Part shown: piece by piece, positions 1 to 64,000 of the stretch
Layout of the letters: each line of letters opens with the position of its first letter
How positions within the stretch are numbered: position 1 is the stretch's first letter
From: Salinisphaera sp. LB1
GTDB lineage: Bacteria; Pseudomonadota; Gammaproteobacteria; Nevskiales; Salinisphaeraceae
Assembly (NCBI RefSeq): GCF_003177035.1
Contig: NZ_CP029488.1
Span: forward strand, 3,416,501 to 3,480,500
Length of the DNA stretch: 64,000 bases
Direction of reading: 5' to 3'
Notes under the pieces: generated by a model
Told to the model about the DNA's origin: nothing
The model's database searches: none
Seen by the model: the letters and a program-made list of their open reading frames with translations, nothing else
Translations under genes and position numbers: made by a program

Positions 1-1043
1 ATCATGACCACGTCCGGGTCCTGGCGCAGGATCGCGCGCAGCCCGCGCGCGAAGCTCATGTCGACCTTGGTGTTGACCTGGGTCTGGCCGATGCCGTCGA
101 GGTAGTACTCGATCGGATCCTCGACCGTCATGATGTTGCGCGTGCGATCGTTGATACGGGTGATACCGGCATACAGCGTGGTGGTCTTGCCCGAGCCGGT
201 CGGGCCGGTGACCAGGATGATGCCGTGCGGTTTGTGCACGAGTTCGTCGATCGCGGCAAGCGTGTTCTCGGGCATGCCGAGCTGCGGCAGATCGAGCCGG
301 CCGGCCTGTTTGTCGAGCAGGCGCATGACCACACGCTCGCCGGTGCCCGACGGAATGGTCGACACGCGCACGTCGACCGGCCGGCCGGCGATGCGAACCG
401 AAATGCGCCCGTCCTGCGGTACGCGTTTTTCCGCGATGTCGAGCTTGGCCATCACCTTGACGCGCGAGATCAGCCGGGGCGCGAGCTGGCGCGGCGGGTT
501 CAGCACTTCACGCAGCACGCCGTCGACGCGAAAGCGTACGGTCAGGCGCGATTCGAAGGGCTCGATATGGATATCCGACGCGTTTTCCTTGATCGCCTCG
601 GTGAGCAGGGCGTTGATCAGCCGGATGATCGGCGCATCGTCCGAGGACTCGAGCAGATCGGCCGGCTCGGACAGCGCGCGCGCGGCATCCGACAGATCCA
701 TGTCGTCATCCATGCCCTCGACGATCTGGCTGGATTCGGCGTCGCGGTTTTCGTAATCGTTCTGCAGCATCGCATCGAAGGCGCCGGCGGCAACGGTTTC
801 GACCCGTAGCCGGCGTTTGGTATGCCGACGGACTTCCAGTAGCGCGGCGGCATTGACCGGCTCGCGCACGATCACGCGCACGCTGGCCTCGTCCTGGTCG
901 CCGAGCATGATGCCGTAGCGCTTGGCGAAGGCGAACGACAGCCGCTCCAGCCGCGGCGCTGTGGACGTGCCGTCATCGGCATTGACCCCAAGCGGCTCGC
1001 CGTCGATGGGCTCGAGCGTAAGGGACTCGGCGCTGTTGCTCAT
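1..1043 (-). CDS. gspE: Type II secretion ATPase GspE (C-terminus cut by window edge)
   Basis: Cytoplasmic ATPase that powers type II secretion. About 347 codons are visible, from an ATG at 1043 to the window edge. An N-terminal GspE-type domain is followed by the segment SDIHIEPFE, typical of the GspE/PilB N2 domain. The Walker A motif GPTGSGKTT lies near residue 280, then the Asp-box-like stretch TVEDPIEY. The sequence stops at RQDPDVVM, just inside the Walker B region, so the zinc-binding tetracysteine part and the end of the ATPase lie outside the window. It is third in a minus-strand gspC-gspD-gspE order, with a 147-bp gap after gspD. Identification is secure at family level; PilB is less likely given the adjacent gspC and gspD. 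Confidence 0.95.
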   Translation of the reverse strand, partial: MSNSAESLTLEPIDGEPLGVNADDGTSTAPRLERLSFAFAKRYGIMLGDQDEASVRVIVREPVNAAALLEVRRHTKRRLRVETVAAGAFDAMLQNDYENRDAESSQIVEGMDDDMDLSDAARALSEPADLLESSDDAPIIRLINALLTEAIKENASDIHIEPFESRLTVRFRVDGVLREVLNPPRQLAPRLISRVKVMAKLDIAEKRVPQDGRISVRIAGRPVDVRVSTIPSGTGERVVMRLLDKQAGRLDLPQLGMPENTLAAIDELVHKPHGIILVTGPTGSGKTTTLYAGITRINDRTRNIMTVEDPIEYYLDGIGQTQVNTKVDMSFARGLRAILRQDPDVVM

Positions 1044-1190
1044 GTCGCGATCCTCCCGGTCGACAAAGCGGTCACGAACTGGGCCCTGATATCAAATGCG
1101 TCGCGGGCATTGCCGACCCACAAGGGCTGTTTCGGCATTCACGCCGGCCGACGCCCACGGCCCCATTGATGGCGATGCCGGACATGGCGC

Positions 1191-3344
1191 CTAATCCGAG
1201 AACTGATCGCCACGCCGCTTACCCGTCGGCGACGAGCCGTTGTCCTTGGGCTGTACGCCGGTGTGCGAGCCGCCGCTGAAATTCTGCATCTTCGGCAGTT
1301 GCGGGCGCTCGTTGCCTTTCATCAGCGGCAGACGTTTGCGCGACTGCTGCATCTGCAGATGGCGCAGATATTTGTACTTCGCGGCGCTGTAGCGGTTGGA
1401 TTCGCCGTCGCCACGCAGGATCGTCGGGCGGATGAAGTTCAACAGATTGCGCTTGTTGCGATCGACCGCATTAAAACGGAACAGGGAGCCCAGTATCGGG
1501 ATATCGCCGAGCACGGGCACCTGGTTGTGCGTGACCTGGACATTGTTGTCGATCAGGCCGCCCAGCACCAGGATCTGGCCGTTCTGGACCTCGACCGCCG
1601 TCTGCAACGTGCGGCTGTTGGTGATCAGGCCGGCGTTGGTCGTCTGTTGCGCGCTGGGCGCAATCGACGAGACTTCCTCGTCGATCGTCAGCTGAATGGT
1701 GTTGCCGGCGCTGATCTGCGGAATGAAGGCGAGCTGGAGACCGACATCCTCCCGGTTGATGGTCTGGAAGGGGTTGTTGCCGTTGCCGACGCCGGACGTG
1801 CCGCTGGTATAACTGCCGGTGACGAACGGCACCTTCTGCCCGACCTTGATCTGTGCCTCCTCGTTATCGCGCGTGATCAGCGACGGCGTCGACAGCACGT
1901 TGGTGTCGACATTGTTCGACAGCGCGTTGACCAGCAGCGCGAAATTGACTTCGCCGTTGGTGCTGCCGAGAGCCACGTTGAGCCCCTGCTGGATCAGGTT
2001 GAGCGGGGTGCCGTTGGCGGCAGCCTGGGTCACGGCCGAGAGCGTGCCGGAGCTCAGGATGCTGGCCGCCGCCGGCCCGCCTTTCTTGAGGGCGGCGATA
2101 TTGATACCGAGCTTCTTCGACTGCTGGATCCCGATTTCGGCGATGATGCCCTCGACCAGCACCTGCCCGCGCCGGATATCCAGCTTGGAGATGATGTGCT
2201 TGATCTTGCCCATCTTGTCGGCCGGGGCATGAATGATGAGCGCGTTGGCGCCGGCTTCGGCGATCACGGCGATATCGCTTTTGCTGCTGGACCCGGAAAT
2301 ACCCTGAACGGTGCTGCCAGAACCCGAGCCGCCGCGCTGGATCGGGCTGGTGCCGCCCAGCGAACTGCCACTGTTGCTGCCGTTGTCGCTGTTGCCGAAA
2401 CCGCTGCCGCCCATGTTGCTCAGGCCGCGATTACGCGAGTTGCCGGAGGAGTAGCTCTGCCCGGTGGCGTAGGCCTGCAGCACGGGGGCGAGCGTCTCCG
2501 CATCGGCGTAGTTGAGATAGATGACCGCCGTGTCGCCGGATTCCTGCGACTTGGCGTCCATGTTGTGGATAATGCGACGGAGCTTGCCGCGCTCGGCGGC
2601 CGTGCCGGAGATCAGGACGCTATTGGTACGGTTCAGCGCCACAACGCTCGAACTGGCGTTCTTCTTGTTGTTGCCCTGCAGCTTGTGAATCGCATCGGCG
2701 ACGTCGGAAGCATTGGCATTCGACAGATGCACTTGATCGACGCTGGACGAGCCATTGGCGTCGATGCGATGCACGATCTGCGTCAGACGCTGCACATTCG
2801 CCTCGCGGTCCGAGATCACCAGTGAGTTCGACGCCGAATAGGCCGCCAGATGGCCGTACTGCGGCACCAGCGGGCGCAGAATCGGCACCAGCTGATCGGC
2901 CGGCACGTTGTTGACGTGGATGACCTTGGTGACCATGTCTTCGTTCGCGGCGCCGCCCGCGCGGCCGAAACCGCCATCCTGCTTGGCCTTGATCTGCGGA
3001 ATGATCTTGGTCACCTCGCCCGAGCGCACGGCGGCAAAGCCATGCACGTCCAGCACCGAGAGGAAGGTCTGATACAACTCGGCCGGCGTCATCGGCTGGT
3101 TCGACAGCACGGTCACCTTGCCCTTGACGCGCGGGTCGACGATGAAGTTACGGCCGGTCACCTCGCTGACCGTCGCGATCAGCGTGGTGATGTCGGCATC
3201 CTTGAGATTCAGCGTGAACGAATCATCACTGCCGTCGCTCTTGATGCCGGCCGGTGTCGCGTTCTGGGCCAGCGCGGCGACCGGCGCGAACATGAGGATG
3301 AACAGGCAAATCGCGGCTCCGACCCGATGCGGCGTCGATTTCAT
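1191..3344 (-). CDS. gspD: Type II secretion secretin GspD
   Basis: Outer-membrane secretin forming the exit channel of type II secretion; 717 aa. A signal peptide ends near residue 26 (AALAQ). An N0 domain (FTLNLKDADI) and repeated N1-N3 modules follow, then the conserved secretin domain with the VPVLGDIPILGSLFR motif near residue 635. A long Gly/Ser/Asn-rich insertion sits around residues 300-355, within the N3 region. The C-terminal tail after the secretin core is Lys/Gly-rich and could be the pilotin-binding S domain, but that is an inference. The ATG overlaps the stop of gspC (ATGA), so the two are translationally coupled. Confidence 0.96.
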   Translation of the reverse strand: MKSTPHRVGAAICLFILMFAPVAALAQNATPAGIKSDGSDDSFTLNLKDADITTLIATVSEVTGRNFIVDPRVKGKVTVLSNQPMTPAELYQTFLSVLDVHGFAAVRSGEVTKIIPQIKAKQDGGFGRAGGAANEDMVTKVIHVNNVPADQLVPILRPLVPQYGHLAAYSASNSLVISDREANVQRLTQIVHRIDANGSSSVDQVHLSNANASDVADAIHKLQGNNKKNASSSVVALNRTNSVLISGTAAERGKLRRIIHNMDAKSQESGDTAVIYLNYADAETLAPVLQAYATGQSYSSGNSRNRGLSNMGGSGFGNSDNGSNSGSSLGGTSPIQRGGSGSGSTVQGISGSSSKSDIAVIAEAGANALIIHAPADKMGKIKHIISKLDIRRGQVLVEGIIAEIGIQQSKKLGINIAALKKGGPAAASILSSGTLSAVTQAAANGTPLNLIQQGLNVALGSTNGEVNFALLVNALSNNVDTNVLSTPSLITRDNEEAQIKVGQKVPFVTGSYTSGTSGVGNGNNPFQTINREDVGLQLAFIPQISAGNTIQLTIDEEVSSIAPSAQQTTNAGLITNSRTLQTAVEVQNGQILVLGGLIDNNVQVTHNQVPVLGDIPILGSLFRFNAVDRNKRNLLNFIRPTILRGDGESNRYSAAKYKYLRHLQMQQSRKRLPLMKGNERPQLPKMQNFSGGSHTGVQPKDNGSSPTGKRRGDQFSD

Positions 3345-4276
3345 TGCAGATCGATCCGAATGGTCCGGCTCTGACCCGAGTCGTCTTGCACGGTCACCGT
3401 GGCCGTCGAAGCGTGCGCGAGGCTGCCGAGCAGCCGCAATGAGGCCGCCGGGTTGTTCAGTGGCTTGCCGTTGATCGCGGTCACGAGTTCCCCACGTTTA
3501 AGTCCTACTTTGTTAAACAAGGATTTATCCGCCCCCGGATAAACCCGATAGCCCACGAGATTGCCGTTTCGCCGGGCGGGCCGCAAGCGAATATAGTGCG
3601 ACGCGGTCGCCGGGTTCGACAGGATCTCCTTGCGAATCGCGCCGATGCGATCCGCGACTGCGCCAGAGACCGTTCGCGATGCCGCGCCGCTAGCCGTTGC
3701 CGTCGAGCCCGACGAGTTGTGCGACCTCGAAGCCGTCGGCAACTGACTGCGCTTGATGCCGGTCAACGCGCGCACTTTCTTGATGCTCTCCAGTGTCAGT
3801 GTCTCGTAGTGGCCGCTGCGATCCAGAATGACGCGATCGGCATAGATGGCGTGCAGCTTGACGCCGGATACGATCTGCTCGCCCACCTTGTAACTGTCCT
3901 GCTTGCCCTTGGGGTCCTTGATCAGTGCCCGCGAGCGATCGCCGCGGCTGTCGGAGACAATGCCCGTGAGCACCAGGTTGAGATGTGTCTCCGGCGCCTT
4001 GATCTGTTTGACCTTGTCGGCCTTGGCGTTCGGCGACGGCTGCTCGCCGAACAGGTGGGCGCTGGCAATGGCGTCGATGTCGATCGTCTGGCTCGATGCC
4101 GCCCGGCTGCTGTCATTTGCAGCGCGCGGGGCGAGGGCGTGCGCGCCCGGTTCGGGCCACACCAGCCAGAACAGACGCGCGAGCGCCAACGCGATCAACG
4201 CAACCAGTACGAGATTGGCAATATCGGGGGCGCGCAGCGCCCAGCGACGCGCAGCGTGGGACAGTTCCATGGCCAT
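3341..4276 (-). CDS. gspC: Type II secretion inner-membrane protein GspC
   Basis: Inner-membrane component linking the secretin to the cytoplasmic platform. From ATG 4276 it is about 311 aa; an in-frame TTG at 4294 would add six residues, and neither start has a convincing Shine-Dalgarno. One membrane segment lies at about residues 20-42 (NLVLVALIALALARLF). It is followed by the HR domain (AHLFGE, then the LVLTGIVSD and YKVGEQIV stretches). The C-terminal part contains a PDZ-like domain (VGLKRGELVTAINGKPL). It is the first gene of the minus-strand gspCDE run and overlaps gspD by 4 bp. The organisation is that of canonical general secretion operons. Confidence 0.93.
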   Translation of the reverse strand: MAMELSHAARRWALRAPDIANLVLVALIALALARLFWLVWPEPGAHALAPRAANDSSRAASSQTIDIDAIASAHLFGEQPSPNAKADKVKQIKAPETHLNLVLTGIVSDSRGDRSRALIKDPKGKQDSYKVGEQIVSGVKLHAIYADRVILDRSGHYETLTLESIKKVRALTGIKRSQLPTASRSHNSSGSTATASGAASRTVSGAVADRIGAIRKEILSNPATASHYIRLRPARRNGNLVGYRVYPGADKSLFNKVGLKRGELVTAINGKPLNNPAASLRLLGSLAHASTATVTVQDDSGQSRTIRIDLQ

Positions 4277-4676
4277 GGCGGGCAGTCTAACCAACGCAGA
4301 TGATGTCTGCGTTATAGAGAATTAGTGGTGTTTGTACTTGATCTTGCGGCGAGTAGACTAGCCCCCTGTCCGCGTCCGCGCTGCAAACGAAACCCTGGGT
4401 ACAGGCCGGCGCGGTCGCCCGAGGGCCTTGCCCGCGGTCGGCAAGAAGATAGGAAGCTGGTTTGCATACAGCCAAAGCACGACGGATGAAGGGATGGCCC
4501 GGTGTGCACTCGGCGCGTGCGTGCGGCGCTGATTCGCGGCCGTTCGCCGGCAGCGCCGGCATGCTTGCCCGCGCGTTCGGCGGCGGGCAGACTGTGAGTG
4601 CGCGACGGGACGACCGCTTGCCACGCCGGCTGATCGGCCACTTTCGGTCACGACGGCCGGGGCGCGGGGTTTATTG
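4277..4676. other. Divergent intergenic region between gspC and gspA
   Basis: About 400 bp separate gspC (minus) from gspA (plus). It must hold promoters for both arms of the secretion locus. The only items I can point to are a TATAAC hexamer for gspC on the minus strand (4311-4316) and the inverted repeat described separately. I see no convincing plus-strand promoter and no coding sequence. Confidence 0.5.
4295..4311. promoter_or_regulatory. Inverted repeat near the predicted gspC start site
   Basis: A perfect 6-bp inverted repeat, CGCAGA-TGATG-TCTGCG, lies immediately downstream of a TATAAC -10-like hexamer on the minus strand. The -35 candidate is poor (AAGTAC). The repeat would straddle the transcription start, so it could be an operator or a short 5'-UTR hairpin. 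No binding protein is implied by the sequence. Confidence 0.3.
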
Positions 4677-6545
4677 ATGTATCTGCGGTACTTCGGCTTT
4701 GATAGCTATCCGTTCGCGGCCACGCCGGACCCGACCTTTCTTTACCTGGGCCACAGCCACCGCGAAGCACTCGGGCATCTATTGTATGGCGCGGGCGAGC
4801 AGGGCGGTTTCGTCGCCCTGGTGGGCGAGGTCGGCACCGGCAAGACCACACTCATACGGGCGCTGGTCAAGAACGAGACACCGGACCTGGACATCGCGCT
4901 GTGCTGGAATCCGCATCTGGGCGTCACCGAATTCGTGGCGACGGTGTGCGACGAGCTCGGCGTGGACTATGACGCCGAGCGGGATACCACGCTCAAGACC
5001 CTCGTCGATCGGCTGAACGCGCATCTGCTTGAGGCGCATGCGGCCAACCGGCGCACCGTGCTGATCATCGACGAAGCGCAGAATCTCTCACGGGCGGTAC
5101 TGGAGCAACTGCGCCTGCTGACCAACCTGGAGACACACAAGGCCAAGCTGCTGCGGGTGATCCTGGTCGGTCAGCCCGAGCTCGACGAGATGCTGGCCCG
5201 ACACGACCTGCGCCAGCTCGCCCAGCGCATCACGGCTCGGTTCCGCCTGCAGCCGCTGGGCCTGGCCGAAACGCGGGCATACGTCCAGCATCGCCTGGAA
5301 CGTGCCGGGGGGCCGCAGCATTTGTTCTCCGGGGCGGCCGTCATGACGCTGCGCCTGCTGACGCGGGGCGTCCCGCGGCTGATCAACATGGTCAGCGAAC
5401 GTGCCCTGATGGGTGCGTATGCGCACAGTCGTCCCTATGTCGGGCCGTGGACCGTCATGCGCGCGGCGGCCGAAACCTTGCCGGCCCGCCCGCGTCGACC
5501 ACAGGCGCGCTGGTGGCGTTTCGCGTTGCCGACCGGCGCACTCGCCGTGACCGGGATCGCGGTCGGGCTGGCCTGGCTGCCCGATATTCCCCGGACCAGC
5601 GCAGCGGAGGGGATCCGAGAGGCCCATGCCAGCAGCGAGCGGGTCGCCGCGGCCGACCCGAAAGCAAAGAACGCGGCGACGACCTCCAGCCCCGCTAACG
5701 CCGGGGCCGGCGGGGCGGGCAAGACGCCGGCCGATACCCCGGATGGCGGGAAAGGCGGAAAAGCGGCGGCCGGCGACCCATCCAAGGATGGAAGCCGGAA
5801 GGACAAGGCCGAGAGTGACGCGGCGAGCCAGCAGGGCAAGACGCAAACCAAGACCGACAAGACGGCCGACGACGAGGCCTCGACTGACGGCAACCAGGCG
5901 AAGTCCTCCGGGGAAAAGCCCAAAAAGGATACGCATACCCTGCCCAAGGGCAATGCCGACATGAATCAGCTGCTGCGGCTCTGGGGCGTGTTCGGCGCAC
6001 AGATCCGCAGCGGTTGTTCGAGACTGCATGTGGGCGACCTGCGCTGTCTTGACGACACCGGCGACTTTGCCACCATCAAGCGTTACAACCGCCCGGCGCT
6101 GCTCACACTCCAGGAAAAGGACCACCGTCAGACCGTGCTGCTCAGCCGCATCAACGACGATGGCACGGTGACGCTGGTGGGCGGCGAGGGCACGCGCGAC
6201 GTGGATCGTCAACTCTTGCTCAAGCTCTGGACCGGCCGCTTCCGGGTGATCTGGCGTTCGGACGCCGGTGTGGGGCTGATCCAGCCGGGTTCGGTGGGCA
6301 GTGCCGTGGTCTGGCTGCGCAAGCGCCTGATGCAGATCGACGGCAAGCATCCCGACAGTCAGGTTGGCCCCCCGTCGCCGGTCTACGATGATGCTCTGGG
6401 CAAGCGACTCAAGGCATTCCAGAAATCGCACGGCCTCAAGCCGGACGGCATCGCCGGCCCGCGCACCCAGATGATGCTCAATGGCGCTGTGCCGTCCCCG
6501 GGCGCGCCGTCGCTGACCCCCACCAAGTCTTCGGATAAGAAATAA
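4677..6545 (+). CDS. gspA: ExeA/GspA-type AAA+ ATPase with peptidoglycan-binding domain
   Basis: Inner-membrane ATPase that helps insert or assemble the secretin through peptidoglycan, working with GspB; about 622 aa. The ATG at 4677 follows an in-frame TTG directly upstream. It opens with the ExeA-type sequence YLRYFGFDSYPF. Walker A (GEVGTGKTT) is near residue 50 and Walker B (LIIDEAQN) near 127. A single membrane segment lies at about 280-302. A long Ala/Lys/Asp/Gly-rich, probably disordered periplasmic linker covers about 310-420. A C-terminal PG_binding_1-like domain (LKAFQKSHGLKPDGIAGP) ends the protein. gspB starts directly after its stop codon, so the two form an operon. Confidence 0.92.
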   Translation: MYLRYFGFDSYPFAATPDPTFLYLGHSHREALGHLLYGAGEQGGFVALVGEVGTGKTTLIRALVKNETPDLDIALCWNPHLGVTEFVATVCDELGVDYDAERDTTLKTLVDRLNAHLLEAHAANRRTVLIIDEAQNLSRAVLEQLRLLTNLETHKAKLLRVILVGQPELDEMLARHDLRQLAQRITARFRLQPLGLAETRAYVQHRLERAGGPQHLFSGAAVMTLRLLTRGVPRLINMVSERALMGAYAHSRPYVGPWTVMRAAAETLPARPRRPQARWWRFALPTGALAVTGIAVGLAWLPDIPRTSAAEGIREAHASSERVAAADPKAKNAATTSSPANAGAGGAGKTPADTPDGGKGGKAAAGDPSKDGSRKDKAESDAASQQGKTQTKTDKTADDEASTDGNQAKSSGEKPKKDTHTLPKGNADMNQLLRLWGVFGAQIRSGCSRLHVGDLRCLDDTGDFATIKRYNRPALLTLQEKDHRQTVLLSRINDDGTVTLVGGEGTRDVDRQLLLKLWTGRFRVIWRSDAGVGLIQPGSVGSAVVWLRKRLMQIDGKHPDSQVGPPSPVYDDALGKRLKAFQKSHGLKPDGIAGPRTQMMLNGAVPSPGAPSLTPTKSSDKK

Positions 6546-7328
6546 GTGTCCTATCTCGTCGATGCACTGAAAAAGGCCGAACGCGAGCGCTACGCGCGCC
6601 AGGAACCGGATATCCAGGTCTTGTCGGCTGGCGCTGCGGCCTTGCCGGCCGGGCAGCGCTCCGGGCCCTGGCTGTGGCTGATGGCAATTCTCGTGGCCAC
6701 CAACGTGGCACTGGCGATCTATGTCTGGCGTGCGCAACCGGGCCATCCGGCATCCGCCGTGGCGCTGGCGGATGCGCCGCCGCTCGGCAACAGTGACAAG
6801 CTCACACGGTTCGCACCGGGGTTATCCTTATCCATCCCCGATAACAAAACCGGCAACCAGGCCGCGGAGCCCGCCCCGTCGACACCGGCTACGCCTCGCG
6901 GCGGGACGACGCGTTCGGATCGCAACACCGCGGCAACCGCCGCTGCATCCCCATCCACCGGCCGGGCGAATCGGGTCGCGACGCGGACGAACGGCGACTC
7001 GCGGTCTCACGAACGGGTGCGCTATTCGAACGTGCCGCTGACCGGCGACGGGGCCACGGACGCCGCCCCCGCGAGCCGGCCGAATACAGCGGGCGGCGGC
7101 AATGGCGCGGACGCGCCGGATCAGTCTGCGTTCGACGATGTACCATCGGTGGATATCAACGGTCAGCTGTACAGCAGCGTGCCCGGGCGGAGTTTCATCC
7201 TGGTCAATGGGCGCCGTTATCACGAGGGTGAGCGTCTGGCGGCCGGCCCCGCGGTGGAAAGCATCGGCCCGAACGGCGCGACGCTGCGCTATCACGGGCG
7301 GCGATACCATGTGGCAGGCCCCGGCTAG
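6546..7328 (+). CDS. gspB: General secretion pathway protein GspB
   Basis: Partner of GspA in secretin assembly; 260 aa. The GTG start abuts the gspA TAA stop with no spacer, implying translational coupling. The N-terminus SYLVDALKKAERER is the classic GspB cytoplasmic helix. One membrane segment lies at about residues 39-59 (LWLMAILVATNVALAIYVW). It is followed by a Pro/Ala/Arg-rich periplasmic linker. The C-terminal T2SS-B domain is clear (PSVDINGQLYS, then GRSFILVNGRRYHEGE). The last 20 bp overlap the likely start of the next gene. Confidence 0.92.
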   Translation: MSYLVDALKKAERERYARQEPDIQVLSAGAAALPAGQRSGPWLWLMAILVATNVALAIYVWRAQPGHPASAVALADAPPLGNSDKLTRFAPGLSLSIPDNKTGNQAAEPAPSTPATPRGGTTRSDRNTAATAAASPSTGRANRVATRTNGDSRSHERVRYSNVPLTGDGATDAAPASRPNTAGGGNGADAPDQSAFDDVPSVDINGQLYSSVPGRSFILVNGRRYHEGERLAAGPAVESIGPNGATLRYHGRRYHVAGPG

Positions 7329-7944
7329 TCACCGTTCGTCCGCGCCCCGGCGTCGCTGTGTGCTGGTCACGCTCATCCTATCCGCCGGATTGCTGCCGCC
7401 CGCCGCCCGGGCCGATTCGCTGCGCTGCAACGGTCATCTGGTAACCGACGGCGATCCGGCGGCCAGGGTGGTGCGCGCTTGTGGGCCACCAAGTTTCCGC
7501 GACCCGTGGTGGGGCGCTGCGCCGGCCACGGGGGTGCCGCCCATGATGGAATGGACGTACAACCGCGGACCGCGGCGCCTCATGGATCAGATTGTGTTCC
7601 GCGATGGGCGCGTGATATCCATCGCCACGGCTGGGTACGGCTTTCGTGCCGGTTCGCTGCCGCCCAACGGCCACTGCAACCCGGCAAGCATTGTCTCGGG
7701 GTTGTCCAAGTATGCGCTGCTCGAGGCCTGCGGCGAGCCCGTCCAGCGCAGCGGCGGCTATGTCAATTCGACACGCTACGATGACGGCACGCATCGGTTA
7801 TTCCTGCGTCACGCCGCGCATCCGGTCTACCGCGAACGCTGGATCTACAACTTTGGCAGCGACCGCCTGATGCGCGAAGTCACGCTCGAGAATGCGCGCG
7901 TGGTCTCGGTGCAGACGCTGGAGCGCGGTTTCGGTCCGCACTGA
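7309..7944 (+). CDS. Secreted DUF2845-type protein with duplicated domain
   Basis: Probable exported protein of unknown function, about 211 aa from an ATG that overlaps the end of gspB. A signal peptide ends near AARADS. The mature part contains two similar units: LRCNGHLV...MEWTYNRGPRRLMDQIVF, and a second centred on ALLEACGEP...RWIYNFGSDRLMREVTLE. Both match the DUF2845 pattern of a short hairpin-rich domain with a Cys and a W-x-Y motif. An open frame continues upstream through gspB in another phase, but that part is overlap and not real coding. Position suggests co-expression with gspAB; no functional link to secretion is established. Confidence 0.75.
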   Translation: MWQAPASHRSSAPRRRCVLVTLILSAGLLPPAARADSLRCNGHLVTDGDPAARVVRACGPPSFRDPWWGAAPATGVPPMMEWTYNRGPRRLMDQIVFRDGRVISIATAGYGFRAGSLPPNGHCNPASIVSGLSKYALLEACGEPVQRSGGYVNSTRYDDGTHRLFLRHAAHPVYRERWIYNFGSDRLMREVTLENARVVSVQTLERGFGPH

Positions 7945-8142
7945 CCGCCCGCCCGCTCAGTCGATGGCGTTGATGAGTTCGGATATCAGCTAAAGACTGA
8001 GGCCCACGGTGGTGGCCGCCGGGCAGGCCGACTTCGAGCTTTCCGGGCCCGTCGCCGACGCCAAAGGCTCACAACGGGCGCACTCAAGGGGCGTGCGCGG
8101 CGTTGTTGCCGACACACCGCGCGGCATGGGTTGCGTATGACG

Positions 8143-8170
8143 GAAGGGCGGGCCTCGCGGCCCGCCCTTC
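8143..8170. terminator. Strong GC hairpin downstream of gloA
   Basis: A perfect 12-bp stem (GAAGGGCGGGCC / GGCCCGCCCTTC) with a TCGC tetraloop lies eight bases past the gloA stop. There is no U-tract on either side, so it may act as a transcript 3'-end stabiliser or a weak terminator for gloA (minus) or the DUF2845 gene (plus). Confidence 0.55.
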
Positions 8171-8178
8171 GCTGCGGA

Positions 8179-8691
8179 TCAGCCGTGCTCGACCAGCTCG
8201 ATCCAGTACCCGTCGGGATCCTTCACGAAAGCAATATGGTGCATGCGCCCGTCTTCCGGGCGCTTCTTGAATTCCACATTGTTCCGGTCCATCCAGTCGC
8301 AGGCGGCCTGGAGATCGGGCACGGTGAAGCAGATGTGGCCAAAGCCCTGCGGCTCGGAATTGCCGTCGTGATAGCGGGCGTTCGGGTCGTTTTCGGTGCC
8401 CCAGTTGTGCGTGAGCTCGAGTACGCCTTCGCGCCGGCCCACGTATTTCACGCGCTCGGACTCGTCCTCCGGCACGTCGTCGCCTTCCGTGGTGGCCAGG
8501 AAATACAACGTGAACTCGCCGTCCGGGTTCTCGCTGGTACGCAACAGGCGCATCCCGAAGACCTTGGTGTAAAAAGCCAGGGAGGCTTCCGGATCGACCA
8601 CGCGGATCATCGTGTGGTTGAACACGAAACCCTGCGTCTCGCCCGGCACCTGTTCGTGCACGCCCGGGGCGTCCTGGGTATTGAAAGCCAT
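8179..8691 (-). CDS. gloA: Lactoylglutathione lyase (glyoxalase I), long type
   Basis: Converts the methylglyoxal-glutathione hemithioacetal to S-lactoylglutathione; about 170 aa. The four metal ligands of the vicinal-oxygen-chelate fold are visible: His in FNHTMIRV, Glu in GVLELTHNW, His in GFGHICFTV and Glu in GYWIELVEH. Length and the inserted segment (about residues 75-110, rich in acidic residues) match the longer zinc-activated class (yeast, human, pseudomonad forms), not the short nickel-dependent E. coli enzyme. ATG 8691 was chosen because GGAA sits about seven bases upstream; a longer open frame runs into the neighbouring tRNA and is not credible. A strong hairpin follows the gene. 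Confidence 0.93.
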   Translation of the reverse strand: MAFNTQDAPGVHEQVPGETQGFVFNHTMIRVVDPEASLAFYTKVFGMRLLRTSENPDGEFTLYFLATTEGDDVPEDESERVKYVGRREGVLELTHNWGTENDPNARYHDGNSEPQGFGHICFTVPDLQAACDWMDRNNVEFKKRPEDGRMHHIAFVKDPDGYWIELVEHG

Positions 8692-8901
8692 GTATCGGTT
8701 CCAGCCGTGGATTGTGGCCATACTATGCATCAGGCCCGTGCGTCGGAGAAAGCGATCGGCCGTGGCTATGGGGTGCGCGAGGCTTACTCGGGACAAAGGA
8801 GGCGCACGCCAGCGCGGATCCGCGCGCGCCGTTCCCGGCACCGACGACGGCATGGGCCGGCGCGCATCGATACGGCTAACGGCTGATTGAACAATGCGAG
8901 T

Positions 8902-8988
8902 TGGTGCCGCCGGAGGGACTTGAACCCCCACAGCCTCACGGCTACTAGGACCTAAACCTAGCGTGTCTACCCATTCCACCACGGCGGC
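8902..8988 (-). tRNA. tRNA-Leu (anticodon UAG)
   Basis: Class II tRNA with a 7-bp acceptor stem (GCCGCCG/CGGCGGC), D-arm (GGAATGGGTAGACA), anticodon loop GGTTTAGGTCC giving UAG, a long variable arm (GTAGCCGTGAGGCTGT), the T-loop GGTTCAAGTCC, and an encoded CCA end at 8902-8904. It reads leucine CUA and, by wobble, other CUN codons. It lies alone between gloA and a response regulator gene. Confidence 0.97.
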
Positions 8989-9134
8989 CTGGCGCGCATT
9001 CTAACCGATCGCGCCAGCCTGGCACAGTAATGTGCGGTAATGCTTGCCCGCGCGCGGGCAAGGCCGATCTCGCCGCGGTATCTCGAATCCGCTTTAAATC
9101 TCGTTTGTCGGAAGTCTTTTTAACCGGCTGATTT

Positions 9135-9803
9135 TCAATGTGCGGTATCGAGCTGATAACCGACGCCATGGACCGTTCGAATCATCTGTTTTGCGGTGGG
9201 ACGTTCGAGCAGCTGGCGCAGGCGATGAATGTGGCCGCGTAGCGCGGCATCGGATTCAGGCGGGTTGTCGTCCCAGATCTGTTTTTCGATCTGGGCACGC
9301 GTGACCACGCCCGGGCAGGCGCGTACCAGGAGTTCGAGGATGCGGAAGCTGATGGGCGCGAGTTCGACCGGGATCTGCCCGCAATAGACGCTGCGTTGTT
9401 CCAGATCCATGTGCAGCTCGCCCGCGGTGAGCTGCGCGAGCCCCTGGCCGCATTCGGTCATGAGGGCCTTGAGTTGCTCGTGCAGCTCGCGGGGTTCGAC
9501 CGAGCGCAACGCAAACGCATGCGGCCCGCATTCCGCGGGATCGCAGGGGCGCAGAGAGCCCGCGGCGAGTGCGAGCACCGGGGTCCGGCGGCCGGCGGCG
9601 TCCGTAAGCTGCCGGCAGAACGCGTCGACGCCGCAGCGCGGCATTTCGCTGTCCAGCACGACGATGTCGTAACGGTTCATCTCGCACAGTCGCAGCGCGA
9701 GCGCTTCGTCGTCGGCGTAGTCCGGCTCGTCGCCGGCGGCTTCGATGGTGTCCCCGATCTGGGTGGCAAGAGGGATATCGTCTTCGATGATCAATACGTG
9801 CAT
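9135..9803 (-). CDS. OmpR-family response regulator with degenerate receiver
   Basis: Transcription factor of about 222 aa with an N-terminal receiver and a C-terminal winged helix. The acidic pair (EDD, D8/D9) and the phospho-acceptor (VVLDSEMP, D51) are present. The conserved Thr/Ser after strand 4 is Ala (LALAAG, about residue 80). The conserved Lys of strand 5 is Arg (FALRSVEP, about residue 100). The C-terminal domain is intact (ISFRILELLVR, then RGHIHRLRQLLE and TVHGVGYQLD). ATG 9803 gives the canonical MHVLIIEDD start. No histidine kinase is adjacent, so it is an orphan. Signalling by phosphorylation may be altered or absent. Confidence 0.87.
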   Translation of the reverse strand: MHVLIIEDDIPLATQIGDTIEAAGDEPDYADDEALALRLCEMNRYDIVVLDSEMPRCGVDAFCRQLTDAAGRRTPVLALAAGSLRPCDPAECGPHAFALRSVEPRELHEQLKALMTECGQGLAQLTAGELHMDLEQRSVYCGQIPVELAPISFRILELLVRACPGVVTRAQIEKQIWDDNPPESDAALRGHIHRLRQLLERPTAKQMIRTVHGVGYQLDTAH

Positions 9804-9895
9804 TGCCGGGTCCCGAGTCTGTTGTCGTCGATTGGCGGGCATACCGCATCCCAGCGCTATGACAATGATTTAGCGGCAAGGTTTACTCAGGGGCG

Positions 9896-9950
9896 AAAAA
9901 AAAGGGCCGTGTCCCGCCGGCCGGGATGCCGGCCCGGCGTGCGGGCTCGG
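9896..9950 (-). terminator. Intrinsic terminator downstream of gph
   Basis: Read on the minus strand, a long GC-rich hairpin (CGCCGGGCCGG / CCGGCCGGCG with one bulge, outer GGGC/GCCC) is followed by eight T residues (complement of A 9896-9903). It sits about 100 bp past the gph stop and just upstream of the response regulator gene, separating the two transcripts. Confidence 0.75.
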
Positions 9951-10050
9951 CAGCGCCATCGCGGTGCCGATGATCAGCGCTCGCCGATTGCCGCTCGGCT
10001 GATGCACGACGCCTAAGGCAGTCGGGCACAAATCATGCGCGCCGCGCCCG

Positions 10051-10749
10051 TCAAGCGGAACGGCGCAGAGCGGCGATCGCGCCTGGCATTTCGTGCCAAT
10101 GGGTCAGTACGCCGTCCGCGCCGAGTTCGGCGACCGGGGCGGACGCGTAGCCGAATGCCGCGAGTAGCACCGGCAGGCCGGCGGCGTGCCCGGCCTCGCG
10201 GTCGACGCCCATGTCGCCGACATACAGGGCGGCGTCGGCATCGCAGGCCAATGCCGCGAGACAGGCCCGCAGCGGCGCCGGATCGGGCTTGAGTGGGTGA
10301 ACGCCGGCCCCGATCACCACATCGATGTAATGATCCAGGCCGAGATGCGCGATCACGTGCTCGGCGATCCGCTGCGGCTTGTTGGTGCAGACCGCGAGCC
10401 GTCTGCCATCGGCCCGCAGACGAGCGAGCGCCAGCACAGCGCCGTCGAAGACGACGCTGTGCTGGCAGGGACGGTCCTGGTAGCAGGCCGTGAAGGCAGC
10501 TGTGAGCGCGTCGATTTCCGTGCGGGTGGCGGCCACGTCGTGCGCGTCGAGGACACGCTCGATGAGTTTTCGGGCGCCGTCGCCGACGAACCGGCGTGCG
10601 GCGGCGGCGTCGATGACAATCCCGTGGTCCGTGAGTGCCGCGTTGACGGCGGCGGCGATGTCCGGCGCACTGTCGATCAGCGTGCCGTCGAGATCGAAGA
10701 TCACGACCTGTGGCCAGCGGGTGTCGGCGTGCGGGATGGATTGGGTCAT
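10051..10749 (-). CDS. gph: Phosphoglycolate phosphatase-type HAD hydrolase
   Basis: HAD-superfamily phosphatase of about 232 aa, most similar to Gph, which dephosphorylates 2-phosphoglycolate. Motif I is VIFDLDGTLIDS near residue 15, motif II AVCTNKP near 115, and motif IV YVGDMGVD near 170 (the usual GDSxxD with Met in place of Ser). The helical cap domain between motifs I and II is of the Gph type. ATG 10749 precedes MTQSIPHADT; a longer open frame continues upstream but is unsupported. It is divergent from the MATE gene (start 10800), so the two share a 50-bp promoter region. Other small HAD phosphatases such as MupP remain possible. Confidence 0.82.
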   Translation of the reverse strand: MTQSIPHADTRWPQVVIFDLDGTLIDSAPDIAAAVNAALTDHGIVIDAAAARRFVGDGARKLIERVLDAHDVAATRTEIDALTAAFTACYQDRPCQHSVVFDGAVLALARLRADGRRLAVCTNKPQRIAEHVIAHLGLDHYIDVVIGAGVHPLKPDPAPLRACLAALACDADAALYVGDMGVDREAGHAAGLPVLLAAFGYASAPVAELGADGVLTHWHEMPGAIAALRRSA

Positions 10750-10799
10750 GGGCGGAACTCGCAGGCGGTTGGCGGGTGGGCGACAGGTCTTGGCGTAGA

Positions 10800-12206
10800 A
10801 TGATGGCCTGTCTTCATTGTCCGTTCGAGGCCCGCGTGCCGGAAACCGCCTCGCAGGCCAGCCTGTGGTCTCTGCGACGCCAATTGTTCGCCCAGACCTG
10901 GCCGATGGCGATCGGGGTGCTGTCGTTGCTGGGGTTTCAGCTGGTTGACGCCGCCTTCGTCGCACGGCTGGGAACCGGGCCGTTGGCAGCCCAGTCGTTC
11001 ACGTTCCCCGTCACTTTTCTGATGATCGGGATTCAGGTAGGTCTCGGCATCGCGATCGCGGCACTGATATCGCGCGCGATCGGCGCCGGCGAGATCGAGC
11101 GATCGCGGCGCCTGGGTTCGCTGGTGCTGATCGGCGGCAGCCTGACCGTGGGCGTGCTTGCGATCGTGCTCTGGTTCGCCCATGGCATGGTCTTCGCGCA
11201 GCTCGGTGCCAGCGCCGAGAACCTCGACCGGATCGCCCCTTACTGGGCAATCCAGCTCGTGGCGAACTGGTTGTCGGCGCTTTTGTACTTCGGTTACACG
11301 CTGTTTCGGGCACACAACGACACGCGCCTGCCGGGCATGCTGATGGTGCTCACCAGTCTGTGCAATCTGGCGCTGGATCCGCTGATGATCTTCGGCTGGG
11401 GGCCGGTCGGCGGCTTCGGGCTGCCGGGCGCGGCGATCGCGACCATCATCGCGTTTCTGATCGGGTTGTTGATTCTCGCGGCGTGCCTGTGGCGCCAGGA
11501 CTGGCTGTCGAACGCCGGCCTGGTCGAGGAGGCGCGACGTTCGACGCGGCCGTTTGCGGTGATCGCCGGGCCGGCCATGATCAGCCAGCTGATGCCGCCG
11601 CTGGCGGCGATGGTGACGACCGGGCTGGTGGCGACGCTCGGCGATCCGGCGGTCGCCGCCTGGGGGCTGCAGAGCCGGCTGGAGACCATGTCGCTGATGG
11701 TCGTGCTGGGCCTGACCATGTCGCTGCCGCCATGGCTGGGGCATTGCTACGGCGCCGGCAACTGGCCGCGCATCCGGGCGCTGACGCATATTGCGTTTCA
11801 GGCGGTGCTGATCTGGCAGTTGCTTTTCGGCATGGCCATGGCGTTGGCCGCGCCCTGGGTGGCGGCGGCATTGGCCGGCAGCGCCGCGGTCCAGCATGAC
11901 CTGGTACAGCTCATCCGTTTCATGCTGCCGAGCTATGCGCTGCTGGGTGTCTGCATGATCGTGGTCTCGGCCTCGAACGCGCTCGGCTGGCCGGTGCGGG
12001 CCATGCTCATCTCGTTCGCACGCCTGTTTGTCTGCTACCTGCCTTGCGTGGCCATCGGCGTATTCGCATCCAGCATGACCACGACGGCGATCGGCGCGCT
12101 GGCGGGCAACGTCCTCGCCGGCTCGATGGCATGGTTGCTATTTCGCGCCAGTCTGGCGCGCGTGGACGATTACGGCCGGGCCATGAGCAGAAGGGCGCGG
12201 GCATGA
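10800..12206 (+). CDS. MATE-family multidrug/metabolite efflux protein
   Basis: Integral inner-membrane antiporter of about 468 aa. It has the hydrophobic profile of 12 helices and MATE-typical segments (the QLVDAAFVARLGTGPLAA stretch in helix 2, then GLGIAIAALISRAIGAG). The internal repeat appears as a second half beginning around LMPPLAAMVTTGLVATLG. Family members exchange cationic compounds for Na+ or H+; the substrate cannot be read from sequence. The stop overlaps the next ATG (ATGA), so it is coupled to the MmcB-like gene. Two adjacent ATG codons (10800, 10803) are possible starts. Confidence 0.88.
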   Translation: MMACLHCPFEARVPETASQASLWSLRRQLFAQTWPMAIGVLSLLGFQLVDAAFVARLGTGPLAAQSFTFPVTFLMIGIQVGLGIAIAALISRAIGAGEIERSRRLGSLVLIGGSLTVGVLAIVLWFAHGMVFAQLGASAENLDRIAPYWAIQLVANWLSALLYFGYTLFRAHNDTRLPGMLMVLTSLCNLALDPLMIFGWGPVGGFGLPGAAIATIIAFLIGLLILAACLWRQDWLSNAGLVEEARRSTRPFAVIAGPAMISQLMPPLAAMVTTGLVATLGDPAVAAWGLQSRLETMSLMVVLGLTMSLPPWLGHCYGAGNWPRIRALTHIAFQAVLIWQLLFGMAMALAAPWVAAALAGSAAVQHDLVQLIRFMLPSYALLGVCMIVVSASNALGWPVRAMLISFARLFVCYLPCVAIGVFASSMTTTAIGALAGNVLAGSMAWLLFRASLARVDDYGRAMSRRARA

Positions 12207-12907
12207 GCACGCGAAACGAAGCCGAACCGGCGCCGTCGCCGCTGCCGCGCCGGCATGCGGCTCGGTTGCGTCATTACTGGGGCTCGCAGGGCTGGGCGTG
12301 TCACGACAACATCGATATCGACCTGCTGCGGTGGTGTCTGGTCCATGAGCAGGCGGGCCGGGACAGTGCCAGCCGGTTCGCCTTGACCGAAGCAGGACGC
12401 GCCGCGCTCGGCGCCGGGCTCAAGCGCAACCGGAGTGCCCGCGACGCCCACAGCGAGGCCACGACCGCGGTGGCCAGCCATCTGGCTTCGATCGGGCGAT
12501 TGGTGTTCACTGAACTCTCGGTGCGTACCGAACACGAAGGGCGCTGGCGCGCCTGCAAGCCGGATGTGTTTTCGTTGGTGCGCGGCCTGCGCGCCGACCA
12601 TCTCGCACCGCAGGTACACGAGATCAAGGTTCGGCGCGCCGATCTGCTCTGCGAACTGCGGGCGGCCAAGATCGAACGCTATCGCGAACTCGCGGCCTCG
12701 ATCTATCTGGTGATCGCGGAGGGCATCGCCGAACCCGGGGAAATCCCCGCCGACTATGGCGTGGCCGTGTATTCGCCCGACGCGCGGGTTCGGATCGCCC
12801 GCCCCGCGCCGATCGGCGATTACACGCTCGAGACCCGCCACTGGATGGCGCTCGCCAGAGCCACGCCGTTTACGACTGAGACGGCGACGGCGCAGCTGTC
12901 GTTGTAG
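12203..12907 (+). CDS. MmcB-like putative PD-(D/E)XK nuclease-fold protein
   Basis: Protein of about 234 aa of uncertain function. The central part has KPDVFSLVRG followed by VHEIKVRRADLL and then a Lys/Tyr-rich helix (KIERYRELAASIYLVI). This D...ExK arrangement resembles the PD-(D/E)XK fold of MmcB-like DNA repair proteins (PF06319). The first 90 residues carry a short wHTH-like, Arg/Ala-rich segment (YWGSQGWACHDNIDIDLLRW). It starts inside the stop of the MATE gene, and its last 38 bp overlap the convergent SRPBCC gene. The nuclease assignment is an inference from the motif spacing. Confidence 0.6.
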   Translation: MSTRNEAEPAPSPLPRRHAARLRHYWGSQGWACHDNIDIDLLRWCLVHEQAGRDSASRFALTEAGRAALGAGLKRNRSARDAHSEATTAVASHLASIGRLVFTELSVRTEHEGRWRACKPDVFSLVRGLRADHLAPQVHEIKVRRADLLCELRAAKIERYRELAASIYLVIAEGIAEPGEIPADYGVAVYSPDARVRIARPAPIGDYTLETRHWMALARATPFTTETATAQLSL

Positions 12908-13460
12908 AACCGGCGGTGTTCGGCTTTGAAGCGCCGCTGCGGGTGCCGAGCATGGCCTTGACATGGGCCAGCGCCTGCGTGATTCGATGCTTGACCATGG
13001 CCCGCACTTTCCCGGGCACCGCGCCGGCGGCGGGCTGGAAGCGGGCCTGCCAGATCAGCCGTGAGCCCGAGGCAGTGGCCTCGACCTCGACCCGGTCGCG
13101 ATAGTGTCGTAGCGGCATATCGGTATGGATCATGCGGGTGGCGAACATGCGTTTGTCGGCGTTCCAGGCGGTCAGCGTATCGTCGATGGTGCTGCCATCC
13201 GCCGTGGTCATGTGGCGTTTGGCCCCGGGCTTGTTGTTCTTGCCGTGCGTGAGCGTGGTGCTTGTGATGAACGGGTCCCAGACACTCGGTGCATCGTAAT
13301 CGCGCACGGTGGACCACACGATGTCCGGCGCTGCGGCGATCGTGACGCTGTCGCTTTCATGCAACGTCGGCGTCGGCTTGGATCCGGCGTCGGACCCGGC
13401 GGCAAGAGCGCTGCCGGCTATCAGGGGCAGCAGTAATAGTGCCGTAGTTTTATGTTTCAT
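12870..13460 (-). CDS. Exported SRPBCC (START/Bet v1-like) domain protein
   Basis: Periplasmic or secreted protein of about 196 aa. The signal peptide is MKHKTTALLLLPLIAGSALA with cleavage near residue 20. The body follows the polyketide-cyclase/SRPBCC pattern: an initial strand (SVTIAAAPDIVWSTVRDYD), then WDPFITS, the strand RDRVEVEATASGSRLIW, and a long C-terminal helix (AMVKHRITQALAHVKAML). Such folds bind hydrophobic ligands. A strong ribosome site (GGAGGTCAC) precedes the ATG. The Ser/Thr/Pro tail overlaps the 3' end of the convergent MmcB-like gene. The ligand is unknown. Confidence 0.8.
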   Translation of the reverse strand: MKHKTTALLLLPLIAGSALAAGSDAGSKPTPTLHESDSVTIAAAPDIVWSTVRDYDAPSVWDPFITSTTLTHGKNNKPGAKRHMTTADGSTIDDTLTAWNADKRMFATRMIHTDMPLRHYRDRVEVEATASGSRLIWQARFQPAAGAVPGKVRAMVKHRITQALAHVKAMLGTRSGASKPNTAGSTTTAAPSPSQS

Positions 13461-13576
13461 GTGACCTCCATGCGGCGGCTTGGCAACTCTGGGATCGTTG
13501 CAGACGACAAAGGTTCCTGACGCGCTGCTTGCGTTACGTTTAGTATCGGCGCTTCGCCCATCAATCGCTGCCCTCG

Positions 13577-14200
13577 ATGACCGCTTCGTCTGCCGTTTTC
13601 ACCCACTCCGGATTCAAATCCCTGCGCTGGCTCGTCGTGCTTGTGCTCGTCGGCCTGCTGGCCGGCTGTGGGGTGAACACCATCCCGCGTGACAACCAGG
13701 CGGTCAAAGCCGCATGGGCCCAGGTGCAGAACGAGTACCAGCGCCGCGCGGATCTGATCCCGAATCTGGTATCCACGGTCAAGGGCTACGCCAAGCATGA
13801 GCGGGACACACTCACCGCAGTCACCCAGGCGCGGGCCAAGGCCACGTCGATCCAGGTCGATGCCAGTACCATCGACAACCCCGACAAGCTCAAGCGCTAT
13901 CTGTCGGCCCAGAATCAGCTGTCGGGGGCACTGGGCCGGCTGCTCGCGGTGTCCGAGCGCTATCCGGATCTGAAATCGAACCAGAATTTTCTGGCGCTGC
14001 AGTCGCAGCTCGAGGGCACGGAAAACCGCATCGCCGTCGCGCGGCGCGATTACATCCAGGCGGTACAGAAATACAATACCGATCTGGTGACCTTCCCGGG
14101 CCGGATCTGGCATTGGCTGCTGTATAGCGACATGAAGCCGCACGCCAATTTCAAGGCCTCGTCGCCGAACGCGGCGCAGGCGCCCAAGGTGTCGTTCTGA
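13577..14200 (+). CDS. lemA: LemA family lipoprotein
   Basis: LemA-type protein of 207 aa with one N-terminal membrane segment and a lipobox (LLAGC near residue 32), so probably a lipoprotein. The LemA core is clear: AAWAQVQNEYQRRADLIPNL, then VKGYAKHE and the coiled ENRIAVARRDYIQAVQKYN, ending in FPGRIW. LemA proteins commonly accompany TPM-domain proteins in envelope-stress clusters; the biochemical role is unresolved. Its TGA shares one base with the ATG of the next TPM gene, the first member of a tight three-gene operon. Confidence 0.92.
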   Translation: MTASSAVFTHSGFKSLRWLVVLVLVGLLAGCGVNTIPRDNQAVKAAWAQVQNEYQRRADLIPNLVSTVKGYAKHERDTLTAVTQARAKATSIQVDASTIDNPDKLKRYLSAQNQLSGALGRLLAVSERYPDLKSNQNFLALQSQLEGTENRIAVARRDYIQAVQKYNTDLVTFPGRIWHWLLYSDMKPHANFKASSPNAAQAPKVSF

Positions 14201-15003
14201 TGCGGCCTGGCCTGCGCCGGGCGTTTGTTGCCCTGGTCGCGCTGGCGTTGATCGCGATCGCCTGTGTCGCCGACGCCAAACCGGATTTCCCCAAGCTGAC
14301 CGGCCGGGTGGTGGACGACGCGCACATGCTCTCGCCGGCCGCGGAGACGCGGCTCACGCGCATGCTGGCCGCCCTCGAACAGGCCAACGGCGATCAGGTC
14401 GTCGTGGTCACGCTGCCCGATCTCGGCGGCGACTCGATCGAGACCTATGGCTACCAGCTCGGCCGCGCCTGGGGTATCGGGCAGAAGAAAAAGAACAACG
14501 GCGCGCTGTTGATCATCGCCAAGAAAGAGCATGCGATCCGGATCGAGGTCGGCTACGGCCTGGAAGGGCAGCTGACCGACGCCAAGTCCTCGGTGATCAT
14601 CCATCAGGTCATCGAGCCCGCCTTCAAGAAGGGCAATTTCGACGCCGGCGTGCTTCAGGGCACGGCCGCCATCGTCCAGCTGCTCGGCGGTAAGCCGCCG
14701 TCCGAGCTGGTGCAGCAGGCCTCGCAGGCGATGCAGCATCAGCAGCACGAACAACGGCGACCGTCGCTGGGGCATACGCTGATGTTCTTTGTGCTCATCA
14801 TCGCCATTGTCGCGCTGTTCGGCGGGGGCGGCGGCGGTCGTGGCGGACGCCGGCGCCGCGGTGGCTTCATGCCGTGGTTCATCCCCATGGGCGGAGGATT
14901 CGGTGGAGGTGCCGGTGGTTTTGGTGGCGGCGGCCTCGGCGGGGGCGGATTCTCCGGCGGTGGTGGCGGCTTCGGGGGCGGTGGCGCCTCGGGAGGTTGG
15001 TAA
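14200..15003 (+). CDS. TPM-domain membrane protein with Gly-rich tail (YgcG-like)
   Basis: Exported 267-aa protein. A signal peptide or anchor (VALVALALIAIACVADA) is followed by a TPM domain (RVVDDAHMLSPAAETRL, then GDQVVVVTLPDLGG and IRIEVGYGLEGQLTD). A membrane helix lies at about 190-208 (LMFFVLIIAIVALFGG). The last 60 residues are almost entirely Gly/Phe/Arg. This is the standard architecture of YgcG/Psb32-type proteins; some TPM domains have acid phosphatase activity, and here function is unknown. It is operonic with lemA (1-bp overlap) and the following TPM gene (3-bp gap). Confidence 0.9.
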   Translation: MRPGLRRAFVALVALALIAIACVADAKPDFPKLTGRVVDDAHMLSPAAETRLTRMLAALEQANGDQVVVVTLPDLGGDSIETYGYQLGRAWGIGQKKKNNGALLIIAKKEHAIRIEVGYGLEGQLTDAKSSVIIHQVIEPAFKKGNFDAGVLQGTAAIVQLLGGKPPSELVQQASQAMQHQQHEQRRPSLGHTLMFFVLIIAIVALFGGGGGGRGGRRRRGGFMPWFIPMGGGFGGGAGGFGGGGLGGGGFSGGGGGFGGGGASGGW

Positions 15004-15006
15004 GCG

Positions 15007-15624
15007 ATGACGGTTTTCAACGAACGGGCACGCGAGGCGGTGGCCGAGGCCATCAATCGAATCGAGCGCGATACCGATGCCGAAGTGGTGACCGTGGTCG
15101 CGCGCCAGGCCGATGAATATCGCTGGGTGGGCCTGTTCTGGGCTGCGCTGGCCGCGCTCATGCTGCCGGGGCTGGTCGTTTTCTTCCCGGCATGGTTCGA
15201 CGTGCGCACGCTGCTGCTGATCCAGTGGGGCGTGTTCGTCGTGCTCGGCGCGATCTTTCAGCTGCCGGCGGTCACGCCGCGCCTGGTGCCCAGGGGCCTG
15301 CGGCATGCGCGCGCCGCGGCACTGGCTCGCAGCCAGTTTCTCGAGCAGAGCCTGCATCGCACGGAGGCGGCCACGGGCGTACTCATCTTCGTCGCCGAGG
15401 CCGAGCGCTATGTGGAAATTCTCACCGACCACGGCGTAGCGGCAAGAATCGACGATGCCGCCTGGTCGGCGATCATCGAGCGCTTTACCGCGCGCGTCGC
15501 GGCGGGCGAGACCGAGGCGGGGTTCGTCGAGTGCGTGGAAGCCTGTGGTGCCCGTCTCGCCGAGGCCGTGCCGGCCACGCATGCACGCAACGAGCTGCCC
15601 AACCGCCTGGTGGTTCTGGACTGA
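15007..15624 (+). CDS. Second TPM-domain membrane protein
   Basis: Protein of 205 aa with a split TPM-type domain. An N-terminal part (IERDTDAEVVTVVARQADEY) precedes two hydrophobic membrane segments (about 40-60 and 68-85). The remainder of the domain follows (TGVLIFVAEAERYVEILTD, then AAGETEAGFVECVEACGARL). There is no signal peptide; the membrane hairpin interrupts the domain, so its topology differs from that of the upstream paralogue. It is the third gene of the lemA operon, starting three bases after the previous stop. A short gap with a ribosome site separates it from purE. Confidence 0.82.
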   Translation: MTVFNERAREAVAEAINRIERDTDAEVVTVVARQADEYRWVGLFWAALAALMLPGLVVFFPAWFDVRTLLLIQWGVFVVLGAIFQLPAVTPRLVPRGLRHARAAALARSQFLEQSLHRTEAATGVLIFVAEAERYVEILTDHGVAARIDDAAWSAIIERFTARVAAGETEAGFVECVEACGARLAEAVPATHARNELPNRLVVLD

Positions 15625-15719
15625 GAAAGGCGCGGGTCCGTCATTGGTCGTAGGACGGAACACGGGGCGCCTTTGTTGCTAGACTAGACCGCTTTTCTGC
15701 GACCCGCAGGGGGCACGAA

Positions 15720-16211
15720 ATGGCCGAAGACAAGCCGCTCGTCGGCGTGATCATGGGCAGCACGTCCGATTGGGACACCATGCGCCATGCGCACGAGATG
15801 CTCGATCGTTTCGAGATCCCGCACGAGTGCCGTGTGGTTTCGGCCCATCGAACGCCGGATCTGATGCGTGAATACGCCACCACGGCCGAAGACCGGGGCC
15901 TGGAGGTGATCATCGCTGGTGCCGGCGGGGCGGCGCACCTGCCGGGCATGGTGGCCGCCCAGACGCTGCTTCCCGTGCTTGGCGTGCCGGTCAAGAGCCG
16001 GGCGCTGCAGGGCATCGATTCCCTGTTGTCGATCGTGCAGATGCCGGGCGGCGTACCGACGGCCACCTTCGCCATCGGCGACTCCGGCGCCAAGAACGCC
16101 GCGCTTTTTGCCGTCGCCCAGCTGGCCACCCGCCGCGAGCCGCTACGCCGCGCGCTGGCCGATTTCCGGGCCGCACAGGCCGAAAAAGTTCGAAACGAGA
16201 CCTTGTCATGA
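15720..16211 (+). CDS. purE: N5-carboxyaminoimidazole ribonucleotide mutase
   Basis: Class I PurE, 163 aa, converting N5-CAIR to CAIR in purine synthesis. Family signatures are [12 protein letters not shown] near residue 10, VVSAHRTPD near residue 40 (catalytic His) and [12 protein letters not shown] near 70. A strong ribosome site (AGGGGG) lies seven bases upstream of ATG 15720. The stop overlaps the purK start by 4 bp (ATGA). The pair carries out the two-step ATP-dependent route from AIR to CAIR. Confidence 0.97.
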
Positions 16212-17371
16212 CGCGATCCAGTGGTTTTCGTTCCACCATTGCTCCCGGATCGACTTTGGGCGTGCTCGGCAGCGGTCAGCTCGGGCGCATGTTCGCGCTT
16301 TCGGCGCGCCGCATGGGCTATCGCGTGCATACCTTCTCACCGGGCGACGATACGCCGATGGGCCAGGTCGCCGATCGCGAGGCGGTGGGCGATTACCAGG
16401 ATCTGGACGCCGTGGCGGAATTCGCTTCGCGCGTCGATGTGGTGACCTTCGAATTCGAGAATGTGCCGTTCGAGGCCGCCGCGACGGCCGCCGAGTACGT
16501 CCCGGTGCGCCCGGACGGCCGGGTGCTGCATATCGCGCAGCATCGCCAGCGCGAGAAGGATTTCCTGCATGGGGCGGGCTTTCCCACCGCGCCGTTCGAA
16601 CACGTGCCCGATCGCGCCACGCTGACCGGGGCGATCGAGCGCCTGGGCACGCCGTGCGTGCTCAAGACTGCCGGCTTCGGCTACGACGGCAAGGGCCAGT
16701 ACGTGATCAAGTCGCCCGACGAGGCCGATACGGCGTGGGCGGCGATCGGGGCCGGCGAGGCGGTGCTGGAAGGCTTCGTCGATTTCGACAGCGAGGTCTC
16801 GGTGATTGCCGCGCGCGGCGCGGACGGCGCATTCGCCCATTACGGCGTGGTCGAGAACCGGCACCGCGATCATATTCTGGATGTCTCCATCCCGGACGCG
16901 GTGCTCGATCCGGCGGTGGCCGACGAGGCGATACGGATTGCGCGCGGTGTCTTGGAGGCGCTGGATGTGGTCGGCGTGCTGTGCGTGGAGTTCTTCCTCG
17001 GCCGTGACGGCACCCTGCGCGTGAACGAACTGGCGCCGCGCCCGCACAACTCCGGGCATTTTTCGTTCGATGCCTGTGCCACCAGTCAGTTCGAGCAGCA
17101 GCTGCGCAGTGTCTGTGGCCTGCCGTTGGGCGACACCGCGCGGCTGGCCCCGTCGGCGATGGTGAACCTGCTGGGCGATCTCTGGCAGGACGGCACCCCG
17201 GACTGGACGGCGGCGTTGGCCGATCCGGCACTCAAGCTGCATCTCTACGGCAAGGGCGAAGCCCGCCCGGGCCGCAAGATGGGGCATATGACGGTATTCG
17301 GCGACGACCGTGAGGATGCGGCGCGGCGCGCAGTCGCAGCCCGGGATCGCCTCCTGCGGTCGAGTGCTTGA
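16208..17371 (+). CDS. purK: N5-carboxyaminoimidazole ribonucleotide synthase
   Basis: ATP-grasp enzyme of 387 aa that carboxylates AIR with bicarbonate and ATP to give N5-CAIR. The N-terminal dinucleotide-like motif is [14 protein letters not shown]. The ATP-grasp core shows [14 protein letters not shown], the adenine-binding loop region ([13 protein letters not shown]) and the metal-binding stretch [13 protein letters not shown]. It is translationally coupled to purE. An unrelated FUSC gene follows after 13 bp, possibly on the same transcript. Confidence 0.97.
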
Positions 17372-17384
17372 GCCACGGAGCGCC

Positions 17385-18494
17385 TTGACCGGCACCCGCG
17401 TGAAACGCCGACGCGGCCGCTTCACGCGCCGACTAGGGCACCGCAGCTGGCCCGGCTATCTCTGGCATCTTGGCCGCTCGCCTTATTTTCGCTATCGCAA
17501 CGCGCGGTATCTGCATGCCCTGCGGGTGGCGGTGGCCATGGGCGCGTCGATCGGCCTGACCACCGGGCTGGGCGTGCCGTACGGATTCTGGGCCTCGATC
17601 ACATTGCTGGTGGTGATCGGCGGGCTCCAGCATCACGGCAATATTCGCAAGAAAGCCTTCGAGCGCGGCGTGGCAACCGCGATCGGCGCCGCCCTCGGTC
17701 TGTTGCTTATCGCTCAGCACAGCGTGCTCGGCATGACGTCGCTCACCTATGCGCTGACCTCCATTCTGGCGGGGATCTGTGCCTACTACGCGGTCGGCAA
17801 GGCGGGCTATATCGCGCTGCTGACCGGCATCACGCTGGTAATCGTCGGCGGCCACGGCGACAACGCACTGGATATCGGCCTGTGGCGGGCGGCCAACGTC
17901 GGCATCGGGACACTGGTGGCGCTGGTGTTCTCCTTTGCTTTTCCCTTGTATGCCACCTACGACTGGCGTTTTCGTCTGGCCGAGAATCTACGCGAAAGCG
18001 CGCGGCTCTATACTCGCTTGATGATCGGTGCGCCGATGGGGGCGAAAGAGCAGGTGAGCGTGTTCGCCCAACTGTCGCGTCGGCTGGTGGCGCTACGTTC
18101 GCTGATTGCGCCGGTGTCCAAGGAACTCAGCGTGCCGGCCGGGCGGCTGGAGGAGATCCAGCGGCTGCATCGCTCGATACTGAGCGGGCTGGAATTGCTG
18201 GCCACGGCCGCCGCGCAGCGTGAAGACAGCCCCCAGTGGGGCGCGACCCGTGAAGTGCTGACCGCACGACGGTCGGTCATGCGGCGGATGCTGCTGGCCA
18301 GCGCCCGGGCGCTGCGCTCCGGCGATACACGCCGTCTGCACGCACTGGCGCGCCGCGAAGTCGGCCGCACGCCGGGGCCCGATCCGGATGCGCATCTCGC
18401 GTACGAGATGCAGGGGTCATATTGGCTGGCACAACGCCTCAGCGAACAGTCGCGACAGCTCGCCCTGGAACTGGCGACCATCGAACTCAAGTAG
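17385..18494 (+). CDS. FUSC-family inner-membrane protein
   Basis: About 369 aa if translation starts at TTG 17385 (GGAG four bases upstream) or 364 aa from GTG 17400; the start is uncertain. After an Arg-rich N-terminus come about six membrane helices (for example AVAMGASIGLTTGLGVP and GFWASITLLVVIGGL). A conserved FUSC-like motif (RKKAFERGVATAIGAALG) separates the first pairs of helices. The C-terminal half is cytoplasmic, helical and Arg-rich. FUSC proteins include fusaric-acid and aromatic-acid exporters and YccS; the substrate here is unknown. Confidence 0.8.
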   Translation: MTGTRVKRRRGRFTRRLGHRSWPGYLWHLGRSPYFRYRNARYLHALRVAVAMGASIGLTTGLGVPYGFWASITLLVVIGGLQHHGNIRKKAFERGVATAIGAALGLLLIAQHSVLGMTSLTYALTSILAGICAYYAVGKAGYIALLTGITLVIVGGHGDNALDIGLWRAANVGIGTLVALVFSFAFPLYATYDWRFRLAENLRESARLYTRLMIGAPMGAKEQVSVFAQLSRRLVALRSLIAPVSKELSVPAGRLEEIQRLHRSILSGLELLATAAAQREDSPQWGATREVLTARRSVMRRMLLASARALRSGDTRRLHALARREVGRTPGPDPDAHLAYEMQGSYWLAQRLSEQSRQLALELATIELK

Positions 18495-18561
18495 TCGGCG
18501 TATATTGAAGGCGCATGTCTGTTACATTAGATTGGTTGCAATTTAATGGTGAGGTTCACCA

Positions 18562-19341
18562 ATGAAGCAAAATCTGATTCGTACAACATCCATCGCCGTA
18601 GCCGGCGCCATCGCACTCGCGGCTGTCGCCGCGCTCCCGGCGCTGGCCGCCGATACCCAGCATCTGCGCGGTCAGATCACGTCGGTATCCGACAACGGCT
18701 TCACGATGACCACCCGATCCGGCGACGAGCGCCAGATCGTGTTGTCGTCGAATACCAAGATCGCGGCCGTGACGAAAGGGGATCTGTCGAACATCGACAA
18801 GGGCACCTTCATCGGCACGGCCAACGTCGAACGCAATGGCCAGAACCGGGCGCTCGAGATGGTGATCTTTCCGCCGTCGATGAAGGGCACGGGCCTGGGT
18901 GATTACGGCTGGGATCTGTCGCCGGCGATGGCCAATGGCAGCGCCGGCGGTCAGGGCAGTGCCACTGCCAACGGTTCGAGCATGACCAACGGCACCGTCA
19001 GCGCCAAAACCAGTGGTGGCATGAGCGGCGGCTCAAGCATGACCAATGGCACGGTGAGCGCGAAGAGCGGTGGCTCGATGAGCTCGGGCTCGAGCATGAC
19101 CAACGGCAGCGTGACCAGCAAGTCGGGCGGCGGCCAGTCGATCACCCTGCAGGTGGATTACGGCAAGGGCAGCAAGACGATCGTGGTGCCGGCCGACGTA
19201 CCCACGGTCAAGGTGGCGCCGGGTCGCCGTTCGGATATCAAGGCCGGTGCCCATGTGTTCGTCGCCGGACCCAAGACCCATGGCAAATTCAGCGCCGAGC
19301 GCGTGATTGTCGGGCGTAATGGCACGGTGCCCCCGATGTAG
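18562..19341 (+). CDS. Exported DUF5666-like protein with SSMTNG repeats
   Basis: Secreted or periplasmic protein of 259 aa. The signal peptide ends near AALPALAAD. An OB-like first domain (HLRGQITSVSDNGFTMTTRSG) resembles DUF5666. It is followed by a Gly/Ser linker with three near-identical 18-19-aa repeats built on GSSMTNG, and a short second beta domain (ITLQVDYGKGSKTIVV). A GAGG ribosome site lies upstream of ATG 18562. It is a monocistronic gene ending in a clear hairpin terminator. Function is unknown; Ser/Thr/Asn-rich repeats often act as flexible spacers. Confidence 0.78.
   Translation: MKQNLIRTTSIAVAGAIALAAVAALPALAADTQHLRGQITSVSDNGFTMTTRSGDERQIVLSSNTKIAAVTKGDLSNIDKGTFIGTANVERNGQNRALEMVIFPPSMKGTGLGDYGWDLSPAMANGSAGGQGSATANGSSMTNGTVSAKTSGGMSGGSSMTNGTVSAKSGGSMSSGSSMTNGSVTSKSGGGQSITLQVDYGKGSKTIVVPADVPTVKVAPGRRSDIKAGAHVFVAGPKTHGKFSAERVIVGRNGTVPPM
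18973..19140 (+). repeat. Three tandem 57-nt coding repeats
   Basis: Units begin at 18973, 19030 and 19087, each starting with codons for GSSMTNG and ending in a Lys then Gly/Ser-rich spacer. The third is three bases shorter. Codons differ at third positions (for example ggttcg, ggctca, ggctcg for the first two residues), so the peptide is conserved more than the DNA. That argues for old, selected repeats and against a recent slippage product. Confidence 0.85.
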
Positions 19342-19371
19342 TCGACCGCGGCCTATATCCTGGGGAAAGAC

Positions 19372-19398
19372 AAAGCGGCGCCGGATGGTGCCGCTTTT
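19372..19398. terminator. Bidirectional intrinsic terminator
   Basis: Stem AAAGCGGCGCC / GGTGCCGCTTT with a GGAT loop; plus strand ends in TTTT, and the A-rich 5' arm gives a T-run on the minus strand. It lies between the repeat protein (plus) and amiD (minus) and overlaps the last codon and stop of amiD. Confidence 0.75.
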
Positions 19399-20254
19399 AT
19401 CGATACTGCGCATCGAGCGCCCACAGCCGGGCCAGCGTCTGGGTATCGGGTATGCCGTTCACGCCGGACGGACGGAAATGCATCTGGAAGGCACGCAATA
19501 CCGCGTGGGTTCGCGCATCGAGCCGGCCGCTGACCGGCAGGTCGTAGCCATAGTCGGCGAGCCGGGACTGGATCTGCGCCACGGGCGGCGCATGGTCGGC
19601 GAAACGCCGCGCGTATAGCGCTACCCGTTCCGGATTGGGCCAGGCGCCGATACCTGCCCGGTACAGCCGATGCCATGGGAACGCCGGCCCCGGGTCGATC
19701 TTGCGCTGCGGGGCGATGTCGGAATGTCCGACCACATTCGCCGGCTTGATGTCGTAACGCGTCACGATATCGTGTGCCAGCGCGATCACGGCCCGGATCT
19801 GGGCATCGGTATAGGGTTGCCATCGACGCGGCTCGCCCGGCGTGTCGATGGGGCCCAGATTGACGATCTCGATACCGATCGAGGTGTCATTGATGTGATG
19901 GCGCCCGGCCCAGCTGCTCGCCCCGGCATGCCATGCGCGTTCGTCCTCGGGCAAGAGCTGGCGTACGATCGGCGCGCCGTCGCGTGTTGTCGGCTCGGGG
20001 CCGACCAGATAATGCACGCTCACATGAGGCCCCGTCAGCACCGTCAGCGCGCGGCCGGCGCGATCGCTGGTGTAGTGCAGGACCAGAAAACGCACGCGAT
20101 GATTGTATGCGCTGGCCTGCACGCTTTGATCGGCCCAGTAACCCGATCGCTTCTTGAGCGTGGCCGGTGGCCCGCAGCCGGCCAATGCGGCCGCCGCGGC
20201 GAGCGCCAGGCTCCACAGGCAGCGTCGGCCGGGCCTCGGCAACGGCGCTCGCAT
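19397..20254 (-). CDS. amiD: AmiD-like outer-membrane N-acetylmuramoyl-L-alanine amidase
   Basis: Zinc amidase of about 285 aa that cleaves the MurNAc-L-Ala bond in peptidoglycan or anhydro-muropeptides. A lipobox (AALAGC near residue 26) makes it a lipoprotein, as in E. coli AmiD. The amidase_2 domain has the Zn ligands in LVLHYTS, the substrate motif INDTSIGIEIVN, and NVVGHSDIAPQRKIDPG with the second His and the Asp. A C-terminal PG_binding_1 domain (IQSRLADYGYDLPVSGRLD) ends the protein. ATG 20254 lies five bases after the thioesterase stop, so the two form an operon. A terminator overlaps the stop codon. Confidence 0.9.
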   Translation of the reverse strand: MRAPLPRPGRRCLWSLALAAAAALAGCGPPATLKKRSGYWADQSVQASAYNHRVRFLVLHYTSDRAGRALTVLTGPHVSVHYLVGPEPTTRDGAPIVRQLLPEDERAWHAGASSWAGRHHINDTSIGIEIVNLGPIDTPGEPRRWQPYTDAQIRAVIALAHDIVTRYDIKPANVVGHSDIAPQRKIDPGPAFPWHRLYRAGIGAWPNPERVALYARRFADHAPPVAQIQSRLADYGYDLPVSGRLDARTHAVLRAFQMHFRPSGVNGIPDTQTLARLWALDAQYR

Positions 20255-20259
20255 GCGGC

Positions 20260-20661
20260 TCAATCGCCGGTGCCGCGCGGCCGGTCGGTGTCGTCGTAAC
20301 TGATTTCGGTCTTGCCGTGCGGTTTCGGGCGGCCGTTTTCGTCGACCGAGACGAACACGATCTGGTCGATGGTGAGAATCGACTTGCGGCTGATCTTGTT
20401 GCGCACCTCGCAACACATGGTCAGCGACGTGCGCCCGAATTTCGTCGCCATGATGCCCAGTTCGATGATGTCGGACTGGATGGCGGTCGACACGAAATTG
20501 ATTTCCGAGATGTACTTCGTGACGATACGCGGGTTTTCGAGCTGGATGATCGCGTAGATTGCGGCTTCTTCGTCGATCCAGCGCAGCAGGCTGCCGCCGA
20601 ACAAGGTGCCGTTCGGGTTCAGATCCTCCGGCTTGATCCACTTGCGCGTATGAAAATTCAT
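20260..20661 (-). CDS. Hotdog-fold acyl-CoA thioesterase
   Basis: Protein of 133 aa with the BFIT/BACH-type hotdog signature: HTRKWIKPEDLNPNGTLFGG, then the helix LLRWIDEEAAIYA. The conserved Asn-Gly-Thr-Leu-Phe-Gly-Gly and the Asp of the helix are active-site features of acyl-CoA thioester hydrolases such as YciA. It lacks a membrane segment, so it is cytoplasmic. It is the first gene of a short minus-strand pair with amiD, and divergent from hrpA, whose start lies 50 bp away. Chain-length preference cannot be read from the sequence. Confidence 0.85.
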   Translation of the reverse strand: MNFHTRKWIKPEDLNPNGTLFGGSLLRWIDEEAAIYAIIQLENPRIVTKYISEINFVSTAIQSDIIELGIMATKFGRTSLTMCCEVRNKISRKSILTIDQIVFVSVDENGRPKPHGKTEISYDDTDRPRGTGD

Positions 20662-20711
20662 TGAGTCGTCCCGGCGAATGACGATCAGTATTTTACTGAT
20701 CCGATCGGCAA

Positions 20712-24713
<4,002 letters not shown>

Positions 24714-25208
24714 CGCGCCCTGATCGTCGTATCGCGATGACCGATGGGCTGCAGGCATGCGGCCGAATGACCGCGCGCGCCCGGCCCTCTATCGGAATTG
24801 CCGCCTACCGGCCCCGGGACGGTTGCTGTATTGTGCAACCCACACGCCACCCATAATCTGACGCTGTTTCGTCGTGATCGCCGACCGATCGTTCCCAGGA
24901 CGTTTTCATGTGCCGTCCGTGCCAATCGGAAGCCGCGCGGTGTTGCCGGGGCTGTCTACCCCATCGGCTATGTCATCGCCGCGGCGGACGCACTACCCCA
25001 AACGCCAATTGCAGCCAGGCACAATGGGAACTACCGTTTCGCGCGGCTATCGGTCGCGGGCGTGGTCGCCATCATCATTGCGATCTGCGCCATGCTCGGG
25101 CGAGAATCGCGGGGCACCGAATTTGCCAAGGCGGCGTCCTGACTCTCACGCCGCACTCGCGGACTGCATGATCGCGGCCCGCCTTCCAACCACACAAGGG
25201 GATAACAA
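24714..25208. other. Intergenic stretch between hrpA and the IalB-like gene
   Basis: About 495 bp. A short hydrophobic segment (SVAGVVAIIIAICAMLG) can be read on the plus strand around 25055-25105 but has no nearby good start codon or ribosome site, so I do not call a gene. The final 60 bp carry the ribosome site for the IalB-like gene (AGGGGATAAC). No repeat, RNA or terminator was recognised. Confidence 0.5.
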
Positions 25209-25748
25209 ATGTCCAGAGCTTTCCGGTTTTCCGCCGTCCTGCTGTGCGCAGCCAGCCTGTTCGGCGTCGTCGGCGTAGCGGCGGCCCAGAACAGCAATGC
25301 CGCTGCGGGCAAGTCGGGCCAGAACAACGTCAAGATCACGCACTACGACGACTGGGAAGTTCGCTGCCCGAAGTCGGGTAAAAAGAACGAGTGCGAGATG
25401 ACGCAGCTGGTCAAGAGTCCGGATTCCGGCAAGCCGATCATGCGCGTGGTCATGGGTTACCCGCCGCAGATCAACACGGCCGCGATGATCTTCATCCTAC
25501 CGCTGGGAACGCGTCTGGCCCCGGGGGTGCAGCTCAGCGTGGACGGCGATCAGCCGCGCCGGTTCCCGTTCCAGATCTGTCTCGAGCAGGGCTGCCGCGC
25601 GGACTTCCCGATCAAGAACTCGCTGCTGAACAAGCTCAAGCATGGTCACACGGCGCAAGTCACGATCGTCGGGCCGAAGGGCGATCAGATCAAATTGAAA
25701 GTTTCGCTGTCGGGCTTCACCGACGCCAACAACGCCATCGCGCAGTAG
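25209..25748 (+). CDS. Invasion-associated locus B (IalB) family exported protein
   Basis: Periplasmic or secreted protein of 179 aa. The signal peptide ends near GVAAAQ. The IalB fold follows: HYDDWEVRCPKSG at the start, CEMTQLVKS, the FPFQICLEQGCRADFPI stretch with a Cys pair, and a C-terminal strand (IKLKVSLSGFTDA). Four cysteines in two pairs suggest disulfides. A ribosome site (AGGGGAT) is followed by ATG 25209. Homologues are best known from alphaproteobacteria, where IalB of Bartonella is linked to invasion of erythrocytes; function here is unknown. It ends at a clear intrinsic terminator. Confidence 0.9.
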   Translation: MSRAFRFSAVLLCAASLFGVVGVAAAQNSNAAAGKSGQNNVKITHYDDWEVRCPKSGKKNECEMTQLVKSPDSGKPIMRVVMGYPPQINTAAMIFILPLGTRLAPGVQLSVDGDQPRRFPFQICLEQGCRADFPIKNSLLNKLKHGHTAQVTIVGPKGDQIKLKVSLSGFTDANNAIAQ

Positions 25749-25777
25749 CGCGATCACGGCGCAGCCGTGTCGCACGG

Positions 25778-25810
25778 GCGCCGGTCGACGCGGTCGGCTG
25801 GCGCTTTTTT
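25778..25810 (+). terminator. Intrinsic terminator of the IalB-like gene
   Basis: Stem GCGCCGGT / GCTGGCGC (two G-T pairs) with a 12-nt loop followed by six T (25805-25810). It overlaps the last bases of the convergent acpH gene. Confidence 0.7.
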
Positions 25811-26393
25811 ATGGCCGCGTGTGGCCGGAAGCGGCAACGACGTCGTCGAGTGCCTTGAGCAAGACGGGTAAACGCGACACGAATCCCGGATATTGCCGCA
25901 ACAGGGCGGGAAGCGCCTCGGGCAGTGGATTACGGCGGGTTGCACGCCGTCCGACGGCTGCCAGAGCCCGGTCAATCCCGCCGGGCCTGGTATAGCCGAC
26001 GAGCATTCGCGCGAAGGCATGCACATCGGGGGCGGGCACCGGCGCAGCTGCCGGCCACTCGTCGGCTACCCGGGCCGCCATGCGGAAGGCGAAGGTCTGT
26101 AGCGGCTCATCGTTGTACTCATGCCAGCTGCGGGCCAGGGCGTGGTCGAAGCCGATATCCACGACGATGCCGGCATAGCGCCGAAGTGGCGGGGCAAAGC
26201 GTTCACGCAGTTCGCGGTGTGCCGGATGGGCGTCACTTGCCGAGTCGATGGCCCGGTGCAGGCGGATGCCGTGATCGGTATCGGGGTCGAAACACAGGCG
26301 ATCGATCCGGCCCTTGACGATATCGCCCAGGATCTGTCCGGCAGCCGAGGTGTCGCTGCGATCGGCCAACCGAAGATGGACGAGCAGGTTCAT
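25809..26393 (-). CDS. acpH: ACP phosphodiesterase (DUF479)
   Basis: Hydrolase of 194 aa that removes the 4'-phosphopantetheine arm from acyl carrier protein. The AcpH pattern is present: MNLLVHLRLADRSDTSAAGQ, LGDIVKGRI, then GIRLHRAIDSASDAHPAH, and VVDIGFDHALARSWHEYND. The His/Asp pairs are HD-like metal ligands. It is last in a minus-strand run carbonic anhydrase - acetyltransferase - acpH. The ATG overlaps the stop of the upstream acetyltransferase by 4 bp. Confidence 0.88.
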   Translation of the reverse strand: MNLLVHLRLADRSDTSAAGQILGDIVKGRIDRLCFDPDTDHGIRLHRAIDSASDAHPAHRELRERFAPPLRRYAGIVVDIGFDHALARSWHEYNDEPLQTFAFRMAARVADEWPAAAPVPAPDVHAFARMLVGYTRPGGIDRALAAVGRRATRRNPLPEALPALLRQYPGFVSRLPVLLKALDDVVAASGHTRP

Positions 26394-26908
26394 TCGCCAC
26401 CGCCGACCGCGCGTTGGTAATAAGCGACGTCGTGGGCCTGCCCGAATTTATGGCCCACGCCCTGGAGTACGCCCACACGGGTGAACCCGAAGTGCTCGTG
26501 GAATCGCACACTGGCCGGGTTGGGCAGCGTGATGGCTGCGATCGCCTGGCGGTAGTCACGCGCGGCCAGCAGTGAGAACAGGTCGCGGTACAGGCGCTCA
26601 CCCACGCCGCATCCGCGCGCCGAGTCGCGCAGATAGGCCGAGACTTCGACAGTCCAGCGGTAAGCCGCACGGCTACGGAAACTCGTGGCATAGGCATAGC
26701 CGAGCAGCTCGCCCGAATGCTCGGCAACCAGCCAGGCGTGGGTTGCGTCGATGGCAAGCGCGCGTTGGCCCATGGCCACGCCATCCGGGGGCTCATATTC
26801 GAACGAAACCGCGTGATCGGTCACGAAGGGCGTGTAAATGGCGGCCAGGGCGGGACCATCGTCGGCGCGCGCATGGCGCACGGATAATCCCTGTAGCGGG
26901 CGATTCAT
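26390..26908 (-). CDS. GNAT-family N-acetyltransferase (phosphinothricin-acetyltransferase-like)
   Basis: About 172 aa. It begins with VRHARADDGPALAAIYTPFV, a typical PAT/Bar-type start. The acetyl-CoA-binding motif A (SARGCGVGERLYRDLF) is near residue 105, and the NPASVRFHEHFGF motif near 135. ATG 26908 follows the carbonic anhydrase stop by about 34 bp. Family members acetylate amino-group-containing toxins such as phosphinothricin or methionine sulfoximine; the substrate is not certain. It overlaps acpH by 4 bp. Confidence 0.82.
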   Translation of the reverse strand: MNRPLQGLSVRHARADDGPALAAIYTPFVTDHAVSFEYEPPDGVAMGQRALAIDATHAWLVAEHSGELLGYAYATSFRSRAAYRWTVEVSAYLRDSARGCGVGERLYRDLFSLLAARDYRQAIAAITLPNPASVRFHEHFGFTRVGVLQGVGHKFGQAHDVAYYQRAVGGGE

Positions 26909-26942
26909 GGGGCCGACAACGCCGCGGGTACCGTCCACTAGA

Positions 26943-27569
26943 CTAGGCGCTGAAGAAATCCACGGCGCCGGTCTCCACCGAATACTCGGCACCCACAATT
27001 CGCAGTCCATCAGACTGAATCAGGTTTTCCAGGATAGGCGAGCTGTGGCCGAGCTGATCGACCGATTTCTCGACATTCGCACGCACGGCCGCAGCCGCCA
27101 GCGCGGTATGGTCGTGGCGCAGCTCGGTCTGGAGCAGTGCATCCACTGACGGCCGCACGCGATCGACGATCGAACGTAAATTGGGGGACTGCTTGTCGGT
27201 GGGCCGCTGCAACTGTTCGAGCGTGGCCTTGATCGCGCCGCACTGCGTGTGGCCCAGCACCACGACCAGGCGGGTGCCGAACATTTCCGCCGCGAACTCG
27301 ATACTGCCGATCTGTGAAGGCGCCACGATATTGCCAGCGACACGAATCACGAACAGATCACCCAGGCCCTGGTTGAACACGATTTCGGCCGGCACACGCG
27401 CGTCCGAACAGCCAAGGACGATGGCGAACGGACCTTGCTCCTGAAAGAGCTCCGCCGAAGCCCCGAGACCCGCCAGGGTGTTGTAGTCGGCAACGTGGTG
27501 GACAAAGTCTCGATTGCCCTGCTTCAGGCGGGTCAGAGCGTCGTCTGCAGAAAGCATGCGGTGCGGCAT
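26943..27569 (-). CDS. Beta-class carbonic anhydrase
   Basis: Zinc enzyme of 208 aa that hydrates CO2. The first zinc Cys is in VLGCSDARVPAEIVF, which also contains the Asp-Arg dyad. The remaining His and Cys are in VVVLGHTQCGAIKA. The stretch DLFVIRVAGNIV is typical of the family. The length and single domain fit plant-type beta-CA. It is first in a minus-strand run with an acetyltransferase and acpH, and divergent from the phospholipase C-like gene. Confidence 0.94.
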   Translation of the reverse strand: MPHRMLSADDALTRLKQGNRDFVHHVADYNTLAGLGASAELFQEQGPFAIVLGCSDARVPAEIVFNQGLGDLFVIRVAGNIVAPSQIGSIEFAAEMFGTRLVVVLGHTQCGAIKATLEQLQRPTDKQSPNLRSIVDRVRPSVDALLQTELRHDHTALAAAAVRANVEKSVDQLGHSSPILENLIQSDGLRIVGAEYSVETGAVDFFSA

Positions 27570-27707
27570 CTCTTGATTTTTCGATCATGCGATATTGTGC
27601 CATGTTCGCATGGGCCCCGCTCCGGTCGATCACGAAATAGTCATCACCTGAGTTTAAAATACACAGTTGCATTGCTTGCCGACACGACAACAAACTGGGG
27701 AAGTCTC

Positions 27708-29411
27708 ATGTTTCATCGCCGATGGCCGGCCCTTGTTGCCGCGACAACACTTATCGTATTCACCGGGGGATGCAACGATCACAGTCACAAGAACGTCACT
27801 TCGGATGCCGCGAAGACGCCGATTCAGCATCTTGTGGTCATTTTTCAGGAAAATATCTCATTCGATCACTACTTCGGCACTTATCCGAACGCGACCAACC
27901 CGAGCAACGCGCCCAAGTTTACCGCCGCCGCCGACACGCCGACGGGTATTCACAACTACACGCAGCCGTTGTTGAGCAACAACCCCAATCTGAATCCGGC
28001 CAACGGTAGCGGTGCAACCAATCCCTTCCGTCTCGATCGTAGTCAGGCGTTGACCGCCGATCAGGATCATGGCTACAAGCCGGAACAAATGGCGTTCGAC
28101 AATGGCGCCATGGACCTGTTTCCGAAGTCGGTCGGCCGCGCTGGGCCGCCGCCGGATGTGCAGCAGGCGACCGCGACCCAGAATACCGGTCTCGTGATGG
28201 GCTACTACGACGGCAACACCGTGACCGCGTTGTGGAACTACGCCCAGCAGTACGCCATGAGCGACAATTCCTACGGCACCACATTCGGTCCGTCGACGCC
28301 GGGCGCACTCAACCTGATTTCCGGCCAGACCAACGGCATCGTCAACATGTCGCCGGCCGGTAACACCTACGGCTATGTGGCCGACGGCAACGGCGGCAAG
28401 ACGCTCAATGGCGACCCGGACCCGATGGGCGATGTGTGCGCCGGCAATACTCAGGTGCGCATGGGCGGCAAGAATATCGGCAACATGCTCAACAGCGCCG
28501 GCATCAGCTGGGGCTGGTTCGAGGGAGGGTTCGACCTGTCGGTGACCAATGCCGACGGTACGACGGGCTGTGATCGCAGCCACAAGACGCGTGTGGCAAC
28601 CACGGGTACCCACACGAATGGTCCGGTGACCTCTGCCGATTATATTCCGCATCACGAGCCGTTCCAGTACTACACCTCGACGGCCAACCTGGAGCACAAG
28701 CGTCCAAGCAACGTCGCCTCGATCGGTCATACGTACAAGATCGACAGCAAGGGAAACAAGACAAAGACGGAGGATCCGGCGAATCACCAATATGACACGC
28801 ATGATTTCTTCGACGCCGTCAAGGCCGGCAATTTCCCGGCGGTCAGTTTCCTGAAGGCGCCGGCCTATCAGGACGGCCACGCCGGCTACTCCGATCCGAT
28901 CGACGAGCAGGATTTCATCGTCAAGGTGATCAATTTTCTGCAACAACAGAAGCAGTGGAAGCACACCGCCGTGGTGATTGCCTATGACGACTCGGACGGC
29001 TGGTACGACCACCGCTACAGTCCGAACGTCAATCCGTCATCGAGCGTGCAGGACGTTCTCAACGGCAGCGGCACCTGTGACGCGGGCGGCGACGGCTCGC
29101 ACAAGCGCAGCCAGCCGCTGGACGGCATCGACGGCAATCCGGCCCAGGGCCGCTGCGGCTATGGCCCGCGCCTGCCATTGTTGGTGATTTCGCCGTGGGC
29201 AAAGCACAACTTCGTCGACCACACGGTCACCGATCAGACGTCGGTCATGCGCTTCATCGAAGACAACTGGCTCGACCGCAAGCGGCTGGGCCAGGGGTCA
29301 TTCGACAAAATCGCCGGTTCGCTCGACAACATGTTCGACTTCAGTGCGGACAGCGCACCGAATGCCGGTACATTGCTGCTCGATCCGGACACCGGTACAC
29401 CGCAGAGCTGA
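27708..29411 (+). CDS. Secreted phospholipase C / acid phosphatase-family protein
   Basis: About 567 aa from ATG 27708 (GGGGAAG ribosome site). An N-terminal hydrophobic segment ends in VFTGGC, a likely lipobox, so the protein may be lipid-anchored. The phosphoesterase domain (PF04185) shows VIFQENISFDHYFGTYP near residue 45, the YAMSDNSYGTTFGPSTPG stretch, and VVIAYDDSDGWYDH near residue 425. This family includes bacterial non-haemolytic phospholipases C and the AcpA acid phosphatase. Substrate and localisation are inferred. A promoter for a divergent carbonic anhydrase must lie in the same 140 bp. Confidence 0.87.
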   Translation: MFHRRWPALVAATTLIVFTGGCNDHSHKNVTSDAAKTPIQHLVVIFQENISFDHYFGTYPNATNPSNAPKFTAAADTPTGIHNYTQPLLSNNPNLNPANGSGATNPFRLDRSQALTADQDHGYKPEQMAFDNGAMDLFPKSVGRAGPPPDVQQATATQNTGLVMGYYDGNTVTALWNYAQQYAMSDNSYGTTFGPSTPGALNLISGQTNGIVNMSPAGNTYGYVADGNGGKTLNGDPDPMGDVCAGNTQVRMGGKNIGNMLNSAGISWGWFEGGFDLSVTNADGTTGCDRSHKTRVATTGTHTNGPVTSADYIPHHEPFQYYTSTANLEHKRPSNVASIGHTYKIDSKGNKTKTEDPANHQYDTHDFFDAVKAGNFPAVSFLKAPAYQDGHAGYSDPIDEQDFIVKVINFLQQQKQWKHTAVVIAYDDSDGWYDHRYSPNVNPSSSVQDVLNGSGTCDAGGDGSHKRSQPLDGIDGNPAQGRCGYGPRLPLLVISPWAKHNFVDHTVTDQTSVMRFIEDNWLDRKRLGQGSFDKIAGSLDNMFDFSADSAPNAGTLLLDPDTGTPQS

Positions 29412-29521
29412 TGCATGGCCGCCGTCCCGTTGGGGACGGCGCGCTTCTATTTGGCGCCCAACGGTTGCCGCTGGGCGTCGTTTGCGTTCCATTGCGCGTA
29501 ACGATGCGCCAGGGTTTGATG

Positions 29522-31123
29522 ATGACCGTATCGCGACGACACTTTCTCATCATGAGCGCCGCGGGCGCGACCACGGCCGGGATCGGACTGCCGATATCCG
29601 GTGCCGCCGCCGATCGCAAGGCGCTGTCCATGGATCCGCGCACACTTGCGCCGTTCGTCGACCCGCTGCCGATTCCGCCGAAAGCCTCGCCGACGCGACA
29701 ATGGCCACTTCCGGACGCGAACGGCCGGCGCATACCGCACTACCGCGTGGACATGAACGAGGCCGAGGTCCAAGTCCATCGGGATATGAAACCGACGCGC
29801 ATGTGGACCTACGATGGCAGCCATCCGGGACCAACGTTCGATACCGTTTCCGGCCAACCGTTATCGGTCGAGTGGGTCAACAATCTGCCGTCCGAACATT
29901 TTCTGCCGGTCGACTACACGATCTGCGGAATAAAACCCGGTGCGCAGAGCGTGCGCAACGTGGTGCATGTTCACGGAGGCCGTACGCCCGCGGCCAGCGA
30001 TGGCTATCCGGAGGACTGGTATCCGCCCGGCAAGTCGGCCACTTCTCACTATCCGAATGGGCAGGCGGCCACCACGCTCTGGTATCACGATCATGCGATG
30101 GGCGTGTCCCGACTCAATCACTACGCAGGGATGATGGGGGCGTTTCTCATCCGCGATGAACACGAGGCGTCGCTGGCTCTGCCCAACGGCGACCAGGAAA
30201 TACCGCTGATCATTTGCGATCGCTATTTCAGCCCGGAAGGCCAGCTTTACTACCCGACCTCCGGCATTCCCGGCCATCCGTGGATCTCGGAATTCCGTGG
30301 CAACGCGATCATGATCAACGGCAAGCTCTATCCGTATCTGGATGTGGAGCCGCGCAGGTATCGCCTGCGTCTGGTCAACGGCTCGAACCAGCGCTTTCTG
30401 CGCCTGGCGCTTTCCGGCCACAGGCCATTCCATCAGATCGGCAGCGATCAGGGGCTGCTCGCCTCGCCGGTGGCGATGAAGCAGCTCCTGCTGGCACCGG
30501 CCGAGCGTGCCGACCTGATCGTCGATTTCTCGGATTGGTCACATCAGCGATTGACGCTCACCAACGACGGCCACGACGTGATGCAGTTCCGTGTCGGCGG
30601 CAAGCAGCACGTAGACCGCTCGCGGGTGCCGCAGATACTGAGCTGGGTGCCGCGGATTCCGGAGTCGCAGGCGGTACGTACGCGCCATCTCACGCTCAAT
30701 GACTACAAGCGCCCAAGTGGCGATTCCATGCTCATGCTGCTCAACGGCACACGCTGGTATGCCGAGCCGACCGAAGACCCGGAACTGGGCAGCACCGAGA
30801 TCTGGAACCTGGTGAATCTCACCGAGGACACGCACCCGATTCATCTGCATCTGGTGCGCTTCCAGGTGCTCGATCGGCGACCGATCGACATGTTCATGTA
30901 CGAAAACGAGAAGACGCTGCGCTATCTCGGCAAGGCGCAGGCGCCGCAAGTCAATGAAATGGGGTGGAAGGACGTCATTCAGGCCTATCCGGGGGCGGTG
31001 ACCCGCATCATCGTGCCCTTCGACGGTTATCCGGGCCGTTACGTCTGGCATTGTCACATTTGGGAGCACGCGGCGAACGAAATGATGCGCCCCTATGTGG
31101 TGCGACCGCGTGGCCGTGCCTGA
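29522..31123 (+). CDS. Tat-exported multicopper oxidase (CotA/bilirubin-oxidase-like)
   Basis: About 533 aa. AGGG seven bases upstream favours ATG 29522 over 29519. A twin-arginine signal (SRRHFLIMSAAGA) is at the N-terminus, so folded export is expected. All four copper motifs are present: VVHVHGG, WYHDHAMG, HPIHLHLV and HCHIWEHAANEMM, the last giving a type-1 site with a Met axial ligand. The overall order matches the three-domain CotA/bilirubin-oxidase group. Likely activity is oxidation of phenolics, metals or tetrapyrroles with O2; the substrate is unresolved. It follows the phospholipase gene by 110 bp and ends at a strong hairpin. Confidence 0.92.
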   Translation: MTVSRRHFLIMSAAGATTAGIGLPISGAAADRKALSMDPRTLAPFVDPLPIPPKASPTRQWPLPDANGRRIPHYRVDMNEAEVQVHRDMKPTRMWTYDGSHPGPTFDTVSGQPLSVEWVNNLPSEHFLPVDYTICGIKPGAQSVRNVVHVHGGRTPAASDGYPEDWYPPGKSATSHYPNGQAATTLWYHDHAMGVSRLNHYAGMMGAFLIRDEHEASLALPNGDQEIPLIICDRYFSPEGQLYYPTSGIPGHPWISEFRGNAIMINGKLYPYLDVEPRRYRLRLVNGSNQRFLRLALSGHRPFHQIGSDQGLLASPVAMKQLLLAPAERADLIVDFSDWSHQRLTLTNDGHDVMQFRVGGKQHVDRSRVPQILSWVPRIPESQAVRTRHLTLNDYKRPSGDSMLMLLNGTRWYAEPTEDPELGSTEIWNLVNLTEDTHPIHLHLVRFQVLDRRPIDMFMYENEKTLRYLGKAQAPQVNEMGWKDVIQAYPGAVTRIIVPFDGYPGRYVWHCHIWEHAANEMMRPYVVRPRGRA

Positions 31124-31169
31124 ATAAGGTCTATGCCGACAGGCGCGTGATCGTTACGGTCGATGGTAC

Positions 31170-31194
31170 GCGGCCCGACGTGAAGTCGGGCCGC
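31170..31194. terminator. Hairpin between multicopper oxidase and satP
   Basis: Perfect 10-bp stem GCGGCCCGAC / GTCGGGCCGC with loop GTGAA, between two convergent genes. No marked U-tract follows, only GCTATTGTC on the plus strand, so termination efficiency is uncertain. Confidence 0.6.
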
Positions 31195-31208
31195 GCTATT
31201 GTCACGGG

Positions 31209-31793
31209 TCAGTCGCGAGCCCCTACGGGCACCACGACGCGCCCGAAAGTCGCATTGGTGACTTCGGCGAAGCTGGTGTACATCGCCGACGCCCCGCACA
31301 GGATACCAACGTAACCGCCGAGGGCGCCGATGGTGCCGGCGCCGAAGGCATCCCCGATCCCGAGCAGGGCGAACGTGATCCACAGGGTCAGAAACACGAA
31401 CCACAGCGCGCGGTTCAGACGAAATGTGGCGATCCACATATAGAATGTGAATACGCCCCAAAGCAGAAGGGCGACACCGATGGTTGGCCCGGCCTTGCTC
31501 AGGTCGAGCAAGCCGTTGCCTGCAAACAGAAGCAGGATGGCGAACCACCACCAGAAGGCGCCATAGCTGAGAAACGCGACCATCCCGAAAGTGTTACCGG
31601 TGCGGAATTCGAGCAGGCCCGCGATGAGCTGTATGAGGCCGCCGTAGGCCAGAGCCAGCGGTATGACGACGGCCTCGCCGCCGCTCGGCAGAATATGCGC
31701 ATTGATAAGGCTGAGCAACACGGTAGTCAGCCCGAAGCCGACGAGCCCGAGCGGCCCCGGATTGGCCAAGGGTTTGATCTGTGTATCCGACAT
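31209..31793 (-). CDS. satP: GPR1/FUN34/YaaH (SatP) acetate/succinate transporter
   Basis: Inner-membrane protein of about 194 aa with six hydrophobic helices. The family signature NPGPLGLVGFGLTT starts helix 1, and FRTGNTFGMVAFLSYGAFWW contains the conserved motif. Members import acetate and succinate with protons. ATG 31793 is preceded by an excellent ribosome site (GGGAGGAG). The gene is monocistronic, convergent with the multicopper oxidase gene; a hairpin lies between them. Confidence 0.93.
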   Translation of the reverse strand: MSDTQIKPLANPGPLGLVGFGLTTVLLSLINAHILPSGGEAVVIPLALAYGGLIQLIAGLLEFRTGNTFGMVAFLSYGAFWWWFAILLLFAGNGLLDLSKAGPTIGVALLLWGVFTFYMWIATFRLNRALWFVFLTLWITFALLGIGDAFGAGTIGALGGYVGILCGASAMYTSFAEVTNATFGRVVVPVGARD

Positions 31794-32124
31794 AGTTTTC
31801 TCCTCCCTGATTGGAATTGTGGCGATCGGAAGATTCAAGATTAGCAGTAGAACTCGAGGAAAAGATGACTACTTTGGTTGCACACAATACGACGCGCCCG
31901 TAAAACAAGGATTGGCTGCACTTGCAAAGTGTAGTGTTTCGGAAAAACGCGGCATAGGGTGGCTCCGAGCCCGGTGCCGCGCGCACGAAATACGACTTGG
32001 GTTAGCAAGGCCATTAGGGCGGGAAAAATTTCCGATGACCCGAAACATCGGGGAAAGCCTGTCATGACAACACACGCCGGTCGGCATGCGGCAGTCGCGA
32101 GTCGTTTCTGATTCGATTGGCTAA
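31794..32124. other. Intergenic stretch upstream of satP
   Basis: About 330 bp containing the satP leader on the minus strand. It is more AT-rich than its surroundings. I see no gene and no confident promoter here; a small RNA unit starts at 32125 on the other strand. Confidence 0.5.
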
Positions 32125-32153
32125 TTGCGAAACGTAGGAATCTGGCTAATAAT
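32125..32153 (+). promoter_or_regulatory. Sigma-70-type promoter for the small RNA candidate
   Basis: TTGCGA (32125-32130), a 17-nt spacer, and AATAAT (32148-32153). The predicted start is near 32160, which coincides with the base of the first hairpin of the downstream RNA. No ribosome site or start codon follows within the unit. Confidence 0.6.
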
Positions 32154-32159
32154 ACTCCC

Positions 32160-32331
32160 TAGACGAACTGGTTTAGCTCAGTTTCGTCTATTGTCCTGGC
32201 ATTCTATTTGCTTGTAGCCAGGCTGCAACGTGTGCTGACGGCGTGCGGCGTTTGGCCCATTGGGCTGAACGGCCGTCAGTAAGCGGTTTGTGACGTGCTG
32301 GCGGCTTCCTGTCCCGGAAGCCGCCTTTTTT
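32160..32331 (+). ncRNA. Candidate orphan small RNA (about 170 nt)
   Basis: A free-standing transcription unit between satP and the monooxygenase gene. It holds four stems: TAGACGAACTG / CAGTTTCGTCTA (32160-32191), CCTGGC / GCCAGG (32195-32222), CTGACGGC / GCCGTCAG with an inner GGCCC / GGGCT stem (32235-32279), and a terminator hairpin (32300-32331). It has its own promoter and terminator and no plausible reading frame. It does not match tmRNA, 4.5S, RNase P or the single long hairpin of 6S RNA as I know them, and it lacks the repeated GGA motifs of CsrB/RsmZ. Identity unknown. Confidence 0.6.
32300..32331 (+). terminator. Intrinsic terminator of the small RNA candidate
   Basis: Ten-base stem GGCGGCTTCC / GGAAGCCGCC with a short TGTCCC loop followed by six T. 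It is one of the strongest plus-strand terminators in the window, and no protein gene ends before it on that strand for over a kilobase. Confidence 0.9.
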
Positions 32332-32510
32332 ATGTCGGGCGTAACGTGCCGAGTCACACGACTGTTTCAGCTTTCGTTGTTGCGTTCATGATATCGCCAA
32401 GTAGCTGAACGTGGCCTTGCGGACATCGGGCCTCTCTCGTGCCCGGCAATGGAGCAGGGCGGCGCGGAGCGTGCGCCGCGCGGCGCCTCGGCGGGATAGG
32501 CCCGGCGCAC

Positions 32511-32813
32511 TCATCCCTTCACGAAAAAACGAACCACCGGGGCAGAGGCCAAAAGCGGGGCGGTGCTGTCCTTGAATGGCTGGTAGTGCGGCATGCGCGT
32601 GTGTGCATCAAACGCCGCCCGGTCGGTATAGGCTTCGTGCAATACCACCACATTCCCGCCGTCCTGGGGGACGAGTACGTCGAACTGATGACAACCCGTC
32701 TCGTTGGCCAGGGATTGCCGGGCGTCTTCGTGGGCATGCTCGAGGAAGGCCTCGCGCTGGCCGGATTTGACTGTGAATTCGGCGATGACGACGAAACCGA
32801 ACGGGTCACTCAT
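32511..32813 (-). CDS. Antibiotic biosynthesis monooxygenase (ABM) family protein
   Basis: Small cytoplasmic ferredoxin-like-fold protein of 100 aa. The ABM pattern is VVIAEFTVKSGQREAFLEHA, then NETGCHQFDVLVPQD, and VVLHEAYTDRAAFDAHTRMP. Relatives such as YgiN are quinol monooxygenases or heme-degrading enzymes. No cofactor motif is diagnostic, so substrate is unknown. It is divergent from the Fe-alcohol dehydrogenase gene, with about 150 bp between the two starts. Confidence 0.85.
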   Translation of the reverse strand: MSDPFGFVVIAEFTVKSGQREAFLEHAHEDARQSLANETGCHQFDVLVPQDGGNVVVLHEAYTDRAAFDAHTRMPHYQPFKDSTAPLLASAPVVRFFVKG

Positions 32814-32961
32814 GACTGTATCCTTGTGGTTTGGCGCGAGGCGCCGAATGTAACGAATGGGCAGGGGTCGGTCTTGTCGTCTTGACCCAGCGGGGCGCGG
32901 CGCCTACAACAGACGACACCGGTCCGGCCGCCCACGGGCCGCCATAATGGAGGAGCTCGAC

Positions 32962-34146
32962 ATGTCCCACAACATTCTCATGCCGCGGATCATGGAGGTC
33001 GGCGGCGGTGCACTCGACCGGCTGCCGGACGTGCTTGCCGCGCTCGATGTGGGGCGGCCTCTGATCGTCTCCGATCGCATGATGATGGAGCTGGGCTACG
33101 TCGACCGCGTGCGCGAATTGCTTGCCGCCGCCGCCATGCCGTCGCAGGTGTTCGCCGATACGGTTCCCGAGCCCACCGAACGCTCGATCATGGCTGGCGT
33201 CGAGGCCATGACACGCGGCCTGGACGATGGCCGGGCCTTCGACAGTGTCATCGCCATCGGTGGCGGCAGCCCGATCGATTCGGCCAAGGCGATCGGCGTG
33301 CTGGCACACTTCGGCGGCGAGATACGCGACTATCAGTTTCCCAGGCAAGCTGAGCGCGCAGGCCTACCGCTGATCGCCGTGCCCACCACCGCGGGTACCG
33401 GTTCGGAATGCACGCGCTTCACCATCATCACCGACGACACGGTGGACGAGAAAATGCTCTGTGTGGGGATCGGCTTCATGCCGACCGCGGCCATCGTGGA
33501 CTACGAGCTGAGTCTGTCCGTGCCGCCGCGGGTCACGGCCGACACCGGCATCGATGCGCTCACGCACGCCATCGAAGCCTATGTCAGCCGCAAGGCAAAC
33601 GGGTTCTCGGATCACCAAGCGTTGGCCGCGATGCGTTTGATTGCGCCCAATCTGCGCTCGGTCTACCACCACCCGGACGACCGCGCCGCCCGCGAGGCCA
33701 TGATGCTGGGCGCCAGCCTGGCCGGCCTCGCGTTTTCCAGTGCATCGGTGGCACTGGTTCATGGCATGAGCCGCCCGATCGGCGCGTTCTTTCATGTGCC
33801 CCACGGCATGTCCAATGCCATGCTGCTGCCCGCGGTGACCCGTTTTTCGCTCGACAACGCTCCGGCCCGCTATGCCCGCTGCGCGCGTAGCATGGGCATC
33901 GCCAGCGAATCCAACACGGATACGGCGGCCGTGCACTTGTTGATCAAGGAACTGAGCGCGCTCAATCGTGAACTCGAAGTCCCCACGCCGGGCGAGTTCG
34001 GAATCGATCCGGAACACTGGCGTAGCGCACTCCCCACCATGGCGGAACAGGCCCTGGCTTCCGGTTCTCCCGGCAATAATCCGCGCGTACCGGAGGCCGG
34101 CGAGATCATCGAACTTTACGAACAGGTCTGGCAATCCGTGTCATAG
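32962..34146 (+). CDS. Iron-containing alcohol dehydrogenase
   Basis: NAD(P)-dependent dehydrogenase of about 394 aa. The family signatures are IAIGGGSPIDSAKAIG (nucleotide binding), PTTAGTGSECTRFTII, and the metal-binding His run ALTHAIEAYVS, VHGMSRPIGAFFHVPHGMSNA. ATG 32962 has a strong ribosome site (GGAGGAG) six bases upstream. Members act on small alcohols, lactaldehyde or 1,3-propanediol; specificity is not evident. It stands alone on the plus strand. Confidence 0.93.
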   Translation: MSHNILMPRIMEVGGGALDRLPDVLAALDVGRPLIVSDRMMMELGYVDRVRELLAAAAMPSQVFADTVPEPTERSIMAGVEAMTRGLDDGRAFDSVIAIGGGSPIDSAKAIGVLAHFGGEIRDYQFPRQAERAGLPLIAVPTTAGTGSECTRFTIITDDTVDEKMLCVGIGFMPTAAIVDYELSLSVPPRVTADTGIDALTHAIEAYVSRKANGFSDHQALAAMRLIAPNLRSVYHHPDDRAAREAMMLGASLAGLAFSSASVALVHGMSRPIGAFFHVPHGMSNAMLLPAVTRFSLDNAPARYARCARSMGIASESNTDTAAVHLLIKELSALNRELEVPTPGEFGIDPEHWRSALPTMAEQALASGSPGNNPRVPEAGEIIELYEQVWQSVS

Positions 34147-34336
34147 CGCGCCGTAAAACAGGCACGCGCCGGATTGGTGCCGACATCGGCTTCTTATCAT
34201 CGTGACATGAGGTCCCGCGTCAGGAACTGTTGTGGCGGGATACGCAAGATGGGGCCGCGTGGCACCGCCCGGTTGCCTGGGCTTGTGGTCGGGCAGCCAT
34301 CGCGCGAGCTTGCGTGACAGGCCTCCGGCACGCGCC

Positions 34337-35374
34337 TCAGACTGCGCTTGGTCGCCGGGCAAGCGCGGACCAAAGTGAAGAACGGTGTGAAAGCGCATGC
34401 CAGCTGCCGGTCAGTAGTGGGCGAGACAACGGCGCGCGTACCAACCGCCACAAACCGGCCCGGCGATTGGCCGCATGCCAGCACACGCCGGCCCAGAACA
34501 CGGCGAGCACACCCGAAAATTCGGGCTCGGGGTACAGGCGCTTTTGCCGATTCGCATCTTTAAGTCGCTGCAGCCATCGCTCGGCCCAATCGATGTAGAT
34601 CGAGTCGGCGCGTTCGCCGCCTTTGCCGAGGCGGCGTAGGTGATAATGTCGCTCGAGGTCGGCGGTGCAAAAATCGATACCCAGAGCCTCTAGCTGCGCG
34701 GCAAAAATCTGGCAGCGATAATGGCGATCCTGGGCGACATGCTTCGCGGTCGCTTGCGCTGGATGCTGGCGCCGATCGACCAGAAGACAGGGCAAGCCAG
34801 CCAGCGGATGATCCGCTGCAATGCGTGCCCACAGATCATAGTCTGACCCCACGGCCAGTGATTCGCGATGTGGGTAGGCGCGAAGAATCTCGCTGCGTGC
34901 CATCGCGGCGGAATTCTCGATGCCCGACCGGAAAAGCCGCTCGGCGGCGATCTGGCGCGACCCCGTCGGCTTCCGCTTGACCCGCTTCAGCCGGCGCCCA
35001 TCGGCATCGATCCAGCCGATCCACGCGCCCACTGCTGCATGCTCCGGATGCGCGTCCAGGAATCGCGCCTGACGTGCCAGGCGTTCCGGCCGGGCCAGAT
35101 CATCGCTGTCGAGAAACGCAATGTAATGCCCCGACGCCTCGGCGATACCACGGTTACGCGCGACCGCGATCCCCTGGTTGCCGTGTCCGGTGATGATTCG
35201 GATCCGGGGATCGTCAATCGCTGCCGCGCGTGCCACGCTGTCGTCCGTCGAGCCGTCGTCGACGACCAGGATTTCGAATGCGGGCGCATCGCGCTGGTCG
35301 AGAACGCTTCGGATCGCGTCGACGATATAGTGGGCCCGGTTGTACACCGGGATGATGACGGATATTTCGGTCAT
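34337..35374 (-). CDS. Family 2 glycosyltransferase
   Basis: GT-A fold glycosyltransferase of about 345 aa. The start SVIIPVYNRAHYIVDAIRSV, the nucleotide-binding EILVVDDGSTDDS, and the metal-binding DSDD in YIAFLDSDDLARP are clear. The RNRGIAEASG motif precedes it. ATG 35374 is used; a TTG 24 bp upstream is an alternative. The C-terminal 80 residues are Arg/Trp/Leu-rich and lack a clear membrane domain. It is divergent from the ThuA-like gene and close to the Kdo hydroxylase, suggesting a role in envelope polysaccharide. Acceptor and donor are unknown. Confidence 0.9.
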   Translation of the reverse strand: MTEISVIIPVYNRAHYIVDAIRSVLDQRDAPAFEILVVDDGSTDDSVARAAAIDDPRIRIITGHGNQGIAVARNRGIAEASGHYIAFLDSDDLARPERLARQARFLDAHPEHAAVGAWIGWIDADGRRLKRVKRKPTGSRQIAAERLFRSGIENSAAMARSEILRAYPHRESLAVGSDYDLWARIAADHPLAGLPCLLVDRRQHPAQATAKHVAQDRHYRCQIFAAQLEALGIDFCTADLERHYHLRRLGKGGERADSIYIDWAERWLQRLKDANRQKRLYPEPEFSGVLAVFWAGVCWHAANRRAGLWRLVRAPLSRPLLTGSWHALSHRSSLWSALARRPSAV

Positions 35375-35498
35375 CGGCTCTTCTGAGTTGGTGGTCAAAA
35401 AAACGCGCCTGTCACGCGGGGCGCCGACAATGGGCGGCTATACCCGCCCCGCGACCCATGCGGCATCAACACAGTGCCGCCGACAAGAGGATAGAAAC

Positions 35499-36362
35499 TT
35501 GACGGATCATGGCAACGGTGAAACACGCATTGTACTGGTTGCGGGCGCGGTGCGCTCGGCGGGCGTGGCGGGCCATCATGACTACGCCGGGGGCTGCCGT
35601 CTCCTCGCCACGCTGTTGAATCGAGTGCCCGGTGTGTCGTGCGTTGTTGCCGATCAGGGCTGGCCGGATGATGAAAGCGTACTGACTGAGGCCAGCGCCG
35701 TCGCCTTCTACGACAATGGCGGTGGCAAGCAGGGCTTTCTCGCCGATGAAACCCGCCGCGCGCGCCTGTTGGCGCTTGCATCGCGCGGCTGCGGCCTGGC
35801 GCTACTTCATCAGGCTGCCGGTTTCCCGCAGGAATACGTGAGCCTGGGGCAGCAGTTGTTCGGCGGCGTTTACGTGGCCGGCGAATCGGGCCGGGGGCAC
35901 TGGAAAAGTCGCCACCAGGATTTTCCGCGACATCCGATTACACAAGACCTCAGGCCCTGGACGATGCGTGACGGTTGGCTCAATGACATCCGGTTCGCCA
36001 TCGACACCGAGAACGCGGTCACGCCGTTGCTCTGGTCCGACAAGCAGCATGCCGGCGACGCGGCCGGCGGATCGGCGGCCGTGGTCAGCTGGGCCTTTGC
36101 GCCGCCCGCACGGGGCCGTGCATTCGTGTTCACGGGTGGCGACAACCATCGTATCTGGCAGGAAGATTCAGTACGGCGCCTGATTGCCAGCGGTCTGCTC
36201 TGGAGTGCCGGCGCGACCGTGCCGCGCTCGCATGAATGGAGCGCCATGAGCTCCGCCGATGTCTTGGCCTATCAAACCCCGAGAACCTCGCCGATCCCAC
36301 GCGCCCTCAAGTCCTTCGGGCGGCGCGTGCGCCGCACCCTCAGCGGGCGGCGCAAGTGGTAG
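35499..36362 (+). CDS. ThuA-like (class-I glutamine-amidotransferase-fold) protein
   Basis: About 287 aa from TTG 35499, chosen because AAGAGG lies eight bases upstream and the ThuA core begins right after (IVLVAGAVRSAGVAGHHDY). Further features are AVAFYDNGGG, LASRGCGLALLHQAAGFPQ, and the end of the domain VVSWAFAPPARGRAFVFTGG followed by DNHRIWQED. ThuA domains occur in sugar-metabolism proteins such as trehalose utilisation ThuA. The Arg-rich tail (about 265-287) is unusual. No enzyme activity can be assigned. It converges with the Kdo hydroxylase gene, with 15 bp between stops. Confidence 0.78.
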   Translation: MTDHGNGETRIVLVAGAVRSAGVAGHHDYAGGCRLLATLLNRVPGVSCVVADQGWPDDESVLTEASAVAFYDNGGGKQGFLADETRRARLLALASRGCGLALLHQAAGFPQEYVSLGQQLFGGVYVAGESGRGHWKSRHQDFPRHPITQDLRPWTMRDGWLNDIRFAIDTENAVTPLLWSDKQHAGDAAGGSAAVVSWAFAPPARGRAFVFTGGDNHRIWQEDSVRRLIASGLLWSAGATVPRSHEWSAMSSADVLAYQTPRTSPIPRALKSFGRRVRRTLSGRRKW

Positions 36363-36377
36363 CCGGCACAGCCGGAC

Positions 36378-37289
36378 TCACGCAGAGGACCGCAACGACC
36401 GGCCGGTGAGTCGCTCAAGAATATGCAGCGATGACCGGTCGGGGTCGGCCATGATCTCATCGGGCACGAAGAACGTTTGATCCAGCGAATGCTGGCCGGA
36501 TACGGCGCCGTGCAGTACGAGGTCGGTCAACGCAATCCAGGCGGTGCCCGCCGGAAAATCCACGACTTTCTGTGGCGCTTGCGCCTGGTATTCGGCATCG
36601 CGCTTGACCTGCGACCGAATATCTTCCATCAACAGATCGTAGGGCGTGCGATGGCCTTTCGTGATGCCGAAGCGCGCCAGCAGTTTTTCCAGCGCGCCGT
36701 CCTGTTTCGGGCGTGCGCTGGCTACGTAGCGCCGGGCAAAGGGCTCGAAGGTTTCACCCACCCGCCAGGTGCGAACACGCGCCTCCGGGTTGATGTTGCA
36801 GAACACCCGCAGCATGCTCTGGCCGCCGGTCGGCCGGCCGTAGCTCGCATCCACATGCAGGCCCTGCGTCGCCGCGCGTTCGCAAGGGCGATACGTGGTG
36901 CGATCACGCACGATGCCCGCCTGGTATGCCGGAAACAGGCGATGGATCAGGTCCGTGGACCACTGGGCGTAACGATCGAGCAGGGCGGTCAGCTGGGGAC
37001 GCTGGCGTGCACGGATGCGCGAGCGTTCCAATCGCCCGGTTTCGGGGTTGTAGATGATCGTGGGCCGCCCGTTCTGGCTGCGCTTCTCCGCCTTGGTCGG
37101 CAGCGTGACGCTGGCGTCCGAGACGAAGCGAAATTCCGCGTCACTCAGCGTGAACGCCGGTTGGGGCAGGTAGATGATGCCGCCATTCTCGAGGGTGTCG
37201 ATCGCCTCGGCACGGATATCCTCCCGCTCCAGCGTGGTGATGTCGGCTAATTCCAGTATGTTCGCAATCTCGCCGGTATAGGTCGTCAT
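36378..37289 (-). CDS. kdoO: Kdo hydroxylase-type Fe(II)/2-oxoglutarate dioxygenase
   Basis: About 303 aa, resembling KdoO, which hydroxylates Kdo at C-3 to give Ko in lipopolysaccharide of Burkholderia and Yersinia. Diagnostic stretches are LHVDASYGRPTGGQSMLRVF, the RVRTWRVGE segment, and the C-terminal LVLHGAVSGQHSLDQTFFV. The H-x-D (LHVDAS) and the later His provide the iron triad. ATG 37289 is used; the frame continues upstream without support. It is downstream of a sugar-transfer ATP-grasp gene on the same strand (52-bp gap) and near a GT2 gene, consistent with an outer-envelope modification group. Confidence 0.88.
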   Translation of the reverse strand: MTTYTGEIANILELADITTLEREDIRAEAIDTLENGGIIYLPQPAFTLSDAEFRFVSDASVTLPTKAEKRSQNGRPTIIYNPETGRLERSRIRARQRPQLTALLDRYAQWSTDLIHRLFPAYQAGIVRDRTTYRPCERAATQGLHVDASYGRPTGGQSMLRVFCNINPEARVRTWRVGETFEPFARRYVASARPKQDGALEKLLARFGITKGHRTPYDLLMEDIRSQVKRDAEYQAQAPQKVVDFPAGTAWIALTDLVLHGAVSGQHSLDQTFFVPDEIMADPDRSSLHILERLTGRSLRSSA

Positions 37290-37341
37290 TGGGGCAGTAT
37301 CCTGTCGGGGCGCGGTGTGATGAGCAGCAGATCGAGGCGGA

Positions 37342-38637
37342 TCAAGTCGCGAACGCATTCGTCAGATGTTGCGCGAGCAGATCGCCGAGCCGGGAATTCC
37401 CGGCCGGTGTTCGACTGGTGCGCTGGACGATGTCGAGGTCGGGCGACTTGTTGCCCTCGATCAGGCACGGTCCATTCTCCAGTATCGCAATATCCCAGCC
37501 AATGGCCACCTGGTCGCCGAATGCGCAGTGCGCGCGTGTGGCCAGGTCGCGCACCGCTTCCCAGTGCGGTAGCCGTCGGCCGAGGATGGGCGCGCCGGTC
37601 GTCGGGTGCGTCGACCACCACCGGCTGTCCGCGCTCAGTCCCAGATCCGTGGCCATGCCCAACGTGCCGGTGGCGAGATCGACGCTGGAGGCGACCCCGC
37701 CCGCATGAAAATTATCCACGACCACATCGCGACTGCTGGCCATGCGGAAAACGGCATGCGTCGCCTCGGGTGTGCCGGTGGCATCGAGACACGTCACCAC
37801 GCGCACCGTCGACAGGGCGCCGGGGGTCAGATCGCTGAGTGTCGGTTCCGCGGTCACGTAGCGGCGCACGAGATAGCGCTCGTCCCGGGACAATTCACAA
37901 AGGTGGGCCTGAAGCACCTCCTTGGTGACGACCTGACCATCACTGGCCCGGTAACGATTGTCACCGATGAAGATCCAGCGCGATGCCCCGCGCCCGCCCG
38001 CACCCTTGATGGGTTTGAAGAACAAATCGGCATCGGGCAACGCGTCGATACCCTCGATCACGCCGTCGCGCGCTGTGGCCAGGGTATCGACGACCGGCAG
38101 GCCATGCTCGCGACAGCGAATACCGAACAATGCCTTGTCGCGCAAGCCCTCAGTACTCTCGTGGCAACCGCGCTGGCGCCGCAGCATGTCGTAGATACCG
38201 CTTTTTGTTTCGCTCCGATACAGATACTCGGCGGCACGCTGATAATGGGTCGGCCGATAAAGTTCGAAGATGTAATACCAGGGTGGCGGTACCGCCAGGC
38301 GTACGCCCAGCGTGACTTGCTCAACCCACTGCCGCGGTCGGCTCTTGCCGGTATCGATGCGAACGCGGGCGCCGCAGCGCGAGGTGTAGACGGTAGCAGC
38401 CACCATAAGTGTCGGCAGCATGAATACGGCGCCGGCCACGAGCACCGCGCCTCCCGCGATGCCGTCTTCGCGCCAGCATTGCTGGGAAAACATACGATGA
38501 ATGGTGGTGGCGGGCGTGCCGTCATCGGCCAGCATCGACCAAATCAACGGGGCGCCGCTCAACGCCTTGACCAGCGTATTCGGCTTCATGGCCTTGGCCA
38601 TACGCAGCCAGCGGCTCTGATAATCGGTCGATCGCAT
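37342..38637 (-). CDS. Sugar-transfer-associated ATP-grasp protein
   Basis: About 431 aa. The second half matches the ATPgrasp_ST pattern (PF14397): LFFKPIKGAGGRGASRW for ATP binding, GALSTVRVVTCLDATG, FRMASSRDVVVDNFHAGG, and the metal-binding end IGWDIAILENGPCLIEGN. The N-terminal half has a hydrophobic segment (GAVLVAGAVFMLPTLMVAAT, about residues 60-80) and an interior with YLYRSETKSGIYDML. Such proteins occur in exopolysaccharide and lipopolysaccharide loci and are thought to join sugars and amino acids, but direct function is unproven. ATG 38637 is used. It precedes kdoO on the same strand. Confidence 0.85.
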   Translation of the reverse strand: MRSTDYQSRWLRMAKAMKPNTLVKALSGAPLIWSMLADDGTPATTIHRMFSQQCWREDGIAGGAVLVAGAVFMLPTLMVAATVYTSRCGARVRIDTGKSRPRQWVEQVTLGVRLAVPPPWYYIFELYRPTHYQRAAEYLYRSETKSGIYDMLRRQRGCHESTEGLRDKALFGIRCREHGLPVVDTLATARDGVIEGIDALPDADLFFKPIKGAGGRGASRWIFIGDNRYRASDGQVVTKEVLQAHLCELSRDERYLVRRYVTAEPTLSDLTPGALSTVRVVTCLDATGTPEATHAVFRMASSRDVVVDNFHAGGVASSVDLATGTLGMATDLGLSADSRWWSTHPTTGAPILGRRLPHWEAVRDLATRAHCAFGDQVAIGWDIAILENGPCLIEGNKSPDLDIVQRTSRTPAGNSRLGDLLAQHLTNAFAT

Positions 38638-38847
38638 CGCCTGGCCCTTTGAAATATCTCGCAGTCGGAATCCAGCGCAGCGGGGCAGCCGTGTCGTTCG
38701 ACACGCGAACCCGTGCACCGCCAAATCGGCAGCCGCCGATTGTGTGATACGCCGCGTTTACAAATCGTTCGCTACACCGCGTGCGGCGAACCGCTACCGG
38801 CCGGGAAGGGCGTGTTCGATGGATTCAATCCGGGCCGCGATGGCCTG

Positions 38848-39231
38848 TCACTGCGGTGTCATGAACGACTGAATCCGACGGGTCAGTTTGGGATCCTTCT
38901 GGGCCTGCTCGGCAATCGCATTGTACTGCTTGGGAGTCAGGCCGCTTTCCTTTACCGCCTTGACCATGGCCTTGTTTTCTTGCTTGCGGGCCGCTTTCCT
39001 GTCCTTGGCCGAAGCGACCTTGCCATCCCACTTCTTGAGTACGGCCTGGACGTTGGACTGAGCCTTGACGAACTGTTTGAGCTGCTTATCGCTGAACCGA
39101 TCGGCGGGCTGTGTCTTGGCGTTATCGCCAGCGCTCGCCTCGGCGCCGCCCGCGGCGATGGCCGACAGCGAGACCACGCCGGCAGCGGCCAGCGCGCACA
39201 CGAGAATCGCACGGATCGTGATGGTTTTCAT
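38848..39231 (-). CDS. Exported DUF4168-like protein
   Basis: About 127 aa from ATG 39231 with a good ribosome site (GGAGCCATC). The signal peptide is LVCALAAAGVVSLSAIAAGG. The mature part is Lys/Gln-rich and helical: RFSDKQLKQFVKAQSNVQAV, then KESGLTPKQYNAIAEQAQKD, matching the DUF4168 pattern. It is probably a periplasmic or outer-membrane-associated helical bundle of unknown function. It stands alone on the minus strand. Confidence 0.8.
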   Translation of the reverse strand: MKTITIRAILVCALAAAGVVSLSAIAAGGAEASAGDNAKTQPADRFSDKQLKQFVKAQSNVQAVLKKWDGKVASAKDRKAARKQENKAMVKAVKESGLTPKQYNAIAEQAQKDPKLTRRIQSFMTPQ

Positions 39232-39356
39232 GATGGCTCCTTTTACGGGGGTCATCGAACGACGCAATCAATGCCAATATGTATATTGGCATGAATGGTT
39301 GCGCCGCCCCTCGTATAAGCCATTGCGGGGCTGCTCGCAAGGCCCGGGCAGCGGGC

Positions 39357-39905
39357 CTAACGCCCGGCCGGGGATATGCCGACCCGCTGTTCGATGGCGG
39401 CGACAGCCCGGGTAATACGTTCACCGAGCGGGCCCCGGATGTCGACGAACGGAAGATTGCGCGCGATGAGCGCGTTGCGCCATAGCTGCCGGCAACGCGC
39501 GCGCGCCACGGTGCCAGGAAAACAGCGCTGGCCATCGTCGACAAATTCAATATCGGTGTCGCAGAGAAGATACAGCGCGTACCCCCGCGCACGGCGGTTG
39601 GCCTCGCGACGCACCCAGGACGGACAGGCGCCCGGAAACAGCAGATCGGCCCAGAGTGTATTGGTGATCAGCTCGGTGTCGCAGATGACGAGGTCGTCCG
39701 CGCGCGCCGCCGCGGCCTCTTCGTTGTCGATCTGGCCGCGGGCGATCGTATCCAGGTCGGTGCCGCGGATCGCACCGGCGCGCTCGTGCCAGAACCATCG
39801 AACGTATTCGGGTGCCCAGGGCACGTCGAATAGCTCGGCCAGGCGACGGGCGAGGGTGGTCTTGCCGGTCGATTCGGTACCGAAGACGGCCACCCGGGCG
39901 GTCAT
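39357..39905 (-). CDS. NadR-like P-loop kinase (AAA_28), probable thiamine/nucleoside kinase
   Basis: About 182 aa. The Walker A motif (GTESTGKTT) is at residues 9-17, and the sequence resembles the ribosylnicotinamide kinase domain of NadR: VPWAPEYVRWFW, DDLVICDTELITNTLWADL, then the YLLCDTDIEFVDDGQR region. The adenylyltransferase and HTH domains of NadR are absent. It overlaps pnuT by 4 bp and lies under the same TPP riboswitch, so thiamine is a likelier substrate than nicotinamide riboside. That reassignment is an inference from context. An independent nucleoside kinase role cannot be excluded. Confidence 0.75.
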   Translation of the reverse strand: MTARVAVFGTESTGKTTLARRLAELFDVPWAPEYVRWFWHERAGAIRGTDLDTIARGQIDNEEAAAARADDLVICDTELITNTLWADLLFPGACPSWVRREANRRARGYALYLLCDTDIEFVDDGQRCFPGTVARARCRQLWRNALIARNLPFVDIRGPLGERITRAVAAIEQRVGISPAGR

Positions 39906-40510
39906 GCCGGTGTCTCGTGACGATAACTCGCCCACCAGGCGCGCAAGCCCACGAACGACAGCACCAGATACAGACCGTAGAGGATCACGAACCAGTAAAG
40001 CCCGATCGCGATGTACACCCCCAGACCGGCCACGTTGACAGCCACCCAGCCGACCCAGGCTTCGATCTTCTTGCGCGCCTCGAGCCACTGCGACAACACG
40101 CCGAACGCGGCGATGAACGCGTCGCGCCAGGGCATCGGATCGCCGACGCGGGCCAGCAGTGCGCCCCAGCTGCCGGTCGCGGCCAGACCCAGAGCGACCA
40201 GACCGGCAAGTTGTGGCCAGCTCAGGCGCGAAACGGCCAGGCGTTCGCGCGCCACGCCGGGATGGGTCCAGCACCACCAGCCATAGGCCAGGGCGATGAA
40301 ATACACCGCTTGAAGCGACATGTCGGCATACAGACGCTGGCCAGCGAACACGATCGCGGTGAGCACCACCTGGACGAGACCGATCGGGAAATTCGCGAGA
40401 CTCTGACGCGTGGCCAGCCAGACGGCGAGCAGTCCGAGCACAGTCGCCGCCTGTTCGATCCACGAGGCATCGACAAAACCGTGCCAGATCACATCGAGGA
40501 AGGCGCTCAC
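39902..40510 (-). CDS. pnuT: PnuC-family transporter, probably thiamine (PnuT)
   Basis: Inner-membrane facilitator of 202 aa with seven or so helices. The family core is FPIGLVQVVLTAIVF, then RLYADMSLQAVYFIALAYGW and the conserved WWCWTHPG. PnuC proteins move nicotinamide riboside, riboflavin or thiamine and rely on intracellular phosphorylation for trapping. The TPP riboswitch upstream points to thiamine. The GTG start at 40510 overlaps the stop of an upstream micro-ORF (GTGA), so translation is probably coupled. The next gene, a NadR-like kinase, overlaps its stop. Confidence 0.88.
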   Translation of the reverse strand: MSAFLDVIWHGFVDASWIEQAATVLGLLAVWLATRQSLANFPIGLVQVVLTAIVFAGQRLYADMSLQAVYFIALAYGWWCWTHPGVARERLAVSRLSWPQLAGLVALGLAATGSWGALLARVGDPMPWRDAFIAAFGVLSQWLEARKKIEAWVGWVAVNVAGLGVYIAIGLYWFVILYGLYLVLSFVGLRAWWASYRHETPA

Positions 40511-40545
40511 GAGACGGCGCCCGGGGTGGCATCTGGATTTCGCAT
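40507..40545 (-). CDS. Leader micro-ORF between riboswitch and pnuT
   Basis: Twelve codons (MRNPDATPGAVS) from ATG 40545, or fourteen from ATG 40551, ending in TGA at 40509-40507. The stop overlaps the pnuT GTG (GTGA). The upstream ATG lies in the last bases of the riboswitch (GTAGGAATGG), where the GGA could serve as ribosome site. Translation of this ORF could couple riboswitch state to pnuT expression. It is short, so chance is possible. Confidence 0.4.
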   Translation of the reverse strand: MRNPDATPGAVS

Positions 40546-40551
40546 GGCCAT

Positions 40552-40679
40552 TCCTACGCCGGCATTAACCGGATCAGGTACAAGAGCCTGCATCAGTGAT
40601 CGCGTGCCACGACACGTTGCAGGGCTCCAGGGTCGTCCGCCTGATGCGGACCTCTCAGCCGTTTCGGCTCCCCTTGGAC
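40552..40679 (-). promoter_or_regulatory. TPP (thi-box) riboswitch
   Basis: On the minus strand the conserved THI-element blocks are in order: GGGGAGCC, then GGCTGAGAGG, a variable stem (GTCCGCATCAGGCGGAC), GACCCT, a second variable stem, and ACCTGATCCGGTTAAT followed by GCCGGCGTAGGAA. These form the TPP-binding core (CUGAGA and CUGAU/CGUAGG boxes). The GGAATG at its 3' end overlaps the micro-ORF start, so control is likely at translation initiation. It governs pnuT and the kinase. Confidence 0.95.
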
Positions 40680-40685
40680 ATGTTC

Positions 40686-40714
40686 ATGCTAGCTTTCGTC
40701 GCCGGGCGATACAA
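40686..40714 (-). promoter_or_regulatory. Promoter upstream of the TPP riboswitch
   Basis: Minus-strand TTGTAT (complement of 40709-40714), 17-nt spacer, TAGCAT (complement of 40686-40691). The predicted start is just before the first riboswitch block. Confidence 0.6.
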
Positions 40715-40723
40715 CAGCCGCGC

Positions 40724-40751
40724 TTGACCGGCGCCGCACGCGGTTTAGCAT
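40724..40751 (+). promoter_or_regulatory. Promoter for the FAD-dependent oxidoreductase
   Basis: TTGACC (40724-40729), 16-nt spacer, TAGCAT (40746-40751), about 30 bp before ATG 40780. It is divergent from the riboswitch promoter, ten bases away. Confidence 0.5.
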
Positions 40752-40779
40752 TGTTGCATCGCTCGTCCAAGCCACCGAC

Positions 40780-42021
40780 ATGTCGCGACATACCCTGATC
40801 CTCGGAGCCGGCATGGTCGGCGTCAGCATTGCGTGGCATCTGCAGGCCCGCGGTCGCCAGGTCACACTCGTCGATCGGCGCGAGCCCGGTCGCGAGACGT
40901 CCTATGGCAACGCCGGCTTGATTCAACGCGAAGCGGTCAAGCCCCATCCGTTCCCGCGCGATTTGTCGGACATCTGGCGCGTACTGCCCAATCGCAGTAT
41001 CGATATTCGCTACCGTACCGGCGCGATGTTCGCCGAGGCGAATCCGCTGTGGCAGTACTGGCGCTATTCGGCGCCGAAGACATTCGCCCGGATCGTACCG
41101 GAATATGCGTCGTTGATCGTGCATTGCACCGCCGAACACGAGCGCATGTTCACGACGGCAGGGGCCGAGCATCTGATTCGGCGAGACGGGTGGCTGCAGG
41201 TCTTTCGCTCAAGCGCCGTGTTCGACGACGAACTGGCCCAGGCGGCCGACTTTCGCGATCGATTCGGCGTGACTTTCGAGCGTATCGACGCAGAACAGCT
41301 GCATGCCATGGAGCCCAGCCTGAGCGCGCATGCGATCGGCGCCATCCACTGGACCAATGCCTGGTCGGTCATCGATCCGGGTGCGCTGGTCAAAGCCTAC
41401 GCTGATGATTTTGTCGGCCGGGGCGGTCGCATCGAGAAAGCCGAGGCCCGCGATCTGGAAACCGACGGTGACGGTTGGCGGTTGCGTACCGATCGTGGCG
41501 AGCTCAACGGCGATGAGCTGGTGCTGGCGACCGGACCGTGGTCGCCGGATTGGCTGGAACGTCTGGGGTATCGCGTGCCGATGTTCGTGATGCGTGGCTA
41601 CCACATGCACTACGAGGCGGCCGCGGGCACCACGCTCAACTACGGTGTGATGGATTTCGAAAAGGGCTACTTGCTCACACCGAAACGTGCCGGTCTGAGG
41701 CTGACGACCGGTGCCGAACTCAACACCATCGACGCGCCGCCACGCTTCGGCCAGCTTGCCGCCGCCGAAGCCGCCGCGCGTGAAATGTTCGAGCTCGGCG
41801 CGCGCAAGGAGGCCGAGCCGTGGAAGGGGGCGCGGCCCTGCATGGCCGACATGAAGCCGATTATCGGCCCCGCGCACCGCCACAAGAACCTGTGGTTCGC
41901 CTTTGGCCACGGCCATCAGGGCTTCACGCTCGGGCCGACCACCGGCCGGCTGCTGGGTGAGCTCATGGATGGTGAATCGCCCCGGGTCGACATGACGCCA
42001 TTCCGCAGCGATCGCTTCTGA
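40780..42021 (+). CDS. FAD-dependent D-amino-acid dehydrogenase-like oxidoreductase
   Basis: About 413 aa of the DAO/DadA superfamily. The FAD-binding GxGxxG is LILGAGMVGVSIAWHL at residues 6-21. The VTLVDRREPGRETSYGNAG stretch contacts the cofactor. The C-terminal signature is KPIIGPAHRHKNLWFAFGHG then GFTLGPTTGRLLGEL. DadA-type proteins deaminate D-amino acids and feed electrons to the respiratory chain; substrate here is uncertain. It is divergent from the pnuT operon. Glycine/sarcosine oxidase relatives are alternatives. Confidence 0.85.
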   Translation: MSRHTLILGAGMVGVSIAWHLQARGRQVTLVDRREPGRETSYGNAGLIQREAVKPHPFPRDLSDIWRVLPNRSIDIRYRTGAMFAEANPLWQYWRYSAPKTFARIVPEYASLIVHCTAEHERMFTTAGAEHLIRRDGWLQVFRSSAVFDDELAQAADFRDRFGVTFERIDAEQLHAMEPSLSAHAIGAIHWTNAWSVIDPGALVKAYADDFVGRGGRIEKAEARDLETDGDGWRLRTDRGELNGDELVLATGPWSPDWLERLGYRVPMFVMRGYHMHYEAAAGTTLNYGVMDFEKGYLLTPKRAGLRLTTGAELNTIDAPPRFGQLAAAEAAAREMFELGARKEAEPWKGARPCMADMKPIIGPAHRHKNLWFAFGHGHQGFTLGPTTGRLLGELMDGESPRVDMTPFRSDRF

Positions 42022-42083
42022 TCGCTGTGCTAAGACTGCGGTAGCGCGGATCGCGCCGAATACAGCCGTTCATAATCACAGCA

Positions 42084-42425
42084 ATGGATTCCCGACCCTA
42101 TATGACAACCGACGACCATCGACTGCCGTCTTCGCATATCGACATCGGCGGCGTCGCGCTGCCGCGCCGCGAGCTCGCCGCCGTGCTGCCGGACATCGAG
42201 CGTTTCGAAGCTCATCTCACCGATGCGTTGGCTGTCGACTCCCACATGCGCAACGGCGATGGCAGTGTGCCATCGTACGTCCGCAAATGGTCCGAAGCGC
42301 GTCTTGCGAATGTCATTGCCACGCTCAAGGAGTTGGGCAGTCTGCGCGAACAATTGAGTCAGCAGAAAATCGGGCCGGCCAGCAGCCCCGATGTGAGCGC
42401 CAACCGCGACGATAAATCGCATTGA
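42084..42425 (+). CDS. Small hypothetical protein
   Basis: Open frame of 113 aa (or 107 from an ATG at 42102) between the oxidoreductase and the CDF exporter. The sequence is soluble and moderately charged, with a helical stretch (RKWSEARLANVIATLKELG). No domain is recognised. Codon third-position GC matches neighbouring genes, which supports coding. A divergent or antisense reading is possible but less likely. Confidence 0.5.
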   Translation: MDSRPYMTTDDHRLPSSHIDIGGVALPRRELAAVLPDIERFEAHLTDALAVDSHMRNGDGSVPSYVRKWSEARLANVIATLKELGSLREQLSQQKIGPASSPDVSANRDDKSH

Positions 42426-42607
42426 ACGCGTGGCCGGATACAATCGCATGGCGTCGCCGGATCACCGTATGCCCAGACCGCATGACGAAAACTTAGAAAG
42501 ATGAAAGTTTAATGGCGGTGGTATAGAAAAAGACCCCACGGGTCCAAATTGCAATTCGCCGGCATTCGGCCCTATCATCCGCAGCCGTTCCCAGCGAACC
42601 CGGCCTC

Positions 42608-43498
42608 GTGATCACAACTGTCCGCTATGCCCTCGGCAGCGTCATCGTCGGTATTGCTGTCTTTGTTCTTAAATATCTGGCGTACGCCGTCACCGGCAGC
42701 GCGGCACTTTATTCGGATGCGCTCGAGAGCATCATCAATATCGTCGCCGCCGGGGCGGCCGTCGTGGCCCTGCGCGTCAGCGCCATGCCCGCGGACGAAA
42801 ACCATCCCTACGGTCACCACAAGGCCGAATATTTCTCGGCCGTACTCGAAGGCGTATTGATCGTGATTGCCGCGCTGGCGATCTTCCGCCAGGCAGGGCA
42901 GACGTTCTTCCATCTTCATGCCTTGAACGCGCCTGTACACGGATTGTTGCTCAACGCGGTGGCAACCGTGCTGAACGCGGTGTGGGCGGCCGTTCTGATG
43001 CGCAACGGCCGCCGCTTGAGATCGCCGGCGCTTGCGGCCGACGGGCGCCACCTTTATGCCGATGTGGTGACATCGATCGGCGTGTTCGCGGGTGTAGTAC
43101 TCGTCGGGCTGACCGGCTGGCTCTGGCTCGACCCGGTAATTGCCATACTGGTCGCGATCAATATTCTATGGTCCGGATGGCAACTGGTACGCGAATCCGT
43201 CGGCGGTTTGATGGACGAGGCCGTATCCGAGGCCGAACTGGAACGGATTCGAGCCGCGATCTTCAATCACTCGCAGGGTGCCTACCAAGCGCACGACCTG
43301 CGCACGCGCCATGCCGGTCGGCGGACCTTCATCGATTTTCATCTGGTGGTACCGGGCGACATGTCGGTCGAAGACGCCCACGTGATCTGCGATCGGCTTG
43401 AGGCGGCCATCGCGGACGAAGTGGCCGACAGTACGGTCACCATCCACGTCGAACCCGAAGACAAGGCCAAAGTCTCGAACGTTTATCTGTCCCAGTAA
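42608..43498 (+). CDS. Cation diffusion facilitator (CDF) metal exporter
   Basis: Inner-membrane antiporter of 296 aa that exports Zn2+, Fe2+ or similar ions. Starting from GTG 42608, six helices and CDF motifs are visible: AALYSDALESIINIVAAGAA (the metal site YSDALES), HPYGHHKAEYFSAVLEG, and a second site near AADGRHLYADVVTSIGVF. The C-terminal cytoplasmic domain carries His-rich and acidic residues (RTFIDFHLVVPGDMSVEDAH). The motif order resembles FieF-type. No adjacent metal regulator is seen. Confidence 0.92.
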   Translation: MITTVRYALGSVIVGIAVFVLKYLAYAVTGSAALYSDALESIINIVAAGAAVVALRVSAMPADENHPYGHHKAEYFSAVLEGVLIVIAALAIFRQAGQTFFHLHALNAPVHGLLLNAVATVLNAVWAAVLMRNGRRLRSPALAADGRHLYADVVTSIGVFAGVVLVGLTGWLWLDPVIAILVAINILWSGWQLVRESVGGLMDEAVSEAELERIRAAIFNHSQGAYQAHDLRTRHAGRRTFIDFHLVVPGDMSVEDAHVICDRLEAAIADEVADSTVTIHVEPEDKAKVSNVYLSQ

Positions 43499-44565
43499 GA
43501 TTGGCGCTGTTGCGACAACGGGCATTGTGGCAGTTGGATTGGCAAACCGGGATACACACAATGGGTCCGATCCGTAATTTAACATAATATACATTATGCA
43601 CAGTAGTATGTGTCTTAACCGGCCCGCCTCGGCGATCGCCCGACTCTGCCACGACCGGATCCATGCATCACATGACTCGATGTGTTCGCGCCGACGCTCT
43701 GTCGCCGTATCCGGCCCGCTTGGCTTCGCCGGCCCCGCGCGGAACTACCGGGCTGGAGCCGCGGCATACTTGTCTTCCGCAGCGTCACGCTGTCGGCGAT
43801 ATCGTGCGGCTCGAACCCGAATCGGCTCCAAGGATTCCGACGGACTTTTCGGCCGTCATCGGTTCGACTCGTTTATGCTGGCGCCCCATGCGAGCGTCCG
43901 GCCGCGCCAGCGTTATCGATCGAGGTTTACCGACTCCGGAGATGACGTAAGGCCGGCATTCCTGGACTGATGCGCCGGTCGAGCCCGGTGTATCGGGCCC
44001 CGGTCGCGCGATTCGCAGCGGCGTTTTGGCGGCTCGCCGCGGTCGACCGATCCGCCAGCATCGCGTGCGGGCTGACGAGTTGCGCGATAATCGGCGCGGT
44101 GACGGCGCATGCGCATTCGGCTCGGCGGTCGCATCGCCACCAGGTTCGGGACATGACCCGCGAATGTGCAACCCGCGCCCGTTCCCGTTTCGCGCTGAGA
44201 GTATTGGTCGGTATTACGAATAACCCACGCCGCACTCTGTTACCGTGCGCCGCCGAGGCACGGCTCGGACTGCGCATTGGCCTCGCCAATGGCGCTTCGT
44301 GCGAAGCGGAACCGATGCTGCGCCGCCCGAGTCTTTCGAGAGCCCCTAGCGGCGGTACGCGATGTTATCCCGGGGGCGTAAAACAAGTTTGCAGCGGCCG
44401 GGTTCGTCCATGCCCTCGCGCGGCCTCATAAGGCTATTGGCGTATTCATGAACGCTTGGGTCGTGCTAAAGATAAATAGGGGCGCTTGCTTGGTTGGTTA
44501 CGGGTAATGGCCTTTGTCGACATCGGCGGATTGCCGGCGCGACGTCTAACACCGAGGGTAGAACC
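43499..44565. other. One-kilobase stretch without a recognised gene
   Basis: The region between the CDF gene and putA. An AT-rich inverted repeat (CATAAT-ATAC-ATTATG) lies at 43583-43598. Several open frames on both strands are present but their peptides are Arg/Pro/Ser-rich, lack ribosome sites and resemble no family, so I regard them as noise. The region probably contains the putA promoter within its last 150 bp. Confidence 0.5.
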
Positions 44566-47500
44566 ATGAGACCGTCACAGTCAGAGACGCCCGAACTCGT
44601 CGATAGCCGGCAAGCGATACGCGACTACTACCTCGCGGACGAACACACGGTGATTCACAAGATGATTGCGGGGGCTCAGTTGACGCCGGCCGAGCGTGAG
44701 GCCATTTCGGCCCGTGCGGCGGATCTGGTGCGCGGTGTCCGCAAGAACGCGCAGCCCACCATCATGGAGAAGTTCCTGGCGGAGTATGGGCTGACCACCA
44801 AGGAAGGCGTCGCGTTGATGTGTCTCGCCGAGGCGCTGCTGCGGGTGCCGGACAACACCACCATCAACGACCTGATCGAGGACAAGATCAGCTCCGGCGC
44901 CTGGGGCACGCACCGCGGCAAGGCGTCGTCTTCGCTGATCAATACCGCGACCGTTGCGTTGCTGATGACCAGCAATCTGCTCAAGGACGCCGAACACAAC
45001 AGCGTGGGAGATACGCTTCGCAGGCTGGTCAAGCGCTTCGGCGAGCCGGTGATCCGCACCGTCGCGGGCCAGGCGATGAAAGAGATGGGGCGCCAGTTCG
45101 TCCTGGGCCGGAATATCGACGAGGCACAGCGCGAAGCGAAGGAGTACATGGCCAAGGGCTACACCTACTCCTACGACATGCTGGGCGAAGCGGCGCGCAC
45201 CGACGACGACGCCAAACACTATTTCGAGTCCTATTCCAACGCGATCGACAGCATTGCAAAAGCCTGTAAAGGCGATGTGCGCAAGAATCCGGGCATTTCG
45301 GTCAAGCTGTCCGCCCTGCTCGCCCGCTACGAATACGGCAACAAAGAACGGGTGATGAACGAGCTTCTGCCCCGCGCCCGCGAGCTGGTAAAAAAAGCGG
45401 CGGCGGTCAATATGGGATTCAACATCGACGCCGAGGAACAAGACCGGCTCGACCTGTCTCTCGATGTGATCGAAGCCATCGTGTCGGATCCTGAACTGAA
45501 CGGTTGGGACGGCTTCGGCGTCGTGGTTCAGGCCTATGGCAAGCGTTCCGCCTTCGTCCTCGACTGGCTTTACGCCCTGGCGAAAAAATACGATCGGCGC
45601 TTCATGGTGCGTCTGGTCAAGGGGGCTTACTGGGATGCGGAAATCAAGCGCGCCCAGACCATGGGGCTGAACGGTTTTCCGGTATTCACCCGCAAGGCCT
45701 GCAGTGATGTGTCGTTCCTGTCGTGCGCGACCAAGCTGCTGAACATGACCGACCGCATCTATCCCCAGTTCGCCACCCACAATGCCCATTCGGTGTCCTC
45801 GATTCTTGAGTTGGCCAAGCGCAAGGGCGTGGATAACTACGAGTTCCAACGCCTGCATGGCATGGGCGAATCCCTGCACGACGAGGTGTTGAAAGTCAGT
45901 GGCGTACCTTGTCGTATTTATGCACCGGTCGGCCCGCACAAGCATCTGCTGGCATACCTGGTACGCCGCCTGCTGGAAAACGGGGCCAACAGCTCATTCG
46001 TCAACCAGATTGTCGATAAAAGCATTACGCCGGAAGAGATCGCCAAGGATCCGGTCGATGCCGTCAAGGCGATGGGAAACAACATTTCCAGCAAGGCGAT
46101 TGTTCACCCGTTCAAGCTGTTCGGGGCCCAGCGCCGCAATTCCAAGGGTTGGGATATCACCGACCCGGTTACGGTTAAAGAGATCGATGCCGGGCGCGAT
46201 GCCTATCGCGACCACCGCTGGCGCGGCGGCCCAGTCATTGCCGGTGAGGTATCGGGAACCGAGGTCCAGACCGTGCGCAACCCGGCGAATCCCGAAGACA
46301 CGGTGGGCCATGTCACGCAGGCCTCCGAGGCCGACGTAAACACCGCGATTGCCGCGGCCCAGAAAGGTTTCAAAGCCTGGTCTGCACGCCCCGCCGAGGA
46401 GCGGGCGCAGTGCCTGCGCAAAGTCGCGGACCTGTACGAGGCCAACGCCCACGAGCTGTTCGCGCTGGCGACCCGGGAGGCCGGCAAATCCCTGCTGGAC
46501 GGCATTGCCGAGATCCGCGAGGCCGTGGATTTCGCCCTGTACTATGCCAATGAAGGCGTGCGCTACCGGGACAGCGGTCACGCGCGCGGCGTCATGGTGT
46601 GTATTTCCCCATGGAACTTCCCGCTGGCCATCTTCACCGGCCAGATCATGGCCAATCTGGTGGCCGGGAACGCGGTTCTGGCCAAGCCGGCCGAACAGAC
46701 CTCGCTACTGGCCGCGCGCGCCGTGGCGTTGATGCACGAGGCCGGAATTCCCGAAGACGTGATTCAACTGCTGCCGGGCAGCGGTGCCACCGTGGGTGGG
46801 GCGCTGACATCCGACGCCCGCGTCTCCGGGGTCTGCTTCACGGGATCGACGGCAACGGCGCAGCGAATCAACAAGGTGATGGCGGAAAACCTGGCGCCGG
46901 ACGCCCCGCTGGTGGCGGAAACCGGCGGGCTGAACGCCATGATTGTCGATTCGACCGCCCTCCCCGAACAGGTCGTGCGCGATGTGCTGGCCTCCTCCTT
47001 CCAGAGCGCGGGGCAGCGTTGTTCCGCGCTTCGTATGCTGTATGTGCAGAAAGACATTGCGGATAACCTGCTGGAAATGCTCTACGGCGCGATGGATGAG
47101 CTGGGTATCGGCGATCCCTGGCTGCTGTCGACCGATGTCGGCCCGGTGATCGACGAAGCCGCGCGCAAGAAAATCGCCGATCACTGCGCCAACTTCGAGG
47201 CCAAGGGCCGGTTGCTCAAGAAAGTACCGGCCCCCGGAAACGGGACGTTTGTGTCGCCGGCCGTAATCAAGGTCAGCGGCATCGAGGAACTCGAAGAGGA
47301 AGTGTTCGGGCCGGTACTGCATGTGGCCACGTTTGCCGCCAAGGATATCGATAAGGTCGTGGATGCGGTCAATGCGAAGGGCTATGGCCTGACGTTCGGC
47401 ATCCATACGCGCGTGGACCGCCGTGTCGAGCGCATTTCAAGTCGCATCAAGGTGGGCAACGTCTACGTCAACCGCAATCAGATCGGGGCGATCGTCGGCT

Positions 47501-48195
47501 CCCAGCCGTTCGGCGGCGAAGGCCTGTCGGGCACCGGGCCGAAAGCGGGCGGGCCACAATACGTCCGCCGCTTCATGCAGGGCGAGACGATCGAGGTAGC
47601 CGCCGATTCCGGCGGCAAAAAGATCGAGGCAAAGGAACTGCAAGGCCTGGTCGACAAGCTTGATTCGCTCACGGCGCCCAACCCGGGGGCGCGTATCGAG
47701 GCATTGACGCCGATCTTTGGCCATGTGCCGGCGCCGCTGGATGCCCAGGATGAACAAATGCCCGGGCCGACCGGTGAACTCAACCGTCTGTCGCATCACG
47801 CCCGCGGCGTTGTGTTGTGTCTTGGCCCGGATCGGAACACCGCACTCGAACAGGCGGCGACGGCATTGTCACAGGGCAATAAGGTGGCCGTGATCGCCCC
47901 GGGCGTGGACGAACAGGTTGGCAAGGCTGCTAAAGCGGGCCTGCCGATCGTCGGCATGGCCGGACAGCTGGCGCCGGAGGCGCTGGTCGACGCGCAGGGT
48001 TTTCAGGCGGTCGTGAGCTGCGCCCAGAGTCCGGTGCTGCGCGAATACCGCGTCGCGCTCGCCAGGCGCGATGGCGCATTGCTGCCGTTGATCACGGAAC
48101 ATATCCTGGATCAGCGGTTCGTCATCGAGCGTCATTTATGTGTGGACACGACGGCCGCCGGCGGTAACGCCAGTCTGATTGCCGCGTCCGAATAA
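44566..48195 (+). CDS. putA: Bifunctional proline dehydrogenase / P5C dehydrogenase, PutA without RHH domain
   Basis: Two-step proline oxidation to glutamate by one polypeptide of about 1209 aa. ATG 44566 follows a GAGGG ribosome site. The PRODH barrel shows RLVKGAYWDAEIKRAQ and YPQFATHNAHSVSSI. The P5CDH half has SPWNFPLAIFTGQ, ETGGLNAM (general base) and SAGQRCSALRM with the catalytic Cys. A C-terminal domain of about 180 aa resembles the type-B tail. The N-terminal ribbon-helix-helix of the E. coli enzyme is missing, so this PutA is unlikely to repress its own gene. Confidence 0.95.
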   Translation: MRPSQSETPELVDSRQAIRDYYLADEHTVIHKMIAGAQLTPAEREAISARAADLVRGVRKNAQPTIMEKFLAEYGLTTKEGVALMCLAEALLRVPDNTTINDLIEDKISSGAWGTHRGKASSSLINTATVALLMTSNLLKDAEHNSVGDTLRRLVKRFGEPVIRTVAGQAMKEMGRQFVLGRNIDEAQREAKEYMAKGYTYSYDMLGEAARTDDDAKHYFESYSNAIDSIAKACKGDVRKNPGISVKLSALLARYEYGNKERVMNELLPRARELVKKAAAVNMGFNIDAEEQDRLDLSLDVIEAIVSDPELNGWDGFGVVVQAYGKRSAFVLDWLYALAKKYDRRFMVRLVKGAYWDAEIKRAQTMGLNGFPVFTRKACSDVSFLSCATKLLNMTDRIYPQFATHNAHSVSSILELAKRKGVDNYEFQRLHGMGESLHDEVLKVSGVPCRIYAPVGPHKHLLAYLVRRLLENGANSSFVNQIVDKSITPEEIAKDPVDAVKAMGNNISSKAIVHPFKLFGAQRRNSKGWDITDPVTVKEIDAGRDAYRDHRWRGGPVIAGEVSGTEVQTVRNPANPEDTVGHVTQASEADVNTAIAAAQKGFKAWSARPAEERAQCLRKVADLYEANAHELFALATREAGKSLLDGIAEIREAVDFALYYANEGVRYRDSGHARGVMVCISPWNFPLAIFTGQIMANLVAGNAVLAKPAEQTSLLAARAVALMHEAGIPEDVIQLLPGSGATVGGALTSDARVSGVCFTGSTATAQRINKVMAENLAPDAPLVAETGGLNAMIVDSTALPEQVVRDVLASSFQSAGQRCSALRMLYVQKDIADNLLEMLYGAMDELGIGDPWLLSTDVGPVIDEAARKKIADHCANFEAKGRLLKKVPAPGNGTFVSPAVIKVSGIEELEEEVFGPVLHVATFAAKDIDKVVDAVNAKGYGLTFGIHTRVDRRVERISSRIKVGNVYVNRNQIGAIVGSQPFGGEGLSGTGPKAGGPQYVRRFMQGETIEVAADSGGKKIEAKELQGLVDKLDSLTAPNPGARIEALTPIFGHVPAPLDAQDEQMPGPTGELNRLSHHARGVVLCLGPDRNTALEQAATALSQGNKVAVIAPGVDEQVGKAAKAGLPIVGMAGQLAPEALVDAQGFQAVVSCAQSPVLREYRVALARRDGALLPLITEHILDQRFVIERHLCVDTTAAGGNASLIAASE

Positions 48196-48387
48196 GGACA
48201 GGACGGTGTCAGCCGACACGCATACCAGCCACGCCATTCCGGGCACGCAGTTCCGGATCGATCGGCCGGTTTCCACGTCTACCGTGGGCGTTCGGCTTGT
48301 TGCCGTCGCCCAGGTCAATTTACGGAACTCAAGGGTGCGCGCCCGTCCGGTCTGCCGGAACCACTGCGAATCAAATACGGTAGCGTC

Positions 48388-51171
48388 ATGACAATAAAGA
48401 CTCGAACCGAAGCGCCGCACACCGCGCTGGGCTTTTATCACAAGATTTCGCATCTGCGTTCCGATACCTGGAACGCGTTGACGCACGATCTGGCCGATGT
48501 CTTGCGCTCGGACAAGCCGCGTCAGACGCGCAGGCTGGTCAAGGCGATCGGCATCAAGCTGACGCGGCTCGAGATCATCGAGGATTATCACGCCTTTCCT
48601 TCCAGCGAAGACTTTCGCCATCTGTGGTCGCTTTTCAACGAGCGGCAATACGCCCAGCTCGACAAGGTGGTCAACCGTCTTGTGCGCGCACTGGTCAGCG
48701 AGTCGTATCGGCGCCGGCCGATCGACCTGAGCGATACCGACGCCGAGGATATCGAGAACCACGACGCCCTGGCCCGTTTCCGGCGCGGCCACCCCGGGTT
48801 CAACTCATCGGCCCAGCCCTACTTCGAAGTGCTGCTTGTCGACAATCTGTCGGCCGATGAGGACGAGGTGGTGCGGGACGCCTTCTACCGCATGCGCCGT
48901 GAGGAAGATCGGTTTGTCTATGACGTGGTCACGGTACGCAGCTTCGAGGATGCGCTGATCGCCGTATTGATCAACCCCAATATTCAGGCGTGCCTGATCC
49001 GCTACGAGTTTCCCTACAAGTCGAAATACAACCTCAGCGCCATTCGGCGGACGCTGGAAGGCCTGTCGGAAATGGATCTGGAAAACCAGCCGGCCTCCGA
49101 GCGCAGCATCCAACTGGGCGCCATGATCCACCAGCTGCGTCCGGAAATCGATCAGTTCCTGGTGACCAATGGCGAAGTGGAGTCCACTGCCAGCCGCGAT
49201 ATCGATTACTTCACCCGTATCTTCTATCGCGAAACCGACTACATCGAGCAGCACCACACCATCCTGCGGGCGATCGACAACCGCTATCGCACGCCGTTCT
49301 TCGATGCCCTGCGGGAATACAGCCGCAAGCCCACCGGCGTTTTTCATGCCATGCCCATCTCGCGAGGCAAGTCGATCACCCGGTCCCACTGGGCCGGTCA
49401 GATGATCGACTTCTACGGCATCAACATCTTTCTGGCGGAAACATCGGCCACCTCGGGCGGGCTCGACTCCCTGCTGCAACCCTACGGGCCCATCAAGCGG
49501 GCACAGGAATACGCCGCACGCGCCTTCGGCGCGCGCGAGAGCTTCTTCGTCACCAACGGCACCTCCACGGCAAACAAGATCGTGGTGCAGGCGCTGGTCA
49601 AGCCCGGCGATGTCGTACTGGTGGACCGTGATTGCCACAAGTCGCATCACTATGGCCTGGTGCTGACCGGCGCCTACGCGAGCTATCTGGATTCCTATCC
49701 GCTCGACGATTACTCGATGTACGGTGCGGTCCCGCTGAAGACGATCAAGAAGACGCTGCTGGAATACAAGCGCGCAGGTCGGCTCGACCAGGTCAAGATG
49801 CTGCTGCTGACCAACTGCACCTTCGATGGCATCGTCTACGACACGCGACGCGTGATGGAAGAGTGTCTGGCCATCAAGCCCGACCTCATGTTCCTCTGGG
49901 ACGAGGCGTGGTTTGCCTTTGCCACGTTCAACCCGACCTATCGCCCCCGCACGGCCATGAACGCCGCCGACACCCTGCGCGATCGTTATCGCAGCACCGC
50001 CTATCGCCGAGAATATGCCGCGTGGAAAGCACGCTTCGACGCGCTCGACCCGGATGATGACGCAACCTGGCTCGATCAACGTTTGCGACCGGATCCGGAT
50101 CAGGTGCGCATTCGGGTCTATGCAACCCACTCCACCCACAAGACGCTGACCTCACTGCGTCAGGGTTCGATGATCCATATCTACGATCAGGACTTTCGCC
50201 AGAAGGTGGAATCCACCTTCCACGAAGCCTACATGACGCATACGTCGACCTCGCCGAACTACCAGATTCTGGCGTCGCTCGACGTGGGACGCATGCAGGC
50301 CGAGATGGAAGGCTTCGAACTGGTCAATTCGCAGATCGAAACGGCACTGTCGCTACGCGAGCAGTTATACAACCATCCCCTGCTCAAGAAGTATTTCCAG
50401 GTCCTCAAGAACGGCGACATGATTCCGGCCGAATATCGCCAGTCGGGCGTGCACACCTTCTACGATCATCATCGGGGCTGGCATCAGATGGAGGAGGCCT
50501 GGGCGCAGGACGAGTTCGTCGTCGACCCGACCCGGGTGACCATCGCGATCGGCAATACCGGGGTTGACGGCGACCAGTTCCGGACCGATTACCTGATGAA
50601 CCAGTTCGGCATCCAGATCAACAAGACCTCGCGCAATACCGTGCTGTTCATGACCAACATCGGGACTTCGCGCAGCTCGATCGCCTACCTGATCGATGTC
50701 CTCATCCGGCTGGCCAAGGATTTCGAGCGCCGCTGGGAAGACAGTGGCCGCAGCGAACGCAAGGTTATCGAGCACCGGATCCACTCATTGACCCGCGAAC
50801 TGCCCCCGTTGCCCGATTTCAGTCGCTTTCACGACGCGTTCCGCCCCTGGCCGGACAGCGCGACGCCCGAGGGCGACATCCGGCGCGCCTATTTTCTGAG
50901 CTATGACGACGACAATACCGATTATCTACGCTTCGACAATGGCGCCCTGCAGCGCGATTTGCAGGCAGGCCGAGAAGTCGTTTCGGCCAGTTTTGTCATT
51001 CCCTATCCGCCGGGTTTTCCGGTACTCGTCCCGGGCCAGGTAATCAGCCAGGAAATCATCGATTTCCTGACCGCGCTGGATGTCAAGGAAGTGCACGGCT
51101 ACCGGCCCGAGCTGGGCCTGCTGATCTTCAACGAGCAGGCGCTCGCGCGCGCCGCGGAGCATCCAGCATGA
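48388..51171 (+). CDS. Large PLP-dependent Orn/Lys/Arg-family decarboxylase
   Basis: About 927 aa, some 180-210 residues longer than the usual 715-750 aa inducible decarboxylases. The first 330 residues hold an unusual, acidic N-terminal region containing a wing-like part (YFEVLLVDNLSADEDEVV). The PLP domain starts near 345 (SHWAGQMIDFYGINIFLAET). The FVTNGTSTANKIV and DRDCHKSHHYGL motifs are present. The PLP lysine is K585 in THSTHKTLTSLRQGS. It ends with the typical C-terminal domain (GFPVLVPGQVIS). Substrate (lysine, ornithine or arginine) is not resolved. First gene in a row of four co-directional genes. Confidence 0.9.
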   Translation: MTIKTRTEAPHTALGFYHKISHLRSDTWNALTHDLADVLRSDKPRQTRRLVKAIGIKLTRLEIIEDYHAFPSSEDFRHLWSLFNERQYAQLDKVVNRLVRALVSESYRRRPIDLSDTDAEDIENHDALARFRRGHPGFNSSAQPYFEVLLVDNLSADEDEVVRDAFYRMRREEDRFVYDVVTVRSFEDALIAVLINPNIQACLIRYEFPYKSKYNLSAIRRTLEGLSEMDLENQPASERSIQLGAMIHQLRPEIDQFLVTNGEVESTASRDIDYFTRIFYRETDYIEQHHTILRAIDNRYRTPFFDALREYSRKPTGVFHAMPISRGKSITRSHWAGQMIDFYGINIFLAETSATSGGLDSLLQPYGPIKRAQEYAARAFGARESFFVTNGTSTANKIVVQALVKPGDVVLVDRDCHKSHHYGLVLTGAYASYLDSYPLDDYSMYGAVPLKTIKKTLLEYKRAGRLDQVKMLLLTNCTFDGIVYDTRRVMEECLAIKPDLMFLWDEAWFAFATFNPTYRPRTAMNAADTLRDRYRSTAYRREYAAWKARFDALDPDDDATWLDQRLRPDPDQVRIRVYATHSTHKTLTSLRQGSMIHIYDQDFRQKVESTFHEAYMTHTSTSPNYQILASLDVGRMQAEMEGFELVNSQIETALSLREQLYNHPLLKKYFQVLKNGDMIPAEYRQSGVHTFYDHHRGWHQMEEAWAQDEFVVDPTRVTIAIGNTGVDGDQFRTDYLMNQFGIQINKTSRNTVLFMTNIGTSRSSIAYLIDVLIRLAKDFERRWEDSGRSERKVIEHRIHSLTRELPPLPDFSRFHDAFRPWPDSATPEGDIRRAYFLSYDDDNTDYLRFDNGALQRDLQAGREVVSASFVIPYPPGFPVLVPGQVISQEIIDFLTALDVKEVHGYRPELGLLIFNEQALARAAEHPA

Positions 51172-51426
51172 GAGAAGACGACAGACGACCCGCTGTCGAG
51201 GCGCGCCGGCATCAGGTTGCGCCGTGACAGGCGCGCGGCACTCGGCTTGCTTGTCCGGCACAACTATTTTCGCCGCCCCGGGGGCGGCGTGTCGGGCGAT
51301 GTTTGCAGCACTTGGAGCCCTCGGCACGCGAGGCGGTCGCGTGATTGAGGCGCCGATTCGGGACGTGACCCACACTCTTGGTTTACCCTTCAGATTATCA
51401 ACCGAACTTTTTAAAAGAAGAGGCAT

Positions 51427-52377
51427 ATGACGCCATTCGCCATTGCAGGCATTCAGATGTACGTCTCGGCAACGCAGAGCAACGTCGAGGGCATGAAAAA
51501 TCGCATCGACGCGCTCATGGCGGTTTATCCGTGGGTGCAGATGGTGACGTTCAGCGAGCTTGCCGCCTGCGGCCCGCTGCCGTCGAAAGCGCAGGCCCTG
51601 CCCGGCTCGGCGGAAACCGCGCTGGCCGAAGCCGCCGCCAAGCACCAGATCTGGCTGGTGACCGGCTCGATGTTCGAACGGGCCGACGACGGCCTCATCT
51701 ACAACACGGCGTCAGTCATCGACCCGACCGGCAATGTCGTCGGTCGCTATCGAAAGATGTTCGTGTTCGAGCCCTACGAACAGGGCATCACGCCGGGCAA
51801 CGAGTTCTTCGTATTCGACGTGCCCGAGGTGGGCCGCTTCGGCATGACGATCTGCTATGACACCTGGTTTCCGGAAGTCACTCGGACACTGGTCAGCATG
51901 GGGGCCGAGGTAATTCTACGCCCGACGCTGACCTCATCCATCGACCGCGATGTAGAGCTTTCGATCACGCGTGCCAACGCCGCAGTCAATCAGTGTTACC
52001 TGTTCGATATCAACGGTCTCGGCGCCGGTGGCTATGGACGCTCCATCGTATGCAGCCCGCACGGCCAGGTGCTTCATCAAGCCGGCAGCAGTGAGGAATT
52101 CATCCCGCTGGAAATCGACTTCGATACCGTACGCCGATCGCGCGAACGAGGTTTGCTGAGCCTTGGGCAACCCTTGAAGAGTTTCCGCGACAAACCGGTC
52201 GAATTCGCGATTTATCAGGCGGGCGCGCAATCGCCCTATCTTGACTCACTGGGGCCACTGAAAAAGCCTGAGCGCATATGTATAAATGCCGGTTCAGAAG
52301 CATCCGATGGCGCGTCATCAGGCGCCTATTCCAGCGTCGTATCCGATACCGATACGCCGCCAAACGACAATCCATAA
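51427..52377 (+). CDS. Carbon-nitrogen hydrolase (nitrilase superfamily)
   Basis: Cytoplasmic amidase or nitrilase-type enzyme of 316 aa. The catalytic triad is clear: E44 (TFSELAACG), K110 (GRYRKMFVFE) and C143 (MTICYDTWFPE). Sequence beyond it (GAEVILRPTLTSSIDRD, then RANAAVNQCYLFDINGLG) fits amidases acting on small amides more than true nitrilases. Ribosome site AGAAGAGG precedes ATG 51427. The tail after residue 280 is Ser/Ala/Asp-rich. In the neighbourhood of an amine-forming decarboxylase it might hydrolyse an N-carbamoyl or amide derivative; that is an inference. Confidence 0.9.
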   Translation: MTPFAIAGIQMYVSATQSNVEGMKNRIDALMAVYPWVQMVTFSELAACGPLPSKAQALPGSAETALAEAAAKHQIWLVTGSMFERADDGLIYNTASVIDPTGNVVGRYRKMFVFEPYEQGITPGNEFFVFDVPEVGRFGMTICYDTWFPEVTRTLVSMGAEVILRPTLTSSIDRDVELSITRANAAVNQCYLFDINGLGAGGYGRSIVCSPHGQVLHQAGSSEEFIPLEIDFDTVRRSRERGLLSLGQPLKSFRDKPVEFAIYQAGAQSPYLDSLGPLKKPERICINAGSEASDGASSGAYSSVVSDTDTPPNDNP

Positions 52378-52391
52378 CCAGGGAGACAGCC

Positions 52392-53894
52392 ATGGAGAAT
52401 CAGAACACCGCGCCCGTCCAGTCGACTCGGACGCTCCACGGCCTGTCCGATATCCGGCGGTTCTTCCGGCGCAACGACACGCCGATCTATTTCATCAGCG
52501 CGACGAACTTCAACCTGCTGGGCGCGGATGAATGGGTGCATCACTTCAAGTACATCAATTACATCGATTGCTTCGACGGCCAGCACCCGAATCTGTTCGT
52601 GCCGCCGGAAATCGCGCATACCGAATTCCAGAGCATCGAGGACATCAACAACTATCTGCTCGAACACAAGGCCGTGGCCGATTACGTCCGCAGTCGCGGG
52701 CCCGGAAAGGCGCTGTTCCTGATGTTCGACGAAAACACCGAGAGACTCGCCCGCGAACTGGATCTGGAAGTCTGCCTGCCGCCGGCCAGTCTGCGCCAGC
52801 ATCTGGACGACAAGCTGGTGACCACACGAATTGCCGAAGCTGCAGGTATCGACTGCGTTCCCAACGTGATGGCCGCCGTGAGCTCCTATGAAGACCTGCG
52901 TCGGCTTGCCGCGGACCTGGGGCCGGATCTCGTGGTGCAGACTGCATTCGGCGACTCGGGTCACACCACTTTCATGATCTCCGATGAGGAAGACTGGGCC
53001 GAGCATGCCGACGAGATCGTCGGCGCCGGCGACGTCAAGATCATGAAACGCATCAAGCCCCGCGGCACCGCCGTCGAGGCCTGTGTCACGCGGCACGGCA
53101 CGATCGTGGCCCCGATCATGACCGAGCTGGTCGGCTTTCCCGAGCTCACGCCCTATGAAGGGGGCTGGTGCGGTAACGAGATATTTGCCAACGCCTTCAA
53201 TGCGGATCTGCGTGATCAGGCGCGCGACGCCACCCTGGCGATGGGCGAATGCCTCAGGCGCGAGGGCTATCTCGGCTATTTCGAGCTGGACTTCCTGATC
53301 GATCGCGATACCGACAAGCTCTATCTCGGCGAGATGAACCCGCGCATCACGGGTGCCAGCTCCATTACCAACCACGCCGCATTTTCGTTGTCGGACATGC
53401 CGTTGTTCATGTTTCATCTGCTGGAGTGGATGGACGTGGATTACACACTCGACGTCGATGAAATCAATCGGCGCTGGGCCGAGCCGGACAACATCGACTC
53501 CTGGGGCCAATTGGTGCTCAAGCACACGGCGGATGCGGTCGGCGTCATCACCCAGGCACCGCCGACCGGCATCTGGCGCATGGATGCAGACGGCCAAATC
53601 AGCTTCTCACGCTATGACACCCATCGTTACCATGTGGAAAGCGAGGCCGAGGCCTTGTTCGTGCGCATCGCCGGTGTCGGCGACTACTGGTACGAAGGCG
53701 CGGATCTGGGCATACTGGTCACACGTGGACGTCTGATGAATGACGATTTCGAGCTCAACCGGCGCGCACGTGCCTGGATTGACGGGATCAAGTCGCATTT
53801 CCAGGCCTCGGCTGCCAGCGCCGAGAACCAGGGGCACCTCGCGCCGAGTGCCTTGAAAGCTCATCCGGTACCGGGCTCTTTCAAGCTGTTGTAG
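52392..53894 (+). CDS. ATP-grasp ligase (biotin-carboxylase-like)
   Basis: Protein of about 500 aa with an ATP-grasp fold. ATG 52392 has GGGAGA upstream and lies 14 bp after the nitrilase stop. ATP-binding features are DDKLVTTRIAEAAGI (lid helix), VVQTAFGDSGHTTFMIS, and GYFELDFLIDRDTDKLYLGE followed by MNPRITGASS, which carries the metal ligands. It lacks the biotin-carboxylase core lengths and the carboxyltransferase partner, so it more likely ligates a carboxylate to an amine. The last 40 residues are Ala/Ser/Pro-rich. Third gene of the four-gene row. Confidence 0.82.
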   Translation: MENQNTAPVQSTRTLHGLSDIRRFFRRNDTPIYFISATNFNLLGADEWVHHFKYINYIDCFDGQHPNLFVPPEIAHTEFQSIEDINNYLLEHKAVADYVRSRGPGKALFLMFDENTERLARELDLEVCLPPASLRQHLDDKLVTTRIAEAAGIDCVPNVMAAVSSYEDLRRLAADLGPDLVVQTAFGDSGHTTFMISDEEDWAEHADEIVGAGDVKIMKRIKPRGTAVEACVTRHGTIVAPIMTELVGFPELTPYEGGWCGNEIFANAFNADLRDQARDATLAMGECLRREGYLGYFELDFLIDRDTDKLYLGEMNPRITGASSITNHAAFSLSDMPLFMFHLLEWMDVDYTLDVDEINRRWAEPDNIDSWGQLVLKHTADAVGVITQAPPTGIWRMDADGQISFSRYDTHRYHVESEAEALFVRIAGVGDYWYEGADLGILVTRGRLMNDDFELNRRARAWIDGIKSHFQASAASAENQGHLAPSALKAHPVPGSFKLL

Positions 53895-53934
53895 AGGCGC
53901 CTGCCCTGCCCGGCGACGGGGCGCGAACCGGGTG

Positions 53935-53978
53935 AAAAAAGACGCGACGGGCTTATCCGATCGACCGGGCCCGTCGCG
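53935..53978 (-). terminator. Terminator-like hairpin oriented on the minus strand
   Basis: Stem CGCGACGGGC / GCCCGTCGCG (53943-53952 with 53969-53978) with a 16-nt loop. On the minus strand it is followed by TCTTTTTT (complement of six A at 53935-53940). No minus-strand gene ends here; it lies between two plus-strand genes. Confidence 0.6.
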
Positions 53979-54122
53979 CCAATGCATTGCTTCGCCCCGA
54001 ACGCCCCACCGAGAGTCGGCCACGTTATGCCAGGACGAGGCATCACGTGCCGGCGTGGCGCGTCTTCCCCCATTCACCACGGCCGATGCAACCCGTGGCA
54101 GGTCCGAACAGAGGTTACCGGG

Positions 54123-55166
54123 ATGAGCACGCCGACTTCGCCCATGGCGCATACACCGAGCACGTTTCGCCTGGCCTCGATCGAGGAAGACGAACCGGGC
54201 GCCAAGTGGCAGGCCCTTTTCGACGCGCATTGGCCGCCGTATCAGACGTGGTTTCTTTCCGAAGGCGAACGCGCGCGTCCGGGCTATATGACGTCGTTGC
54301 GAAACCTCCGCGCGTATATGCCGGAGCTGTTGTCGACCTACGACAAACTGGTCGATCTCGCCGGCGGCGGCGATCTCGCCGCGCGTTTTCTGAGCTTCTA
54401 CCGCCCGCCGCCCTATCTGCTGGGGTGCTCGCAGGCGGTATGGGCCGGGCCCGAGCCGGCGCTGATTCGCAATTACGACTACAGCCCCATTCTGTTTGAA
54501 TGGGCCCTGCTGAAAACCCGCTGGCTGCGCCCGGTCATCGCCATCAGCGATTGTCTCTGGGGCGTGCTGGACGGAATCAACGATGCCGGGCTCGCGGTCT
54601 CGCTCGCATTCGGCGGGCGCAAGACCACGGGCGACGGTTTCGGCGTGCCGCTGGTGCTGCGCTACATACTGGAAACATGCGACAACGTCCGTGAGGCCTG
54701 TTTCGTGTTGCGGCGTGTGCCCGTCCACATGACATACAACCTGACACTGCTGGATCGCGCCGGCGTATTCGTCACCGCGTATCTGGCCCCCGACCGCAAA
54801 CCACGCTTCGTGCGGTCGCCGGTCAGCACCAACCACCAGGATCGTATCGAGTGGCCGGCCTACGCACGCATGAGCGCGAGCATCGAGCGCCGCGCCTTTC
54901 TCGAAGACCGCCTGGCCGATCCGAGCGAAACCAAAAGCCGATTCGTGAACCGCTTCCTGGAACCCCCGATTCATCGCATCCGCTACGAGCGGGCCTTCGG
55001 CACACTCTACACCGCAGTCTATCGTCCGACCGAAGCACGCGTGGAATACCACTGGCCCGGCCACCGGGTGCTGCAACAGTCGTTCGCATCGTTCGAGGAA
55101 GGACTCGAAACCATCCATCTGGGCGAGGCGACCGACGGGAAAGTGAGTGCCGGACATTCATCGTGA
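54123..55166 (+). CDS. C45-family autoproteolytic acyltransferase/amidohydrolase
   Basis: Ntn-hydrolase of about 347 aa related to isopenicillin-N acyltransferase. The putative nucleophile is C102 in YLLGCSQAVWAG; self-cleavage before this Cys would release an N-terminal propeptide of 101 residues. Following features are LIRNYDYSPILFEWA (conserved RNxD), then ISDCLWGVLDGINDAGLAVS and PVSTNHQDRIEWP. Relatives hydrolyse or form amide bonds between amino acids and amines (for example N-beta-alanyl-dopamine hydrolase Tan). Last of the four-gene row; convergent with the CBS gene. Propeptide length is longer than I would expect, so the start could be later. Confidence 0.85.
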   Translation: MSTPTSPMAHTPSTFRLASIEEDEPGAKWQALFDAHWPPYQTWFLSEGERARPGYMTSLRNLRAYMPELLSTYDKLVDLAGGGDLAARFLSFYRPPPYLLGCSQAVWAGPEPALIRNYDYSPILFEWALLKTRWLRPVIAISDCLWGVLDGINDAGLAVSLAFGGRKTTGDGFGVPLVLRYILETCDNVREACFVLRRVPVHMTYNLTLLDRAGVFVTAYLAPDRKPRFVRSPVSTNHQDRIEWPAYARMSASIERRAFLEDRLADPSETKSRFVNRFLEPPIHRIRYERAFGTLYTAVYRPTEARVEYHWPGHRVLQQSFASFEEGLETIHLGEATDGKVSAGHSS

Positions 55167-55417
55167 GTTTCCGTCGCGCTGTTCGCTGACGCCCGGCGAC
55201 GAATTGTCCGTGGAACGCCGGGGCGGCGCATACGGGGTACGGCGCGCTAAAACTGGCCATCCCCTCCTTTAGCGTGGCCCGCGCGGGCAAGCTGGCCATC
55301 GAGAATCAGCGAATCTGCGGCGGTTGCACAAAGACCGGGCGCCCGGGTCTGTCGGTGGACGCCCGGTAAAACCAACCGTCCGACCGCATGACCCTCGTCC
55401 GCTTCCGAGCTCGCACG

Positions 55418-55951
55418 CTAACGGCGGGCGCGTGTCTCCTGCCAGATTTCGTTGCCGACCAGGGTACGCATTCGATCCATTGATTCGGCAAACCACTCGA
55501 GAATGTCGTCCAGCGTAATGATACCGCGGAGATAGAACTCGGCGTCCACGACCGGCAGTCGCCGCACCCCCAGTTCAGCCATGCACTCCATCGCTTCCCA
55601 GATGTCGGCCGATTCATCGATGGTTTCGATGGGCGTCTGAACGATATCGCCAACCGCCAGCGAATCGATCGGTACGTCCTGAGCCAGCACTTCGATCACC
55701 AGATCCCGATCGGTCACGACGCCCACCAGCGCCGACTCCTTCTCGTCGGATTCGACGATGACCAGTGAGCCGACGTGGTATTTGCGCATCAGCGCCGCAG
55801 CATCACGGATGCGCGTATGCCTGGGTGTGGTGACGACATCCTTTTCGCAGAACCGCGCGACTTCCACCTGAGACTCCGGGTAGGCGTGAACGAGGCGACC
55901 ATCGTCATCGATCGCGGCGGCGGTATCTTGATTCAGGTCAAAGCGCCGCAC
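55418..55951 (-). CDS. Two-CBS-domain protein
   Basis: Cytoplasmic protein of 177 aa containing a tandem CBS pair. The first has AALMRKYHVGSLVIVESDEK and VGVVTDRDLVIEVLA, the second AMECMAELGVRRLPVVDAEF and GIITLDDILEWFAESM. CBS pairs bind adenine nucleotides (AMP, ATP, NAD). No catalytic domain is attached, so it probably regulates a partner. It is the most distal gene of the minus-strand block that starts at fadE and converges with the C45 gene. Confidence 0.92.
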   Translation of the reverse strand: MRRFDLNQDTAAAIDDDGRLVHAYPESQVEVARFCEKDVVTTPRHTRIRDAAALMRKYHVGSLVIVESDEKESALVGVVTDRDLVIEVLAQDVPIDSLAVGDIVQTPIETIDESADIWEAMECMAELGVRRLPVVDAEFYLRGIITLDDILEWFAESMDRMRTLVGNEIWQETRARR

Positions 55952-56005
55952 TCCGGAGCGCCGACGCCGCCGGCATGCGGTTCGGCACGGGTACGGGTCG
56001 TGCGG

Positions 56006-56797
56006 CTACTGGCTGTCGCCGCCTGACGCTGACGAACGCGGGGTTTTTGCCTCGTTGCCGGCGCTGGAATGCTCGCCCGGCGGGTGCTCGCGGCCCGGAT
56101 TCCCGTTACCTGGGGAGGTCGGAGTCTCGCCCTGCGCCACGCAGTTCATGTGGCTCGCACCATCGATGTTGAGCGTGATCTTGTCGTGGCCAAATGTAAG
56201 CTGGTCACCGTGATCGTCGGCGTAAACGGCTGCCTGCGCACCGCTGCCTTTCTTTGCTTCCAGGGTGATCTGCCGCTTACCCATATGCAATATGGCTTGC
56301 TTAGGGGTGTGGGCCATATCGAAGCGAAAATCATCGTCGCATCGATAATGCCGGAAATCCCCACCCGCACCGGAGTCGTTCGCCTGAAGCATCAACAGCG
56401 CCGGCTTTTGTTGTTCGCGCGGGGTGACGGCCTGCGGCACCGGCGTCTGCCAACGCACGTCGCCACCCTTATCCATGATCTGTGCCGATAGACCGTACTG
56501 GCCGCCGCTGCCGAGCAACGCCGATCCGACCGAGATATTGAAGCTGACCGGCAGTTTGCCCAGATCGTGCAGCGTGCGCTCGGCCACAATGCGATTCTCG
56601 CCGCCGCCAACGTCGTGCTCGATCAGGCTGATACGCGCGCTGGCATGATTCGGGAGTTTGCCATCGCCCGCCAGCGCCAGTCGGCCGCGAATATGCACAT
56701 CCTGGGACTGGCTCGAGCCGCAACCAGCCAGAATGGCGACTGTCGCCATCATTGATGCGACGATGAGCGCTCGGGCGCTTCTTTGGAGTTTTGCCAT
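56006..56797 (-). CDS. Lipoprotein with YbaY-type domain and C-terminal MliC lysozyme-inhibitor domain
   Basis: About 263 aa from ATG 56797 (a TTG upstream is possible). The lipobox is AILAGC. The first domain (DVHIRGRLALAGDGKLPN, then KLPVSFNISVGSALL) is the YbaY/pilotin-like beta barrel (PF09619). The second, from YRCDDDFRFDM to HMNCVA, has the MliC pattern with the Cys pair and an AVYADDHG loop, the signature of membrane-bound lysozyme inhibitors. A Pro/Gly/Ser-rich tail follows. The fusion suggests an outer-membrane anti-lysozyme role. It is 13 bp after tag. Confidence 0.82.
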   Translation of the reverse strand: MAKLQRSARALIVASMMATVAILAGCGSSQSQDVHIRGRLALAGDGKLPNHASARISLIEHDVGGGENRIVAERTLHDLGKLPVSFNISVGSALLGSGGQYGLSAQIMDKGGDVRWQTPVPQAVTPREQQKPALLMLQANDSGAGGDFRHYRCDDDFRFDMAHTPKQAILHMGKRQITLEAKKGSGAQAAVYADDHGDQLTFGHDKITLNIDGASHMNCVAQGETPTSPGNGNPGREHPPGEHSSAGNEAKTPRSSASGGDSQ

Positions 56798-56810
56798 CAA
56801 AACGTCTGTT

Positions 56811-57479
56811 TCAGTCGATCGAAAATGCAAGTATCTGACTCAGTTGGCAATACGGTCGGCCAGACTGTTCGTTCCAGATATTGAATAGTGCCTGAATACG
56901 CCGGTGCGCGCTCCGGCCGTTTGCTTTGCCGGAATAAACCTGCCATTCGGACATCGCCCGCACCACCCAGTCGGTCAACAAGAAGGTATCCTTGCCGGCC
57001 ATGCGGAGAAAGGCCGGGCCGGACTGGCCGCCGAGCTGGGTGAAGCGTGCCTTGAGCTCAGCCCAGAGCTCGACGATCTCGTCCTCGGGCCACTCCGCCA
57101 GCCAGAAGCCGAAGCTGCCGAACTCGTCGACGATAGCCTGCATGGCCCGTGCGTTGTCGCGTACGGCAAATATCTTCCGGCGATGGCGGATCAGCTGCTC
57201 GTCGCTGGCCAGTCGTTTGAGATCGTCCTCGCTGAGCGCGGCCACGGATTCAAGCTGGAAATCATCGAACTCTGCCTCGAACGCCGGCCAGCGTGCGTCG
57301 ACCAGGCGATGCGTCAGGCCGGCGCGAAAAATACGCCGGCACATCACTGACAAATAGCGGTCGTCTCCGATCATGGCGAGGCTTTCCGGCGGCTCCGGCC
57401 GCACCAGCGCCGCCTCGAGTTCCGCGGTGCCGCCCAGGTGTGCGCGGGCAGCGGATTCGATCCTGTCGAATTCGATCAT
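56811..57479 (-). CDS. tag: DNA-3-methyladenine glycosylase I family protein
   Basis: Base-excision DNA repair enzyme of about 222 aa. The N-terminus differs from E. coli Tag, but the core fits: SVMCRRIFRAGLTHRLVDAR, then EFDDFQLESVAALSEDDLKR and LIRHRRKIFAVRDNARAM, which match the Tag helix-hairpin region. The later WVVRAMSEWQVYSGKANGRS stretch is atypical, and the zinc-binding His/Cys residues of classical Tag are not obvious. I call the family with moderate confidence. ATG 57479 is used. It follows a strong hairpin. Confidence 0.75.
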   Translation of the reverse strand: MIEFDRIESAARAHLGGTAELEAALVRPEPPESLAMIGDDRYLSVMCRRIFRAGLTHRLVDARWPAFEAEFDDFQLESVAALSEDDLKRLASDEQLIRHRRKIFAVRDNARAMQAIVDEFGSFGFWLAEWPEDEIVELWAELKARFTQLGGQSGPAFLRMAGKDTFLLTDWVVRAMSEWQVYSGKANGRSAHRRIQALFNIWNEQSGRPYCQLSQILAFSID

Positions 57480-57534
57480 GGGCTCGTTGCCGTAAGAGAT
57501 TGTGCACAATTGTACGCGGAATAGAACGGCGAAG

Positions 57535-57565
57535 GGCCTGTTGCCAACGCACACGGCAACAGGCC
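57535..57565 (-). terminator. Perfect hairpin between the 44-aa ORF and tag
   Basis: An 11-bp perfect stem GGCCTGTTGCC / GGCAACAGGCC with a 9-nt loop AACGCACAC. Read on the minus strand it is followed by CTTCGCCGTTCTATTC, weakly U-rich. It lies 32 bp after the small ORF stop, so it may end the recQ transcript or attenuate read-through to tag. Confidence 0.5.
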
Positions 57566-57597
57566 GGCCGGGGTCGCGCAGTTTGCGGCGCTCGGAA

Positions 57598-57732
57598 TCA
57601 GTGCTTGGCCGGGTCCGGCGCATCCGGCAGCGCCGAGTCGCCGGGTACCTCGCGCGTCAGATGCAGAAAATGCAGATGACTCTCGTCCTGATCGAAAATG
57701 TCGTCGATCACCCGATCCTTGGAGTCGCTCAT
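57598..57732 (-). CDS. Small acidic ORF downstream of recQ
   Basis: 44-aa reading frame (start MSDSKDRVIDDIFDQDES, end PDPAKH) with a GAGGG ribosome site about ten bases upstream. It is soluble and acidic with two short helices and a His-rich stretch (HLHFLHL). It starts 49 bp after the recQ stop on the same strand. No family was recognised. Coding is supported by its ribosome site and position, but comparison with relatives is needed to be sure. Confidence 0.5.
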   Translation of the reverse strand: MSDSKDRVIDDIFDQDESHLHFLHLTREVPGDSALPDAPDPAKH

Positions 57733-57781
57733 CAGATCGTAGCCCTCGTGCCTCCAGTGAGGAACACTTCGAGACGAGGGC

Positions 57782-59584
57782 CTAACTCACATGTTGCGCG
57801 ATGGTCTCGACAAAGGCACGGCCATAAGCATCGCGTTTCTTTTCACCCACGCCCGGCACATCCGACAACTCGGCGACATCGGTGGGGCGCCGCGCAAGCA
57901 TCTCGCGCAGCGTGGCGTCATGGAAGATCACGTAGGGCGGCACATCCTGCTCGCGCGCCAACTCCAGCCGCAGCGCCCGCAACGCCTCCCAGAGTGGCTC
58001 ATCCTCGATCTCGATCGGCGGCAGCGCCTTCTTGACCGCCCGGCGCGAGCGTTTGCCGCCGCGATCCACCCGCAGCTCCAGCGTTTGCTCGCCGCGGAGC
58101 AACTCGCGACAGCCGGCGGCCAGCTGGAGGCCACCGTAGGCCTGCTCGACGTGAATATAGCCGAGCGCAATCAGCTGGCGAATGATCGAGCGCCACTGCT
58201 TGGCCGAAAGATCGTCGCCGATCCCGGCTGTCGACAGCGCATCATGCCCGAGATCGCGCGCGCGATCCGAGTGTGCGCCGCGCAGATGATCCACGACATA
58301 GCCCGTACCGAAGCGTTGACCGGTTCGATATATCGCCGATAGCGCCATGCGTGCATAGCGGGTGGCGTCATAGGTTTCCGGCGGATTGAGACAGGTGTCA
58401 CAATTGCCGCAGGCGGTCTCGCATTGCTCACCGAAATAACCGAGCAGGTTGATACGTCGGCAGCTGGCGATCTCGCAGTATGCGAGCATCGCGTCCAGCT
58501 TGGCCCGCTCGACCCGCTTGCGGTCTTCGGCGGCTGCGCCCTGCTCGATCATGCGGCGCCGCTGTACGGCATCGCCGAGCCCGTAGAGCATCCAGGCCGT
58601 GGCGGGTTCACCGTCGCGACCGGCTCGACCGGTTTCCTGATAATAGGCTTCGATGCTGGCCGGCAGATCGAGATGCGCCACGAATCGCACGTCGGGCTTG
58701 TCGATGCCCATACCGAAGGCAACCGTCGCACAGATGATCACGCCTTCCTCGCGTAGAAACCGCGACTGGTGATGCTCGCGCATGGCCGGGGACAGGCCGG
58801 CGTGATAGGGCAGCGCCGTATGGCCGGCGTGCGTCATCCACTCAGCGGTATCCTCGACCTTGCGCCGCGACAGACAATACACGATGCCGGCCTGCCCGGG
58901 ATGCTCGCGCTCGATGAAGTCGGCGAGCTGTTGTTTGGCGTTGCCGCGCTCGGCGACCCGGTACTGAATATTCGGCCGATCGAAGCTGTGCAGATAACGC
59001 GCCGCGTCTTCCAACGCCAGACGCTCGATGATTTCCGCCCGCGTCGGCAGATCGGCGGTCGCGGTGAGTGCCATGCGCGGCACATCCGGAAACTGCTCGG
59101 CCAATGCCGCGAGCTGGCGATATTCCGGCCGAAAGTCGTGCCCCCACTGCGATACGCAATGCGCCTCGTCGATGGCGAACAGCGCGATCGACGAACGCTG
59201 CAGGAGATTCAGCATGCGCGGCTGGAGCAGTCGTTCCGGCGCAACATAGACGATATCCAGGGCGCCGCTGGCGACATCGCGTTCGATCGCGGCCTGCGAT
59301 GCGGCGTCGAGGGTGGAATTCAGATAGGCCGCGGCCACACCCAGTTGCCGCAACGCCGCCACCTGATCCGCCATCAATGCGATCAACGGTGACACCACGA
59401 CCGCGACCCCCGGACGCACCAGCGCCGGGATCTGATAGCACAACGATTTGCCGCCGCCGGTGGGCATCAGCACCAGGGCATCACCCCCGTCGACGACATG
59501 CGCGATGATATCGGCCTGTTGCCCGCGGAACGCGCTGTAGCCGAAAACCGACGTCAGCACCGATTGCGCCGAGCGCGCTGCCAC
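57782..59584 (-). CDS. recQ: ATP-dependent DNA helicase RecQ
   Basis: 3'-5' helicase of 600 aa acting in recombination and repair. The start [20 protein letters not shown] contains the Q-motif ([10 protein letters not shown]). Motif I is [16 protein letters not shown] near residue 37, DEAH is [18 protein letters not shown] near 135, and motif VI is [12 protein letters not shown] near 320. The zinc-binding Cys run is [17 protein letters not shown] then [12 protein letters not shown] wHTH (RQC) and HRDC domain follow ([20 protein letters not shown]). It starts three bases after the trhA stop. Confidence 0.97.
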
Positions 59585-59586
59585 AA

Positions 59587-60288
59587 TCAGGACGTCTGGC
59601 TCAGGGCGGCCGCCGACTGGGCCAGCGGGATCACGTAGAACAGCACCGCGAAGAAGTGACAGGCGCTACCCGCAATCACGAACACATGCCATATGGCGTG
59701 GTTGTACGGCATGCGATCCCAAGCATAGAACACCACGCCCACGGTATAGGCCACGCCGCCCGCCAGCAAAAGCCAGATGCCCCCGGCGGCTACGTTCTCC
59801 AGCAGCGGACGGATTACCAGCACGACGGTCCAGCCCATGGCGACATAGAACGAGGTGGACAGATAACGCACATGCCGCAGCGATGTGGTCTTGATGACGA
59901 CGCCGGCGAGTCCGAGCGCCCAGACCAGGCCCAACAGGCTCCAGCCCCACACACCACGTAGATTGACCAGCGTGAACGGCGTGTATGTTCCGGCGATGAG
60001 AAAATAGATCGCCAGGTGATCGATCACCCGGAACACGCCCTTTGCCCGCGGCGGCGCGATACTGTGATAAAGCGTTGACGCCAGATGGGAGAAAATCAGG
60101 CTGGTGCCGAAGATGGATACCGCCACAATATGCCAGACGGTGCCGTACAGCGCGGCATAAACCACCAGGATAACCATTCCCGCGATCGACAACGCCGTGC
60201 CGATGCCGGACGTGACGGCGTTGGCGATCTCTTCGCCCAGGGTATAGCCGCTACTGTTCACCCGCGGCCCGGATTGCACGCTGCTCAT
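59587..60288 (-). CDS. Hemolysin III family (PAQR/TrhA) membrane protein
   Basis: Inner-membrane protein of 233 aa with seven hydrophobic helices. The PAQR/hemolysin III pattern is visible: [32 protein letters not shown] with the conserved His, then [18 protein letters not shown] and a C-terminal [19 protein letters not shown]. The conserved His, Asp and His residues form the zinc site of PAQR proteins. Bacterial members influence membrane fluidity homeostasis. ATG 60288 is used. It lies between fadE and recQ on the same strand. Confidence 0.92.
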
Positions 60289-60343
60289 GGGGCGTATTGT
60301 GCCACGCTCGAACCGCTTTCGCGGCACGGGCATGGCCCGGCCG

Positions 60344-62617
60344 CTATTGGTTGGCCGCCCGCGCCATCCCCGGGTCGCGCCCGTCGTGCACGTTGTCGTT
60401 ATGACGCGACAGGCTGTCGCGGTAATAGTCCGCCTGATCGAACACATCCACCTGGATGGCGGCCCGGCGCGCGGTTTCGGCCGCGCGGATGCGTTGCGCC
60501 TCGTCCGCCGAGATGATCCCGGCGGCCAGCGCCGGCTCGATCGCCGCGACCACGTCCGGGGCGCTGATCTTGCCGTGACGCATCGCCTTTTTTACCCGCA
60601 TCTGCGGCTCGGCCGAGTCACTCACCAGGCGCCAGGCATGCAGCAACCGCCCCATGCCCGGCTCGTCGTCGCGCGGCGACCCCAGGCCGCCGAGGGCGAT
60701 GCGCTGGTACTGTTCGCCCGGCGTCTGAATGGCCGCCGCGACGCGGCGATCCTCGGCATCGCCCGGCCCGCTGGACAGCGGATTGATCTTGAGGAAAAAC
60801 CGGCCTGGATAACGCAGCATCCAGCCCACCACGGGCGTATCAAAGTTGGCGTAGATGCCCTCGAACGCGCGCTGGATTTCAAGCAGGCAGTATTTGAGCG
60901 CCCAATGGACGACCGGCAGATCCTCCTTCCTTGCACCTTCGGCATGGAAGCGGCGCAGCGTGGTCACCCCGAACACCATCCAGGACAAGGCATCCGCGAA
61001 GCGGCCCGACAGCTGCCCGCGTTGCTTGAGCTTGCCGCCCACGCAAAACATCGCCAGATCGGTGAGCAAGGCAAAGCGCGTCGACGCCCAGCCAAGTTTC
61101 TTGAAATAGCGCGCAGTCTCGTCCGCCACCGGCGCCTTGACCGTCGCCCCGCGGGTGAGGCCGCGGACCACTCCGCGGCCGACGTTGGCGATGGAATGGC
61201 CCATCCAGCCCAGCAGCGCCTTGCGGAACGCGCGCACATCCTTGTTTTCGAGCGCGCCCAGCGTAGCCAGCGCATAGGGATGGCAACGCACGGCCCCCTG
61301 CCCGAAGATCATCAGCGTCCGTGTGAGGATGTTCGCGCCTTCCACGGTGACACTCACCGGCGCCGAGATATAAGCCGATCCGAGAATATTGTTCGGGCCC
61401 TGCATCACACCCGCGCCCGCCATGACATCCATGCCATCGATCAGCAGCTGTTGTCCCAGCTCGGTGGTCTGCTGCTTGAGAATGGCAGAGACCACCGGCG
61501 GATGATGCCCGGCATCGACTCCCGCGCACACATACACCCGCGACGATTCGAGCACATAGGCCAGGGCCGCGGTGCGCGCGACCTTGGCGGTCACGCCCTC
61601 CATCCAGCCAATCGGGATGCCGAACTGTTCGCGTACCATGCTGTACGGCCCGACCGCGGCGGCCGCTGCCTTGGCCGAAGCCACGCCGCCGGCGGGCAGC
61701 GAAACCGCCCGCCCGCCACCAAGCTGCTCCATGAGCATGCGCCAGCCCTGCCCGGCCTGCGTCGGGCCGCCGATGATGTTATCGGCCGGGACCACCACGT
61801 CCTCGCCGTGGATCGGGCCGTTGTCGAACGGACCGATCGGCAGGTGATGATCGCCCAGGCGCAGACCTGGCGTGCCTTTTTCCAGCAGGACCACCGTAAT
61901 GCCGGGCTGCTCGCCGCCCCCCAGCAGGTTGTCCGGGTCATGCAGCTGGCAAGCCAGGCTCACCAGATTGGCGATCGGCGCCAGGGTGATATAGCGCTTG
62001 GTGAAATTCAGGCGCAGCTTGAGCTGGCCATCATCCGCCTTGAACACCACCGCCTCGGCCCGAATCGAGGCGGCATCCGACCCCGCTGTCGGCTCGGTCA
62101 GGCCGAAGCACGGCACGAACTCGCCGCTGGCGAGTTTTGGCAGGTAATGAGATTTCTGCGCCTCGGTGCCATAGCCGATCAACAATTCGGCCGCACCTAG
62201 TGTGTTGGGGATGACCACGAGGGTGCCCACCGGCCCGAGCTGCGCGGTCTTCATCATGACAGCACTACGCCCCAGGGTGGAAAACCCGGAACCGCCGTAT
62301 GCCTTAGGGATGATCAGCCCGAAGAAACCCTGCTCGCGCAGGAAAGTCCAGATTTCATCCGGTACGCGACGGGTGTTGTGCAGTTCCCAGTGATCCACGC
62401 GACGCAACAGCTCCTCGACCGGCCCGTCCAGAAAAGCCTGTTCCTCCGGCGGCAGCGCCGGATAGGCCTCCTCCATCATTGAACGGAAATCGGGGTTACC
62501 TGAAAACAGTTCGCCGTCGATCCAGACCGATCCGGCGTTGAGCGCCTGGCGTTCGGTATCGGAGATGCGCGGGAGCACTTTAGCCTTGTCGAGCTTGTTG
62601 AGGATCATCGAAAACAT
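60344..62617 (-). CDS. fadE: Acyl-CoA dehydrogenase FadE
   Basis: First enzyme of fatty acid beta-oxidation; 757 aa, shorter than the E. coli form because the membrane-anchor N-terminus is absent. The acyl-CoA dehydrogenase core shows FGLTEPTAGSDAAS near residue 175, the RYITLAPIANLVSLA segment, and the later GGRAVSLPAGGVASAKAAAA. A C-terminal DUF1974 region (about 470-740) is typical of FadE. It starts the minus-strand block with trhA and recQ. A TetR gene begins divergently 263 bp away and is the obvious candidate regulator. Confidence 0.93.
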   Translation of the reverse strand: MFSMILNKLDKAKVLPRISDTERQALNAGSVWIDGELFSGNPDFRSMMEEAYPALPPEEQAFLDGPVEELLRRVDHWELHNTRRVPDEIWTFLREQGFFGLIIPKAYGGSGFSTLGRSAVMMKTAQLGPVGTLVVIPNTLGAAELLIGYGTEAQKSHYLPKLASGEFVPCFGLTEPTAGSDAASIRAEAVVFKADDGQLKLRLNFTKRYITLAPIANLVSLACQLHDPDNLLGGGEQPGITVVLLEKGTPGLRLGDHHLPIGPFDNGPIHGEDVVVPADNIIGGPTQAGQGWRMLMEQLGGGRAVSLPAGGVASAKAAAAAVGPYSMVREQFGIPIGWMEGVTAKVARTAALAYVLESSRVYVCAGVDAGHHPPVVSAILKQQTTELGQQLLIDGMDVMAGAGVMQGPNNILGSAYISAPVSVTVEGANILTRTLMIFGQGAVRCHPYALATLGALENKDVRAFRKALLGWMGHSIANVGRGVVRGLTRGATVKAPVADETARYFKKLGWASTRFALLTDLAMFCVGGKLKQRGQLSGRFADALSWMVFGVTTLRRFHAEGARKEDLPVVHWALKYCLLEIQRAFEGIYANFDTPVVGWMLRYPGRFFLKINPLSSGPGDAEDRRVAAAIQTPGEQYQRIALGGLGSPRDDEPGMGRLLHAWRLVSDSAEPQMRVKKAMRHGKISAPDVVAAIEPALAAGIISADEAQRIRAAETARRAAIQVDVFDQADYYRDSLSRHNDNVHDGRDPGMARAANQ

Positions 62618-62773
62618 GCGATTCTCCGGGCTTTATTGCACGGCAGTACAAAACGATCGCGCCTGGCGTCAGGCCGCGCACGCGGGTGGACTTTGGTCTC
62701 AGCTTAGCTCGACTCGCGTCATGTTCCAACAATAATAAAAATTACTATTTTCATTTAACCTGCTCGTCATACA

Positions 62774-62802
62774 TTGACTGATTATCATTGCGCGCAATTA
62801 TC
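62774..62802 (+). promoter_or_regulatory. tetR promoter with embedded 12-bp palindrome
   Basis: TTGACT (62774-62779), 17-nt spacer, ATTATC (62797-62802). Within the spacer lies the perfect palindrome ATTGCGCGCAAT (62787-62798). Such placement fits TetR autorepression. The AT-rich stretch 62730-62757 probably contains the minus-strand fadE promoter; I cannot define it. Confidence 0.5.
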
Positions 62803-62880
62803 GAGACGATTAGACATGATTGGGAGAGGAATGATGCAGTGGTAAAGTCGCTGCTTTGTTTCGTGTAACAGGTATTACTG

Positions 62881-63564
62881 GTGATCGAGCGTTATCCAAA
62901 GACGACAATCGAGCGCGAAAAAGCCCTGGCGCAGATCGATCCGGAAACCCGTCATCGGATCGAGGATGCCGCGCGGGTGCTGTTCGCGGAACGGGAATTC
63001 CATCGAGTCAAGTTGATCGACGTTGCCAAGCACGCCCGCATCAGCCTGCAGACGCTGTACAAGTATTACGGCAGCAAGGAAACCGTGCTGTTCGCGAGTC
63101 TCGACACCTGGCTGTCGATCCTGGCCCGTCGCATGATCGATCACCTGCAGGGAATCGAGAACTTTCGCGACCGGTTGCGCAAGGTGTTCTGGGTGTTGCT
63201 CGATTACTTCGAGCGCAACCCGGAAGTCGCCCAGATCATCCTGAGTTCGGTATATCTGAATACTTGGCGCGAGGACGATACATTTCGTCAGCCCCAGCTC
63301 ATGTCGGTGTTTCTGGGCGTGATCGAGGAAGGCCGCCGGGCCGGCATCCTGACTTCCGCCGTGGACGAGGTCGAGATCTCGGACTTCATCTGGGGCGTGG
63401 CCAATCGCAACGTGGCGATGTGGCTCATGCGCGGCCGCAAGTATGGGCTGGCCGAACGCGCGCCCGTGCTGTTCAACATGATATGGCGGGGAATTGCCAG
63501 CGATCCGGCGCTTGCCGAAACTCTCGATATCGAAATGGAGCCGCGACCGATGACAACGCGCTGA
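62881..63564 (+). CDS. TetR-family transcriptional regulator
   Basis: About 227 aa from GTG 62881. The helix-turn-helix is near residue 20-65: RIEDAARVLFAEREFHRVKL, IDVAKHARISLQTLYKYYGS, then KETVLFASLDTWL. The C-terminal ligand-binding domain is helical. It is divergent from fadE, with a 12-bp palindrome in its own promoter, so regulation of beta-oxidation is plausible, by analogy with PsrA-type regulators, but that is inference. The last 10 residues are Pro/Arg/Thr-rich. Confidence 0.92.
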   Translation: MIERYPKTTIEREKALAQIDPETRHRIEDAARVLFAEREFHRVKLIDVAKHARISLQTLYKYYGSKETVLFASLDTWLSILARRMIDHLQGIENFRDRLRKVFWVLLDYFERNPEVAQIILSSVYLNTWREDDTFRQPQLMSVFLGVIEEGRRAGILTSAVDEVEISDFIWGVANRNVAMWLMRGRKYGLAERAPVLFNMIWRGIASDPALAETLDIEMEPRPMTTR

Positions 63565-63675
63565 ACCGCGTTGGTGCGGTCGGCATCCGCTGCGCGGGGC
63601 GCAATCCTTCGGGTCAAACGTTGTTTTGCCGCAATACAGCGCTTGGCGCGGACGCGGACGAAACGGCAACAGGCT

Positions 63676-64000
63676 CTATAGCGTGTGCGTCGGCCGCTCG
63701 CTTTCGAGCTGCCCTGCCAGCAGTGTTTCGATACGTTGCTGAATCTTGATGCCATCGGGCTCGGCAAACTGCACCCCGATGCCGGGCGGGCGCTGCGTGC
63801 CCGGAAGCGACACCCACACGATGCGGCCAGCCACGGTCACGCGTTCATCCTGCTCCTTGAGATGGAGCAGGAGAAAGACTTCCGCGCCCAGATCGAAATG
63901 CATGTCCAGCAGGTGCGGCTGCCCCACGAAAAGCCCGCCGTTGCGGATGAAGGGCATGTACGCCTCGTATAGCGCGCGGTTGCTGGGCACGTCGAAACGT
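63676..64000 (-). CDS. PilZ-domain protein (N-terminus cut by window edge)
   Basis: About 108 codons are visible; the frame stays open to the edge, so an internal GTG at 63990 is probably not the start. The PilZ domain pattern of type IV pilus PilZ is clear: YEAYMPFIRNGGLFVGQP, then VFLLLHLKEQDERVTVAGRI and GIGVQFAEPDG. The RxxxR c-di-GMP motif is not seen in the visible part, which is usual for the pilus-type PilZ. In many gammaproteobacteria pilZ lies near tmk and holB, which would be just outside the window. Confidence 0.85.
   Translation of the reverse strand, partial: RFDVPSNRALYEAYMPFIRNGGLFVGQPHLLDMHFDLGAEVFLLLHLKEQDERVTVAGRIVWVSLPGTQRPPGIGVQFAEPDGIKIQQRIETLLAGQLESERPTHTL

What the first reader, a model, noticed from the sequence alone, without database searches (positions are those of the whole stretch)
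48388..55166. Four-enzyme cluster that looks like an amine-conjugate pathway
Four co-directional genes encode a large PLP amino-acid decarboxylase (K585), a nitrilase-family amidase (E44/K110/C143), an ATP-grasp ligase, and a C45 Ntn-hydrolase (C102). Family knowledge: decarboxylases give amines, ATP-grasp enzymes such as carnosine synthase join amino acids to amines, and C45 relatives such as Tan hydrolyse aminoacyl-amines. Inference: together they could make and recycle an amino-acyl polyamine or similar metabolite. I know of no named pathway with exactly this set.
Basis: partly seen in the sequence, partly recalled or inferred. Interest (0 to 1): 0.7.

Follow-up and report, generated by a model that had tools for sequence, protein, structure and literature searches.

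The report
Conserved GABA-linked amide-cycling gene cluster
Four neighbouring enzyme genes form a block that recurs in distantly related bacteria, apparently feeding and cycling a small amino acid such as GABA through amide conjugates; I found no name for it in print, and its decarboxylase looks as if it has switched from basic to acidic amino acids.

Summary
The four genes are real, correctly placed, and strongly conserved as a block. Of 53 ATP-grasp loci with enough flanking sequence, 51 carry the decarboxylase, 50 the nitrilase-type amidase, 48 the C45 hydrolase and 45 all three. In 369 genomes of the class the genes co-occur with Fisher p from 5e-9 to 1e-18. Forty of the 53 also carry a GABA-transaminase-like and/or aldehyde dehydrogenase gene, against 0 of 20 control windows.

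The amino-acyl-polyamine reading needs changing. The decarboxylase family has Asn where lysine decarboxylase has the Glu526 proposed to bind lysine (81 of 81 residues read) and an Arg six residues after the PLP lysine (82 of 82); 14 of 14 canonical enzymes have Glu and Ser there. Relatives without the block sit beside AspT-type antiporters in 10 of 12 loci opened. I infer an acidic substrate: glutamate to GABA, or aspartate to beta-alanine. The ATP-grasp enzyme and the Tan-family C45 hydrolase would make and break an amide of the product. Block conservation is shown; the chemistry is inferred. Rv2531c of tuberculosis, of unknown activity, shares the signature.

The parts
48388..51171 (+). DEC: PLP-dependent OKR-fold decarboxylase, 927 aa; PLP lysine K585; family-specific R591, N745, Q884
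51427..52377 (+). NIT: carbon-nitrogen hydrolase, amidase-like; E44/K110/C143 (and E118 in 65 of 67)
52392..53894 (+). GRASP: stand-alone ATP-grasp protein of NCBIfam NF005096 (named 'biotin carboxylase' there), read here as a ligase
54123..55166 (+). C45: C45-family Ntn hydrolase/acyltransferase; nucleophile Cys102 (Cys149 if the ORF start 53982 is used)
44494..48195 (+). PutA (proline dehydrogenase/aldehyde dehydrogenase), 193 bases upstream; near the block in three genera, so possibly linked through glutamate

Best explanation
A horizontally mobile metabolic cassette that feeds and cycles a small omega-amino acid, most likely GABA. Proposed order: (1) DEC removes the alpha-carboxylate of an acidic amino acid: glutamate to GABA (aspartate to beta-alanine is the close alternative). 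(2) GRASP uses ATP to join the product to a partner X as an amide. (3) C45, of the family of insect Tan (recalled), hydrolyses that amide and returns the free amino acid. (4) NIT releases ammonia from a primary amide in the same pathway. (5) A transaminase and an aldehyde dehydrogenase resembling GabT and GabD, often encoded alongside in relatives, carry surplus GABA to succinate. Shown: the block, its co-occurrence, its neighbours and the residue switches. Inferred: DEC's acidic substrate. Guessed: the partner X, and the exact steps of NIT, GRASP and C45. By analogy it works like the insect Black-Ebony-Tan cycle (decarboxylase, ligase, C45 hydrolase; recalled), without sharing its ligase.
For: Block conserved: DEC 51, NIT 50, C45 48, all three 45 of 53 loci. 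Whole-genome co-occurrence in 369 genomes: GRASP-C45 10 of 10, GRASP-DEC 9 of 10, GRASP-NIT 7 of 10. GABA link: a class III transaminase (AMT) and/or aldehyde dehydrogenase (ALDH) in 40 of 53 loci, 0 of 20 control windows. Five AMTs scanned score 481-543 bits against the GABA-transaminase cut-off of 506.65, one above it. Four of five ALDHs scanned have a succinate-semialdehyde dehydrogenase model as best hit, none over a cut-off. Glutamate link: PutA in three genera, glutamate dehydrogenase at five rhizobial loci, glutamate-synthase-like genes at three roseobacterial loci. DEC residues: S to R591, Glu526 to N745, E to Q884; Glu526 is a proposed lysine-binding residue (PMC5607190, one passage read). 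AspT-type antiporters directly beside block-less DECs in 10 of 12 loci. Loci L034, L039 and L045 have NIT, GRASP and C45 without DEC nearby, but with an arginine-to-GABA gene set.
Against: No enzyme of the block has been assayed, and no structure was predicted. The host's best GABA-transaminase match scores only 357.7 of 506.65 bits, and no AMT lies beside this copy; 13 of the 53 loci, among them L040 of the same genus, have neither AMT nor ALDH at the threshold used. The host has two PF00282 proteins, a family that includes ordinary glutamate decarboxylases (recalled). AspT might serve the aspartate 4-decarboxylase that is also present in three of the AspT loci (L232, L234, L240); the antiporter of L165 scores 378.7 of 546.95 bits with the AspT model. 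Aspartate, not glutamate, is suggested by the ectoine-degradation genes around the block in L099, L173 and L174. Five of 53 loci lack C45, three lack NIT and two lack DEC. The role of NIT is not explained by the cycle. Arg591, Asn745 and Gln884 could also suit a neutral side chain (glutamine, citrulline, gamma-glutamyl amides).
Confidence: 0.4

Rival explanations
1. A non-homologous version of the Puu (gamma-glutamylputrescine) pathway: DEC makes a diamine from ornithine or arginine, GRASP acylates it, the neighbouring transaminase and aldehyde dehydrogenase oxidise the free end, and C45 releases GABA. This is closest to the first reader's idea.
For: GABA-transaminase-like and SSADH-like neighbours. 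A PuuR-like regulator at nine loci (the L043 copy scores 169 of 211 bits). Ureohydrolases at six loci. Ligase and hydrolase in one block.
Against: DEC lost the proposed substrate-binding glutamate in 81 of 81 residues read and has an Arg in 82 of 82. The host has two canonical OKR decarboxylases elsewhere. AspT linkage of block-less DECs. NIT has no obvious step.
Confidence: 0.15
2. GRASP acts first: it makes a gamma-glutamyl (or beta-aspartyl) amide of X; DEC decarboxylates this neutral-tailed conjugate to GABA-X; C45 frees GABA and X. This would resemble the BtrJ/BtrK steps of butirosin synthesis (recalled).
For: Loss of two acids and presence of Asn and Gln in DEC suits an amide side chain. 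GRASP directly follows DEC in the commonest gene order.
Against: DEC homologues occur without GRASP nearby in the AspT loci, and without GRASP anywhere at the thresholds used in G052. GRASP, C45 and NIT occur in Thiofilum (G342) without DEC.
Confidence: 0.15
3. DEC and NIT form a pair that acts on an amino acid with a carboxamide or ureido tail (glutamine to 4-aminobutanamide to GABA, or citrulline to N-carbamoylputrescine to putrescine); GRASP and C45 do a separate job.
For: NIT lies directly upstream of DEC in many loci. NIT's nearest solved relatives are Nit2-type and aliphatic amidases. G303, which has no NIT at 1e-50, has an amidase-signature gene near the block, and two rhizobial loci have an annotated amidase.
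Against: NIT is kept where DEC is missing: contiguous with GRASP and C45 in L045, about 7 kb away in L034; NIT-GRASP-C45 is also contiguous in L099, L107, L173, L174 and L176. R591 is not explained.
Confidence: 0.12
4. GRASP is a biotin-type or nitrogen carboxylase, as its NCBI name says, and the block is not about amide conjugates.
For: NF005096 'biotin carboxylase' cut-off met, 746.9 against 684 bits; nearest solved relatives by sequence are biotin carboxylase domains.
Against: At the QVEH site of the aligned pyruvate carboxylase the family has T-G-A-S (position 319: A in 53 and V in 1 of 54). The best match to a solved carboxylase is only 36 bits.
Confidence: 0.06

Closest known systems
GABA shunt (glutamate decarboxylase, GABA transaminase, succinate-semialdehyde dehydrogenase)
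   Same: Frequent neighbours in relatives resemble GabT and GabD, and DEC is inferred to supply GABA.
   Different: DEC is of the OKR family, not PF00282 like GadB (recalled); NIT, GRASP and C45 are not part of the GABA shunt.
Insect Black-Ebony-Tan beta-alanine conjugate cycle (recalled)
   Same: An acidic amino acid decarboxylase (inferred here), an ATP-dependent ligase, and a C45 hydrolase.
   Different: The ligase is ATP-grasp, not NRPS-like Ebony; the decarboxylase is of the OKR family; an extra CN hydrolase; bacterial; substrates unproven.
Puu gamma-glutamylputrescine pathway (recalled)
   Same: Ligase and amide hydrolase around GABA formation; PuuR-like regulator at nine loci; transaminase and aldehyde dehydrogenase neighbours.
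   Different: The ligase is ATP-grasp rather than glutamine-synthetase-like, the hydrolase is C45 rather than C26, and a decarboxylase and a CN hydrolase belong to the block.
Rv2531c of Mycobacterium tuberculosis (PDB 9n0n, 9n0o, 9n0p)
   Same: Same full-length family as DEC (836 bits over residues 13-922) with the same R, N and Q residues in the alignment.
   Different: Its activity was not clarified (PMC12910592, passages read); the genes around it were not examined here.
Canonical OKR decarboxylases AdiA, LdcI, ODC
   Same: PLP site: H417, D505, W508, H584, K585 all conserved.
   Different: Glu526 to Asn, Ser to Arg591, Glu to Gln884; 109-219 bits with six NCBIfam models whose cut-offs are 794-1310.

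Membership tests
OKR decarboxylase superfamily (PF01276) | Pfam model over the curated cut-off, with PLP-site residues | tested here: met
   266 against 27 bits; H417, D505, W508, H584, K585 in 82 of 82 and in 14 of 14 canonical enzymes
Canonical Arg/Lys/Orn decarboxylase | Glutamate proposed to bind the substrate (LdcI Glu526; PMC5607190, one passage read) | tested here: not met
   Asn745 in 81 of 81 residues read (one gap), against Glu in 14 of 14 canonical enzymes
Canonical Arg/Lys/Orn decarboxylase | NCBIfam family cut-off | tested here: not met
   109-219 bits with six models whose cut-offs are 794-1310
Acidic amino acid decarboxylase (function) | Activity on glutamate or aspartate | not testable with these tools
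   Only residues and gene context
CN hydrolase / nitrilase superfamily | Glu-Lys-Cys catalytic residues | tested here: met
   E44, K110, C143 in 67 of 67; PF00795 125 bits
Biotin carboxylase | Catalytic Glu of the QVEH motif (E. coli Glu296, recalled) | tested here: not met
   Alignment puts TGAS there; A in 53 and V in 1 of 54
Biotin carboxylase | Biotin carboxyl carrier partner | not tested
   No search for it was made
NF005096 (PRK06524) family | Curated model cut-off | tested here: met
   746.9 against 684 bits
C45 Ntn hydrolases (NF040521) | Model cut-off and nucleophile Cys after a small residue | tested here: met
   158 against 85 bits; Cys in 87 of 87, preceded by G 71, A 10, S 6
C45 Ntn hydrolases (NF040521) | Autoproteolytic activation | not testable with these tools
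   Needs protein
Puu pathway | Glutamine-synthetase-like PuuA and class I amidotransferase-like PuuD (recalled) as the block's ligase and hydrolase | tested here: not met
   The ligase is ATP-grasp and the hydrolase C45; PuuA and PuuD elsewhere in the genome were not tested
GABA shunt | GABA transaminase and SSADH | tested here: inconclusive
   Alongside in many relatives; in the host itself the best matches are under the cut-offs, 357.7 of 506.65 and 582.2 of 646.35 bits

The most novel reading that the evidence does not exclude
DEC and Rv2531c belong to a previously unrecognised family of OKR-fold decarboxylases that switched from basic to acidic amino acids, and DEC with GRASP, C45 and NIT forms a widespread bacterial cycle that makes and breaks GABA (or beta-alanine) amides: a bacterial counterpart of the insect Black-Ebony-Tan cycle, serving storage, signalling or catabolism of an unknown conjugate.
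Probability: 0.27. Interest if true: 0.82.

Novelty: new variant of a known kind. Interest (0 to 1): 0.62.

Why it matters
A four-enzyme block kept together in bacteria of several phyla points to a metabolite or pathway that none of my literature searches turned up. The decarboxylase analysis gives a concrete, testable substrate class to a family whose solved member, Rv2531c, has no known activity (PMC12910592, passages read). It also suggests that the public label 'biotin carboxylase' (NF005096) is wrong for a widespread ligase family. The block lies beside nifHDKE on a rhizobial plasmid and inside ectoine-degradation clusters of Halomonadaceae-type genomes, so the answer bears on symbiosis and salt-stress metabolism.

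Tried and rejected
Polyamine or arginine catabolism as the main reading: first favoured because of agmatinase-like, PuuR-like and 5-guanidino-2-oxopentanoate decarboxylase neighbours. Lowered after the residue comparison and the AspT contexts.

GRASP as carboxylase: lowered.

Ectoine degradation as the general role: doeA and doeB homologues lie beside only three of the loci searched (L099, L173, L174), and H. elongata has doeX and doeC adjacent with no block (PMC3187862, passages read).

A telling hydrolase in place of C45: I read the neighbours of nine loci (eight without C45 nearby, and L050), in an output that was cut in the middle, and recognised none. Consensus promoters: none found in 47900-55700, while shuffles give a mean of 2.3, so the operon structure of this copy is not settled.

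Literature. Searches returned no paper for the gene combinations tried. One search gave one (PMC12910592, read by passages). One search gave four and ten (listings only). One search listed 12 of 21 (PMC3187862 read by passages). One search listed 12 of 66 (one passage of PMC5607190 read). One search gave four on Rv2531c, of which only PMC12910592 was read, by passages. PMC12329521 (structure of Rv2531c) is not held. The library holds no bioRxiv and few subscription papers, so the block may be described elsewhere.

Structure prediction of GRASP never ran, so no fold search was made.
Full report
WHAT IS THERE. The four genes are present as described: an OKR-type PLP decarboxylase (DEC, 48388-51171), a carbon-nitrogen hydrolase (NIT, 51427-52377), an ATP-grasp protein (GRASP, likely 52392-53894) and a C45 Ntn hydrolase (C45, likely 54123-55166). 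The genome is Salinisphaera-like: the nearest named relative is S. hydrothermalis (L040), whose proteins are 90 (DEC), 86 (NIT), 90 (GRASP) and 75% (C45) identical. Only 3 of 14 genomes of the genus, this one included, carry GRASP above its cut-off, so the block is patchy. Its G+C is 59-60% for DEC and NIT, 61% for GRASP and 63% for C45, against 64% for the window.

CONSERVATION. By record titles they come from Gamma- and Alphaproteobacteria, Trueperaceae, Planctomycetota, Bacteroidota, Gemmatimonadetes, Myxococcales, Calditrichaeota and others. I counted neighbours by tblastn. Of 53 loci with at least 7 kb upstream and 2 kb downstream of GRASP, 51 have DEC, 50 NIT, 48 C45, and 45 all three. 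Of all 80, many on short contigs, the figures are 76, 59 and 70, and 52 for all three. The commonest order is NIT-DEC-GRASP-C45, often with gaps under 100 bases; this window has DEC first. In 369 genomes of the class, drawn without regard to the block, GRASP occurs in 10, DEC in 10, C45 in 11 and NIT in 9. GRASP and C45 share 10 genomes, GRASP and DEC 9, GRASP and NIT 7. Exceptions: G342 has no DEC; G271, G288 and G303 have no NIT at 1e-50; G340 has C45 and NIT, on different contigs, without GRASP; G052 has DEC only; G057 has NIT only. Fisher p values run from 5e-9 (DEC-NIT) to 1e-18 (GRASP-C45), and from 1e-7 to 3e-17 without the window's own genome. Genomes share ancestry, so these values overstate independence.

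NEIGHBOURS. All-against-all comparison of neighbouring ORFs showed two further recurring families: a class III transaminase (AMT) and an aldehyde dehydrogenase (ALDH). One or both occur in 40 of the 53 loci (37 and 29). In 20 control windows of 20 kb from nine genomes of the same phylum none of the searched families was found, with two positive controls ringing. Five AMTs scanned score 481-543 bits with the GABA-transaminase model (cut-off 506.65; one above). Four of five ALDHs scanned have an SSADH model as best hit, the fifth lactaldehyde dehydrogenase, none over a cut-off. Also seen: a PuuR-like regulator at nine loci, PutA in three genera (this window and L040, L103, L167), ureohydrolases at six loci, TAXI and TRAP transporter genes at eight and seven; glutamate dehydrogenase at five rhizobial loci and a glutamate-synthase-like gene at three roseobacterial loci. 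In Shinella, Roseateles and Thiofilum (L034, L039, L045) NIT, GRASP and C45 lie with an arginine-to-GABA set. In the Thiofilum copy the 5-guanidino-2-oxopentanoate decarboxylase scores 770 against a cut-off of 500 and the D-amino-acid dehydrogenase 447 against 383; an ornithine-racemase-like protein scores 400 against 480, and an agmatinase-like ureohydrolase and an aldehyde dehydrogenase are present. Thiofilum (G342) has no DEC at 1e-100, only a canonical OKR decarboxylase; Roseateles XES5 has a DEC elsewhere on the same plasmid. So a GABA-forming route can stand in for DEC beside NIT, GRASP and C45.

THE DECARBOXYLASE. The alignment with solved enzymes shows Asn745 where LdcI and AdiA have the Glu of VEKTG, which is Glu526 of LdcI by the printed coordinates; Gln884 where they have the Glu of MPGE; and Arg591 where they have the Ser of SQAS, six residues after the PLP lysine. 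For comparison I took canonical enzymes found by PF01276 in 35 chosen genomes: 14 of the 15 canonical loci fetched were aligned, leaving out the split L209, and the 15 DEC-family matches were set aside. Among 82 family members R591 is found in 82 of 82 (canonical Ser 14 of 14), N745 in 81 of 81 residues read (Glu 14 of 14) and Q884 in 80 of 80 read (Glu 13 of 14, Gln 1). Nineteen columns switch in all, and most do not change charge. A published docking study names Lys367, Val524 and Glu526 as probable lysine-binding residues (PMC5607190, one passage read). That these residues face the substrate in DEC was not checked on a structure. The host encodes two canonical OKR decarboxylases elsewhere and two PF00282 proteins, so it may have an ordinary glutamate decarboxylase as well.

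DEC WITHOUT THE BLOCK. In the plasmid collection 38 records hold DEC relatives. I opened eleven of them: ten that were not among the 20 GRASP records listed (of 32), and Roseateles XES5, whose GRASP lies far away. With the G052 locus L165 that makes twelve. Ten of twelve have one or two AspT-type antiporter genes directly beside DEC; L231 and L236 do not. Six of the ten are annotated aspT in their records (L232-L235, L237, L240); L165, L238, L239 and L241 were found by tblastn or the AspT model, and the L165 protein scores 378.7 of 546.95 bits. None of the twelve has GRASP, NIT or C45 in the stretch. The ten form one clade (support 1.0) and all carry R591, N745 and Q884. Five are Ensifer and two Rhizobium strains, one each Phyllobacterium, Rhodobacter and G052, so they are not ten independent cases. 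Three also carry an aspartate 4-decarboxylase gene (L232, L234, L240), so AspT could serve that enzyme there; the gene tables of L233, L235 and L237 show AspT without one, but these tables are incomplete. Antiporter-decarboxylase pairs usually share a substrate (established knowledge), which points to an acidic amino acid.

THE LIGASE AND HYDROLASES. GRASP matches biotin carboxylases only distantly (best 36 bits) and has TGAS instead of QVEH. I read it as a carboxylate-amine ligase; this is inference. C45 matches NF040521 over its cut-off, and a small residue precedes the Cys in all 87 sequences aligned. NIT's nearest solved relatives are Nit2-type and aliphatic amidases. G303, without NIT, has an amidase-signature gene near the block, and two rhizobial loci have an annotated amidase, which suggests that an amidase step is needed.

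MODEL AND LIMITS. The model of the best explanation joins these facts, but only the genes, their linkage and the residue switches are shown. Glutamate against aspartate is open. Aspartate is favoured by ectoine genes around the block in L099, L173 and L174 and by AspT; glutamate by GABA-transaminase-like, PutA and glutamate dehydrogenase neighbours. In the host itself the best GABA-transaminase match is weak (357.7 bits). The role of NIT and the partner X are unknown.

HISTORY. DEC of this genome is 77-80% identical to the DECs of L099, L107, L173, L174 and L176 (Halomonas-like, and G464), while NIT, GRASP and C45 are 53-61%; window, L040, L099, L107 and L173 form one DEC clade with support 1.0. 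DEC was therefore probably exchanged separately, which fits the different gene orders.

Noticed in passing
L099, L173, L174: In three Halomonadaceae-type loci NIT-GRASP-C45-DEC lies between doeA, doeB and an Lrp-type regulator gene on one side and doeC-like and doeD-like genes on the other; in H. elongata doeX and doeC are adjacent (PMC3187862, passages read).
   Followed up: partly
L129 (R. leguminosarum Vaf10 plasmid) 1-10440: DEC starts about 1 kb from nifH of a nifHDKE cluster, followed by GRASP, C45, a peptide-type ABC transporter, an amidase and a MurR/RpiR regulator; in L036 and L127 the block lies near a Nif11-type RiPP cluster.
   Followed up: no
L045:19287-21152, L034:13782-15566: A protein with an ornithine-racemase-like half and a C-terminal half that in L034 weakly matches arginase (44.7 bits); by eye the L045 copy lacks the usual metal-binding motifs.
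   Followed up: no
L164:7367-8224 (G057): A lone NIT homologue (53% identical) between TonB-receptor-like genes, near a MocR-type regulator and a cyanophycinase-like protein (read by eye).
   Followed up: no
window 37342-38724, minus strand: A second, unrelated ATP-grasp protein (PF14397) beside a Kdo hydroxylase gene (PF11004).
   Followed up: no
Bacteroidota loci such as L048, L072, L082, L095: A small protein of 132-186 aa (VOC-like by eye) is found at 14 loci, between NIT and DEC in 12 of them; NCBIfam gave no match for the L048 copy.
   Followed up: no
L101, L112, L113, L117, L119, L171, L175: TAXI-type and fused TRAP transporter genes next to the block, 61-78% identical to the reference copies: a candidate importer of the pathway's substrate.
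   Followed up: partly
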